Notes under the pieces: generated by a model
What the model was told of the DNA's origin: nothing
The model's input: the letters and a program-made list of their open reading frames with translations, nothing else
Database searches by the model: none
NCBI GenBank assembly: GCA_023374045.1
Contig: CM041783.1
Span: 92,725,298 to 92,789,297 of the forward strand
Length of the DNA stretch: 64,000 nucleotides
Source: Limonium bicolor
Taxonomy: Eukaryota > Streptophyta > Magnoliopsida > Caryophyllales > Plumbaginaceae
Direction of reading: 5' to 3'
Made by a program: the position numbers and the translations under genes
Part shown: positions 1 to 64,000 of the stretch, piece by piece
How positions within the stretch are numbered: position 1 is the first letter of the stretch
How the letters are laid out: every line of letters begins with the position of its first letter

Positions 1-1023
1 ATTCAAATGAAGCTAAAACAAAGCAAGGTAAAGACACCATTAATGGTGATTTTTGGACAACATAAAAACATGAAGGAAATGGAGTTTTTCTTTGAGTTTC
101 CTTACCTAGAAGCAAAGGAGAACAATAATATGTGAAAAGATGAGCTCAAGCTCCTTCCATGGAGATTCCTCTTGGCACCAAAATGGAGCTCTTGAAGTTT
201 TGAGAAGATAGGAATGAAGAGCTTGGCAAGACAAAGAGAATTGTGGTCTTTGTTTTTGATTTGGCAAAGTGAGCTTGGAATTACAAGAGGTTGAAGATGA
301 TATATGGTGGTGGTACTATTGCAAAACCGTGAATGGAGAGCAAGAAGGAGATAGAAGAGAGGTCGGATGCGTGGGAAATGAAGAGGGAAAGAAGAGAATG
401 AAGATAAGTAACTAGTTTTGATATTTAAAGTAAAAGTAAATAGTGATTTGCTTTATTAATTTTAGTTACTTGATAACTAACAAGGGGGAGATGACTCACC
501 CTTATAAAAACCGGCCCCCATAATATACTAAGGGGTATTTTAGTCTTTGTTGACCAATTGTCAAACTTATATTAACATATGTTAAAACAAGGCACATAGT
601 TGTGAAATTTTTGATTTCCCATTGATTTAGACTTCCTAATGTGATACTAAGTAGTACACATGTTAATTAAAGAGTAATGATGGACATTTATCCATTCAAA
701 ACTCATTTACAAGACAATTTTTCAAAAATGTGCTTTAAGACTCCTTAAAGCACATTTTGTGTTTTAACTTGTTTTCAAGCTTGAATTTCTTTGGTAATTG
801 GTTTAATATGTTCATTAGTATATAAATAAGGTCTTGGTAAGCTCACTAGGTCTTAACCAAGCTTATCCCAAGCTTAGAGCACATTTTAGCCCTAATTGAC
901 TTTAAGGCATTTATTTATGTTTTCTATGGTTTAAATTGTTTACTAATGTTTCTATGCCTCTTTTTAGTCTTAATATACCATATTTAAATGTTTAAACAAC
1001 ATACTAAGGTTTGGGGTATTTCA
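1..1023 (-). mobile_element. LTR fragment A (LARD1-type family), right edge
   Basis: This is the terminal part of a minus-strand LTR whose right edge ends in GGGGTATTTCA at 1023. It matches, in the same orientation, the right part of the LARD1 LTR (about 38030-39243) and, inverted, the start of LTR B (from 23845). Shared landmarks are the ACCGGCCCC block near 510, the segment on fast-growing leader sequence near 100-180 and the AAGGTTTGGGGTATTTCA end. No polypurine tract follows the edge, so it should be the 5' LTR of a minus element whose body lies left of the window. Small ORFs here are not coding. Confidence 0.75.
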
Positions 1024-4000
1024 TAACCACTTACTTAAATTCACCAAAATTCATTATATTAATTCCTACCTTATATTATATCATAAATATACCAAATTAA
1101 TCCTTTAGTTCTCGGCAATTACAATAAGCACCCCAAACTTTTCAAAATTTACATTTTTGGCACAAAACTTATTTAACTAGCCATTTAAATACTTATAGCT
1201 ATTTTTAATGTTCCAAAAATTTATAAAATAAGTTAATACACTTATATATATTTCAAAATTCACCAAATCCCGTATATAGCTCTCGACCTCAATTTAATTT
1301 TATCATATGGTTTTAAAACTTGATTTAAACTTTATAATATGTATATATAAATGTATATAAGCCATATAACACTTCTAAAAATTATGCTAATGACTTAGAA
1401 TGACTATAAACCCAAAATAGAACATATTATCCTTAGATATTTCGGTTTAACCATATATGTATCATATTTAATTTTTGTGACACAATTTTATACTTTAAGG
1501 TAATAATCTTACCTTATATGTTATAAATTAGTTTCCTTGATATTTTAACTCAATAATTCTCGGCCTTAATATTAACATGGCCTAAACATAATTTTTATAC
1601 CAAAGTTTGAAGCTTAAATCAAGCTTAAACTTAATAAACCTTACTTATATAAACTTACCCTTAAATCAAGACAATTCTTGTACTTGATTTTTCCTTGAAT
1701 TTCCAAGCTCCTCAAACGCTATATTGATGTAAAGAATTCGGCCACCTTATATATATTTAGGAGATGTATTTGTTAGACTCCTAACAAGAGTTTATAAATA
1801 ATATTTGTAGTAATTTTACAAGAGTTTACCTTAGGAATTTAACAAGGTATTTTTTTGGTACACCTTGGGATGATTGTAGATCCAAGTTTCCTTCATGAAA
1901 TAATGAAGATAATAGAGGTTTAGAAGTTCCTAAATTTTCAAAAATTACTTAAGGAATTTTCTTAAGATTTTCAACATGAAAATTTACCTTAACTTGATCT
2001 TGTTGTTCCTTGAGTTGTTGTTGAATCTAGAAACCCCCTTGGAACACATAAGCTTGGCGAATTCTTGTAAGATTCTTAGGATGATTTCTTGCTTCAAAAT
2101 TTAGAATATTTAACTATGAATTTACATAGAAATGGTGTTAGAAACTAATACACCATTGATGGAGTTTATTAGCACTTAGGAACTAACTTAGGAAATAAAG
2201 AAAGGAGAAAAGAGAGAGAGCAAGAGGCTTACCAATTCGGCCATGTATGGCAAGGAGAGAATGAGACTTTCGTAAGTCTTAAGATAGAAATGAGAATGTT
2301 CTTCTTTTGATAATTTAATGTCATTAATTGACTATTCTTTTCATTAATTATTTTGGTTCCATAATTGATCACTATGGCCTCTCCTCTTGAGTAATGCTAC
2401 GATTGATTGGAAGCAATTAGTGAATATCTTTATTGTTTGCTGATGCAAGGATGACTAGACAAGGTAATTATCTAATGTTCATTTAGCTAAATTATTGTAC
2501 TAACCTTGTATTTTTTCCTTGTAGGAGCCGGCTGTAATGGAGCAAATGGGAGCTCCACTTGCTGTAGGCTTACGGCTGCAATGGAAGGTAGGAAATCAAT
2601 TTAGTTTAGTTTTCATGTTAGGCATTAGATTAGGCTTATTATTGTTGTTTTTATTTGATCATTAGAAGCACTAATTCTTGTTTATTTATGCAGGTTTGTT
2701 CGGTTGCAATTAAAATGGGAGCTCCACTCCCTTGTAGATAATCGGCCATGGTGGAGGTAGCCAGCACCAATTGATCACGGTAATGTAGTGCATTTTGGTC
2801 CATTGATTTTTTATTAATGATAGTTAATAGATCATGCTAAGTTAGGTAAGTTTCTTTTTGATTAATCAAGCAGCACTTAAGGCTTGTTTTCTCCTCACAC
2901 AATCGGTGGCACATGACTAGAAACATGGCTATCTCAATTGTTTATACTCTACTACAAAGTAACTCTAGTTGTAGTATTTATATTAATGTCATTACTTTCT
3001 AATACTAATCCTCTTTTCTTCTTGCAGGTTATACGTGTATGAGGAAGCTTAATTGACAGCATTTATTTGATACATAATTATGTAACATATGCTGGATGAG
3101 TCATTATCTACTAAGACAATTTTTTGCAAAAACTTAGCCAATTGAGACATAAACTCACGCATGGAATAGAGCTCAAATGGAATTAATTTTTCATTTGATT
3201 TTTGTTACACTATATTGTACTAAGACCATACTAATATATTTAATAGGTTCCAGCATTTAATTGGTACATTTATATGATGGTAAAAGATGAAAGTTTTGAG
3301 GTAAAAATGCTGATCTTAGGTATCTTTTGTCTCAAAAATCGCCCCTGGTTGTGCTATGATTTTAGCACTGCCATCAATTGATTTAGATGGTAATTTTATC
3401 CACTTTTAAGTTTATCAACTCCTGGCTCCTCAAAAACTTCAAGGCAATTGCGTAAAACACATTTTTGTGACACCCGAAGGTGCGTTTTTGTGCTTTAAGG
3501 ATTTTTCTGGGAATTAATTAGTCGCTATGACTTCCAACTGTTTATTGACATTTTTTATAGTCAATAATAATATATTAAGGTGTTACATTGAGTTATATAA
3601 GGTTATATAAACTCATAACACAATTTTTGGGCTACCCGGGCAAAAAGGAGCGTTAAGAAACTCCCCCGAGTATTTTGTCTTTAACTGAGAATTTATCTTG
3701 AGTACTCTGTCTTAAATGTTCATTAAGGTATTATTATGCATTTTGAATGAGGCGTAATGCTTTGATTTATTTAATAAGGTATTTCCGGGACTTTCGGGCC
3801 TTAAGGGGCCTTTAAGGAAATTCCTGGGCATTTCGTATTTTTACTCAGTTCTAACCGAGAACTTGTGTTTCAAAGGTCATATAATGATCCTTGATTAACT
3901 TCATATGAAGTTTATAACTTATATAACTTGTTTAGCTTAAGGTCGGGCTTTAGCGCACGTTTTTGACCTTAAGGAGTTTAGGTGCGTTTTTAACGCCCAA

Positions 4001-4109
4001 GTGTTTATATACTTTCTTAGGGTTTCATAATCCCCCAAATAATATTTACAATTCCTCAAATAATATTTATTTACTTATATTTAATTATTTAAATGTTAGG
4101 GGTATTTCA
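1024..4109 (-). mobile_element. Old LTR fragment (L1), minus orientation
   Basis: AT-rich non-coding sequence ends at 4109 in AGGGGTATTTCA, the same right-edge signature as the LTRs ending at 1023, 13354 and 39243. I read it as the 5' part of an older minus-strand LTR into which element A was inserted at 1023/1024. A diverged direct duplication covers about 3620-3730 and 3780-3890, each with a GAAAYTCC..GRG-TTTTGT/CGT-type block followed by a related ACTCAG/AACTGAGAA segment. No protein family is recognisable. The left boundary and the family are inferred. Confidence 0.45.
2455..3060 (+). other. Exon-intron-like signals in non-coding DNA
   Basis: On the plus strand, splice-like signals alternate. 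A donor AAG|GTAATT lies near 2462. A branch-site-like TACTAAC with a T-rich tract leads to TTGTAG near 2524. A donor AAG|GTAGG is near 2588, an acceptor TATGCAG near 2692, a donor ACG|GTAATG near 2780 and an acceptor CTTGCAG near 3028. The two short putative exons both contain ATGGGAGCTCCACT (about 2546 and 2716). No long ORF spans them. This could be a spliced non-coding transcript or chance. Confidence 0.25.
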
Positions 4110-4350
4110 GGTATAGTATTGAGTGGATATTGTATTTGTATAATATGGATTTGAAGTTTGTATACGATTGGAGATTTGATTAAGAATTGGAATGTATTGT
4201 TTGGTATAGTATACTCGGTATATTCAAGTCATCATACCGATAGTATGTAGTATTGTAACTGGCCTTGTTAGTCACGTGGGTGACTAACGGCATTAAACAC
4301 CCACCGTTGTGTATGTAATATCCGCTGCGAAGGTAAGTAATTGTGAGATA
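4110..4350 (+). mobile_element. 3'-terminal LTR fragment, plus orientation
   Basis: The block at about 4262-4335 (CTTGTTAGTCACGTGGGTGA and following, then TCCGCTGCGAAGG) is the reverse complement of the left ends of LTR D (6268-6400) and LARD1 (34628-34760), which carry CACGTGGCTAACAAGG and GCAGCGGAAA. It is therefore the tail of a plus-strand LTR of that superfamily, truncated near 4340. No coding sequence is visible. Confidence 0.5.
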
Positions 4351-5288
4351 ATGATGAGATAATGTATGTAATATCCTAATGTATTGAAGACAAAAGCAAG
4401 GATTCTAAATTCTCAACCTATTCTGCCTTTGTTTTGATTGAAAAAAGAAGAATTTTGAAGGGAAGAAGATAAGTGGAAAACTTAATCTACTTTGCACCAA
4501 GAATAAAAATCTAAGCTGAAATTTGTAACTTTTATATTAAGTGGTCAACATTGTTTTACAAGAGAATCATCATTCTAACCAAGGAGTACAAGGGTATTCT
4601 ACTGCCTCATCTACACAAATTGCAAGAAAAAAATACAAGAGGAGATGGGAAATGGTCTTAGCCTTAACCCGATGGAGATTTCTTCTTCTTCTTGGTGGAT
4701 GATTTGTACAACTTCCTTGGCAGCAATAGAACTGAATTTGTGGAGTATGAATGTATAAAAATGAAGTGAATAGTGATGTTGGAAGTGCAGACTCTCGTCC
4801 TATTTATAAGCCTCAAAAACTTCTTGCGCCGGGAGTCATGCCAGATCATTTGTATCCGGCACCACGTGTTTATAACGGTCAATTTAACCGCCAAATCCCA
4901 CGAAACGATGCCTGTGCCGGACCGAAGACATCCGGCACCATATCCAGCATCAGTCAGTTGGGTAACGGTCATTAACTGCCATCTTTTGACGAATCGTAGC
5001 AACTTCTCACTTGGTGCCGACTAGGGAATACCCGGCACTGTGTCTGGCATCACCTCTGTTCTGCTCCATACTCTTGCCGTGAGTCGAACTTACGGCATCA
5101 AACCCGGCATAACTTCGATCCTTTGATTAGGATTTGAGTCTTTGCACCAAAATACAACAAACATAAGTCTAATCTTATAAAATGAACTTTATATGCAATA
5201 TGATATAAATACTAGCTATTTCATACTTATTTTGACTAATAATCCTATAATTATAGCTTATAAAATATGATAAGTCTGAGGCTTATCA
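4351..5288 (-). mobile_element. Athila/Tat-like 3' LTR, partial (element F)
   Basis: The right edge at 5288 (CTTATCA) is followed by AGGTCCTACACTTACC and a CTAGTCCTCGAGCAAA block. The same arrangement occurs at 56686 in the Athila element (CTCATCA, then CTCACACTTAACC and TTGTCCTCAAGCAAA). This marks a minus-strand LTR starting TGATAAG, preceded on its own strand by its polypurine tract. The left edge is not clear. The LTR contains a hairpin array at 4827-5116. Confidence 0.5.
4827..5116. repeat. Hairpin array H1 (GTGCCGG/CCGGCAC stems)
   Basis: A set of short inverted repeats lies inside LTR F. Arms GTGCCGG (4914-4920) and CCGGCAC (4932-4938) match perfectly. A second unit has GTGCCG at 5015-5020 and CGGCAC at 5033-5038. 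An imperfect earlier unit covers 4827-4863, and a weaker GCCGT/ACGGC unit lies near 5077-5095. Spacing is about 60-100 bp. The organisation resembles the GTCCG arrays elsewhere in the window but with a different stem. Confidence 0.55.
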
Positions 5289-6267
5289 AGGTCCTACACT
5301 TACCTTTTGCTAGTCCTCGAGCAAAACTTAATCAGAAAAGAATAATTGCTGATGCACAAAACAGATAACCTTAATAATGACAACTAGATAAATCTTTCCT
5401 AACTACCTGACTCTGATTCACAAGCATCACTTAATCTTTCTTATTCCATCAAAAACATACTAATGGGTATAAAATAGAATATTCAATTTCAAAAACCGAT
5501 TAAAAACTCTTGGGCTATTTTTGTATAAGGGAATATATAGTCTTTCCTTTTTCCGGTTCCCAACATTCAGCCCTATTTTTCAAGGGTTTCTAAATGTGGC
5601 CAAGACCCTCATAAATGGCTTTCATGATTCATCCCTATTTTTCGAGGGTTTCTGAATCTGACCATGAATTTTTTATTTAGAATGGGGGATTTAGGAGAAA
5701 AACAAAAGGAAAAACTCTCGAGTGTTTTTTATTCTGAGGCAATTTTTTCAACCTCATAGAATACAATGCTTCTCTTTTATTTGTAAGAAGATTCTTCTTT
5801 TGCTTTTTTTTCATATATTTTTCCTTTTTTCTTTTCTGTTCTCTTTTTTTCATACACAATCCCTATTTAAAATTTTCACCCAAAATGAATTTTCACCATT
5901 TCGAAAAAAGAAAAGAAAATATTACCTAAAAGTAAATCAGAGATAAAAAAATAGGAATACGGTCATATACTTATGTGCTAAATAATAAAGAGAGTCATGA
6001 AGTTAAAATAGAAATCTAAAAAGTCATTAGAAAGCTTACCTCTTGAAAGAACAACCATTTATCCATCCATAATCTCACTTTATCAGAGACATGCAAAAAG
6101 CTTAGTAAAACATTGATAAGACTTCAACTTACCATAGTAAATATACTACTATTATTATTTTTCATTCATTTTTTTTAGTGAAGGGGGGGACCCCTGCCCT
6201 ACACTTGGCAGGAACACTGACCACAATGTTTAAAGAAAAAAGAAATAATTTGGCAAGGAATTGAAAG
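5289..6267 (-). mobile_element. Polypurine tract and 3' untranslated region of element F
   Basis: On the minus strand the segment ends with a purine-rich tract (complement of 5289-5304) next to the LTR. The rest resembles the 3' non-coding part of the Athila at 56690-57500, with TCCTCGAGCAAA near the tract, many short T-rich runs and repeated CCCTATTTTTC(A/G)AGGGTTTCT blocks near 5570 and 5635. A second purine/pyrimidine run lies at 6180-6215. No coding sequence is recognisable. The element is cut at 6267 by LTR D. Confidence 0.4.
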
Positions 6268-8210
6268 TGTAACACCCCTACTAATAGCACCACACTTAAC
6301 CATTAATCGCAGCGGAAATCACATCATAAACACTAACTAATTCAATGGGTGTTACACGCCGTTAGCCATCCACGTGGCTAACAAGGCTATTACTTACACA
6401 ATGTACCGGTCTGATGGACAAGATTACCGAGCACTACAATTTACAATTACAAATCCATTACAAACTGAATACAAATACATTTACAAACCAATCTGTACAG
6501 AGTCTAATACATTCCATTATCGATATCACGCTAAACTAAATAACCACCCATACATAAACCGCTACCCTGTCCTACTCTCGAACGGCTGCCAGCTCCATTG
6601 TACCTGTAAAGTAATGGGGGCCCCCAAAGGGGGTCAGCACCTTTGCTGGCATGGTAATCGTGCAGCCCGCATGCTACCGGGCCACGCACAACTATTTGTC
6701 ATCTGAGCATGCGGTTAATTATATTTAAAACATGCATGAAAACTATACACACATATCATGCTTATAAATCACACATCCAATGAACATGATACAAACATAA
6801 GATTAACGCATCACATTGGTTAGATCACATTATTGTGTTCTTTGACCCTTGAGGGTTCTACCCTAATGGAGCTATTCCTTGTTAGACGATACATACCCAT
6901 TTAATCGGGTTATACTTAATTACCCCCTTATATTTGTACGGGGTTGATTTCGGAAATCGACATACACAACAAAACAACATACTTCACACAATAACATGTA
7001 TAGCACTTAACACCGTTCTTCTTAGAGAACGTACACTTTACTTAGGATGTGCCGGACGGAATATAAGTCCGAGCACACCGTACACATTTTCATCACTTAG
7101 ATGTGTCGGCCGTAATATAGGTCCGATCACACCATACACAATTTCCCCTAGCTCCAATAATGATGAGGTAGGTAAGCCTTGGTTAAGCTTGTGGGTGGTT
7201 GTAATCTAAGGAAGGAAAACAACCATAACATAACAGTATTCCCCCTAGCCCCGAATAATAGTCAAGGTAGGTAAGATTAGGTTAAGCTTGTGGGTGATTG
7301 TAATCCAAGAAGGAAAAACAACCATAACATAACAGAGTGGGAGTTAATTCAAATATATACATCAACTCCCAAACAACGCGCGCGACCGGATTCCTCACCC
7401 CCCATATCATATACATATTAGTTAGAAGTTCCTTTATGGAACTTATCACATCATGACACCGTATGGTGTTATAAACTTGGTTAATCACACACAAGGGAGG
7501 TAACATCCCATTCGACAAACATGGACAACAACATTCATTAAATAACAAAGTACTAAATAAAGTCACACACATCACACACAACCACAATATACACCAACGC
7601 ACGGATAGCCGTAGTTAGAACGTTCCCGTAGGTTGGGACGTTTAATCCGAATACCGATCTCTTATGTGATCCTAGAGTCGGTTAGCTACGGTTTAACAAA
7701 TAATTAAGGTTAAACGGTATCAGAATTATTTACGCCACATAAATGAATTACTATAAAATCATTTCATGCTTTATCTTGCAAGGTGGCAAACACACAAAAA
7801 ACAAGATGGCATACAAGCCGGTGTAACCCGGTAGGACACAGGTTGCAAGAAAACCATACCGTACACCATGGGTTACTCTACCGTGTCCCCGAGGATTTAC
7901 TCCGTTGCGTCATCTCACGCTCCCCGGGTAGTTTTCGAACAACTGGTAGTATTTTCAAATGCTTTATTAACAAAAAAATCTTACGGTACGTAAACTTCTA
8001 TTACTCCCGTACTTAACCCCGTTGTCCCGTTATCCACAACTTATTTATGTGATTTTAAGTTCACAACTTACACATTCACTCTCACACTTGTTTATACTTC
8101 CAATGGCCTTTAAAACTCATCAAACAAGGCCTAATCAACATCTAAAACCATTACCATTCACTTCCCCATCATAACAACACTTTAAAACACATTCTAGTAG
8201 GTTTTTGGCA

Positions 8211-8381
8211 TGGTCCGGGTTTGTGTCCGGGGTTACAAACCCGGACCAACCCTGGAAAACGCTTTCTGGACATTTTTCTATGTGGTCTGGGTTTACAAAC
8301 CCGGACCACCCCCTGAAATCACTTTCTGCCGTGTTTTTGCTATGGTCCGGGTTTGCGTACCGATTTGTAAACCCGGACCAC
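8211..8381. repeat. Hairpin array H2 in LTR D
   Basis: Three hairpins begin near 8212, 8284 and 8344. Unit 1 is 36 nt with arms GGTCCGGGTTTGT and ACAAACCCGGACC and a loop holding another GTCCGGGG. Unit 2 is a compact GGTCTGGGTTT/AAACCCGGACC palindrome. Unit 3 has the same arms around a longer loop. Intervening sequence is unrelated between units. Confidence 0.8.
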
Positions 8382-9486
8382 CTCTGGAACTGTCAAAATT
8401 TTCAATTTTTGATCAGTTTTCAACTCCTAATTCTCCTCTAATCATTCCCTAATCTTTCCACATGTTTCCTACATGTTTAAACACTCTAAAACATGCACTA
8501 AACCACTTCAAATCCTTGGTTACTTCTTTACTTCAATTCTTGCTCAATTCTCTGCAAAATTCCATCTTCTTGTTACGTTTTTGCACTCTGTTGCATTTCT
8601 TAACTTCCATTTTGATAGCTCTTACCTCCTACCAAACTTACCAAAGCACTCAACGGCCATACCAATTCATTTTTAGATATACACCATTCTAAAACCCAAG
8701 TCCAAACTCCATTTCCAAGATTACAAGCACTAACTCGTTTTCTTGAAATTTCAATGCTTTACAACACTCATTTGCTACAGATTTTATACACTCACATATT
8801 CATCCTCCATTTACCATTTCAAGGTTATCAAACATCTCTACTCAACCCTATACACACCTTGGTTCTCCCATTCACCAAGTTATATTATAACACCTATTTT
8901 CCATCGAAATTTCACCATAGTTTCGCCATAAACCTAACATGTCCAAATTCATCAACTCTCATCAAATTCAATCCTAAACTAGCCAAACCCACAAGGGCTC
9001 TACCAGCACACACAACAATTCCATCCAAATCATCAAATAACATTATAGCTCCCAAAATCTTAATAAACCATAATATAACCACAATAGCTCAAAAGCTTGG
9101 CACTTAAGGCCTTAATCCAAACAACAATTCACAAGTTCTCTCAAAATCAACTAAACACATTATTTTCCATAATTTGGGTTCATTATTTAATTTAACCCAT
9201 TCCCAAAATTCTAAAACAATTAACATATTCATTAAGGTAGATTTTTCTTACCTTGAACATTCAAATCCTCTTTTAAATTCTCCTCTCCTCTTCTCCTCTT
9301 GATGGAAAAATCGGTCAAGGCAATGTGGTTGCTCAACTCCAACCCATCATTCAAATCAAGGAATGAGTTTAAGCAAAACACTTAATCTCATTAACTAAGA
9401 ATGCTTAAGGCACTAATTAAGAGATTACCTTGTGAAACCCTAGAGTTGGTTTCTTGCCATAAATCAAAGGAGGGCTCTAATATACC

Positions 9487-9491
9487 ATTGG
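9487..9491. repeat. Target-site duplication of element E, left copy
   Basis: ATTGG lies immediately left of the LTR start TGTAACACC and is repeated exactly at 23755-23759 after the other LTR. Five bases is the usual Ty3/gypsy duplication size, so this is a simple single insertion into LTR D. Confidence 0.95.
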
Positions 9492-12400
9492 TGTAACACC
9501 CCAACCGTTAATACCATGCTTACCGTCTAACCGTCCTGTTAATCCTACGAGTTCGCAACGGAAATATTACTACTTACTACGGCGGGTGGTACAACGCCGC
9601 TAACCGCCCATACGGCTAGCTAGGCTTACCTTACTTACAGTCACGGTCTGATGATCATAGTATACCAAGCTACTAAATTACTTACCAAAATACCATATGC
9701 CAAATACTTACATCCTGGATCACCGAGTATTTAAAGTATATTCAATTACAACCCTTTCCAATTTACTAAAAGAATGAGTTCCTACAAGCTACTCATCTAT
9801 ACCCCAATCCAATACCTCCACTATCCAAAAAGGTGTACCCCATGGTACACCGGCTAACAAAAACTTACAGCCGTGTACTACTCAGTAGACCAATCATAAA
9901 TTCATTGTTTACAATCCAAAAAGAAAGACAAGGAAATTAAACTTCAACTCTCCTAGTCTTCATCCTTCACGAGTACCTGCGTGTAGTAAAAATGGTGCCC
10001 CAAGGGGCTCAGCAAACGCTGCGTATAAACACTGCATATACCGCGTGCTAGCTAGGGCACGCCGACTATTTGACGTCCACTAAACATGCTGTTCATTTAT
10101 TTCATACATACATGCTTGCATACAACATACATTCATTCACAATACATTATTCATTCCAAGGCAACAATACAGTAATGCTCACAATACTTACCTTCACGAG
10201 GTTAGCCAAATTATGCATCCGGGTTAATCGGAATGCTTTTACTCTTTTACTCATTACTTACTTTTTCTTACTTACACTTACTTAATTTCATTTACTTTAC
10301 TTACTCATTCTTACTTACTTACTCATACTCAAGTTAAGTCGTCGGGACCTCCGGCCCTGGGGACTACGTCGTCCCACCTCCGGGATTTACTTGACTCACC
10401 AATCCGGGATGCTACCCACTTAAGGGATTTGGGCCGCGGACCAGTTTAAGAGTCAGGAATTGGAGCCAACCTCTCGTGACTCCGCATCCTCACGCGTGGC
10501 CAAAACTATATCGGACTTCTACTCATTCCAATTTAATTACCAATTTAAGTTGGATTGGTTAGCTTGTTAGGAATAAGTTAGAAGCCCAAACACATTCACA
10601 ATCGGTCACAGTACATTGCAACATTCATACAAGCACTCATATTCATCCATACATTTCATGAATTATACAAACTAAATTTAAAGACATTATACAACAATAT
10701 ACAACACTACATATTCACAGGTAAACATGATAACTCCGATTCGTGCATTTATCTTATTTGGTGATCAATTAGCACACAACACACCAATCAGAGTAACCAA
10801 GATAGCATACGGGGCATGAGGAATCCATACCGTTCACCGTTGTACGTGTTTCCAAACGTCCTTCCGGTGTCACAAATCAAATCCTATGATATACATACAA
10901 TTGAATGATTAATCTAACTATTATTAATCTTAACTCAACTACTTTTGTGTTTACTAATCCATATTCACTAAGTCTTTACATTCCTTACACTTATATTTCA
11001 TTTTACTTACTTTCCATTACTTGTGCATGGTTTACATACATATATATATACTTATGTATAGGTGGGTATACATATATATAGATATATACTAGTTATAAGC
11101 TTACTGTTTTTTTTTGTAAGTATTGGGCCGTCCGACCCACCGTCCAACCCAAGCCCTGGGTCGGACCATTCCAGTAGAGTTCATCCTCTGAAATTCACCC
11201 TGTCCGACCCAGCACTATTCCGTCCAACCCGTACACCTCCGGGTCGGACCATTCCAGAAAGTTTCGGTCCCGTCGTCCAAGCTCTGTCCGACCCACGTCC
11301 GACTCACCTTCTGGGTCGGACGGAGTCAGAAACTTCGACGACGGAAAATTTTGCCTGTCCGACCCACGTCTGACTCACGGCCCTGGGTCGGACCATCCCA
11401 GAAAGATTTGTTGTCGTTGCTTAAGCCCCATCCGACCGACGTCCGACTCACCATCTGGGTCGGACGAAGTCAGAACCTTGCTACAGATTTTATTTTTCTT
11501 TCCCAATTTCACCCATTGCTTCCCCAATCTTCCTACATACATCCTAACATGTTTTTGGTACAATTTAAACACCCTAAATCATGCTAGTTCATTTCCTAAT
11601 TCATCACCCAATCCTATACTAATTTATACCCACAATTCTCTAAGTTTCTTTTCAACACTCACATTGCTTTCTTCCTTAATGCCTTTCGCTACAGATGTTA
11701 TTCTAGCTCTCTCCAAACAATAGCTCCCTCTTCTAATGTCATTTTTTAACCCCTCTAGTACATTACAACTATATTAACTATCTCTCCTAATCCACCCCTA
11801 ACTAACTAAATCAAAATCTGTTACAAGCACAATTTAGTCACCTAGTTTCTAATTCACTAAGTGTTCTAATTCTAGATAAATTTTGACATAACCTCCCCTA
11901 AAATCTTACATTCTCACCACATCATTTATTCACAATCTGTTACCCATTTCACCTGTTTCAAAGCAGCAATAACGTACAAGCTCTCATACACCAATACCAC
12001 TACTAAACACTCTTAAAAATTCCTGCACATGGCCTCTCATTCCCAAATCTATTTTGACAAGTTTTCAATGTCTTTTAAGGTTTCAAAACATTTGTCTTCT
12101 TTTACACATTGCACTATCAGTACCCTACCATTTCCATTACTCATTTCAACTTCTAAAAATCTGTTACATACATGTATATACCAAGCTACACAAAAGGGCA
12201 TTCTTACCTTGTTTCTCCTTCTAGTTTTCTTTCTTCCTCTTGTTCCTTCCTTCTTTCTCTACTGGTTATGGTTTCTCAACAATCTAACATTATAACCCAT
12301 TCATAAATACACCATTTTAATATTAACACTAACCCTAACATTACTTAAGCTTTTAATGTGGGTTTTAGGGTTTAGAAAATCCATTACCTTCCAAGGGTGC

Positions 12401-13354
12401 AAGTGCTGTTTGGGATAGCTCAAGAACAAGACTTCTCACACTCCAACAATGCCAAAAATCGGCTAGAATACAAGGGAGCAAGCAAGAGTTTAGCTCAAAT
12501 TTCATTTTGCTTTTAAGGCTAGAAAAAGTTGGAGTTTTGAGAATATTTTTACCTCAAAAGAACAAGGAGAAGGAGGGCCTTCTAATGGTGGTGTTGAAGC
12601 TCCAAATGGGACATACCCATAAAAACGAAAATGTTGGTTTTCAAATTTTGGAAAGATGGAAATGTAGCTCTTGATAAGAGGATTCCAATGGTATACTTTT
12701 TATAATTTTTGGAACAAGTTTGATGGAGTTTCAAGAGGAAAGAAGATGGAGTTTGTGAGTGTTTTCTTATTTCTCCATTGGTGTCGGTTGAGGAGGAGAA
12801 AAATAGAGAGGAGGAAGAAGATGGGTACGTGAGTGAGAGAGTAGAATAGAGGAGAGAGAGTAGAAAGTGAGGGTGGGGGTTACTTTATTGTTTTTAATTA
12901 TGTTTGTCTTTTGTGAGTAAAAGAGAGTAGAGTGTGTGTGTGTGTGTGAGTGGTAAAATTGGACAGCACACAGCCCCACAAGGGTTTCAAAAATTCTTTT
13001 TACATTATTGGACACATAAGTTTGTGTTATTTATGTTTCTACCCCACGACTTCCCGTTTTTGATAGTTTTTACTAATCTCTCGTTTTATTGATTTTATTG
13101 GCTCTAAAGCTTCACTAATATTCATTAATGATTATTTAGTTGACCAAAATTATTACGAGTCTATTTGACCCGCTTAAAGACACGTTTTCCCGGTTACCTC
13201 CAAAAACGCGCTTTAAGGTTCGTTAGTGATTTTAATCCATTTTGAGGATCCGTTTCCTTCGGGATTTGTTCCCTCATGATTATTTATACTTAATTAAGCT
13301 TCTTAATTATTAATTAGCCTAATTAATCACTATTTTTAATTACAGGGTATTTCA
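9492..13354 (-). repeat. 3' LTR of element E
   Basis: The repeat runs TGTAACACCCC...GGGTATTTCA in plus-strand reading and matches 19868-23754 along its length. It is the 3' LTR because the polypurine tract lies just inside it at 13355-13370. It contains hairpin array H3 (11130-11470), a CT/GA-rich leader-like block at 12770-12910 and a GT run near 12932-12949. A TATA-like box (TATAAATA on the minus strand, 13281-13288) is only about 70 bp from the LTR start. ORFs inside are not recognisable. Confidence 0.95.
11130..11470. repeat. Hairpin array H3, 3' LTR copy
   Basis: Five units start near 11130, 11202, 11286, 11357 and 11430, spaced 71-84 bp. Typical units have arms GTCCGACCCA and TGGGTCGGAC about 36 nt end to end. 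The loop contains a further GTCCGACTCA or GTCCAACCC. The 5' LTR carries the same five units. Confidence 0.9.
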
Positions 13355-13370
13355 ATCTACCCCCCTTAAG
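13355..13370 (-). other. Polypurine tract of element E
   Basis: The minus strand reads CTTAAGGGGGGTAGAT directly before the 3' LTR. The same tract precedes the LTRs of LARD1 (39244) and LARD2 (34340-34356), linking the three elements. Confidence 0.9.
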
Positions 13371-13819
13371 AAACTTTGCCCTCAAAGTTGCTCAAGGGTA
13401 ATGGTTTAGGTAATTCTACTCATTAGGCAAACCAATTGCACCAATGTGTCTTACTACACCTATGAGGTGTTTACTCCATTCCACATTGCAAACATACACA
13501 CTTCAAGCATCATACACAATTCACATACACAATTCGACATTTTCCATACATACCATTCCACAATACGCAATACATCATTACCATTCACAATACACATTAC
13601 ACATCCATCACACATCGTACAAGTACATTCATACGCTACACATTACATGTACCAAATTCACATACACTACATGTGCCATACAAAAATTTATTACAATACC
13701 TACACACTAAGCAATGCTTACCCCGAAGCAATGAAAAAGCAAAAGGGCTCTACCCCCCTTAAAAGGGGTACGACCCGTACCCGTATTGCTAAATGCTAGA
13801 CTCTCTAGTCTATGAACAG
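13371..13819 (-). other. 3' untranslated region of element E with a second polypurine-like tract
   Basis: This is the non-coding segment between the integrase stop and the polypurine tract. It is rich in CA/AT words (ACATACAC, CACATT). At 13749-13766 the minus strand again carries an AAGGGGGGTAGAG tract nearly identical to the functional one, about 390 bp upstream. ORFs here are low-complexity artefacts. Confidence 0.6.
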
Positions 13820-15388
13820 CTATGGGTACTTAGCCTTCATGGCGTCTTCCAACTCCCATGTCGCTTCCTCGACATCATGGTTTGACCATAGGACCTTCAC
13901 CATTCGTATAGACTTATGGCGAGTGTCTCTGGTCTTCCTATCCAGGATTCTCACTGGGGTTTCAACGTATCTCATGTTTGGCTCAATGGATAAGTGCTCG
14001 GGCTCTAACACATGAGAAGGATCAGCAATATACTTCTTGAGTTGTGACACATGAAATACATCATGGACACGCCCCAAGTCCTCAGGTAGTGCTAACCTGT
14101 AGGCTACAGATCCAACTCTTTCGGTGATAGTGTACGGCCCTACAAACTTTGGGCTTAGCTTGCCCTTCTGACCAAAACGGAAAACACCCTTCATAGGTGA
14201 AACTCGCAAGAACACTTGGTCGCCCATGGCGAACTCAAGGTCACGTCGTCTCACATTCGCATAGGATTTCTGTCTATCTTGGGCTGCCTTCATGTTACCT
14301 CTAATCTGCTGCACTTCAGCTAGCACTTGCTCAAGATACTCCGGTCCTATTATGACCGCTTCACTTGACTCATCCCAACACAAGGGTGTACGGCAAGGTC
14401 TACCGTATAGAGCTTGGAAAGGTGATATCTTAATCGAGGCGTAATAACTATTATTATACGAGAACTCGATAAGATGAAGCTTATCTAACCAACTCCCCTG
14501 AAAGTCCAAGGCACATGCCCGAAGCATGTCCTCCCGTGTCTGGATGGTCCTTTCTGTCTGATCGTCGGTCTGAGGATGGAAGGTGGTACTCAACTTCAAT
14601 TCTGTACCCAACGCTTCCCGTGTAGCTCTCCAGTATCTCGAAAGAAATCTGGTGTCGCGGTCAGATACTATAGTCTTAGGGACTCCGTGGTGTCTGATGA
14701 TCTCCTTATCGAAAAGCTCAGCTAGCTTTACTACCTTCCAGGTGTCCTTCATTGGTATGAATCTGGCAACCTTGGTAAGGCGATCGACTACAACCCAGAT
14801 CATGTTGAGTCCTCCCCTGGCAGGTGGGAGTCCTACAACAAAATCCATGGAGATATCATGAAATTTCCACTCCGGAACTGGCATAGATTGTACCATTCCG
14901 CCCGGTCTACGATGTTCGAATTTCACCTTTTGGCATGTTAAGCATCTCAATACAAATTCTGTCACGTCCGATTTCATTCCAGACCACCAGAAGTACCTCT
15001 TCATGTCTTTGTACATCTTGGAGGCTCCCGGATGGACTGACAATGTGGAACAGTGTGACTCTCGCAGGATGCGGTCCCTTAGCTCAGCATTGCTTCGGGG
15101 GACGCATAGCCTGCCATTCAACCGAATCAAACCATCTTCGTGTAGCTTAAAATCATACATTCTCTTCTCAAATGTACCATTCTCGATCTTGTGTCTGATT
15201 TCGGTTAGGTAAGGGTCGCTCAACTGAGCGTCTCGCACCTCGTCAACCAAGCTAGAAGAAGCGAGTAGCGAATGGAGCGAGTGTGCTCGACGGCTCAGGG
15301 CGTCGGCTACAATGTTTGCCTTCCCTTCCTTATACTGCAAGTTGATGTCATAGTCTGAAAGAAATTCCATCCATCTTCTTTGTCTCAA
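13820..15388 (-). CDS. RNase H C-terminus, integrase and chromodomain-like tail (pol 3' part)
   Basis: This open segment of 522 codons encodes the 3' end of pol. Residues 1-35 are the end of RNase H (RRWMEFLSDYD, ADALSRR). The integrase zinc-binding motif is H112, H119, C149, C152. The catalytic triad is D182 (MDFVVGL), D243 (SDRDTRF) and E279 in the HPQTDDQTE region. The GPF/Y-like region includes FVGPYTITERVGSVAYRLALP. The last 55 residues (ILDRK, MVKVLWSNH, EEATWELE) resemble the chromodomain of Tekay-type chromoviruses, which is thought to direct integration to heterochromatin. This part looks intact, but stops and frameshifts upstream separate it from gag. Confidence 0.93.
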   Translation of the reverse strand: MRQRRWMEFLSDYDINLQYKEGKANIVADALSRRAHSLHSLLASSSLVDEVRDAQLSDPYLTEIRHKIENGTFEKRMYDFKLHEDGLIRLNGRLCVPRSNAELRDRILRESHCSTLSVHPGASKMYKDMKRYFWWSGMKSDVTEFVLRCLTCQKVKFEHRRPGGMVQSMPVPEWKFHDISMDFVVGLPPARGGLNMIWVVVDRLTKVARFIPMKDTWKVVKLAELFDKEIIRHHGVPKTIVSDRDTRFLSRYWRATREALGTELKLSTTFHPQTDDQTERTIQTREDMLRACALDFQGSWLDKLHLIEFSYNNSYYASIKISPFQALYGRPCRTPLCWDESSEAVIIGPEYLEQVLAEVQQIRGNMKAAQDRQKSYANVRRRDLEFAMGDQVFLRVSPMKGVFRFGQKGKLSPKFVGPYTITERVGSVAYRLALPEDLGRVHDVFHVSQLKKYIADPSHVLEPEHLSIEPNMRYVETPVRILDRKTRDTRHKSIRMVKVLWSNHDVEEATWELEDAMKAKYP

Positions 15389-15680
15389 ATTCAGTTCTTT
15401 CTGAGTGAATACATACTGTAAGCTCTTGTGGTCGGAGTAGATGGTGATGCTTACCCCTTAGAGATAGTGTCGCCATATCTTCAAGGCGAAGACAATGGCT
15501 CCTAACTCTAAGTCGTGAGTCGGGTAATTCTCCTCATGCTTTTTCAGCTGGCGGGAGGCATAAGCAACAACATTGCCATGCTGCATGAGTACGCATCCCA
15601 TACCTTTGCCTGATGCATTACAATATACCTCAACTCCCTCTGTGCCCTCTGGAAGTGTAAGGACGGCGCTGAGGTCAATG
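15389..15680 (-). pseudogene. RNase H domain of element E, broken
   Basis: Reading through the minus strand gives RNase H motifs: an YCNASG segment where the family has an aspartate, [26 protein letters not shown], then SDHKSLQ. A frameshift near 15675 separates it from RT, and an in-frame stop at 15458-15460 separates it from the integrase ORF. The Asp-to-Asn change hits a catalytic carboxylate, so this copy would lack RNase H activity even if the frame were open. Confidence 0.8.
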
Positions 15681-16717
15681 AGTCTTTAAGGCTCTGAAAT
15701 GATAGCTCGCACTCGTGTGTCCATACAAACGGTGCATCTTTCTTCATCAGTGTAGTCATGGGCTTGGTGACTTTCGAGAAGTCCTTTACAAATCTCCGGT
15801 AGTAACCGGCTAGATCAAGAAAGCTCCTAATGTCGGTAACAGTCTTGGGTCTAGGCCATGATCGTACAACTTCTATCTTAGAAGGGTCCACTAAGATACC
15901 TGCGCTCGAGATGACATGTCCAAGGAATGATACCTGATCAAGCCAAAACTCGCATTTGGAGAACTTCGCATACAGCTGGTTCTCGCGCAGTGTCTCTAGT
16001 ACTTTCCTCAAGTGAATTTCATGCTCTTCTACTGATTTTGAATATACAAGGATGTCGTCGATGATGACAACAACTGAAGTGTCCAACTGCTCATTGAATA
16101 AACGATTCATGAGGTCCATGAATTTAGCTGGTGCGTTTGACAAACCGAATGGCATCACCGTGAATTCGTAGTGGCCATATCTGGTACAGAATGTCGTTTT
16201 CTCGATGTTTTGTTCTTTGATTGCAATTTGATGATATCCCAGAACGGAGATCAATCTTGGAGAAGACCGATGCTCTTTTCAGTTGGTCGAATAGGTCGTT
16301 GATGCGCGGCAATGGGTATTTATTTTTTACTGTGACCGCATTCAGCTCGCGATAGTCAATACAAAGTCGGAGGCTACCGTCCTTCTTCTTCACAAAGAGG
16401 ACCGGTGCTCCCCAGGGTGATACGCTCGGGCGTATAAACCCTTTGTCAAGAAGGTCTCGCAACTGTTCTTTCAGTTTAGTCATTTAAGCAGGTGCCATGC
16501 GGTACGGTGCCCTAGCAATGGGACCGGTACCTGGCAATAGATCAATTTCAAATTCCACTGCTCTCGGTGGTGGCATGTCGGGTAGCTCCTTAGGGAATAC
16601 ATCGGGAAATTCGGATACAATGGGTACTTCATCACTGAACTCTGGATCTCGCTCCAGGTCTTGTACATAACATAGATACACCTCTTGGCCCTTTCTGAGC
16701 TCCCGGTACATAGCCAT
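15681..16717 (-). pseudogene. Reverse transcriptase of element E, broken
   Basis: Ty3/gypsy RT motifs are clear: [83 protein letters not shown], the IDDILVYS active site (two aspartates kept), FLGHVIS and the connection region [13 protein letters not shown]. An in-frame stop lies at 16484-16486, and a one-base frameshift near 16245 interrupts the segment after LRSG. The open pieces are 16484-16717, 16124-16483 and 15544-16254. RT of this copy cannot be made as one chain. Confidence 0.92.
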
Positions 16718-17264
16718 AGCAGATATAAGTGTGGTCGAAGGCTCTCTCGGTCTTTGTCGGTAAGATACGGTAACCCTAGAAGGACTCCTCGGCGCAGAGG
16801 ATTCTACCCTTGTGCCGCTCCAACCAATTCATTCCAATGATCAAGTCGAATCCCAATCCATTGAATTCGATGAAGGAAATGGGAAACGCTTCGTTTTTGA
16901 TTTCGATGGTGGCTGATTGATAATATTTGGTGCACTTTACTCGCTCCTTCTATGGGAGAGTAACCATGAAGTTCGGTAGCTCATCCGCATCTAGCTTCAA
17001 CCTCTTCACGAAAGAAGGTGATACAAAGGTGTGAGAGTTGCCGGAGTCGAATAACACATTGGCATCAATGCCATGTATTGGGAATGTTCCCGTTAAGATG
17101 GTGCCGCTTCTGTCGGCTTGTGCTTCGGTGAGGATGCTCAGGTTACCTTCGGTACCGAGTCCACAACCTATTGGATTCACAGTTGGATAAGTATTGATGG
17201 TGGACACAAGTGGAATTAAATCAACACTGCTCTTTATTGATAAACCAACCATCATACATGCCAT
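16718..17264 (-). pseudogene. Aspartic protease and linker of element E, broken
   Basis: The open segment 16950-17264 contains TEAQADRSGTILTGTF and the protease active site VLFDSGNSHTFVS. A stop at 16950-16952 is followed in the same frame by DLIIGMNWLERHKGRI, the C-terminal protease motif. Near 16790 a frameshift joins the linker to the RT frame. The conserved protease-linker begins about 17167, just after an acceptor-like AATAG. The residues before it (MACMMVGLSIKSS and on) do not resemble any domain, so protease translation probably does not start at the upstream codon. Confidence 0.8.
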
Positions 17265-17307
17265 GTCTCTAATACACGTTACTAAAACATTACATGATAC
17301 TATGAAT

Positions 17308-18047
17308 TTAATACTTCCTAAAGGTAAGGTTCAGGCGTCCTGGTTTCATGTGTGTGGCATTGATTATTGCCGGCGGTGCCGTATTCAACTTGATCTTGTT
17401 GATCCCGTGATACAGCATCCTAGAGTTTCCACCCATGATTAGGACATCTCCTGATCTCAATACCAGTTTCTGTGCGAGGTCCACACGCTTCTGCTCGCTA
17501 TACAGGAATACGGCGTCATCACCAATGGACCAAGACACTACAGGCACTCCTTGTTCAAGAGATTCCGCTGTCTCGTCCTTGTCTTGGTGTAACCCAAGTC
17601 GTCCTTCTTTCTCATAGAAGTTGACGATACAGAGATCCGCTTCAAGTGCGGGGATCGGTTCATGTTCGCATTGTTGTGCAAGTTCTACTGCTTGTGTGAC
17701 GAGTGTCTGAAACTCTGGAGGGATTGTCGGTGGCGTCGCTCCATCTTGTGTTCGTGTCTCCTGGTATGTCTTGGTATAAGGATTCCAGTCCCTTCCCAAG
17801 CACATCATTTTTAGCTTCATCTTCGCTCCACCGGGGAATTCGGGTGTGTAAAATCCACCTTGACCCGTTCCTAGCTCGTTGCATCGTCGAATGATTGAAA
17901 TTTGTGCTTCGGGTGTCAGGTATCCCTTTAATAAGATCATACCTGGTCGGATGACCTGACACTGTTCGTTGGTGTAGTAGTGGTTGGTGATGTCGATCTC
18001 TTCTTGATTCAGGTTTACCGGTATCGGATAACAGATACTAAAGCTTC
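17308..18047 (-). CDS. AlkB-type Fe(II)/2-oxoglutarate dioxygenase carried by element E
   Basis: This intact ORF encodes an AlkB-family dioxygenase, enzymes that oxidatively remove alkyl groups from nucleic-acid bases. The first in-frame ATG is at 17940 (210 aa). The frame is open upstream to an acceptor-like ATAG at 18048-18051, and conserved-looking residues (VIRPG) precede the ATG, so the real N-terminus probably lies upstream. Numbered from that ATG, N107/Y109 fit the 2-oxoglutarate-binding NFY motif, H118 and D120 sit in LHQDKDE, H178 in LYHGI, R202 and R208 in GRLNLTFRKY. These are the metal and cosubstrate ligands of the family and all are present. It lies on the gag-pol strand between zinc knuckles and protease, a place where Tekay elements normally have nothing. 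It looks like the plant cellular AlkB-homologue family rather than a viral domain. The substrate cannot be predicted. Confidence 0.93.
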
Positions 18048-18202
18048 CTATGGTTACAAATTTCGTTTACGGTGAGTACTAGTTTCAACTACTTTATTTC
18101 ATGCTTAGTACACACTTCATTTTATTTACTCATGCATTCATTCAAACAGTTACTCTACTACATAGACATGCTACTTCAAGGATTAAAGGTTTAGATTATT
18201 AC
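18048..18202 (-). other. Candidate 155-nt intron joining gag to AlkB
   Basis: The same donor at 18202 and an acceptor AACCATAG ending at 18048 give an AT-rich intron containing a TACTAAG branch-site-like sequence. The join is in frame and would fuse the zinc-knuckle domain to the AlkB reading frame. Reading without splicing, the gag frame stops at 18183. Confidence 0.5.
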
Positions 18203-18911
18203 CTGGGCCGCATTTAGAACCGGACCCATCACGGTCAATCACGTGAAGGACATGCTGCCTCTGAGGTGCACCCCTCGGAGGTCCCCGGGATCCCTGTCCC
18301 TGTGGTGCCTGCTGGGTCGGTGCATCGCCAGATGCAACCTCCTTGCCTTCCCTCTGTTTGTAGTTTTGGAAGTTCCCCTTTGGCTTGGTGCTCTCTGGGC
18401 ATCTATTGGCTATGTGACCGGGTTTTTGGCAGCTATAGCACTTGATTTCCCTCCCATAACAGTCCTTACCAGGATGGTCCTGGTTGCATTTCCTGCACAC
18501 ATAGGTGCGGCCATCGGAGAAGGTTTTGGTGACACCGGAGCTAGAACCTGAGGTTAGAGGGTTAGCACATGTGTGCGTGGATATACTAGATACATTACTT
18601 GTACGATTACGATTTAGGAATAGAAGTTTACCCTTTGGTGGGTGTGATCTCAGTGGCTTTGCTGCCACCGGTGCAGAATAACCAAGCTCAAGAAGCTCAA
18701 CTCGTTTGCCCTGCTCAGCATGGGCACTGCTCTCACCTGGGGATTTCTTTTGGGATTGCTGAAAGAAATTCCCCTTCTTCTTCTTCCAACTCTTCCCCTG
18801 GTTCTGCCCCTCAGTACTGGTGTTTTTGTTGTTGGCTTTGCGCTTCAGCGCGGTCTCTTCATCCCCTAATTGGCAAGTGATTTTAACGCGAGAAGCCGCG
18901 TGATAACACTC
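18203..18911 (-). CDS. Gag C-terminal exon with two zinc knuckles
   Basis: From the acceptor at 18912 the frame is open to a stop at 18183-18185. It begins ECYHAASRVKITCQ, continues through a lysine-rich segment (SWKKKKGNFFQQ), and ends with two CCHC-type knuckles: CRKCNQDHPGKDC (one residue shorter than usual) and a canonical CYSCQKPGHIANRC. These bind the genomic RNA during packaging. The tail is Gln/Gly/Pro-rich (QQAPQGQGSRGPPRG). A further optional intron is possible at 18548-18631 (84 nt, in frame, CTAAC branch-like sequence). The exon ends at the 18203 donor or reads on ten residues to the stop. Confidence 0.8.
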
Positions 18912-18976
18912 CTGAAATCTCAGGTATTAGTCGGGATTCTTGCTTGAAATGATACTAAGGGTTAACTGATGTTTAC
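18912..18976 (-). other. 65-nt intron within gag
   Basis: The first gag ORF stops at 18962, while the next open segment is in another frame. Between them the minus strand has CTTCAG|GTAAAC and TGAGATTTCAG|GAG with a GACTAAT branch-like sequence. Removing exactly these 65 nt joins two complete codons and leaves 81 further codons with no stop. The alternative is a frameshift lesion, but the splice signals and exact frame restoration favour an intron. Confidence 0.65.
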
Positions 18977-19642
18977 CTGAAGGGAGGTAAATCTCGTGTA
19001 GCCCATACCGTACCGAAGGCGATGGCTCAGACCGCCATAGAAGCGATCGACCAACACCTGGCCGGTGTATCCTAAGTCAGGTAGAAGACGGAGGATGGAT
19101 GTGAAAGTGCGGTAGTACTCATCGACAGACATCTTCTCTGTCATCTTCAAGGCGTCCAGCTCTAGCCTTTTCTTAGTTTTCACATGCACCGGATAGTATT
19201 TTGAACGGAGGAGAGATGCAAAGGACTCCCAATCGAATGTGGGGTCGTTGACGTGCTTGTGCTTGACTAGCTTCCACCAATCCATGGCTGCATCTTTCAG
19301 GTAGTAAGCAGCAACTCTGACTCGAACTCCAGCAGGAGCTTCGAGGGTTTCGAACGCTGTCTCCATCTCGGAGATGTAGGCCTCGAGCTTAGCCGGATCA
19401 CTCTCGCCCCTAAAGCAGGGAGGGCGGAGCTCCGCTACAGCTTTTACCCAGTTCTCTTCTCTGGGTGGCGGGGGAGGGATTGGCCACGCTTGAGTTTGTT
19501 GGTTCTGTTGGGTTTGTTGTACGGCTTGGATTACTTGTGGTAGCATCTGTGCTACCGTGGCGGCGACGATCTCAGCTATCGTCTGCGCGCCGGGTCCGTT
19601 ATTGCCCCCTCCTCTAGGGCGACCTGGACCTCTTCCTGACAT
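18977..19642 (-). CDS. Gag N-terminal exon (capsid domain) of element E
   Basis: The ORF starts MSGRGPGRPRGG and runs 222 codons to the predicted donor. It shows the Retrotrans_gag-type capsid core: FRGESDPAKLEAYISEMETAFE, VAAYYLKDAAMDWWKLVK, FASLLRSKYYP, MSVDEYYRTFTSILRLLPDLG and DRFYGGLSHRLRYG. A Gln-rich and Pro-rich stretch lies at residues 40-62. Capsid protein forms the virus-like particle. The ATG lies about 210 bp inside the primer-binding site, normal for a leader of this class. Confidence 0.93.
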
Positions 19643-19849
19643 CTGAATATTTAACAGTTACGTTAGGCTCCGCAAGATATGACTCAAAGGTCTTAGATTA
19701 AAACAAGGTATCGTTCCTAAGAATGACAAGGGTATCCGTTGTTAGCAACGGTAGCTCCTAGTTAGGTTTCTAAGTATCCGTCTTAAGACGGTTGAAATCC
19801 TAACTCGGTAATCCCTATGCTCGGTACTATGGACATCAGAGCGTAACTA

Positions 19850-19862
19850 CGCTCTGATACCA
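19850..19862 (-). other. Primer-binding site of element E (initiator-Met tRNA)
   Basis: The minus strand reads TGGTATCAGAGCG, complementary to the 3' end of plant initiator methionine tRNA. It lies five bases inside the 5' LTR. The downstream stretch can pair with it (CAGAGCGTA..TACGCTCTG), a small hairpin also found at the LARD1 and LARD2 sites. Confidence 0.95.
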
Positions 19863-21443
19863 CTTTTTGTAACACCCCAACCGTTAATACCATGCTTACC
19901 GTCTAACCGTCCTGTTAATCCTACGAGTTCGCAGTGGAAATATTACTACTTACTACGGCGGGTGGTACAACACCGCTAACCGCCCATACGGCTAGCTAGG
20001 CTTACCTTACTTACAGTCACGGTCTGATGATCATAGTATACCGAGCTACTAAATTACTTACCAAAATACCATATGCCAAATACTTACATCCTGGATCACC
20101 GAGTATTTAAAGTATGTTCAATTACAACCCTTTCCAATTTACTAAAAGAATGAGTTCCTACAAGCTACTCATCTATACCCCAATCCAATACCTCCACTAT
20201 CCAAAAAGGTGTACCCCATGGTACACCGGCTAACAAAAACTTACAGCCGTGTACTACTCAGTACACCAATCATAAATTCATTGTTTACAATCCAAAAGAA
20301 AGACAAGGAAATTAAACTTCAACTCTCTAGTCTTCATCCTTCACGAGTACCTGCGTGTAGTAAAAATGGTGCCCCAAGGGGCTCAGCAAACGCTGCGTAA
20401 AACTCCGCATATACCGCGTGCTAGCTAGGGCACGCCGACTATTTGACGTCCACTAAACATGCTGTTCATTTATTTCATACATACATGCTTGCATACAACA
20501 TACATTCATTCACAATACATTATTCATTCCAAGGCAACAATACAGTAATGCTCACAATACTTACCTTCACGAGGTTAGCCAAATTATGCATCCGGGTTAA
20601 TCGGAATGCTTTTACTCTTTTACTCACTACTTACTTTTTCTTACTTACACTTACTTACTTTCATTTACTTTACTTACTCATTCTTACTTACTTACTCATA
20701 CTCAAGTTAAGTCGTCGGGACCTTCGGCCCTGGGGACTACGCCGTCCCACCTCCGGGATTTACTTGACTCACCAATCCGGGATGCTACCCACTTAAGGGA
20801 TTTGGGCCGCGGACCAGTTTAAGAGTCAGGAATTGGAGCCAACATCTCGTGACTCCGCATCCTCACGCGTGGCCGAAACTATATCGGACTTCTACTCATT
20901 CCAATTTAATTACCAATTTAAGTTGGATTGGTTAGCTTGTTAGGAATAAGTTAAAAGCCCAAACACATTCACAATCGGTCACAGTACATTGCAACATTCA
21001 TACAAGCACTCATATTCATCCATACATTTCATGAATTATACAAACTAAATTTAAAGACATTATACAACAATATACAACACTACATATTCACAGGTAAACA
21101 TGATAACTCCGATTCATGCATTTATCTTATTTGGTGATCAATTAGCACACAACACACAAATCAGAGTAACCAAGATAGCATACGGGGCATGAGGAATCCA
21201 TACCATTCACTGTTGTACGTGTTTCCAAACGTCCTTCCGGTGTCGCAAATCAAATCCTATGATATACATACAATTGAATGATTAATCTAACTATTATTAA
21301 TCTTAACTCAACTATTTTTGTGTTTACTAATCCATATTCACTAAGTCTTTACATTCCTTACACTTATATTTCATTTTACTTACTTTCCATTACTTGTCCA
21401 TGGTTTACATACATATATATATACTTATGTATAGGTGTACATA

Positions 21444-21450
21444 CTATATA

Positions 21451-21490
<40 letters not shown>
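21444..21490. repeat. TA microsatellite in 5' LTR
   Basis: About 20 TA units, with short interruptions at the start. The 3' LTR has only a short TATATATAGATATATAC at the matching place, so the run expanded after, or the other contracted since, integration. Confidence 0.9.
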
Positions 21491-21492
<2 letters not shown>

Positions 21493-21532
21493 TAGTTATA
21501 AGCTTACTGTTTTTTTTTTTAAGTATTGGGCC

Positions 21533-21870
21533 GTCCGACCCACCGTCCGACCCAAGCCCTGGGTCGGACCATTCCAGTAGAGTTCGTCCTCTGAAATTCA
21601 CCCTGTCCGACCCAGCACTATTCCGTCCGACCCGTACACCTCTGGGTCGGACCATTCCAGAAAGTTTCGGTCCCGTCGTCCAAGCTCTGTCCGACCCACG
21701 TCCGACTCACCTTCTGGGTCGGACAGAGTCAGAAACTTCGACGACGGAAAATTTTGCCTGTTCGACCCACGTCCGACTCACAGCCCTGGGTCGGACCATC
21801 CCAGAAAGATTTGTTTTCGTTGCTTAAGCCCCATCCGACCCACGTCCGACTCACCGTTTGGGTCGGACGA
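21533..21870. repeat. Hairpin array H3, 5' LTR copy
   Basis: Five units match those at 11130-11470, with arms GTCCGACCCA/TGGGTCGGAC. Several bases that break pairing in one LTR are intact in the other. For example GTCCAACCC at 11151 is GTCCGACCC here. Confidence 0.9.
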
Positions 21871-23754
21871 AGTCAGAACCTTGCTACAGATTTTATTTTT
21901 CTTTCCCAATTTCACCCATTGCTTCCCTAATCTTCCTACATACATCCTAACATGTTTTTGGTACAATTTAAACACCCTAAATCATGCTAGTTCATTTCCT
22001 AATTCATCACACAATCCTATACTAATTTATACCCACAATTCTCTAAGTTTCTTTTCAACACTCACATTGCTTTCTTCCTTAATGCCTTTTGCTACAGATT
22101 TTATTCTAGCTCTCTCCCAACAATAGCTCCCTCTTCTAATGTCATTTTTTAACCCCTCTAGTACATTACAACTATATTAACTATCTCTCCTAATCCACCC
22201 CCTAACTAACTAAATCAAAATCTGTTAACAAGCACAATTTAGTCACCTAGTTTCTAATTCACTAAGTGTTCTAATTCTAGATAAATTTTGACATAACCTC
22301 CCCTAAAATCTTACATTCTCACCACATCATGTATTCACAATCTGTTACCCATTTCACCTGTTTCAAAGCAGCAATAACGTACAAGCTCTCATACACCAAT
22401 ACCACTACTAAACACTCTTAAAAATTCCTGCACATGGCCTCTCATTCCCAAATCTGTTTTGACAAGTTTTCAATGTCTTGTAAGGTTTCAAAACATTTGT
22501 CTTCTTTTATACATTGCACTATCAGTACCCTACCATTTCCATTACTCATTTCAACTTCTAAAAATCTGTTACATACATGTATATACCAAGCTACACAAAA
22601 GGGCATTCTTACCTTGTTTCTCCTTCTAGTTTTCTTTCTTCCTCTTGTTCCTTCCTTCTTTCTCTACCGGTTATGGTTTCTCAACAATCTAACATTATAA
22701 CCCATTCATAAATACACCATTTTAATATTAACACTAACCCTAACATTACTTAAGCTTTTAATGTGGGTTTTAGGGTTTAGAAAATCCATTACCTTTCAAG
22801 GGTGCAAGTGCTGTTTGGGATAGCTCAAGAACAAGACTTCTCACACTCCAACAATGCCAAAAATCGGCTAGAATACAAGGGAGCAAGCAAGAGTTAAGCT
22901 CAAATTTCGTTTTGCTTTTAAGGCTAGAAAAAGTTGGAGTTTTGAGAATATTTTTACCTCAAAAGAACAAGGAGAAGGAGGGCCTTCTAATGGTGGTGTT
23001 GAAGCTCCAAATGGGACATACCCATAAAAACGAAAATGTTGGTTTTCGAATTTTGGAAAGATGGAAATGTAGCTCTTGATAAGAGGATTCCAATGGTATA
23101 CTTTTTATAATTTTTGGAACAAGTTTGATGGAGTTTCAAGAGGAAAGAAGATGGAGTTTGTGAGTGTTTTCTTATTTCTCCATTGGTGTCGGTTGAGGAG
23201 GAGAAAAATAGAGAGGAGGAAGAAGATGGGTACGTGAGTGAGAGAGTAGAATAGAGGAGAGAGAGTAGAAAGTGAGGGTGGGGGTTACTTTATTGTTTTT
23301 AATTATGTTTGTCTTTTGTGAGTAAAAGAGGGTAGAGTGTGTGTGTGTGAGTGGTAAAATCGGACAGCACACAGCCCCACAAGGGTTTCAAAATTCTTTT
23401 TACATTATTGGACACATAAGTTTGTGTTATTTATGTTTCTACCCCACGACTTCCCGTTTTTGACAGTTTTTACTAATCTCTCGTTTTATTGATTTAATTG
23501 GCTCTAAAGCTTCGCTAATATTCATTAATGATTATTTAGTTGACCAAAATTCTTACGAGTCTATTTGACCCGCTTAAAGACACGTTTTCCCGGTTACCTC
23601 GAAAAACACGCTTTAAGGTTCGTTAGTGATTTTAATCCATTTTGAGGATCCGTTTCCTTCGGGATTTGTTCCCTCATGATTATTTATACTTAATTAAGCT
23701 TCTAAATTATTCATTAGCCTAATTAATCACTATTTTTTATTACGGGGTATTTCA

Positions 23755-23844
23755 ATTGGAGGCTTGGAAAGATGCTCAAAACAAGAAAAGGAAACAAGGC
23801 ATAAGAGGCAAAATCGGCCACCCTTAGGAGATGAAGAAAAAGAT
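23755..23844 (-). mobile_element. LTR D, continuation after element E
   Basis: After the right ATTGG duplication the interrupted LTR D resumes for about 85 bp (GAGGCTTGGAAAGATGC and on). It is then cut by LTR B, which starts TGAAATACC at 23845. The five bases before the edge (AAGAT) would be B's target duplication. Confidence 0.6.
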
Positions 23845-26495
23845 TGAAATACCTCAAACCTTAATATGTTATTTAAATGTTTAATCATGGTATAATAAGG
23901 CTAAAAGTTCCATAGAAACGTTTGTAAACAATTTAAACCGTAGAAAACACAATTAAATACCTTAAAGATAATATGGGCGAAAATGTGCTCTAAGCTTTGG
24001 ATAAGCTTGGTTAAGACCTAGTAAGCTTACCAAGACCTTATTTATATGTTAATGAACACATTAAACCAATTACCAAAGAAAACCAAGCTTGAAAACAAGT
24101 TAAGACACAAAATGTGCTTTAAGGAGTCTTAAAGCACATTTTTAAAAATTGTCTTGTAAATGGGTTTTGAATGGCTAAATGTCCATCATTACTCTTTAAT
24201 TAACATGTGTACTACTTAGTATCACATTAGGAAGTCTAAATCAATGGGAAATCAAAAATTTCACAATTATGTGCCTTGGTTAGTGAATAGTAACTAAATT
24301 ATGCTAGTTATAACATAAGTCAATATAAGTGGTTTAATTAGTCAAAAAAGACTAAAATACCCCTAGGTACTTAAAGGGGGCCGGTTTTTATGGTGGTGAG
24401 TCACCACTCTTGCTAGCTTATTAAGTAAATAAAGAATGACTAAGTAAGTACTATTTACTTTAACTTACAAATATCTTCTAAAAGCAACTTCAAACTTCAT
24501 TCTCTTCATTCTCTTGCATTCCCACCGTCTCCAACCTCTCTTCTTCCTCTCATTCACGGTTTGCTACAGCACCACACACACCACCATCTTCAATCTCTTA
24601 TATCTCCTAGCTTCATTAACCAAATCAAATTCTAAGACCACCATTCTCTTAGTCTTGCCAAGCTCTTCAATTCTATCTTCTCAAAATTCCAAGAGCTCCA
24701 TTTCGGTGCCAAGAGGAATCTCCATGGGAGGAGCTTGAGCTCATCTTTTTACATCTCATTGTTCTCCTTTGCTTCAAGGTAAGGAAACTCAAAGAAAAAC
24801 TTCATTTCCTCTTATTTTGTTATGTGGCCGAAAATCACCATTGATGGTGTTCTTTACTTTGCCTTGTTCTAGCTTCATTTCAATCTTCAAAGGGATTGGT
24901 GGAGTCCTCTCCTGCTACTTACTCAAACTCTTTTCCATTTCCAAGGTAAAACAACTATCTTAATGTTTTAAGATATTATATAAACTAGGGTTTAATAATG
25001 AGTTAAGCTTGGAGCTTGAATGCTCATTACCTTATTTGTGTATTGATTAGAAGTTGACAAGTAATCAAGGTCCTTGCCGATTATAATAAAGGAAACAAGA
25101 AAGAAGTTTGAGGGGAAAATAGGTAAACAAACTATCTCAATGTAGTTAAAATGCCTTAGGAAAAAATGAGCTTGATTTGCTTAATAAAATACCTAAGGAG
25201 CCAATGGCAAATGAGCTAGTGAATTATTCTTAAGGAGATTATTAAAGGGCATATGTGATGTTGAGTGTATTTGCAGGTCAAAGGCAATATATACATGTGG
25301 AAATTCAGTGTTTATGGTTTATGCAATTTAAGGGCCTAAGAGCCATGTTATTTAAGGGCCTAAGTGCCAAGCAATTTAAATTATGTACTATATTGTGATG
25401 TAGTGTAAATTTGGGAAGTTTTGTGTGTGAGAGTGTTCTTGATGAATTTGGGTGTTCTTGAATGTTTGATGGTGAAAACAATGTGTTTTGGTATAGCAAA
25501 GTGCTAGGAGAACCCGTGTCAAAATTTGGATAATGTATAAGAAGTTTTGAGTGTTTTAAATGAGTTTTGTGAACTAGGAATTGTTAGAAATGAGTAAGTG
25601 TTCTACTAGTGAAGAAAACATGTATTAATGTGTTCTAGAGCGTCAAAAGGATTTAGGCATTATCTTGGAAATTTTAGAAATCAAATGAGTGTGTTTGGAT
25701 GTACTAAAGTCTAGGAGGAGTTTGTCTAAGGTTTAAGTAATGTTGGTGTACAAGAAGGAAATAATGTTTAGGTAAGAAATGATGCTTGGGATATGATGTT
25801 ATAGTGGTGAGGATGCATTTTGAGATAGTGGTTAACATAGGTGTGAAACACCACTTAGAAACTTAGTGAAAAATATTACAAGTGTTGGTAGATTTTGTAA
25901 GAACTTGAGTAACAAGTTGGACAAGGAACTAGGTAAGTTTAAGATGTTATTTTGGCATTGGAATATGCCTAAGATCATTTGGGAAGTTTATATACATAAT
26001 GGATGAGGAGAACCATTGCAACAAGACTTAGAAATTGTAAAAATGCAAAAGCTGTAGCAGTGGTCCGGGACCTAGGTCTTGGGTAAAGTCCCGGACCATG
26101 CAATTAAAAGGGCCGAGATTACGTATGCTACCTTGGTCCGGGACTTAGGTCTTGTACTAAGACCCGGACCACCCCCTTAATTAAAGCCGAGATTCACAAC
26201 CTATATTGGTCCGGGACTTAAGTCTCGTATGAAGTCCCGAACCACTACATAAAAATCGTCCGAGAGTTTAGTTAAGTGTAGGTCCGGGATCTTAGATATG
26301 GACCAAGTCCCGGACCACTTAAAAAACTTTGTTTAAGGTTGTTAAATGATGACTAATGATGGTGATTGGTTAGCAATGATGTTATAAGATTGTTTAAGAC
26401 ATGTTAGGTGTGTTATGATGACAATTTAAAAGATGGGAAGATATAACTAAGTGTGAATGTAAACTAACTTTAGGTGTTAAGTAATAAGTTAATCA
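23845..26495 (+). mobile_element. LTR B (LARD1 family), plus orientation, truncated by LARD2
   Basis: The LTR begins TGAAATACCTCAAACCTTA and aligns, reverse-complemented, with LARD1's LTR from 39243 down to about 36430. Shared landmarks are CCGGTTTTTATGG near 24385, a CT-rich leader-like block at 24490-24740, the repeated AATTTAAGGGCCTAAG near 25320-25380 and ATGATGTTATAAGATTGTT near 26375. It contains array H4 at the position where LARD1 has H6. At 26496 LARD2 starts, so the rest should lie downstream of the window. Small ORFs (such as 24514-24738) have no recognisable function. Confidence 0.75.
26062..26320. repeat. Hairpin array H4 in LTR B
   Basis: Four units start near 26062, 26135, 26208 and 26281, an exact 73-bp period. 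Arms are GGTCCGGGAC(TT) and (AA)GTCCCGGACC about 36 nt end to end. Loops hold a small inner palindrome such as GACCTAGGTC. A partial GTCCGAGAG lies near 26258. Confidence 0.9.
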
Positions 26496-29400
26496 TGAAA
26501 TACCCCATAAATTAATCTAAATTAATTTAGGGGATTTCCTTTATTGAACCCTAAATAATACTATTAAATACTAAATTATTATATGGTATTATATATTTAA
26601 TAGTAAGATTTATAAGTCAATAAATCTTGGAAAAATTCCAAGACACTCCAATTATATTATAAAAGATTTTAGAAATATATGGAACATTTATTTAGAACAT
26701 AAAAGTCAATATAAAATCATAGTTGAAATATCCCTAATAATAACAAAAATAATTAAGGTCTAATTATATAAGGCTAACATGTTGCAATAATGGATTAAGT
26801 AAATATTTACATGAATTAAGGTTTCAATGAACCTCAATTATATTTATAAAGTAAATATATAGTCTAAAAAGATTTATCAAACCTAACATGAAATTCTAAT
26901 TTAAGGGGTTTCCTGATGAACTCGACAAATCTGGGCGTCCGACTGTAGTTAGGAGAAACGGACGTCGAGATTATAACGTAGATGATTAAGTAATATAAAT
27001 CCCAGAATAAAACTCTAACTTGTTGGATTTATTTAATGCCCTTCCCTAATGTATTTTGACTTGACATTTTAACCATAGATTCCTTATAAACTATAGTGTA
27101 TTTTCATGTAAATTAATATGGGTTTTGATTTTAAACGTAAGTTATAATTTTTGTAAGTTTTAAGTATTATGGAATAATTTAGATAATTTAAAAAGATATT
27201 TTTATGAAATAAAATTTTTATAATATGTCTAAAATATCGTAGTTACTATACAATAAATTTGGGAATTTTTAGACAAGAGTAAATGGGTCTAAAAATTGTG
27301 TTTATTAATTTTTCATAAGTTATCTTTGTAATATATGGTTTTTAATGTAACCAAAAATTTAAAGTATAGTGGATTAACGAACTTTATAGGTTGGGGAAAA
27401 TATAATAAGACTAAAATAACATTTAATACAGAATTTTAATAAATATTTTGGGTATAAACTTTTAAGTGACGTAAAAACTATATATATATATATACATATA
27501 AAGGGAATAAATATTAACTTGGGTTAAATCAAGGGATTGAATTAATCTCGATTTATATTAATTATATAATGTGGTAGTTAATATATTTAATTGAAACTAA
27601 GGTAAATACTTTATTTTGTAAACCATATATTGGATGAGGATATGTGTAAAAGTTAATAGGGATAATTAAATACAATAAAACTACACAAAGAATGTCTTGA
27701 ATAAATCCTAATACTCATATATATATATATATATAAATACATTAACAATAAATAAAAGAAATGACATACCTTATAGAAAATAGAATAAGAGGAAAATATT
27801 AGAGTAAAATTCATACGTAGCAATTAATATTAAATGTTAATATCAATTAGTAAGTTGTAACTTAAGAGTGTATTCTCTAAAGAGTAATTTAAACAAAAAA
27901 AAAATTATGTAACATGTAATACCCATCATTACACGAAATATTACCACAAATTTAAATGGGGAAGCTTGAGAGGTTATTTAACAAACTAATTTAATTGTGA
28001 AAATTTAATTCCCTCTAATATTCTTTCATCTCCCCTCACTTATGTAACAAATAAATAAATACATAAATAAATATACTCATCAGCCTTTTCATTTCCTCTT
28101 CACTCACGCTTATACATGCCAGCTTCTTTTCATTTCCCCTCCTCTCCTATTTATATTCACTTCATATATAATAAAACTCTCTTAATTGTTCATCACTCAC
28201 GGTTATAAGACATATATATATATATATATAAAACTCCAACCTCTCAATTTTCTTTTCACTCATTACAAACCAATAAATAAATAAATACATTATAAATGAC
28301 AACCTTCTCCGATTACTCTCCACTCAAGGTTGTAATTATATTGGCAAATGAACAATTGCTGATTTCCTTCTTCCTCTTCATATTCCTTGCTTACAAATAC
28401 ATATTTTATTGGCGTGACAATATACATATCATCACTCTCTATTTCCTGCATTCACAAGTAACTCAACTGCAATTAGAAACGTAAATACCAGCACCAACCC
28501 AAACTGGCGAACGCTCTGCATTTCTCTTCATCTCTGTTGTATATCCTCTCTTCATCCCTTCTTGTTCAAGGCCTTTGTAGAAGCAAACCGTTGAAACTGC
28601 TGCTCATGCCAGATTCCAGAACCAGTATTATATTGAACTCTCCATCCTCTTCAGTTCTTCATGAGTTCACGCTTCAGATCAATCACTGGAACTTCATTGT
28701 CTTCACGGTAACTTTCCAACTCAACACACCAGAACGTGCGCTATCACTTCTTGTTTCAGCGCATCTGCATAAATAAATCACTGGAACGGTTGCTGCAACT
28801 TCCCTCCCATTCTTCTTGTGTTATGCGCTCCTGCAAAGCCAAACCGATGAACGAGAGAAAAATATACTCCACACTCTCACCGATAAGAGAACATACATGT
28901 TGACGCGATAAATCAATGGAATTGTTGTTGGCACACCAGACTTCACGAGGCTGAAAATGTTTATTTCTGAAACCGGTAATATACCCCACTTATCTTCCTT
29001 CCTCTGGCAAATATAACAATATTAAGGAGTTTGTTATTAACGTGGGAGATTAATGTGTTATAAAATAAATGAAAAATATTAATTGTAATATACACTAAAC
29101 TCGTATAACTGAAAATGATTACCGAAAATAATTAGTTCCTTTTGCTGTTAACATGTTATCAGAAATAACTAGTGGTAGTGTTGGAGTGTTCTTAAACTAA
29201 TTGGTGGGATTAGATTAATAGATTTGTAAGTGAGAATAGTCAGTAAAAAAAATGGTGTTACGACATATGTAAGTTTGGTGATTTTAGAAATTGGTGTCAA
29301 TGTAAGTTAATGTACTCGTTTAACAAAAATAGTAATAATTTAGGATTTAGTGTACATATATATATATGCATACCGTTAAGAAAAAATAAGGAGTTATTAA

Positions 29401-32246
29401 GTAATAAATTAAGTCAAAAATTAGGGATTAAAAATAATAATAATAATAATACGTGGTTGGTTAGATTTACAAATTTTTAAGTAATAAGTCAAAATGGAAG
29501 ATTTGTTTAGAGGAGTAATACAAGGGTTTTAAAAGGATTAGTAATTTGGGATTTAAAATATCCATGTAGCTAAGTTGCTGGAAAATTAATATATGGGGGA
29601 AATATTATGGTTAGTGGGAAAGATTAAAGGAGTACTTAATAAACAATTATCAAGTGGGTATATAACTAGTGATATTTAATTAATTGAGTAAAAGAATAGT
29701 AATATGGGAGTAGAAGAAGAGGTTAAATTGATGAATAAATTTGGTTGCTAAATTATTTAGTAAACTTTGGTAAGTTAATATTGGGTCAATTAATCGCTAA
29801 GTTCAAGGGTGAATTAGATTGTAGAACTAGGAAATATACAGACAAACTGTAAGTAATTAATTATTAAATAGTAAAGACGGTTGATAATTTTAGGATTTAA
29901 AATATATATGTACAACTAAGCATAAGAAAATAGGATGAAACAAATATTAATAAACTAGTAATATGATAGTAAAGAATATAGTTGCTGAAATGAAACTAGT
30001 GGTTGGTAAATTAGTAAATAGGAATTTTATGGTAGAACAAAGAAAAGGGTACCTAATATAGGTTTAGTAAATTGATTAAAAAGAATTGGTAGATTGGATT
30101 TAAAATAGGTGAAATATAGTTTGGTAAAAAGAGGAAAAACAATTTATATAGAGTATATAATGAATTATTAAGTGGTTCAAATGTATAGTATCTTACGATT
30201 TAATATACATATTTATATAAATAAAATTAACAAAATAGAAGGAATTAAGATAGAATAGTAATTAAGGAATTTAGTAGTTAAGTTTGTATTTAAAACTGAT
30301 TGACTGATTGATAAATGCTAGGAAACTTAGGGTATGATTTGGTAGTATGTTGAATTAAAAATTAATATGACAAGAGTTATAATATTGAGGAGATCAATGG
30401 GTAAAATAATATAAGATGTATATATAAATCTAATAATATAGTTTGAATAACGTGATACTAAAATGATAAGTAATATATAATAAAGGAGAGTATGTTATTG
30501 TCACACTCAATAATGTGAGGGGGTATGAGTTTAAACTGAGGGATGAAATAATACTAAAAATTTGGTAATAATGATCTAGGAAATATTAGTGTATTCATGT
30601 ATATAAAATGTTATCGGTGCCATATATTGGATATTGGGTTAGTAACAAATATTGTAAGATATTTTATATACGGAATAACATTTCGATTATGAATTAATAA
30701 TAGATTAGTGGAATTATTGTAAACAGCCAAGGTGTAAGTAAAGATAACATGACCACCTAAACTAACACACCAAAATTAGAATACTTCTAGGAGAATCTTG
30801 TTACCAATAACTAGCAAATCTTTAAAGATGAGATTGGTGGAGAAGACAATTAAAAAGTGTAGTAAACATTTGACCAAGGGAAGTTGGGAATTAATGGATT
30901 TGTGTCCACTTTCTAAATCTAGGATTTGAGTAATGTGATGCACATGGCTGGATTTGGATGGTTTGGTACACATGGCTAGGAGTTTATATAAAGCTACAAC
31001 ATCAACCAAGTACGATTGCTTGTACAAATTGTTGTATGGTGTCTTGTAAGATTTTTGTATGATTTCTTGTACGATTTCTCGTACTCAGATACTTTTGCTA
31101 ACGGACTTTATGGAATGTTTTGGGAAACGCTAACTGAGCTGAAATGAATTTCCAAAGGGAAACTATTTGTATGACTAACTCAGCTTGATGTGACTAACTG
31201 AGCCTTGAATGTACAACTTGCGTGGTTATTGGTTCCTTCTATCTGGTTGTTTCATTAGATATTATCTGCCTGGGGTTTACGCCTCTGCACTCTGTAGGAC
31301 TGAGTGTTTTGGTATCGCTCTGGTGCAATTAATGATCTAGTGGAAATATGGGAAATGTCAATCTTGGTAAATGCTTCTTTTGACCCTGGATACTGTTCCA
31401 TCCATGAGCTGAGTCTTGGTTGTGATGTGCGCACATCATCATCGGTAAACAGCGAGGGGCTGTATATCCCCTGTCCAATCGGACGTTGTAAACAGCGAGG
31501 GCTGTATATCTCATGTCCAATCGGGCGTTGTAAACAGCGAGGGGCTGTATATCCCCTATCCAATCGGACGTAGTTAACAGCGAGGGGCTGTATATCCCCT
31601 GTCCTAAAAGGACATATTTGGCCGTTGATCATATTCCACTCTTGAGTTGCTGGTTCTTGGTTATCACTCATTCATTCCTAGTCCATGTGACTACCCGAGT
31701 CTTTCTACTCCTAACTGGAATTGGATCTAACTTAAACAATGGTTGTTCACTAACACACGGTGGATTTTGATTGACTAACTTTACCTTTCTGTTATTTATT
31801 TTTACTCCTTATCTTGTGTGCTTTGACTTGGTGATTTTTAAAGTGCTTTGTTCCTCTGTTTTGTTTTATGATGTTAACTTCAAGTTGTTGTTTATTTAAG
31901 ATATTATGTTTTAAGGTTTTGTTTGGAGAATCGTACCAGTTCCATTCCAGGGAACTGACTCACCCCTTCTGGGGTGGGCTGCTTGGTTTTATCTTGCAGG
32001 TACGAATTATTGTACAGGTGACCACGAAGAGAACGAGTGATTGGGATGGGATTAGGTTTCGTGGAGAGTGAATGCATTTAATACTATTATGTTTATGTCA
32101 AGTTTTCACGAGGTTCAGACCGTAGCATTTATAATTTCATAAGTTGTAATTGGTGAGGTTTGGTGTCGGGTGTTTGGAACCCGGTGATCTGTAATCGTCT
32201 TAGTATTTTATTTTCCGATGCATTTATGTTAAATAGGGGCGTTACA
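26496..32246 (+). repeat. 5' LTR of LARD2
   Basis: The LTR runs TGAAATACCCC...GGGGCGTTACA and is very AT-rich across 26500-31000, with TA and AAT runs (27479-27496, 27718-27735, 28211-28230, 29429-29450). It contains the 43-bp hairpin repeat H5. ORFs such as 28537-28776 and 31255-31671 show no domain, and the latter is largely the H5 repeat. The length is unusual, and an older insertion inside it cannot be excluded. Confidence 0.65.
31445..31615. repeat. Hairpin array H5 (43-bp tandem repeat)
   Basis: Four tandem copies start at 31445, 31488, 31530 and 31573. Each has AGGGGCTGTATATCCCCT (stem AGGGG/CCCCT) followed, in the first three copies, by GTCCAATCGGAC or a near variant (stem GTCC/GGAC). 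The last copy varies to GTCCTAAAAGGAC, which keeps the stem. Confidence 0.85.
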
Positions 32247-32251
32247 GAAAG

Positions 32252-32264
32252 TGGTATCAGAGTG
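32252..32264 (+). other. Primer-binding site of LARD2
   Basis: TGGTATCAGAGTG, complementary to initiator-Met tRNA apart from the last bases, lies five bases after the LTR end. It is followed by TAGTTACGCTCTGA, which can fold back on it as in element E. Confidence 0.9.
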
Positions 32265-34339
32265 TAGTTACGCTCTGAGCCCGTGAAAACAAGCCGAGTG
32301 AAATACTTAGTATATAGGTGCCTTTAAAACCGGGGAATCGGGGTAGAATTGGGAAGTGAGGATTCCAGAAAGGCACGTTACCCTTACCACATGCTTCACT
32401 TTACTTGCTTTTACATTACTCCGCGTATTTATGAACACTCCATCTACGCACCATCCTTAGAACGTTATAAAATTTCACACCTCTACTCCTAAGATGGTTT
32501 GTCTTTATAGAATCAAAGGAAATTATAGGGCGTTGTGTGGGACCTTAAAAAATTATATATAAAAAAATTGGGTTGAAATGTACATTGAATATTTAGATAC
32601 TCAAAATGACTATCATTGATGATGACATGGCATGGAGTCAAACGCCACTTGATTTGAGTTTCTTTATAGGAAATATAAACATGGAACCAGGTCTTTGGAA
32701 TAGCTTGATTGCTATATTAGCCATAGCGTAGTATTACAAATCTTCCTAATTTTGTAATAAAGGATGATAGAGAATCATGCCTAAGGTGATAACTTGGAAA
32801 TAAAAAGTCTATAATATATTATTAAGGATCAAATATGTGAGATAACCTAAAGGATTGAAAACCCATCGGAAAAGAATTAAAAGATAATGGATTAGTGATG
32901 GATCCATAAACCACAGGTTTCAGGATCAAAACTTAGTTGTTGATGGATTATGTTTATTGAGAGTATAGGTAAATCTTTAGGATTTTATGAAGGGATTTGG
33001 AAATTGGTTTACAGAATAAACAGTTGAAAGTGAAAGTTGGAGATCCAAATTGTTAGAAATCAAATGGGCGGATTAAATTATATGTTTTGAGAATACTACT
33101 TATCGAAATGCTAGGAAGAAGTAACTAGGGATTCATGCAAATTGTGGTATATGGTTTAATAGTTACTACCATGCAGGTACTTAGTAATGGTTGTTTGAAA
33201 TTTTCATAATTACCTACTGGAATAGAGTAATAATTGAATTGTTTGGTAAGTATGTATTTGACGCTTTATGAATTTGGTAAACCTGGTGGAAGGTTGAACT
33301 TGGTCCTGGCCAGATCAAGGGATACAGGACACAAAATGGGGTTCAGAGGTAATTCAACTTTGGACTGGCCATGTCAAGGTTGGGTGATCCTTGAAACTTC
33401 CTAAATCTTGATAAAAAAAAGGGAGTAATTTATTACGCAATATACACCGTTACCTTGGGAATTACACTAAGCAAGAGAAGTTTTTAAATGGAGTATCATA
33501 ATATAGGTTGGTAACAGTGTATTTTAGATGAATTATTATTTCTTAAACAAATAGTTAGTTATAATATACTCAGGGTATTCTATCACTGACTAACATCTTG
33601 ATAATCTTATTCAATCGGGAATATATAGTCAATTATATTACAACCTAATAGTAGTATGTTATTCTCTGTCTTGAATGGTAACTAACAAACCATGATAAAC
33701 TTCAGCCTGGAACATTTGACATTATCATACTATCAAATAACATATAGATATACACCCACCTAACCCTAGGTTGAGAGGTAATTCATTACACAAAAATTAT
33801 TATTTCTTAAAGATATAGTTAGTTATATTATAAACTGTATAGTTCATCATTAACTAACATTTTAATAATCATACATGTTTAATCAATAATACAACGAAGT
33901 ACCCACATCTATTCACATGATATTCTCTTGTATTCATTCCTTCTATGGGTTCTCGTTAGTAGCGGTACGAGGGCGTACCTTAGCTCTTTTAAGGGGGAGG
34001 AGTAGTGCATACTCTTCCTTCGTCACCTCATCCAGATTATGCCCTGTTTGTTTATTAGCAGGATGATGTGGTGGTGTGTCTATGTACTTGGTTTATACAT
34101 TGTGTGCTTCTTGATTTCTGTCTATGCAATATCTTGGTTTGGTTTGATTTTGAGTAATCTTGAGCGGAATTTAGAAATGGAAATGGATGGAAATACATTA
34201 TGGGAGAAATTACATTTGGTATGGATTGGTATGGACTTACATTTGGAATTACTATTGGATGGACATCTTGGAATTCTTGCCAGCACACCGAAACGGTGTG
34301 AGTAGCTATTAGTTGGTTTTAAACTTCGGGACGAAGTTT
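32265..34339 (+). other. Non-coding internal region of LARD2
   Basis: About 2.1 kb of AT-rich sequence without any protein domain; the only ORF (34039-34305) is not recognisable. Near 33940-34020 a run of GC-richer sequence ends in TTTTAAGGGGGAGGAG, a second purine tract. The final bases before the true tract form AACTTCGGGACGAAGTT. Confidence 0.6.
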
Positions 34340-34356
34340 CTTTTAAGGGGGTAGAC
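34340..34356 (+). other. Polypurine tract of LARD2
   Basis: CTTTTAAGGGGGTAGAC lies directly before the 3' LTR start TGAAATACCCC. It nearly equals the tracts of E and LARD1. Confidence 0.85.
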
Positions 34357-36546
34357 TGAAATACCCCATAAATTAATCTAAATTAAATAAGGGGATTTCC
34401 TTTATTGAACCCTAAATAATACTATTAAATACTAAATTATTATATGGTATTATAAATTTAATAGTAAGATTTATAAGTCAATAAATCTTGGAAAAATTCC
34501 AAGACACTCCAATTATATTATAAAAGATTTTAGAAATATATGGAACATTTATTTAGAACATAAAAGTCAATATAAAATCATAGTTGAAATATCACTAATA
34601 ATAACAAAAATAATTAAGGTCTAATTATGTAACACCCCATCCAACAACAAACACATAGCAACATTCTGCAGCGGAAAATATACTACTTCACATTACTTAA
34701 CTCGTTGGTGTTACACGCCGTTAACCACCCACGTGGCTAACAAGGCTATTACATAAACATTGTACCGGTCTGATGGACTAGATTCCCGAGCGACTACACA
34801 TTATTATCCCTTTCCATTAACAACAAAACATACACCTACCTTCCAACTGTACCGAGTATTTACAAACTGATGCCGATAACAATCTCGGTCTTACTACACC
34901 TACAGTACATATACAATTTAAATGATTACCCATGTACAACATCTACCCCGTCATACACTCGAACGGCTTCCAGCTCTTTGTACCTGAAATAGGAAAAGAA
35001 GAGAAAGGGTGGCCCCCAAGGGGCTCAGCACCTTTGCTGGTATGGTAATCCCACATCCCACATGCTACCGGGCCACGCACAACTAATTGTCGTCTTAGCA
35101 TGCGGTTGATTATATTTAAATCATGCATGCAACTATAAACACACAACATACAACATTTCGCCTCAATGGGCTCAATAAACGGATAATACATCCTTATTTG
35201 TTAAGTCACTCATGGTATTCATTATCCCTAGAGTGTTTCTCCTATAATGGAGCTACTTCCTTAATAGACGACAACTACCCATTAATCGGGTTACCCTTAA
35301 ACGCCTCTTATCACAAACTGGGATTCATATCCATGATCCACATACTCCACATTTTACAACATATAACCTGCATCACATAACAAAACATAACAACACTTTT
35401 CACGTTTTGACGTGCACATAATAACATCGCAATAGAAATTGCATTACAACAACATCACATAACATAACGGGAACGGTCCTCTTAGGAACCGACCCAAACA
35501 TTGTTAATTCACTGGTGAGCCTAGAGAATGATGTCACCCTCATGATAAGCTCGTTATACAACAACAACACTCATTACCGTCCTAATAGTCGGACGAGTAA
35601 CTTAAGTTAAGATGGTTCGGGTTTGGTGGCCCGAACACACCACACAAACACATGTTCCCCCTAAACCGATCATAAGTCAGAATAGCTAAGCTTTGGAATA
35701 AGCTAATGGGAGATCATAACCCGTGAGGGAAACAACCATAACAGAGAGAAGGGTAAGGCTAAGAAGGATACCCACTCCCAAACAGCGCGCGACCGGCCAA
35801 ACCGGATTCCTCACCACTGTTAGTACATACTTACTTTTAGATATTAGTTAGAACCCCACTATGGAGCCTATCACATAACAACACATACAGTATTACAACT
35901 GGGTTAAACATACAAGGGAGATCCCTACATTCACACACACATATCACACATTTATCACACGCATAGCCGTGGTTAGAACGTCCCATGGTACAGGTCGTTT
36001 AATCCGAATACCGAACTCTCATGTGATCCTAGACTCAGTTAACTAAGGTTAACACTTCCGAGGTTAAATGGTATCGGAGTAGAACATGCCACATAAATGA
36101 ATTACTGTAAACGCATTACATGTTTTATCTTACAACGTGGCAAACATACAGAAAAACACATTGGCATACAAGCCGGTGTAATCCGGTAGGACACAGGTTG
36201 CAAGAAAACCATACCTGTCACCGGAGTCCACTTTATCGTGTCCACTTATGTTCCTCGAGCAATTCTCGAACAACTGATAACATTACATGTACTTTTATTA
36301 ACATCGGGGTAACATGATTGTTTAAAGTCTAATGCTTATAACTTATCCCCGTTAATTTAGTTATATAACTTCCCATTTTAACTTGTTTTACTTTTACATT
36401 TTAATACAATTTTTCCTCCACTAAATCACCATTATAACTTACTTAACATGTCCTTAACAATCTTATAACATCATTACTTAATAATCACCATTTTTTAGAC
36501 AACTTTTCCTAACCTTATACAACATTTTTGGCCCATACAGTGGCCC

Positions 36547-36788
36547 GTCCGAACTTGTGTCCGGACTTCCCAAGTTCGGATGCAAGTCGAGACTCAAAAT
36601 TGAAAACAGACGCCTGTCCGAACTTGTGTCCGGACTTCAGAAGTTCGGACATGGGTCAAGAAAATTTCAAAGTAGAAGCAGGTACGTCCGAACTTGTGTC
36701 CGGACTTCCCAAGGTCGGACACAAGTCGAGACTCTGAAAATTTTTACACAACAGGGCCTGTCCGAATGTCCATGTCCGGACGGATGTT
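36547..36788. repeat. Hairpin array H6 in LARD1 LTR
   Basis: Four units start at 36547, 36616, 36686 and 36760, a 69-74-bp spacing. Arms GTCCGAACTT and AAGTTCGGAC flank a loop with the self-complementary GTCCGGAC; the unit is about 35 nt. The fourth unit is a variant. The outer stem is almost the same as in the Athila arrays H7 and H8, although the elements are unrelated. Confidence 0.9.
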
Positions 36789-38446
36789 AGGACAAGGCAA
36801 AACACTCATTTTCCAAGCCTTTAAACACTTAACCACTTTCCACCAAAATCTCTAACACTTATAGTATTTCCTCCTTAGGTTTCTAAGTGGTGTTTCATGC
36901 CTATTGTAACCATTATACCATAATATTTCTTCTCCATTTGAACATCCACTCTTAAGCATCTTTTCTTACCACTAAATGCCTTATACCATCCTTGTAGTCC
37001 TTTTACAAGTTCATTCCTTCTCGTTGTTTTCCCAAAGTTTGCCTAAGCCCTAGAACATCTCCGAAATAACTTTGGTGTATCCCAAAACACTCATTTGATT
37101 CCTAGAACTTCCAAGACAATGTCTAAATCCTTGTAGCACTCTAAACACCTTATAAATGCTTTCTTCCCTAGTAAAACATTTAATCATTCTCAACACTTCC
37201 AAACTCACCAAAACTCTTTTTAAACACTTAGAACTTCTTATACATCATCTAAATTTTGCCATAGGTTCTCTTAGCACAATGTCATACCAAAACACATTGT
37301 TTTTCACCATAAAACATTCAAGAACACCTAAAATCCATCAAGAGTATTCTCACACTCAAACACTTAGGTTTTCACCCTTTTACAACCAAAAACACTTAAT
37401 CACTTAATGCACATTCCTTACACATAAACATATTGTTTTTCCTTCATTAATCATCCAAGACACTCATCTTCACAAAGAATGTTCTTTACACACATCTAAA
37501 TTCTCAAACTACACTACATCACAATATAGTGCATAAACTTAAATTGCTTGGAACTTAGGCCCTTAAATAACATGGCTCTTAGGCCCTTAAATTGCATAAA
37601 CCTTAAACACTGAATTTCCACATAATATATTGCCTTTAACCTGCAAATACACTCAACATCACATATGCCCCTTAATAGTTTCCTTGAGAGCAATTTACTA
37701 GGTCATTCACCATTGGCTCCTTAGGTATTTTATTAAGCAAATCAAGCTCATTTTTCCTAAGGCATTTAAACTACATTGAGATAGTTTGTTTACCTCTTTT
37801 CCTCTCAAACTTCTTTCTTGTTTCCTTGAACCGAAAATCAGCAAGGAGTTTGATCACTTGTCAACTTTCTAATCAATATACATATAAGGGTAATGAGCTT
37901 AAGAATTCACACTTAAACTCATATACAAACCCTAGTTTAACATAAGTGTTTTAATACACTAAAATGATATTTACCTTTGAATTTGAAAGAGAACTTGAAT
38001 ATGTAACAAGAGAGGACTCCTCCTTGTCCCTTGAAGATTGAAATGGTGCTATGAAAGAACAAGAGAAGACACCATCAAAGGTGATTCTCGGTTACACACA
38101 AAAACAAGAGGGAATGTTGTTTTTCTTTGATTTTCCTTACATTGAAGCAAAGGAGAATGACAAGGCATGAAAAGGTGAGCTCAAGCTCCAACAATGGTGA
38201 ATCTTCATGGCACCAAAATGGAGTTCTTGAAGATTTGAAAAGACAAGATTGTAGAGCTTTACTAAACTAAGAGGATGGTGGTCTTAGTTTTTGATTTGGC
38301 AAAGGGAGCTAGGAGATATAAAGGTTCAAAGCTTGAAGATGGTGTTTGTGCTGTAGCTTCACCGAAGAAGAAGGGAGGAGAAGATTGAAGACCATGTGAA
38401 ATGAGAAGGAAGGAAGGAAATGAGGAGGAAGCTTACTTTTGGAGAT

Positions 38447-38453
38447 ATTTATA
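38447..38453 (-). promoter_or_regulatory. TATA box of LARD1 LTR
   Basis: TATAAAT on the minus strand lies in TAAGTATAAATATC, followed by a pyrimidine-rich leader-like stretch. LTR fragments A and B have degenerate versions at the matching place. Confidence 0.45.
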
Positions 38454-39243
38454 CTTAAAGTAAATAGTAACCTTGCTTTATTACTTTTCTTGTTTATTTG
38501 ATTGGTCAAGTGTGGTGAGTCACACATGAACAACCGGCCCCTTAATGTTTTAGGCCAAGTCATGGTCTTTGTTGACCAATTAACTTACTTATATTGACTT
38601 ATGTCATAAACTAGCATTTTTTTGTTACTATTCACAAAAACAAGGCACATTCTTGTGAAATTTTTTATTTCCCATTGATTTAGACCTCCAAATGTGATAT
38701 TAAGTAGTACACATGTTAATTAAAGAGTAATGATGGACATTTAGCCATTCAAAACTCATTTACAAGACAATTTTTCAGAAACGTGCTTTAAGACTCCTTA
38801 AAGCACTTTTTGTGTTTTAACTTGTTTTCCAGCTTGGTTTTCTTTGGTAATTGATTTAATATGTTCATTAACATATTTATAAGGTATAGGTATGACCATT
38901 AGGTCTTATACAGATTTATCCCAAGCTTAGAGCACATTTTTGCTCTTATTGACTTTAAGGTATTTTCTTGTGTTTTGTTTGGTTTAACTGTCTACCAAAG
39001 TTTCCTAAGGACTTAATTAGCCTTATTATATCATAATTGAATATTATTAAGTCTTGGTAGGCTCTTTGGGTCCTAACCAAGTTCACTCCAAGCTTAAAGC
39101 ATGTTTTTGCTCAAACTGTATCTTAGTGCTTTATTGCATTTTACTATGGTTTAAATTGTTCACTGATGTTTCTAAGGCACTTTTTAGCCTTTACATACCA
39201 TAGTTTAATATTTAAACCACATATCAAGGTTTGGGGTATTTCA

Positions 39244-39260
39244 ATCTACCCCCCTTAAAA
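39244..39260 (-). other. Polypurine tract of LARD1
   Basis: The minus strand reads CTTTTAAGGGGGGTAGAT right before the LTR. The adjacent AACTTCGTCGTCGAAGTT hairpin (39263-39280) resembles the one next to the LARD2 tract. Confidence 0.88.
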
Positions 39261-42200
39261 GAACTTCGTCGTCGAAGTTTTCACTTCCCACACATCTTGG
39301 ATTAGAATACGGGGATTACTTATAGAAATAAAACATCTATAATCAAACACACTTTACATCACAACCTTGGACTTAATGGTCCGGGTAACACATTCACATC
39401 CATACATAACATAACATATTCACTTGATAACCTCGGACTCAATGGTCCGGGTATCTTAACAACATTTACACACACATAACAACCCTTAGACTCTTTGGTC
39501 TTGGGTAACATAACAACATTTAGACACATAGGTCCCGATAACATAACAGCCTTTAGACACATAGGTCTATGTAACACAACACATTTAGACTCATAGGTCT
39601 TGATAGCATACACTTTAGGAAATCAAAGTCAAAATAACATTTATTACACATACCACACAACATGTCATAGCATGTATAGCAATAAAAAATATCTTTGATA
39701 TACACTGTGATCCCGCAGAACCCGGTCACGATGGACACCTTCTGTCCTCGTGCCTTTGGGAGATCAAAACAATCACTTAAATTTAAAATTTCCTTGTGAG
39801 GTTAAGTAAGAGAACTTTAATTATGTAAAGTATATATCGACGTTTTATAAGTACCAATTGAAAATCCTTTTGAAAACACACACAACTCCAAGTCCAACTT
39901 ATGCTCTTTGCTTCTTTTCTTAGCGTGGTTATTTGTGACCACTTATAGGGAGCTTCAAGAGTCATCCAACCCTGATATGATCAGCATCAGTGTTGAACTA
40001 TCCTTCCACCCAATTTGTGTTCGGCTTCCCTTGATCGCATGCAAATCAAGTTCCACCTCCCACTTCATTTTCAAGCATCAAATAAATCACTCATTTCCAA
40101 TTTTCTATCTTTTAATCATTCTAATCATGATCATAACATCTCCAAGGGATAGAACTCCGCCTATCAGTTACCTCCATTCACCTTAACCCTGTTGCCTAGG
40201 GAGTCTTCTTCTCGCTAGGTTCTATGTCGGTTTCATACCCTTTCATGAATCACTATATAGTATATATATACACATACATTTTATCAAAATACAACACACA
40301 GTTTCACATTTATACACTGTCGGGGTTTTGTTCCCCGGGAGTTTCTCTACTCCCCACACTTGTACTATCACACACAACTGTTAATAAATCAACACACTTA
40401 TCACAATGGTATTCGCTCCTTCTGTGCGCAATTACCACAATTAAACCATGAATGAATGTGTATGTTTACGTAACACACGCACCAATCATCAAAACAAATT
40501 ATTTGTGCTATGCACAACATAAGTCACGTACACTTGTACGGTAATACACACTAAGTGGTTTTGCGCTCTACCCCCCTTAAAAGGGATTACGCCCACGTAA
40601 TCAATCACTTTATCATTGGTTTAAAACGTTCTGCCGTCGTGAAGTACTTCAACTTCCACGCGGTCTATTATACAATGGATTCTGATTAGAGGATCTTAAC
40701 CATATTGGCGGTTTAGTCCCTAAACCAATAATTCTCATTGGAGTTTGTTTAAACTCTTAGTTGGTTTTGATTCTGGCCTGTTAGGCTTCTAGGCGTTAAT
40801 AATTAGCCATTCACTCATGTTCACCATGTACATTCAACACTTGAATCACTGGCTCACTGGTTTCTGCTGTGAAATTCTAATAACTGTAGGGCTCAATTTG
40901 CCCTATTTGTTATTCTTACTGTATTGTACATACCCAATTGTGACCTTCATCTTGGTAACAATGGTTTCTCAACCGACGCGTGGTATCTCTTACCGTTAGC
41001 GAATTCGGTGAGTTATAAACTTTCTATCCACTTCCATAACAATTTACTGTGTATACAGCTATGTATTTCATAATGATTGACTTGTTCCCTTCCGACTTAC
41101 TGTCGGTTGAGATTGAGCTACTACCTAGTGTGTAGTGCTCTCTCAGCTATTTACAACATTTGGGGTATATTCCATACCGATATTTGGCAGTTAGTGCTAC
41201 TGTAGTCATTTACTGTTAATCATGTCTCCACATTTGGTTTTGTACAAGTACTCTTTTATTGGTGCGGCCTTGCATTTCCTATGCATCGGCCATTATAACA
41301 TTATTCCTCCACAATTAACATGTTTCCAATTCCTAGCTATCCCACTCGATCATTACTGCGCAAGTGCAATACCAAAACACTTAGTCATACAGAGTGCAGA
41401 CGTAAACTCTTGACAGTAAATCCCTTATGCGATTCACCATGGAATTCACACTGAGCTCCTCATCACATAGTACCTACCACTGGCTTATTGCCCAGTCTGT
41501 TTAACATCACTTACCTTGCATCACCACTGAATTTAATTCATAACTACTCTTCTCTGCCACATTATTATTCAACAACACTTATACAACGGTCGCTTACTGC
41601 GAACCGTGTTGTTACTCATTGCATAACACTAACTTACATGGTATTTACTGTCACATTAACTTCCACACATATACTTACATTATTCGTATTATGGTTCGTC
41701 ATTCATTTGGATGACTACCGAATGCTCCTTGAGCGTTGCTCACTCGAGTCTCAAACCGACATTATTTAGCTCGGTGCTTCACTTTATACACACATACTAC
41801 TAAACTAACTACTCTCAAATAATAATAATATTGTCCATCCTTAACATATTTCTTGAGCTTGATTCACATAACTACCGCTCCTGCGGTCTCACACTATCGA
41901 GAGGTATCCCCACTCTTAATGTAGTGGTTCGTTTACCACTCTATTCACTTATACAACATAAACTTCTACAATCAATCGAATTTATATAACATATCTTGCT
42001 TATGGCTTATAAGCCTTATTTGCCTTGAGCTACGCTCATTGTAGGCTGTCCACACATATGTACTTCTCTGTACAACATTACATGGTTTGGATGTTATATT
42101 GAGCTCCATGACAAGGTCGTTGCATTCCGTCTCCTTTCATGGAATGCCCCTTAGGATTGTTAGTCTGTCTCCTGACAACTTATGTGTATACTGTGTGTTA

Positions 42201-44130
42201 GTTTCAACCCTTGTGTTTCAGTCACGTTATTTCGTTCAACTATCGTTGATGCGAGCACCCGTCAAGGATTGCTCCTGGGTGTTGCTAAGTTATGCCATTA
42301 CATCTGGCTCACACTTGTTGGTACATTTAGTTAGCCACGCCGTTTGCGTTCTTAACTGGCTTATTATCTTCTTCTATGAAGATCAACATTTCCTGATAGT
42401 GTAGGTACTCATTCTGGGAGTTTCATCCCGTTCATTGCACACTAATGTGTCCACATTAGGCATCTGCTTAGCCATGGACAGGCTGGGTCACCGTTCCAGC
42501 TAACATGTTTATCCCTGAGGATCCTTAAGACGTAGACGATGTCTTTACATTACAGTTAGTGCACTTCGCACCTCCTGACTCTTAAGCATTTCGTTGAAAG
42601 GAATTCACTAATTCCTTTAGTCTCGTTAACTTAACTGGGTTCCTTTACTTCAACCATTCATGGTAATCCTTAGCTGTTGTTTGACTTATACTGTTGACCG
42701 TAGAACGGAGTCGACTACTTCCCGTGTTCCGGACTCTACTCGTATACATATGTGGGGTACCATGCTGGTACATTGCTACTTACCCAACTAACCCATAAGT
42801 AGATCTGTCAGGCCCACAAGCTCCTATCGGAGTGCGGTCGTCCCACATTACAGTTGGTACACTCGTAGTGTCCGTCACACGCCTAGGTGAAGTATTCTGT
42901 TGTCAACTCCCTTATATTGTCCTGTGACAATATTCATTCTGTGCTTCCCGAACTTAATCGAGGGAAAGTTTATCCACTGTTGTATCTTTATCAACTGCCC
43001 TTGGTTTTACTGGTTTGGTTTAGAAGAAGGTTAGAAATAAATATTGGTTTGGAAGAAAATCTGGTTTTGAAGGAAAAGAGTTTGAAATAAATCTGAGTTT
43101 GAAAGAAAATTTTCATGGTTTCACAACAACTTCTTACCTTAACCAAGTCTAGCTTCTTGACGACTTGTGTACTTACAATTACAGAGGTTAAGCTAACAGG
43201 CCCTTCCACTGTTATGACGATCACATTTAACTTTATGGTACTTTACCAAGTACTTTGTAGTGGTTATAAATTTCCCGAACAGCCCTGTTATAGCAGCACT
43301 TGCTATAGCAAGTGCGCCATGCTAACTGGCTATCGGTTCAACACATACCGGTTGTGGTATTGTTTTTACCCGCACTGTCATCAGTGGCCTTGTTGGCCCT
43401 CACTTGATCCTACATTCTTGACAATTAAACCTCTGGGCGACTTCTCACTGTATTCACATGATAATTATTAACTGGGGGGTCTCCCATTCTTGGAGACCCC
43501 TTTTTACTTAGTATTGTTTCCTCTTCGTAGCCCGTTCCACGCATTTGTCGTGGTCACTCAGACTTGTCTCTTGTTTGGGCACTACGTTGTAGTTCCCTTG
43601 TCGGTTGGTATACCGTTGGTGTATCATTTAACAACTGTGGTTCCGTAGACACTCGTCTCGGGTTTCATTAATCCACTTCTTGCCTGTTGCACGGTCGGTG
43701 CGTTGCAAGCTGGTTATCCTCGACTGCTCGGCATGTCGACCCAGGTTGCCGGAAATTCTATTCTTCTATACACTGATTCTTCACTCTTCGCTATGAAATG
43801 CGGTTAACATTGTTTAGATGGGAACCGTCTCCGGGATTCCCAGTTTTCGGGATCTACCGTATGACAGGTTCTCCGTACCTTTAGAGGTGTTTAATAACAG
43901 CCAGATCGGGTATTCCCGAGTAAGAGAGGACTTCCATCTCTCTGGCGTTCCTTCCCAAGTTATAAAACAGGGATTGTGGAGGGCGGGAAGGATATAGTAG
44001 GTTTCCAGTACACACTGGTTACTCCTAACTAGCGTATCTCTCACGCTATCACTCAACCCTTAACCCAAAGTACTAAAATCCTAACTCGGTACTTCCTAAG
44101 CTCGGTAATTCAGTCATCAGAGCGATACTT
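39261..44130 (-). other. Non-coding internal region of LARD1
   Basis: About 4.9 kb without any retroelement protein signature; all ORFs are under 120 codons and unrecognisable. Noteworthy features are repeated words near 39360-39610 (GGTCCGGGTA and ACACATAGGTC words), a second polypurine-like tract on the minus strand at 40567-40583 and a strong hairpin at 43475-43502. Base composition is more balanced than in the LTRs, so it may be a decayed remnant of an older coding interior. Confidence 0.6.
43475..43507. other. Terminator-like hairpin in LARD1
   Basis: GGGGTCTCC and GGAGACCCC form a perfect 9-bp stem around CATTCTT, followed by TTTTT. It resembles a stem plus T-run. In a plant element it could act in RNA folding or processing; no function is shown. 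Confidence 0.5.
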
Positions 44131-44143
44131 CGCTCTGATACCA
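44131..44143 (-). other. Primer-binding site of LARD1
   Basis: The minus strand reads TGGTATCAGAGCG next to the 5' LTR, complementary to initiator-Met tRNA, with the usual fold-back partner (CGAAGTATCGCTCTGA) just inside. Confidence 0.92.
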
Positions 44144-44148
44144 CTTTT

Positions 44149-44537
44149 TGTAAAACCCCATCCAACAACAAACACATAACAACATTCTGCAGCGGAAAAT
44201 ATACTACTTCACATTACTTAACTCGTTGGTGTTACACGCCGTTAACCACCCACGTGGCTAACAAGGCTATTACATAAACATTGTACCGGTCTGATGGACT
44301 AGATTCCCGAGCGACTACACATTATTATCCCTTTCCATTAACAACAAAACATACACCTACCTTCCAACTGTACCGAGTATTTACAAACTGATGCCGATAA
44401 CAATCTCGGTCTTACTACACCTACAGTACATATACAATTTAAATGATTACCCATGTACAACATCTACCCCGTCCTACTCTCGAACGGCTTCCAGCTCTCT
44501 GTACCTGAAATAGGAAAAGAAGAGAAAGGGTGGCCCC
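44149..44537 (-). repeat. 5' LTR of LARD1, first 389 bp in the window
   Basis: The sequence matches 34628-35013 nearly base for base (one visible early difference, TGTAAAACC for TGTAACACC). It breaks after GGTGGCCCC, where the 3' LTR continues CAAGGGGCTCAG. Element G begins there. Confidence 0.9.
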
Positions 44538-45261
44538 TGTGGAGGGTGATTTTTTCGGTATGAGGGGGGTCTATCTAAATATGATCTGGCTGAGAAGTCT
44601 AGATCATAAAATAATGCCATTCTGTGGAGGGTGAAAACCCATTATTCTTGGCATCCCTCTAATACCTACTTTATCGTCCGTCTTTCCCAGAAAGCATAAA
44701 GGGGAGTGCAAGTGTGCACTACACCCGCTCTCAATGGGCTCCACGCGGACTTATGCCCTAAGGGCGGAAATTGACTAGAGTCGCCACCTAGTTTGACCTA
44801 TGATAATTAGGAAGGAAGATCGGGCTCTAAGAACCGTTAATTGACTCTGGATTATTGCCTATGGATGGGGCTTATCCGGTTGTCTGCAGAGATTCTGTGT
44901 GGGTTCGCACTGGGTTACACCCCTTAGAAGTGACAACGACCACGACTTCGGATTGGTGCCCGAGGAAACCTCGGTCTCCAATTGTCGGGATTGCCTTCTT
45001 TCAAAACCTTGTTAGAGAGATTCATTTTAAAAGCCATAAGGATAGGGTAGAAAGAGAGTGGAGTGTGGAGAGTTGATAAGGCGAGCTTTTCTGCCAAGCT
45101 AGCGCCAAGAAGAGGAATTAATGAATTCGGATGAGTATGAAAGAATAGGAGTATTTTGAGAGTTTGAAGAAGTCGAGGGTTATGGGAGTCAAAGGGGATT
45201 TAAACGTTTGGAGGACATGAATATTGTCTTAGAGTTGGGAAATAGGTTTTTTTTTTAGATT

Positions 45262-45335
45262 GGAATGGGGTCGCACCCTAGATGGGCTGCCTACATACTC
45301 AACTCCCTGTTGAGATCAGACCTTATGTAGTTCAC
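45262..45335 (+). other. Conserved CTACRTA hairpin, copy 1
   Basis: GGGCTGCCTACATACTCAA, a short loop, then TTGAGATCAGACC and ATGTAGTTC. Two nested stems form: CTCAA/TTGAG inside CTACA/TGTAG. Copy 2 at 53270-53337 keeps both stems with a compensatory change. Confidence 0.7.
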
Positions 45336-45579
45336 GGTTTTGGGATTTGGATTTTGGGAGGATTTTGACAATTTAGGTCTTTGAAGGGTCAAAAAAGTAT
45401 TGTGGTCATTTTGTGGGGGTTTGATGGATGGTCGGGTTTGTCTTGGAGTTTTGAGGGGCAAAAAGTCTGTGAAGCGCTCGGGTCTGTTGGATGATCAAGG
45501 CTTGAAAGGGTTACAAGTTTTGAAGGTGTTCGGGTGTGAAAAGCTGAGGGTTCTTGAGGTTTTTGAGTAGGCTGAGTCT

Positions 45580-45830
45580 ATGGAGATATTCGAGTTCGTT
45601 GAGCTGCTGAGACAGTTGAATCTGTTGAGCTGCTGAGACGGTTGAGTCTGTTGAGCTGCTGAGACGGTCGAGTCTATTAAGTTGTTGAGACGTTCGAGTC
45701 TACTAAGCTGTTGAGACGTTCGAGTCTGTTGAGCTGCTGAGACATTCGAATCTGTTGAGCTGCTGAGACGTTCGAGTTGGTTGAGCTGTTGAGACGTTCG
45801 AGTCTGTTGAGACGTTTAGAGATTCGAGAT
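45580..45830 (+). repeat. 26-bp tandem repeat field
   Basis: About nine degenerate copies of GAGCTGCTGAGACGGTYGAGTCTGTT, with several units altered or shortened. No coding frame is maintained. Confidence 0.85.
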
Positions 45831-46079
45831 GCTTGAGTTCTAAGGAGTTTGGAGTTTCAAGGAGTTTGAGATTTATGATGTTGGGAATTATTTGCGATTG
45901 AAATGAAGTTGAATTGAATTGGGAATGAAAAGAATTTTGAATTGAATTGGATTGAAATTAAGATTGAATCTAATTGAATTAAGAATTGAATTGAATTGAA
46001 TTAGGCTTGAACTGAAATGAATCGGGTTTGGAATTGAATTTGGTTTGAGTCGAATTTGGTTGGGGTTGGAAAACAAGTC

Positions 46080-46590
46080 GGGTCAAAGTTAGACCAAGTC
46101 AAAATGGGATTGAGTGACAGTTGGGTCAAGGTTAACTTGGGCTGGTCAAAGTTCGGATTGGTCAAAGTTTGGGTCTTGGTCAAATCTTTGGTCATGGTCA
46201 AAGTTTAGTCAAAGGTCACAGTTCAAGTCAAGGTTTGGTCAAAGGGCAACATTCGGGTCAAGGTTTGGTCAAAGGTCAACATTCGGGTCAAGGTTTGGTC
46301 AAAGTTTGACATTCGGGTCAAGGTTTGGTAAAAGTTTGGGTCTTGGTCAAAGCTTAAGTCATGGTCAAAGTTTAGTCAAAGGTCAAGGTTTGGTCAAAGC
46401 TCAACATTCGGGTCAAGGTTTGGTCAAAGGTCAACATTCGAGTCAAGGTTTGGTCAAAGTTTGACATTTGGGTCAAGGTTTGATTCTCGTGGACTTGCTT
46501 GGTTTGTGGACTTTAGTCAAAGTCAAAGGTTTGGTCAACTCGAGTTTGGTCAAAGGTTCGGGTCAAGGTCAAATCGGTTTGACTTTTGTG
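46080..46590 (+). repeat. GGTCAAAG-based repeat field
   Basis: The stretch consists of repeated GGTCAAGGTTTGGTCAAAG and CAACATTCGGGTCAAGG words in about 30-bp units, including longer duplicated segments (for example 46250-46310 against 46395-46450). The ORF 46114-46464 is only a translation of this repeat. Confidence 0.85.
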
Positions 46591-46860
46591 GGCTTGGGCT
46601 GGTCTGGGCTTAATGGGCCGAATTGGATTTGGACCCGGAATGGGTTTGGGTCAAACTGGGCTTGAATCGGGCTTGATGGGCCAATTGTGTTTTGAAATGG
46701 GCTTTGATTTTATTTATAGGGTTGGGCCACACATGGATTGGGCCCGATGGGCTTATTGGGCTGAATGGGTCAAGCTAGAAGTGGGTCAGGCAAGAAGTGG
46801 GCTACATTGAGTGATTTGGGCCTGATTTGTTATTTGGGCTTGTTCGAGAGAAAATTTGAT
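46591..46860 (+). repeat. GGGCTTGGGC/GGGCC-rich field
   Basis: A run of GGGCTT, TGGGCC and TGGGCT words. It probably arose by local slippage; a link to promoter-like TGGGCC elements is speculative. Confidence 0.6.
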
Positions 46861-49800
46861 GGGGAATATTGGTCTATATGCATATATACATATTTTAGGT
46901 GTGTGTTTTAGGGTTTAGGGGTGTCACCACCACGAGACTGGTCAATGACCTATCAGGCCAGGGGGACCCTTCTATCCTAATGGCTTGGACCTAGGGACAT
47001 AGTAGCTAAGGCTTATGACATTAATAAGCAACAAGTAAAGGGCATAAATCACAAAACAACAAAGCAAATATCTCACATAGGGTACAAACATTGGAGAAGC
47101 AAAATGAAGTGTAAACATTATGTACAAAAATTTGGTGATTGAACACTAGCAAAAATCCTACAAGATTTCAAATTAATCTCCAAGCTCAAATGAATATATA
47201 AGGGGAAAAATAAACGCTAGAACAACATAATCCAAAACTAGCTAGAGATAACATGCTAACCTTGTTCACGTGCAAAGAATGAATTATAAAAATGAATAAT
47301 TCCTAAGACTACAACCGAAAATAAGAACAATAAACAAATTACAGATTAATACAAACATAGATTATCTTAAATAGAGAGCTGCTATGGGGGGTCGCATCGA
47401 CGCCGCCGCACTTGAGCTGATAGGATCAGCAAGAATTACACCAACCGTTACATGTGTTAGAAGCGGAGACCCCGACAGTCCAAGCCACAATCCCGTTGCT
47501 TAGTCTTAGAGTAGTTTCCCGTTCCACGAGCATTAGGTACATGTCAAAGAAACACAACCAAGAGAGGCACGATACATCAGTCAAGAGAACGGAGGGAGGT
47601 TGGGATGTGTGCAATGGGATCATACGGCCCCTCTCAATGGGAGGAAAGGGGGCAATCTATTCATCTCCCACGCCCCAACCGAGAACATAGAAAAGAGTTT
47701 CAAGCTGTCAACAAATGTTAAAGATTGTAAGATAAATCAAACATTGGGGTTGCTACTCAAATTAATTCATCATCTTAGATTATGACTCAACCAAAGTGTA
47801 GTATCCAAAATAGCCGTTGTGAGTCATGTGGGATCATACCTAGAAGGGTTTATATCATGCCCTTCTAAAATGAAGAATTAATAGGGACCATCCAGCCAAT
47901 GAGTGATTTATTTACAATTTATAGCATTAGGGTAACTATCACTCAATTCATGTTCATATCCAAGCGCAAAGGGACAAATACATGCTAGTTTCAAGCAATT
48001 TCCAAACCCATATCAAAGCGCAGGGGGTAATTAACCATCAAAGGCAATCAAATCGTAATAAGAGGGTGAAGGATTGAATTTCCAAACCCATAGAAGGTAA
48101 GCCCAAAGCGCAAAGGTGTAGCCGATTTTCATGATCCAAAGTCAAGCCGCAAGTCAAGCAGCAAGTTCAGCCAGTACCGCCCAGGTCAAGCAAATATGTC
48201 CTTGTCCAACCAATAATATGTATATCTCGACCGACATGAGAAAACCAAAGAATTATGAGTGAGCTAAATTAAACAAGTGACACAACGGGCAAAAAGGAGG
48301 TCGAACCCAATCACACGGTTACCTCAGAAAGCATGAGTGAAATTGGGTCAAAGCCAGAACAATGTACATCGGTCGAGAGGACAAACCAAACATACATCAT
48401 AACGAATAGGTTGGGCTACGAGCCCAATCGGTAACTAATATCAAGACAACCATTGTACTCCATATTAAGACATCCAACCAAGCAACTACATCATCCATTT
48501 TGGTTCAATTCTTACGTGAAAGATCAATGGCAATCGGGATTCTTATCTTGATATATTCATCAGAAAAACAAATATATCAGATGTCATAAGATTTAGGCAA
48601 CATAACAAAAGGGATTCACAAGCCGTCGTAGTAGCTTGTCAATACCCGCGCTAATTTCAACAGTACAACTACAACTCAAGCAATCCGAAGGCCAGTAAAG
48701 AAAAAAATCGATTGTAAAGAGATCAGAGAAAATTAATACGCTTCCACAATCTGAAAAGCCATCTAAGGGACTAAGCCAACAAGCTAGCTGATAAAAGAAA
48801 TCAGAACAGCTTTCCTGCAAGAAAATTGAAAATTGCAGAAGATACCCAAGAATCTGCTTCAAGCATAATGACAATCACACATGTTAGTTCGCGGGGATAA
48901 TGAGATTGAAGAAATAAGCAGAATCACAATGTGTAAATACCATTCGCGCATATGGTCGTCGGGCTTTCTCTCAACAAAACGATTTGGATTCGTTTTGGAC
49001 CAGGGCAATAACAAACACCGCAAAAAATCCATTTCCAGAAAACAGCCCATACCAGTAAATCGAACCCCATAAAGCAAAGCATTACTGAATTAAGGACAGG
49101 GAAGCAGACCCATTTCCAGTAACACCAATAGAAAGAAGTCATATACAACATTGACGGAAGAGCAGAAAACGTATTCAGGTGGCGAATGCAATTAATTACA
49201 CATGTGGGGTTTGAGAACCCATCTTCACTCGGCCGCTCAGACCGAGAGCTTTGCGCACCATGAATCAACCAGCAAAACACAGATGATAAACATCCAAATC
49301 CGAAGAACTAATCAAACGAAATCTCAAGTGCTAGACTCAACTTGCTCAGGCAGAGAATGAGAAAACCAACCGGCAATAAAAATGGTCGAAGTTAGTAACC
49401 AACACCGAATGAGAGAACATGAAGAACTCCTGTAAAATTCACAAAAAATAACAAGCAAGTTAGAACATGGAATTTACAAGATAATCAAACGGAATAAATG
49501 AGATAACACATAATAGAAACAGCTTCAGGAGGATATCGATTTCTGATGAAGCCCAAAGAGTGCACGAGCAAAACATAGCGATTGCCACCCAAAGTCAGAG
49601 ATAAAATTCTCATCCAATTCGTACGAAGCAAACCCAGATTGGGTTAACCATTGGCGAATGTCTGAGAGAAGACTCTGAATCCACAAGGGACCAAACCAAA
49701 ACAGGATGGTAAAAGAGGAGGAAACAGTGTCTGTCTCTTGTCTAAATCGGAAGGTCAATAATGAACAGGCAGAAGCAAATTCATTCCAATGACAGCAAAA

Positions 49801-50760
49801 TCAATAGTAAGCAGAACAAGAATCGTTTCTACTTAGAGCATGCACCCAGATTCAGCACAACCGAGAACCCGTGGACTCTATCGTGAATAGAATGAAGAGA
49901 AGTAGAGCATGCTCCTCTTTCGCCGTATATCGATTGAAGAGAATGATGGGCGGAGCATGTGCTCAAGGTTTCGCCAGCCATGTCAAGAGAATGATGAAAT
50001 GTCGGGAGTAAAGAGAATGGAGAGCGCAAAGCCGAAGCTCCTTTGTTCGCCAGGGTTTCAAATTTGCCGAAAAATGAAACGGATAGAGGAGGAGCATGGA
50101 TGTTCTTGTTCACCGGTTTGGGGTTGCAGAATTACTGGTGGTGGAGAAGAACCGAGAGCGTAGAGCTAGTATGTTCTCTCTTCACCAGCTGGGTTTGCAA
50201 AATTCACGAGAGTGAAGAGGATCGATAGAAATGCAAAGTTGTATGCATCTTGTTCACGGTTTTTTTGTTTTGGTTTCTTGTATGGTGCTGTTTTTCAATT
50301 GAGAATGGGTTTCAGTGAACAAAAATGTGAATGAATCAGAGGTGCAGAGCTTCTACGGGGAGATGATGGCAATTGTTAGATGGTTTTACCAGGAGTAATC
50401 ATGAACATCAAGAAGAATAGGCCGGCTCATGGAGTTGAGGGCAATGAGAAATGGCCTCCAAATTGGCTAGGGTGTTTACCGATTAAAAGTGGGAGATCAT
50501 AGCGAGAGAGAGGAGGTGGGTGATAGTTTTTGCGTTTTCTGGTAGAAGGATCTTCATCGATGAGAGAAGAGTGAAGAAAATGTGAGAGTGAGGGAGGCCA
50601 TGGTGGCGGCTTGTTTCGTGGGTTGAAGAACATTGATGGAGCAAAGGAGAGCCAGAAAGAATGTTAGAATAAGCAAGCGGCTCTGTCTGGTTTTACGTGT
50701 TGACCGCCCCTTAGGGTTTAGATGGTAGGGTTTGGGTGGGCTTCTTGAGGCCATGGGCTG
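46861..50760. other. Unassigned LTR body of element G
   Basis: No protein domain, RNA gene or strong repeat is visible here. Minus-strand ORFs at 48593-48874, 48924-49280 and 49829-50113 show no motifs and no codon-level conservation that can be judged. The text changes at about 46915 (GGGTGTCACCACCACGAGAC), so an older insertion inside the LTR is possible. Confidence 0.4.
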
Positions 50761-50842
50761 AAAATGTAGTGGGCTTAAGGAATTGGGCTAGACCAGACTT
50801 CAACCAAGTGTGGATTGAGTTTGTAAGATGAAATTGAGTGTG

Positions 50843-50850
50843 TATAAATA
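50843..50850 (+). promoter_or_regulatory. TATA box of element G LTR
   Basis: TATAAATA within GTGTGTATAAATAGAAATG, about 350 bp before the LTR end, is well placed for a retrotransposon promoter with a short R-U5. Confidence 0.55.
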
Positions 50851-51327
50851 GAAATGAAAATAAAAAATACTAATGTTAATAGTAGAATAAAATAAAATAT
50901 AAGGAAAAGCGGAAAGATGAATAAATAAATAATAGAATATAAACAAAAATAATATAGTAAATAAATGAATAAACAAAGAGGGACGGTTTTGAAACTAAAC
51001 TATCGCTGGAAACTCATTTGTAAAAGCTTGTTTTTTTAAATGCTTAAAAAATTGGTTCGAAAACTGTCTTATAAAATAGTGGCTTCATTTTGTCACGCAT
51101 GTTAGTACGTTTTGAAAAAGAAAGGCGACGACCCCTCTTCATTTCTCATTTCTCATTTCAGAATTTGCTTAATGGGGTGAGAATTTTTGGTGTCTACAGA
51201 TGGCTCCCCTTGATTCAATTTTGCAAGCCCTTGCAGAATTGGATCAAGGTTGAGAGGGCGCCAAAAATTCTCACTGCGGTTTAGTGGTGCATTGGGATGC
51301 GACCGTGAGTGTATGAATGTGATTGAA

Positions 51328-52485
51328 AGTACGAGGACTTATGACGAGCCTCAACTAGACCTCTTGATATCTAGTCATAGGACTTATGATGAGCCTATGA
51401 TACTAACAATTAAATTGATTGGGGTGCACCAGGACTTATGACGAGCCTCAACTAGACCTCTTGACATCTAGCTATAGGACTTATGACGAGCCTATAATGC
51501 AATTGAAAGTGTGAGGACTTATGACGAGCCTCAACTAGACCTCTTGATATCTAGCCATAGGACTTATGACGAGCCAATGATACTAACAATTCGATTGATT
51601 GGGGTGCACGAGGACTTATGACGAGCCTCAACTAGACCTCTTGACATCTAGCTATAGGACTTATGACGAGCCTATAATGCAATTGAAAGTACGAGGACTT
51701 ATGACGATCCTCAACTAGACCTCTTGATATCTAGCCATAGGACTTATGACGAGCCTATGATACTAACAATTTGATTGATTGGGCTGCACGAGGACTTATG
51801 ACGAGCCTCAACTAGACCTCTTGACATCTAGCTATAGGACTTATGACGAGCCTATAATGCAATTGAAAGTACGAGGACTTATGACGAGCCTCAACTAGAC
51901 CTCTTGATATCTAGCCATAGGACTTATGACGAGCCTATGATACTAACAATTGGATTGATTGGGTTGCACGAGAACTTATGATGAGCCTCAACTAGACCTC
52001 TTGACATCTAGCTATAGGACTTATGACGAGCCTATAATGCAATTGAAAGTACGAGGACTTATGACGAGCCTCAACTAGACCTCTTGATATCTAGCCATAG
52101 GACTTATGACGAGCCTATGATACTAACAATTAGATTGATTGGGCTGCACGAGGACTTATGACGAGCCTCAACTAGACCTCTTGACATCTAGCTATAGGAC
52201 TTATGACGAGCCTATAATGCAATTGAAAGTACGAGGACTTATGACGAGCCTTAACTAGACCTCTTGATATCTAGTCATAGGACTTATGACGAGCCTATGA
52301 TACTAACAATTAGATTGATTGGGGTGCACGAGGACTTATGACGAGCCTCAACTAGACCTCTTGACATCTAGCTATAGGACTTATGACGAGCCTATAATGC
52401 AATTAAAAGTACGAGGACTTATGACGAGCCTCAACTAGACCTCTTGATATCTAGTCATAGGACTTATGACGAGCCTATGATACTT
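51328..52485 (+). repeat. 180-bp tandem satellite inside element G
   Basis: About 6.4 copies of an exact 180-bp period; GGGNTGCACNAG recurs at 51421, 51601, 51781, 51961, 52141 and 52321. Each monomer is two related halves, and GGACTTATGACGAGCC occurs four times per monomer, so the unit grew from an about 45-bp ancestor. Each half includes the inverted repeat CTAGA...TCTAG. Monomers are very similar. Confidence 0.95.
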
Positions 52486-53269
52486 TGTGGAGTTGTACGA
52501 AACTCGCTGCCTTCAGTGGTTGATTTGAGGATGACTTTGATTGTGGATTGATTTGAGATTGGATGTTTTTCGGTTGCTTCCGTGAGGGATGTGATAGTCA
52601 AATGTTTTCTATTGATGTTGCCCTTAACTTTGTCAGTGTGGGACTTATGTTTCGATTTTGTTTTGACAGCCTCGCCTGATGTGCACTATAGTTTCGGGAT
52701 CCTATAGGACTCTTGGCTCCAGAGTTCGAGATGGCTCCGGTTTGATCTGTGACCCCCTTGTGAGCAACAACTCTGGAATGGTTGATGGGTTCGGGTTTGA
52801 TATGATCTGAGGGCTCCGGTATGATCGGATGGCTCCAGTTTGATCTGTGACTCCTTTGCGAGCAATGACTCTTGGATGGTTGGTGGGTTTTGATTCAGGT
52901 AGAGATTTTCGGGATGGCTGGTGGGTTTTGATCTGGTTAAAGATTTTCGGGGTGGTTGGTGGACTTTGCTTTGGTTTGGATTTTGAGTCGAATGGTGGGT
53001 CGATGTGATTTGTGTACTTTTGATGTGGTTGACAATTTTTTTGGTTGTGGATGAATGGTTTTGGTATGGATTTTGAATCGAGTGGTGGGTCGATGTGATT
53101 TACTGTGGTTGACAGTTTTTTTTGTTGCAGATGAATGGCTTTGGTATGGTCAATTACGGCTTCAGGTTCTTTGAGATGGCTCCAGGATAGCTCGGGATAG
53201 CTCCGGGGAGGATACAGGATGGCTTCATTTAATGATAGTGGGGAACAAAAGGGGAACTTTCTTTTGAGA

Positions 53270-53337
53270 TGGTCTCACCCTGGACGGGCTGCCTACGTAC
53301 TCAATTTTGTATTGAGATCAGACCTAGCGTAGTTCGA
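53270..53337 (+). other. Conserved CTACRTA hairpin, copy 2
   Basis: GGGCTGCCTACGTACTCAA, loop, TTGAGATCAGACC and GCGTAGTTC. Inner CTCAA/TTGAG and outer CTACG/CGTAG stems are both kept relative to copy 1, with A-T replaced by G-C. Confidence 0.7.
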
Positions 53338-55077
53338 AATTCTGTAGGCAAGACCTTGGTGATGAAATAGCTCTGACGTGGATTTGAGGTGGCTCCCGTA
53401 TTGTTCTCGGACTGTTAGGATGCCCTATGTGTAGTTCCAAGGATGGACTCAATGTCGGATGATGGCTCCCGCATGGCTCCAGTTTGGTTCTGGATATGGT
53501 GTTGATGAGGCTCGAGCATGAAGCTGGATGACTCCGGAATTGTCTTCGTACGGCCTCGGATGGCTTTAGTTTGGTTCGATGTAGCTCGAGGGTAGCCCAG
53601 GATGGCTCTGAGATGGTTTGATGTAGCTTGATGATGGTCTGGGATGGCTCCAGTTGACATCTTTTGATCTAAAGTTATGCTTCAACAACGGCAACTGAAG
53701 TCGATTTTCAGCGAGACTAGGTAGAGTTCTTACCAGTCGGATGTTGAAGGTGAAATGGTTATGATGCATGCAAATACTAAGTGCTATAAGAGATGCAAGA
53801 TGCATATATAGTTTTTTTTAGAGAAGGTATGGCTCTATCTCTATTACTATGAGGTTTACGAATATAAGACATCTTCGGTTCGATCTTGAGTGACTGTTGA
53901 ACTGAAATGTGTGAATCGCTTTCCTCTCATGGAGGGATGTGGGTCAATCTCTCGTGAGTATGTTCGTGTGTGCTAAATGGTGTGATGATACTCTTAATGC
54001 TCGGAGCAGTATTTTCCTAAGAATTTCTTTTCAAGGTTCTGGACTTTCCGACCCTTACAAATTCCTCACCTGCAGTGGGGTAAGCTGTTTATGATTTGGT
54101 GCTCAGACCGGAGATTCACTCACACTCAAAAGACCTCGTGGTGTAAGGTCACACTCATTCGCTCATGGTCCCTTTGGTATGACGGGACATGTTGATAACA
54201 AGTATGAAGCTTATGATTCATGTTTCAGATCCGGTACTTTCAGTTGACGCTCATTAACTTATGAGTCAGAGGTCTTTATTGGGTTGTAACGGGGCTGAAG
54301 GGTATGATGTATGTCACACGGGACTGTGGGATTTATTTGGGAGTTGTGGAGCTTTTGTGCAATAGAGGACGTGTTTTGCCTTTGCCATGGGTGGAATGAT
54401 TATATGGGTTTTTGATAACCTTTTATTGATTTCTGCGGGACATCATTGGTCCTTTGGATTTGGCTTCCTCATTCTTGCCTCTCCTGGTGTACGCTTTGAA
54501 CTTTCCTCTCATTTTTGCGTTTTTGAAATTGCATTTGGCTCATCAAGTTTCTCAAGCATTCTCTGCTTTGTATTTTGGCTTTCAGCTTTGGAGTTGCATT
54601 GACTCATTGATCTTCTTGAACATTTTCCGTGTTCTTTTTGGTGTTTGGCTTTGGAGTTGCATGATTTCTTCAAACATTTTCATTTGTTATTTTGTGAAAG
54701 ATGATGGGGAGGGGCCATGGCTCCGGCTCTTTCAGGGTCCTCTATTGCAAGGGTAGGTAAGTGTATGTGTAGATTGGCATATTGTGGAGTTCGCACGAAA
54801 TGGTTTATCTTGGAAGGCTCAGCGGGGCTCACTAAAGATTACGTGCAGGGCAGTCAAAGCTTTTTGGTTTTGTGGAGATTTTGTTCCTAAGTGCCTCGTC
54901 ATTCACATTAGTCAATGATTGTTTTCTTACTACTTCTTGGATCTTTGCATGAATCACAGTTCGTGTTTTGTTATCGACACTGATCTCACTTTGAATTATG
55001 CCTCTCCATGTGATGAAGGAATGCACATGTTGCTCGTGGTTTTACCTCAATTGGCTCTCTCTACCTTCCTTCGTCGC

Positions 55078-56686
55078 TGCAAACAGAGAAATTGATCTAC
55101 TAAACTAAACAAATTAATCTAGAAAATAATAAATCAATAAGTCTGTCGGGTTGCAAAAATCCCGGTCACTATAGTATAGAAAGTTAAGCAACCAAGTATC
55201 GAACCGTGGGACTTGAATAAATAAGCCTAAGTCCTATCCTAAATCCTAAGAAAACTGGAAATTCAGGGGGGTTGTGAATTGTTTTTGAAACTGAATCGAA
55301 TAAATGCAAATCAGAGTTGAAATAAGCAATCGGTAAAAATGAATGATGAGTTTGATAATATGAGTGGAACTCCGGGTTCGGGTTGTTCTTTTCTGATTGA
55401 ATCTAGTAACTCCTACAATTTAATTATGAGAAACGGAAAGGCCAATTCTTTCTATCTCTTCAATGCTAAATCCTAGTTCATTGAAGAGCTCACCTATCAG
55501 AACGTGTCAACTCTAATCTAGCAGTTGGCAAAACACATATAGGTGGAATAAGCACAAAGAATTGTTAGCGTTTGTAGGAAAGATTATCTATCCGACTAAT
55601 CCTTCCCCAAATTCCCAGGTTAATTCGAACTCCCTATTAATCACCTTGTCTGATCTTAATAGGTTTCGCAGAACAACTCTATAACTCGCGAAATTAATAG
55701 AGAAGAAAATTGATAATCATTAACCTGAAAACAATCCATTACAGCCTCATAATCAAATTGTAGAATCTTTAACTACATTGAATCCATCTTGAACAAACCC
55801 TACCCCAGAGTTAAATCCCTACTAGCCAGACATTGCAAAGAAACAGATAAATACAATCAACATAGAAATCATCTAAAGGAAGAAAAACCCTTCTGTTGAA
55901 CGACTATCCAGATCGATAGATGCAGGTGTAAGGTTGAAGATGATGGCCTCACTCCCTTCTAACGATGCTCCTCCAGAACGATGGTGATAAGCTTGATGAA
56001 TGTGAATGAAGGTGAACTGATGCAATTGGTGTGGATGAATGGAGGGAACCTCGTTTATCAGCGTGAGAGTGTGTGTTGTAATGATCGATGATGAATTAAT
56101 GCCTTTCTCCTCTGATTAGGTCAGTTAAATAGACTTTTCCTCTCTCTTTTTCCCTTCAAAACGCTGAGTTTATGCTGAATTTTTCGTCCCGTCCAAACAT
56201 TGGTCCGGACTTCAATGTTCGGACACAGTGTTCTGAGCGCTTCAAGTCAGAAAGTTTCGACTTGTGTCCGAACTTGGATGTTCGGACACAAGTTCGTACA
56301 TGCTCCGTACATCAGACCTCCGGCTTTTCTTAACCATGTCCGAACTTCAATGTTCGGACCGAAGTTTGGACATTCCATTAGGCGCAGCATACGAACTCTC
56401 GACTTGCGTCCGAACTTGGAAGTTCGGACACAAGCTCGGATATTCCTTCAAAATCCTCTAAATTCACCGTTCGGACTCCAATTCGACCCCCGTTTGTTGC
56501 ATCATCTCCCTTGTGAGTTAATCTACTGTTTCCTTGGATTTTCTCTACATTTAATCATAGAAAAAGGTATCAAGCCTTACCAAGCAACAAACCAAGGAAA
56601 ACGGAAGATATGTGTGGAATATTATCGATGTACGTATAAAAATTAGGCATTAAAGATCACTAAAACCATTCATTTCACACTCATCA
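55078..56686 (-). repeat. 3' LTR of the Athila element
   Basis: This 1,609-bp LTR has edges TGCAAACAGAG (55078) and CTCATCA (56686). The TGTCGGGTTGCAAAAATCCC block near 55145 is the counterpart of GGGATTTGTTTGCAGCCCGAC near 63403 in the plus-strand LTR H, a conserved Athila/Tat LTR end. Array H7 lies about 200-500 bp from the LTR start, upstream of a TATA-like CTATTTAA near 56125-56132. Confidence 0.8.
56191..56445. repeat. Hairpin array H7 in Athila LTR
   Basis: Four units start near 56191, 56275, 56338 and 56408 (63-84-bp spacing). Consensus arms are GTCCGAACTT and AAGTTCGGAC with an inner ATGTTCGGAC. Variants include GTCCAAAC and a GTTTGGAC end. Confidence 0.88.
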
Positions 56687-58089
56687 AACCTCCTCACACT
56701 TAACCTTTGCTTGTCCTCAAGCAAAGCAGGAGTAAAATGTCTCAGAATGCCTCAGGGCCAAACCTTGGGATTGCACAAAATAAGGAGTTTAAGACACAAT
56801 AATCACCCAGGAATCGATCTGCTCTTAACTGCATGTCTCTTAAACAATAAAGCACACCTTTAAAACAAAAGAATATGAAGAAGCCAAATCATGAAGTCAA
56901 AACGTAGATTAACTCAGAACCTTCCAACCTTTTCTCTTCTCAAACCCGTGGATGACAAGGGGTGTGAAGTTCTGCCATATTCCGCAGAACCTTTCAACAC
57001 CACGTACTCATGATCTAATTTTAAGGAATTGTCATAAACATAAGACTTTGAAGGACTTCCTCTTTTTTTCTTTTGCATACATACCAAATTTTTCGCACAA
57101 ATAATTCATCCCCCAGACTTTTCTCTCCATCCTTGTAACGGTATTGGGTCTTTTATCCCAGATCAGACGACCTTAGGTAAATGGGTGATGAAGCACCCCT
57201 AGGACTTAATAACCGGATGAAAGAGGCCTGTTTTTGGTTCAGAAAATAACTTAGATCAGAGGAGTACCTTGCCTTTATCCATCATTCCAGACATTCTCAT
57301 CATTCCCAAGGTTCCAAGTTAAACCAGTTCTAACTTCACAACTAACTTGTTCACAGACATTTAACAGAATTCAGCCATTTGAAAATATGATATGAGAACA
57401 CACAGCTTTGAGCAAACCAACTCTAAAGGCCAGTACCGGACTCAACTCCACAACTAAAGATCCACCCAAGTATTCAACACTAAGAAGCACTCTAAGGGAA
57501 TTACCCCCACATAGCCCAAAACCAAACAAAAATTAGTGCGGGAATAAATGACTGACACATTCAGAAAGATCTCCCCCTTCCTCACACTTAATGAGGAGCA
57601 ATGTCCGCATTGTTCAGAAATTTATCACAAGAAGGAGATCTGGCTAAATGTGTCACACTTACAAGGGGGAAATGAACAGGGACATAGGTATACACGTTAA
57701 AGCATGGGCCGAACATTAACCAAAAAGGAAAAGAAACTGAAACACTCCCCTGATTTCTTTTGTGATGCTTTGAGGAAGAGGTTCTTCCTCACACTTAGTG
57801 TCCTGGTAGGGGAGAAGGTTTCCTCACACTTGCTTCCAAGTGTCCGGCATGGAGTCAGCACGATAAAGTATACTTGCACACATTCAGCAAACAACATAGA
57901 AAAGTATGCTAGAGCATCGCATTAGAGACATCAGTATTCAGAGTTAAAGATGAGAATAAACTAAAATCAAAATTAATTAAAAATACAACCCAATCGAAAT
58001 AAAGTAAATAGTTTAACACAACTGAAAGTAATCCCAAAGAGAAGTCCAGATAAGGCTTCTAAACAGAGTAGCACCAAACAACAACATAG
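56687..58089 (-). other. Athila polypurine tract and 3' non-coding region
   Basis: Directly inside the LTR the minus strand carries AGTGTGAGGAGGTT, the purine tract, followed by the TTGTCCTCAAGCAAAG block typical of this lineage. The remaining 1.3 kb has repeated CTCACACTTA words (56692, 57577, 57789) but no coding sequence. Confidence 0.65.
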
Positions 58090-59244
58090 TCACTGTGGGG
58101 GCAGGTAGTATGCCTGCCACTGCTGAAACTGCGCGAGCAGAGCCTCATAGTCGTCCAGGGAGCGGCGTGCCTGCTGCTGAAGAGTCTCGATCTCCGCCTG
58201 ATAGCATCGATCCATCTCTATGAAACGGGACTCCAGCTGATCAAACTCGTAGCGAGTGACATACTCGCTCCCATGGGCTGGCAGTGCAAGAAACGCCTCA
58301 TGCTCGTCAGGAGAAGTAGTAGGGGCGGGCTCTGATGGTCCCTCACCCGCCTCTCGCTGGCGCTTCTGTGGTCGCGCGACAGCCTTCTTCCTCCACTGGC
58401 CCTCACTGAACTCAAACCACATCTTCTTCAGGGCGCCTGCATCAATAGGAGCCCGCGCAGCATGCAGCCCCACAGTAGGAACGGTAACCCTCTGCTTCCT
58501 GAGCATGCTGCAGATCATGACCGGGAAACCCAGCTTGTGTTTGTCTTTGTGCTCCATGATGTACTGCATGTGCAAGAAGATCACCCATGGCAAGTAAGTG
58601 ATCTGTGCAGCCTCAGCAAACGCCGGATTCAGCACTGTCTGAAGAAGTAGGAAGTCAGTATGGTTCAGGTCCGAGCTCTGACGTGGTACAATGTTCGCAG
58701 CCAGTAGTGCGAGCAGAACTCTCTCCTGTGGGCGCTGAAGCGCATCAGCAGGGACGACCTGCTTGGATGGGTCATCCCCTCTGCGCCGTCATGGTCCCTA
58801 AACCATGAGGGGGGTATAGTGTTGGATGGCAGCTGTCTTGAAGTCGTTGGGGTTTAGATGCTCAGGGCGGTCTGGGGCAGGATAAGGAATGTCCAAATAG
58901 TGACCAATCTCCATCGTGGAGATTGCCACTCTATCGCCGTCTACTATTGACTTGATCTGGCCGTCCTGGAAGATGGCATTTGCATAGAACATGCGGACGG
59001 CTTGTTCAGAGTACTGGCCTCCCATATCTAGAATCTTGCCCCAGCCCAATGAGTCCAATAAAGCCCGCAGTCCCAGCTGCTGCTCCAGTTCCCGCTCCAC
59101 ACAGCGCTCAGCAATTATATCGACCTCCTTCTCAAACCACTCTTTGGCTGCATCGCTTCTAAATTCTGGTTCCAGAGCTCTTCGGCTGGAGCTTGCACCA
59201 GGCCTCGCAACCCTCTTACCACGGCCCGTGAATCTGCTCAGCAT
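58090..59244 (-). pseudogene. Athila env-like ORF, two in-frame stops
   Basis: The frame runs from an ATG at 59242-59244 to a stop at 58090, about 384 codons, interrupted only by stops at 58798-58800 and 58789-58791. The N-terminal half (WFEKEVDIIAERC, LLDSLGWGKILDMGGQYSEQAVRMFYANAIF, VDGDRVAISTMEIGHYLDIPYP) resembles the domain in the ORF downstream of Athila integrase (Pfam 'putative plant transposon protein' type). The C-terminus is predicted coiled coil (FDQLESRFIEMDRCYQAEIETLQQQ). No clear membrane segment is visible, so a true envelope role is doubtful. Both stops could come from Trp codons by G-to-A change. An acceptor GAGCAG directly precedes the ATG. Confidence 0.75.
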
Positions 59245-59725
59245 CTGCTCATACAAGGGTAAGCAATGTCAAATAAAGGAAAGCAACGAAATAGTCTAAG
59301 TATGCACTGAATTTTTCCAAAATTCGACAGAGTCTCCCCTTAAAAATTCATCATTCTCACAACAATGGTCAATCAATCCTTCAATTTGCAATGATAATCC
59401 TCAACCAATAGTGACCAGCAGAGACTTAGCTGACAAAAAGGTACAATGTTCCAACAATTTCAGCTTAATCTCAATCACTTTTTTTTTCTTTTCAGTTCAG
59501 CCATGCCAGATAAAATCACACACTCAAATATGTATATTGAAATCACAGTTGTGCAGTTGACACATCTCCATCCAGCAACTTACAGCAAATCAGATAATAA
59601 ACCCCATATACGCAAATGAAGCTCAGAAATCTCAATAATAACCAGCACAGTCTCGATTTTGCATACCTCAAGTTCCAAATCTTGTCAAAAACACATTAAA
59701 ATAGGTAGAAAAGTAGAGAGATTAC
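59245..59725 (-). other. Candidate 481-nt intron before the env-like ORF
   Basis: The donor AGCAAG|GTAATC is at 59725/59726 and the acceptor TATGAGCAG ends at 59245, with the ATG immediately after. Upstream is a CT-rich leader. Splicing would give a short 5' leader for the env-like mRNA. Confidence 0.45.
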
Positions 59726-60063
59726 CTTGCTGGAGTTGAATGAATGTGTAGAAGGAGATAAACAGCAAAATCTGCAAGATTAAACTCAAAATCGACCCAA
59801 TGCGACAGGTAGGGTTTCGAATCGAACCGGCTCAAAATCGGAAGTATTGTGGGGGTTTCTGATCGATTTTTAGGCCTAGAGTGGTAGAGAATTGAAAGAC
59901 GAACAGATTGATACTAAGAATGGAAGATTTGGTGGAGTTTTGAGGGAGTTATGGAAGATTGGAGAAGAGGGAGAGTTGGGGGCTGGTGCGGCTGTCGCGA
60001 GGAGGAAGATGGAGTTTTGAGGTTTATGTTCGCGCCCCTCTTTAATTCAGAAAATTTCGAGCT
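59726..60063 (-). promoter_or_regulatory. Putative internal promoter/leader of the env-like ORF
   Basis: On the minus strand, right after array H8, the sequence has AATTAAAG and then a pyrimidine-rich leader-like stretch (CTCCATCTTCCTCCTCGCG, CTCTCCCTCTTCTCC) ending at the donor. This is the order seen in the LTR: hairpins, TATA-like box, leader. Promoter activity is inferred only. Confidence 0.35.
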
Positions 60064-60372
60064 GTCCGAACTTCAATGTTCGGACAGAAGCTCGGACGCA
60101 CATACCTGGGTTGCGCTTCGTGTTGTGTCCGAACTTCGAAGCTCGGACCGAAGTTCGGACATGTCGTATTTCCGCTTCGCCAGACTTTCGTGTTGAGTCC
60201 GAACTTCGATGTCCGGACCGAAGTTCGGACATAGCGTTTTGCACAGCCCTCAGACTCTCGAACTGAGTCCGAACTTCGATCTTCGGACCGAAGTTCGGAC
60301 ATATTGTGTTGCGCAGGTCTCTTACTCTCGAACTGGGTCCGAACTTCAATGTTCGGACCGAAGTTCGGACAT
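60064..60372. repeat. Hairpin array H8, internal in Athila
   Basis: Five units start at 60064, 60127, 60197, 60267 and 60337; the last four are exactly 70 bp apart. Arms GTCCGAACTTCG and CGAAGTTCGGAC (12 bp) flank an inner TTCGGAC, about 34 nt in all. It lies between pol and the env-like ORF. ORFs 60042-60415 only translate this repeat. Confidence 0.92.
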
Positions 60373-60548
60373 ACCCAAAAATGCACCACTCTGTTTCTTT
60401 TTGAGCTCCAACCACTGCAACAACAACATTATCCTAAAACAAAACTATAAATAACATAAAAACACAGAATAAAAGTACCGAAAACACTAGGTTGCCTCCC
60501 AGTCAGCTGCTCTTCTTTAATGTCTTTAGCTAGACAATTCCTGCTTGA

Positions 60549-61163
60549 TCAATCAGAAGAGGTGTGATGAGCAGCTCTACAACAGCCGGTAGCGAATTCC
60601 TTCAGCCTTCTCAATTCTCTTCGCATTCGCCAAGAGAATTTCTTTTTCACGTTCGAACTCGTCTCTTGGGAATTCATCTTCGCTGTAGGATTGGATTCAC
60701 TATCCAAAAAGAATATTACCTGCAAGGGAAAAAGGTTATGATCAGTACCAAGATAACCTTTTAATCGAGCACCATTTACCTTAAAGGTTTCACCAGCCTT
60801 ATTTTCCAGCTCGTACGCTCCATAAGATGTAACTCCTACAACTCTGAAGGGGCCTGCCCAATGTGACTTTAGCTTCCCAGGGAAGAGGCGTAGCCTAGAG
60901 TTAAAGAGTAGCACTAGATCCTCCACTTTGAAGTCTCTCTTTTGTATCATCCGGTCGTGGATCTTTTTGGTGCGCTCTTTATAGATTCTTGAGCTTTCGT
61001 ACGCCTGGTCCCTCAGTTCCTCCAACTCAGAAAGCTGAAATCGTCTCTTCTCTCCAGCATCACACAAATCAAAATTAAGAGCCTTTAAAGCCCAATAGGC
61101 TCTGTGCTCTAGCTCAACTGGGAGATGACAAGCCTTCCCGTATACCAGCTTAAAGGGGGACAT
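60549..61163 (-). pseudogene. Athila integrase C-terminal part
   Basis: This 204-codon open segment continues the integrase in the same frame as 61230-61934. It includes [29 protein letters not shown], the KKIHDRM / [23 protein letters not shown] region (GPF motif) and [22 protein letters not shown]. The tail after residue 160 is Lys/Arg-rich and ends the polyprotein. A stop at about 61216-61218 separates it from the catalytic core, so pol is broken here. Confidence 0.85.
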
Positions 61164-61218
61164 CCCGATGGGAGTCTTAAATGAAGTTCTATAGGCCCAT
61201 AGAGCATCATCAAGCTTG

Positions 61219-61934
61219 ACAGACCAATCCTACCTGGAGGAGTTGACTGTCTTCTGAAGAATCCATTTGAGCTCTCGGTTACTCACTTCTGCTTGCCCGT
61301 TAGTTTGGGGATGATAAGGTAAAGCAACCTTATGAGTCACCCCGTACTTAGTCATCAGAGAATTAAAAGCTTTGTTGCAGAAGTGAGAACCTCCGTCACT
61401 GATGATAGCTCTTGGCACTCCAAATCTGGTAAAGATGTTCTTCTTCAAGAATTTTACCACAGTTTTAGCATCAGCAGAAGGGCAGGGGATTGCTTCGACC
61501 CATTTGGAAACATAATCTACAGCAACAAGGATGTAGTGGTTTCCGTGAGAAAAAGGAAATGGGCCAGTGAAGTCAATACCCCAGACATCTAATAATTCTA
61601 CTTCAAGGATTCCCTTCTGCGGCATCTCATGCCTTCTTGAAGTGTTCCCCATCGTCTGGCAGTTATCACAGTGAGCACAGAAGTGGTGGACATCTTTGTG
61701 TAGAGTGGGCCAGTAGAAACCGCACTCTAACACCTTAGCAGCCGTCCTAGCAGGACCGTGGTGACCACCTGCCTCTCGAGAATGGCAGAACTCTATTACA
61801 CTGTTTACCTCTTCATCAGGGAGACATCTTCCGATTAGACCATCAGCACAAACTCTGAAGAGATAGGGGTCCTCCCAAACGTAATGACGGGTCTCAGACA
61901 GAAACTTCTTCCTCTGGTTGTGATAAGTGAACAA
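61219..61934 (-). pseudogene. Athila integrase zinc-binding and catalytic core
   Basis: This segment, open at its upstream end to the element H junction, carries the HHCC zinc motif (H51, H59, C89, C92 counted from 61934), catalytic D121 (WGIDFTGPF), D180 (ISDGGSHF) and E216 (PQTNGQAE). [11 protein letters not shown] and [17 protein letters not shown] before the zinc motif are the linker after RNase H, so the domain itself is complete. The frame stops just before the C-terminal part. Everything upstream was displaced by the H insertion. Confidence 0.9.
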
Positions 61935-62195
61935 ATGAGCATGTTATTTAGGTGTATTTCATGTATAATATTAGCACTTTTCTTGCTCATTTCTCCACTT
62001 CGGTTAGTTTTCCTCTAGTTTATGTTTTATTGTTTATCTCACAAAATTATTGGTTTAACATGAGGAAAACCAAGCCGGGAGTGAAGTAGACAAAGAGACG
62101 AACGCGTAGACGCAAACGGCTCAGAAAACGGAGTCCAAACGAAGAATCTAGAGCCGGTCAAAGTTCGAAGGAAATAGGCCACGGTCAAGGTTGCA

Positions 62196-62425
62196 ACCGC
62201 CCCATAACTAGCGGTCCTCCTCACATGCAACCGCCAGGCGGACAACACAGGCTACCGCCTCTTAACAGGCGGACAACACAGAGGCTACCGCCTCTTAACA
62301 GGCGGACAACACACAGGCTACCGCCTGGCGGACGTTGAAGGAGGTTACCGCCTCTTAATGGGCGGTCTTGGTGGCGGACGTGAGAGTAGCAACCGCCACT
62401 TATTGGGCGGTACCAACAGGCGAAC
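62196..62425. repeat. Hairpin array H9 (ACCGCCT/AGGCGG stems)
   Basis: Repeated ACCGCCTCTTAACAGGCGG-type palindromes with variants (CCGCCAGGCGG, ACCGCCTCTTAATGGGCGG, ACCGCCACTTATTGGGCGG) occur about every 31-50 bp, seven or so in total. They lie about 270-480 bp into the LTR, a position similar to H7 in the Athila LTR. Confidence 0.85.
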
Positions 62426-62614
62426 ACCAACAGGACCGTGACTAATTATCAGTCGCGACTATCTTCTTCGCGCCGTCGTCGTCTGCAACTCGCCCGACTC
62501 GCCCGCAACTTATCCATCTACTCCGCACGCGTATTTAGTCTGTCCCCTGCGCAATCAATGAAGCAATCAATGCTCTTCTTCATCTGCAATCAAATTCGTA
62601 CGGATCCAAACCTC

Positions 62615-62622
62615 TATATAAA
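62615..62622 (+). promoter_or_regulatory. TATA box of element H LTR
   Basis: TATATAAA in CCTCTATATAAACCCAGC, about 190 bp after the hairpin array. A start site some 30 bp downstream is expected. Confidence 0.6.
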
Positions 62623-63500
62623 CCCAGCACCATAACTGCATAAAACACACCACGCACGACGGGAGTCTGAAGAATATTTTCACCACACTCATCCATTCGC
62701 TTTCACTTATATTCCTCCCGTATCACCACAACAGTCCACACTCACGCAGTAACTAAAGAAATAGAAGAGCAGCAGTGAGAGCGAGAGCAGACCAGTTCCT
62801 CCTCTGAAATAATGTCAAAATCTGTCTGTGCTACCTTCATATCTACGGTTATGTCTGAGTAAATTTCTTTTGTATCCTAGGATGGGGGTTTGATTTCTAA
62901 TATTACGTAAATTAATATTTATCACCTGTTTCTCTCATTTAACTTGTTTTAATTCCTTTCAACTAATATTCCTAAATGTTTTGCGCGACAAACAACTACA
63001 TTTATTTGGTAACTATCAACATATGATTTTGAGATAGTCTAGGTACCACAAAGGAATTAATCTTGATATTTACACTCCGGACTGAGCAGGAAAATATTAA
63101 GGCTTTTTATTAAGAGTTCGTAACTGACAATTATTAACTCTAATAGGCAATAAATAATTGAAACAAGGTTATAAATATGTTTAAGTAATTTAGGAAATTC
63201 CCCCGCTATCCTACGATACATTTTTCCATCCACATCACTTAATTCACATTTTTACTGTTTTTATTATTTCTGTATTAATCCAACAACAAATCAAGCTTGC
63301 CTCCGGCTAAACCCCTTTTTACAGTTTTTAAGTAACTACCAAGACTAGGGTAATTGAACAATCTCCCTGTGGATACGACACTTGTTATACTAACTACGAC
63401 CGGGATTTGTTTGCAGCCCGACGTTTATAATTTGAGTTTTAATTTCTTTTCTTTTAATTTTACACCAGTTTTAACCACTCAGAAATAACAGTCTGCAAAT

Positions 63501-63518
63501 TGGCGCCGTTGCCGGGGA
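63501..63518 (+). other. Primer-binding site of element H (tRNA-Asp)
   Basis: TGGCGCCGTTGCCGGGGA is complementary to the 3' end of plant tRNA-Asp(GTC), the primer used by Athila and related elements. Confidence 0.95.
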
Positions 63519-64000
63519 GATTGATTCCATCAATTTCCCTAGTTTCCGGTAGTTCACCTGTTTTATTATAATAATCTGTCAATATTATCTTGTTAATAAT
63601 CTAACATTGGACATCGGACTAATAATCTGACTTGGACATTGGACTTCTGACCTGACTTGGACATTTGACTTCGGACTTTGGACATCTAACTCCTAACATC
63701 TTAATATTATTGTCATTTCGTTCCATTGTCATTTCGTTCCATTGTCATTTCTTTCCATTGTCCCTAACTACTAACTTAAAATTTCCTGTCATTTCTTTCC
63801 ATTGTCCTTAACATTTAATTTCCATTGTCCTTAACATTTCTTTCCATTGTCATTTCAATTTTCTGTCATTTCTTTCCATTGTCTCTAACTACTAACTTAT
63901 AATTTCCAGTACACTAACTCCTAACGTTTATCAGCCTAACCAATATTTCTGCCTTTCTTATTTTATTTACTAACTAATTTTGCAGCTTCTGACAAACCAC
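63519..64000 (+). other. Leader of element H with low-complexity repeats
   Basis: Untranslated leader. It contains clusters of CTTGGACATTGGACTTCTGA-type words (63600-63690) and about eight TTCCATTGTCATTTC words (63716-63900). No gag start is reached before the window ends. Confidence 0.6.

What the first reader, a model, noticed from the sequence alone, without database searches (positions are those of the whole stretch)
17308..18047. A retrotransposon carries a complete AlkB-type demethylase
Seen: an open frame on the gag-pol strand of a complete LTR element, lying between zinc knuckles and protease, with every metal and cosubstrate ligand of AlkB (HxD at 118/120, H178, R202, R208, NFY at 107-109). 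Known: AlkB enzymes remove alkyl damage or methyl marks from nucleic acids, and plant RNA viruses of the flexivirus group also carry AlkB domains. Tekay elements are not known to me to carry one. Inference: the element captured a host gene that could protect or unmark its own RNA or cDNA, for example by removing m6A or m1A.
Basis: partly seen in the sequence, partly recalled or inferred. Interest (0 to 1): 0.93.

Follow-up and report, generated by a model that had tools for sequence, protein, structure and literature searches.

The report
Jumping gene with a built-in demethylase
A very common plant retrotransposon carries a complete, selectively preserved enzyme of the DNA/RNA demethylase kind that appears to be spliced onto the end of its own capsid protein, so the element may bring its own tool for taking methyl groups off its RNA or DNA copy.

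Summary
Confirmed and extended. On the minus strand, 18047-17308 encodes a complete AlkB-type enzyme (PF13532, E 2.4e-45; nearest solved structure rice OsALKBH1) inside a complete LTR element (9492-23754), between gag zinc knuckle and protease. The same 2.9 Gb genome holds several diverged subfamilies. Of 20 copies picked by gag alone, 20 carry it. In five between-group pairs dN/dS is 0.08-0.14 (95% upper bounds up to 0.21). An outside database holds a 64%-alike gag on a contig of the same length as that of a 72%-alike AlkB. The new part: gag is split by predicted introns. Removing three from this copy, letters unchanged, gives one open Gag-AlkB frame of 676 residues. The last gag donor can also join, in the same phase, to an acceptor before the protease, so alternative splicing could choose Gag-AlkB or Gag-Pol. 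Precedent: an AlkB in Phalaenopsis Ogre-type elements (2022), but ALKBH5-like, in a separate ORF and another lineage. Splicing, packaging, activity and substrate are not shown. Verdict: real, under purifying selection, a new variant of a known kind; interest 0.86.

The parts
9487..9491 (.). target site duplication ATTGG
   Evidence: direct reading
9492..13354 (-). 3' LTR
   Evidence: 73 mismatches in 3895 aligned columns against the other LTR
13356..13367 (-). purine-rich tract before the 3' LTR
   Evidence: direct reading
13820..15388 (-). integrase (zinc-binding, core, SH3-like domains) and a weak chromodomain
   Evidence: Pfam, (chromo 19.9 bits, below its cut-off of 25.1; integrase core 26.1, below 32.6)
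15544..16483 (-). reverse transcriptase in two overlapping ORFs (frame shift in this copy)
16950..17167 (-). start of the protease-pol exon from the predicted alternative acceptor (first base 17167); this copy's frame stops at 16950
17308..18047 (-). AlkB exon: complete ALKBH1-class 2OG-Fe(II) dioxygenase domain, own stop codon at its end
18048..18202 (-). predicted intron 3 (155 nt, phase 1) joining gag to AlkB
17168..18202 (-). predicted alternative form of intron 3 (1035 nt, same donor, same phase) joining gag to protease-pol and skipping AlkB
18203..18547 (-). gag exon 3 with the zinc knuckle
18548..18631 (-). predicted intron 2 (84 nt)
18632..18911 (-). gag exon 2
18912..18976 (-). predicted intron 1 (65 nt here; longer in L002, L003, L007, L008 as aligned)
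18977..19642 (-). gag exon 1, capsid domain (PF03732, PF19259)
19851..19862 (-). primer binding site TGGTATCAGAGC
   Evidence: direct reading; that it fits tRNA-Met is recalled
19868..23754 (-). 5' LTR
23755..23759 (.). target site duplication ATTGG

Best explanation
This is one decayed copy of a large, recently active, intron-bearing Ty3/gypsy (chromovirus-type) family that took in a plant ALKBH1-class gene long ago and kept it. Gag is spread over several exons. From the last gag donor, splicing to the near acceptor gives a Gag-AlkB fusion that ends at the AlkB stop; splicing to the far acceptor skips AlkB and gives Gag-PR-RT-IN; leaving the intron in gives plain Gag with six extra residues. 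Shown by sequence: enzyme class, presence in many copies and subfamilies, linkage to gag and pol, conservation of splice sites, purifying selection. Inferred: that the splicing happens, that Gag carries the enzyme into the virus-like particle, and that there it removes methyl groups from the single-stranded genomic RNA or the single-stranded cDNA (m1A/m3C blocks to reverse transcription, or 6mA/m6A marks), which helps copying or escape from silencing.
For: Domain and class: PF13532 2.4e-45; rice 5xeg 5.9e-69; E. coli AlkB 7.5e-21; human ALKBH1 3.2e-11; no ALKBH5 chain at E<=0.001; model pLDDT 91.1; OsALKBH1 TM 0.94 and 0.92, E. coli AlkB about 0.81, human ALKBH5 0.55. Not private: own genome, 150 of 150 scored matches at 97% or more, 4 with a stop (a capped list, best first); other subfamilies 141 rows at 68-74% to P0002 and 150 rows at 64-69% to P0004. 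Linkage: gag or zinc-knuckle match upstream in 36 of 38 loci, PR or RT downstream in 36 of 38; AlkB behind gag in 20 of 20 gag-chosen copies. Outside this genome: the single database protein that passed for gag exon 1 (64%) and the best AlkB relative (72%) are both on ENA contigs of 26,621 bases. Selection: dN/dS 0.082 (95% 0.047-0.139), 0.103 (0.061-0.168), 0.109 (0.066-0.179), 0.126 (0.074-0.199), 0.135 (0.075-0.214) in five between-group pairs, two of which share L035; 0.22 among 19 gag-chosen copies with pN below pS in 171 of 171 pairs; shared variants 33 silent to 21 changing against singletons 31 to 56, Fisher p 0.005. Splicing: spliced window copy open for 676 codons with no letter changed; L002 and L007 also open as far as their loci reach, with frame-breaking length differences outside exons only; AlkB acceptor AG in 37 of 38 and 20 of 20, donor GT 20 of 20; donor GT 19 of 19 aligned in other groups; PR acceptor AG 24 of 24 aligned.
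Against: No RNA or protein evidence was available; the introns are predicted. Of 8 g1 loci cut at the same places 3 are open (this copy among them) and 5 have 2 to 9 stops; of 20 gag-chosen copies 5 have an AlkB frame free of stops and indels, as expected for dead copies but no proof of function. L005 has lost the AlkB acceptor. Three within-group AlkB pairs give 0.103, 0.146 and 0.288 with wider intervals, up to 0.65. AlkB evolves faster than RT in the same pairs (0.08-0.11 against 0.03-0.04). In 4 of 20 gag-chosen and 1 of 41 AlkB-chosen copies a ligand residue is changed. Activity, substrate and packaging are untested.
Confidence: 0.7

Rival explanations
1. The AlkB is a separate protein: it is translated from its own ATG (17940) from a subgenomic or bicistronic RNA, as in the orchid element, and works in the cell on host or element nucleic acid rather than in the particle.
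For: The catalytic domain starts at a methionine conserved in cellular proteins and is complete by itself; the published orchid ORF2 is separate (PMC9289625).
Against: The 35 codons upstream of the ATG are open, carry an FDIC-like motif as in cellular proteins and follow a splice acceptor at the same place in 37 of 38 loci; donor and acceptor are in matching phase in every group where I worked it out.
Confidence: 0.2
2. The enzyme acts on DNA rather than on the element's RNA: like rice ALKBH1 it removes 6mA from unpaired DNA or R-loops at integrated copies and so keeps them transcribed.
For: Nearest solved relative is OsALKBH1; loss of rice ALKBH1 raises 6mA in R-loops (PMC10469495, abstract and passages).
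Against: A Gag fusion would put much of the enzyme in the cytoplasm or particle (inference); AlkB substrates cannot be read from sequence.
Confidence: 0.25
3. Damage repair: as postulated for plant-virus AlkB, the enzyme repairs alkylated (m1A, m3C) template rather than erasing a regulatory mark. (This and the DNA reading are about substrate and do not exclude the Gag fusion.)
For: E. coli AlkB is the next nearest fold (TM about 0.81); such lesions block reverse transcription (general knowledge); repair is postulated for viral AlkB (PMC9289625 Discussion).
Against: The class is ALKBH1, whose described plant role is 6mA demethylation.
Confidence: 0.3
4. Passenger: a captured host fragment hitch-hikes in an intron-like gap and has no function for the element.
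For: Most single copies carry lesions (15 of 20 gag-chosen).
Against: dN/dS 0.08-0.14 in five between-group pairs; shared variants far more silent than singletons; ligands kept in 40 of 41 AlkB-chosen and 16 of 20 gag-chosen copies.
Confidence: 0.04

Closest known systems
Gypsy_Pa_2799 family of Phalaenopsis (Alvarado-Marchena et al. 2022, PMC9289625)
   Same: Plant Ty3/gypsy LTR family, high copy number, carries a complete AlkB-type 2OG-Fe(II) domain kept through replication.
   Different: There: Ogre/Tat lineage, tRNA-Arg primer, 25.5 kb with 6.4 kb LTRs, gag-pol in one ORF, separate ORF2 of 565 aa, ALKBH5-like with m6A activity in vitro. Here: weak chromodomain after integrase, TGGTATCAGAGC primer site, 14.3 kb with 3.9 kb LTRs, AlkB between gag and protease, ALKBH1 class, predicted fusion to Gag by splicing. 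Most simply an independent capture.
Ogre elements (spliced between ORFs) and the spliced Gag RNAs of BARE1 and EVADE
   Same: Splicing is used to set apart Gag and Pol products.
   Different: The passages seen (PMC3735527, PMC12786077) describe one splicing event for each; here at least three predicted introns lie upstream of AlkB, with a choice of two acceptors and an enzyme as the alternative last exon.
Plant ALKBH1 (OsALKBH1, 5xeg/5xoi)
   Same: Fold and ligands; 48% identity in the structural alignment.
   Different: The 24 named cellular angiosperm proteins in my tree form their own clade (99/92) without any element copy.
AlkB domains of plant RNA viruses (flexivirus group)
   Same: AlkB in a plant parasite that copies RNA.
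   Different: Domain of a viral replication protein, another AlkB group (both recalled; not compared here).

Membership tests
AlkB-like 2OG-Fe(II) dioxygenases (PF13532) | HxD...H iron ligands, Arg pair for 2OG, AlkB fold | tested here: met
AlkB-like 2OG-Fe(II) dioxygenases (PF13532) | 2OG-dependent demethylation | not testable with these tools
   no assay
Plant ALKBH1 class | closer to plant ALKBH1 than to other AlkB classes | tested here: met
   OsALKBH1 far ahead of E. coli AlkB and human ALKBH1
Plant ALKBH1 class | nested within cellular angiosperm ALKBH1 | tested here: not met
   24 named cellular rows form one clade 99/92 without any element row
LTR retrotransposon, Ty3/gypsy | two LTRs, TSD, PBS, gag-PR-RT-IN order | tested here: met
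Chromovirus, Tekay clade | chromodomain after integrase | tested here: inconclusive
   PF00385 19.9 bits against a cut-off of 25.1
Chromovirus, Tekay clade | tRNA-Met primer site | tested here: inconclusive
   TGGTATCAGAGC read; that it fits tRNA-Met is recalled; PMC6317226 passages say tRNA-Met is found in most chromoviruses
Chromovirus, Tekay clade | RT groups with Tekay references | not tested
   no labelled reference sequences at hand
Orchid Gypsy_Pa_2799 family | ALKBH5-class domain in a separate ORF of an Ogre-type element with tRNA-Arg primer | tested here: not met
   class and place differ from PMC9289625; its RT and dual RNase H were not compared
Spliced LTR elements (Ogre type) | splicing shown by experiment | not testable with these tools
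   only sequence evidence

The most novel reading that the evidence does not exclude
An LTR retrotransposon lineage uses the host spliceosome as a switch between two C-terminal extensions of its capsid protein: a nucleic-acid demethylase (Gag-AlkB) or the polymerase (Gag-Pol). The enzyme is thereby built into the particle and edits the methylation of the packaged genome or its cDNA. It would be the first capsid-tethered methyl eraser known to me, and a reason why such an element keeps several introns.
Probability: 0.5. Interest if true: 0.93.

Novelty: new variant of a known kind. Interest (0 to 1): 0.86.

Why it matters
A second and apparently independent capture of an AlkB enzyme by a plant retrotransposon, from another AlkB class and in another kind of element, makes methyl marks on element RNA or cDNA a likely battleground between plants and their retrotransposons. 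The Gag fusion gives a concrete, testable place of action (the particle), and the dense family in one genome gives many natural variants to compare. The intron architecture also bears on the view that plant LTR elements generally lack introns: ORF-based annotation would call this gag broken.

Tried and rejected
Rejected: chance ORF; single-copy oddity; no selection; membership in the orchid family (PMC9289625). First thought and dropped: that gag of this copy is broken by frame shifts; about three quarters of the 150 scored gag matches show the same 231-codon open frame (112 by my count of the table; the rest 226 to 276, one 461), and removing introns opens gag in this copy. The within-g1 dN/dS of 0.046 is not used because those loci were chosen for AlkB similarity; the gag-chosen set replaces it. 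The within-g2 median is 0.15 (chosen by similarity to P0002). Between most distant groups dS is saturated, so only pairs with dS of 1.3 or less are quoted. L068 (117 nt missing) was dropped before the dN/dS count (19 of 20 used). RT in L012/L021 and L020/L034 gave 0.436 and 0.219, perhaps from alignment across lesions; these two are not relied on. LTR dating: the K values printed counted overlapping repeat matches twice; one search recounts without overlap. Of ten further g1 copies, 4 gave 22/3946, 27/3861, 70/3898 and 41/2093 mismatches, 1 only 4/313, 1 a poor match (289/3438, two pieces), 4 none at the expected place. The integrase search listed no contig of the AlkB contigs' lengths among its best 120, but long angiosperm proteins fill that list. 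IMG/VR scan: no relative. Host lineage not identified (PF00016 search unanswered). The host's own cellular ALKBH1 gene was not found: element copies fill the scored lists. Whether P0001 comes from another host was not tested; P0002 and P0004 have no row above 74% and 69% here.

Papers: PMC9289625 abstract, text parts 1-4 and Discussion read; PMC10469495, PMC11963269, PMC12786077, PMC6317226, PMC3735527 passages only; others seen only in listings. That no other AlkB-bearing chromovirus or multi-intron chromovirus turned up rests on searches, 108 of one open-licence library, of which I saw the listings.

Full report
What is there. The stretch 17308-18047 is read on the minus strand. It is open from 18045 to a stop at 17308 and its ATG-started part of 210 residues matches Pfam PF13532 over residues 1-208 at E 2.4e-45. 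The nearest solved proteins by sequence are rice 5xeg (E 5.9e-69), then E. coli AlkB (7.5e-21) and human ALKBH1 (3.2e-11); no ALKBH5 chain was matched at E<=0.001. A model from a 14-row alignment (pLDDT 91.1, pTM 0.88) finds OsALKBH1 first at TM 0.94 and 0.92, E. coli AlkB at about 0.81 and human ALKBH5 at 0.55.

The element. The two LTRs (9492-13354 and 19868-23754) are flanked by ATTGG on both sides and differ by 73 mismatches in 3895 columns. Of ten other copies of the same group, four gave LTR pairs with 22/3946, 27/3861, 70/3898 and 41/2093 mismatches, one a short match (4/313), one a poor match (289/3438) and four none at the expected place (which mends the double counting). The group therefore moved not long ago on any usual plant rate (inference). 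Inside, on the minus strand, lie capsid, zinc knuckle, AlkB, protease, reverse transcriptase, integrase and a chromodomain match below its cut-off. This copy has a stop in the protease and a frame shift in the reverse transcriptase, so it is a dead copy.

Copies. The window lies in a 2.92 Gb assembly. With the window AlkB as query, 150 of 150 scored matches are 97% or more identical, 4 with an internal stop. With P0002 and P0004 as queries further subfamilies appear, 141 rows at 68-74% and 150 rows at 64-69% identity to those queries; at least two places appear in both lists. These lists are capped and ordered by similarity, so they are neither copy counts nor unbiased for intactness. In 38 loci the AlkB frame aligned without gaps; gag or zinc knuckle lay upstream in 36 of 38 and protease or RT downstream in 36 of 38. 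To avoid choosing by AlkB, I took 20 of the 150 scored gag matches, spread down the list, and fetched the stretch behind each: AlkB was there in 20 of 20, free of stops and indels in 5 of 20.

Outside this genome. The best database relatives of the AlkB are six unnamed proteins at 63-72%; no named protein among the 120 listed exceeds 55%. The gag exon 1 search passed one protein (64% identity; only proteins of 0.55 to 1.75 times its length can be found), and it sits on an ENA contig of 26,621 bases, the very length of the contig of the best AlkB relative P0001. That they share a contig is inferred from length and source. P0002 and P0004 have no row above 74% and 69% in this genome, so they come from other hosts; for P0001 this was not tested. 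In trees, the six unnamed proteins and the window form one clade apart from the other rows (SH-aLRT 97). With 11 element rows of this genome added, the unnamed ones interleave with its subfamilies, while 24 named angiosperm proteins stay one clade (99/92). The capture is therefore older than the split of these subfamilies; one or more captures is not resolved at the base of that tree.

Selection. In five between-group pairs with unsaturated dS (two share L035), AlkB dN/dS is 0.082 (95% 0.047-0.139; dS 0.74), 0.103 (0.061-0.168; dS 0.72), 0.109 (0.066-0.179; dS 0.79), 0.126 (0.074-0.199; dS 1.05) and 0.135 (0.075-0.214; dS 1.29), against 0.03-0.04 for RT in the first three. Three within-group pairs gave 0.146, 0.288 and 0.103 with wider intervals, the widest 0.13-0.65. 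In the gag-chosen set (19 copies, L068 dropped) mean pS is 0.100 and pN 0.023, dN/dS 0.22, pN below pS in 171 of 171 pairs. Variants shared by copies are mostly silent (33 to 21), singletons mostly not (31 to 56), Fisher p 0.005: the pattern of selection in the replicating lineage and drift in dead copies. Protein differences between the window and P0001 avoid columns that are near-invariant in 53 other plant-type rows, named and unnamed: 5 against 22 expected; the weakest of nine such comparisons was 8 against 15, p 0.006. All seven ligands are kept in 40 of 41 AlkB-chosen and 16 of 20 gag-chosen copies.

Splicing. About three quarters of the 150 scored gag matches show the same 231-codon open frame (112 by my count of the table), which random breaks would not give. 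The capsid exon ends CTTCAG^GTAAAC. Aligned copies show acceptors and donors at the same places in several groups. Taking out 18976-18912, 18631-18548 and 18202-18048 from the window copy, with no letter changed, gives one frame of 676 residues from the gag start to the AlkB stop. The predicted introns have 31-38% G+C, the exons 48-56%. Seven other g1 loci, which begin inside exon 1 or lack letters, were cut at the same places: L002 and L007 are open as far as they reach, and their frame-breaking length differences lie outside the exons; the other five have 2 to 9 stops. The AlkB acceptor AG is kept in 37 of 38 loci (L005 lost it) and in 20 of 20 gag-chosen copies, whose donor GT is kept in 20 of 20 although the intron differs from the window at 8-20 of about 150 sites per copy. 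In other groups the donor is GTAAC, GTAAG or GTTAG, 19 of 19 aligned, in phase 1 where I worked it out by hand. A second acceptor before the protease is kept in 24 of 24 aligned, again phase 1 where worked out. The same donor can thus give Gag-AlkB or Gag-Pol: in this copy the second product is open to the protease lesion at residue 503. Some groups have a further predicted intron inside the protease start and another in gag. No RNA was available, so all this is comparative evidence.

How it most likely works. Shown: the enzyme, its carriage, its conservation, the splice-compatible architecture. Inferred: the spliced Gag-AlkB is made; Gag brings it into the particle next to genomic RNA, primer tRNA and nascent cDNA; it takes methyl groups off these. 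Loss of rice ALKBH1 raises 6mA in R-loops (PMC10469495, abstract and passages), and the orchid element enzyme acts on m6A in RNA in vitro (PMC9289625). Sequence cannot choose between RNA and DNA, or between mark removal and damage repair.

What is known. A Phalaenopsis Gypsy family with an AlkB ORF was described in 2022 (PMC9289625): Ogre/Tat lineage, separate ORF2, ALKBH5-like, active on m6A; among 121 plant genomes its authors saw the domain only in two Phalaenopsis species, by a method they call unsuited to low-copy families. The present family differs in primer site, size, AlkB class, place in the element and predicted mode of expression, so it is most simply a second, independent case. 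Plant LTR elements are said to lack introns in general, with Ogre and EVADE as exceptions (PMC12786077 passages); BARE1 splices to make Gag (PMC3735527 passages). My searches listed no paper that I recognised as describing a chromovirus with an AlkB domain or with several introns; subscription papers and preprints were not searched.

Verdict. New variant of a known kind, of high interest because the enzyme seems to be part of an alternatively spliced capsid protein.

Noticed in passing
window 18202-18183 (minus strand): If intron 3 is kept, the gag frame runs six residues past the donor and stops, so a third product, plain Gag, is possible from the same RNA.
   Followed up: partly
window 17238-17233 (minus strand), about 70 nt after the AlkB stop: An AATAAA motif follows the AlkB stop in 7 of 8 g1 loci and in L014, L031 and L035; an early poly(A) site could make AlkB a true terminal exon.
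   Followed up: no
start of protease in the g2 loci and in L011, L014, L022, L031, L035: These groups have an extra predicted intron inside the protease start (VITG^TFPV) that the window group and L009 lack, and another one in gag: intron gain or loss within one element family.
   Followed up: partly
window 11233-11479 and 21636-21882: A 103-nt unit repeated at 144-nt spacing inside each LTR.
   Followed up: no
window 51322-52484: Tandem array of a 180-bp unit, 6.5 copies, 97% matches, satellite-like.
   Followed up: no
window 61230-61934 and 58798-59256: Remnants of other elements: integrase domains, and an ORF weakly like Transposase_32.
   Followed up: no
window 23876-25504 and 37409-39045: Inverted pair of 1.6 kb repeats at 81% identity, with a further partial copy at 1-1023; the AlkB element sits next to one of them.
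   Followed up: no
P0152 (ENA contig of 13,509 bases): A protein 85% identical to the integrase end of this element over 63% of the query, closer than any named protein among the 120 listed: a near relative of this element is in public assemblies without a name.
   Followed up: no
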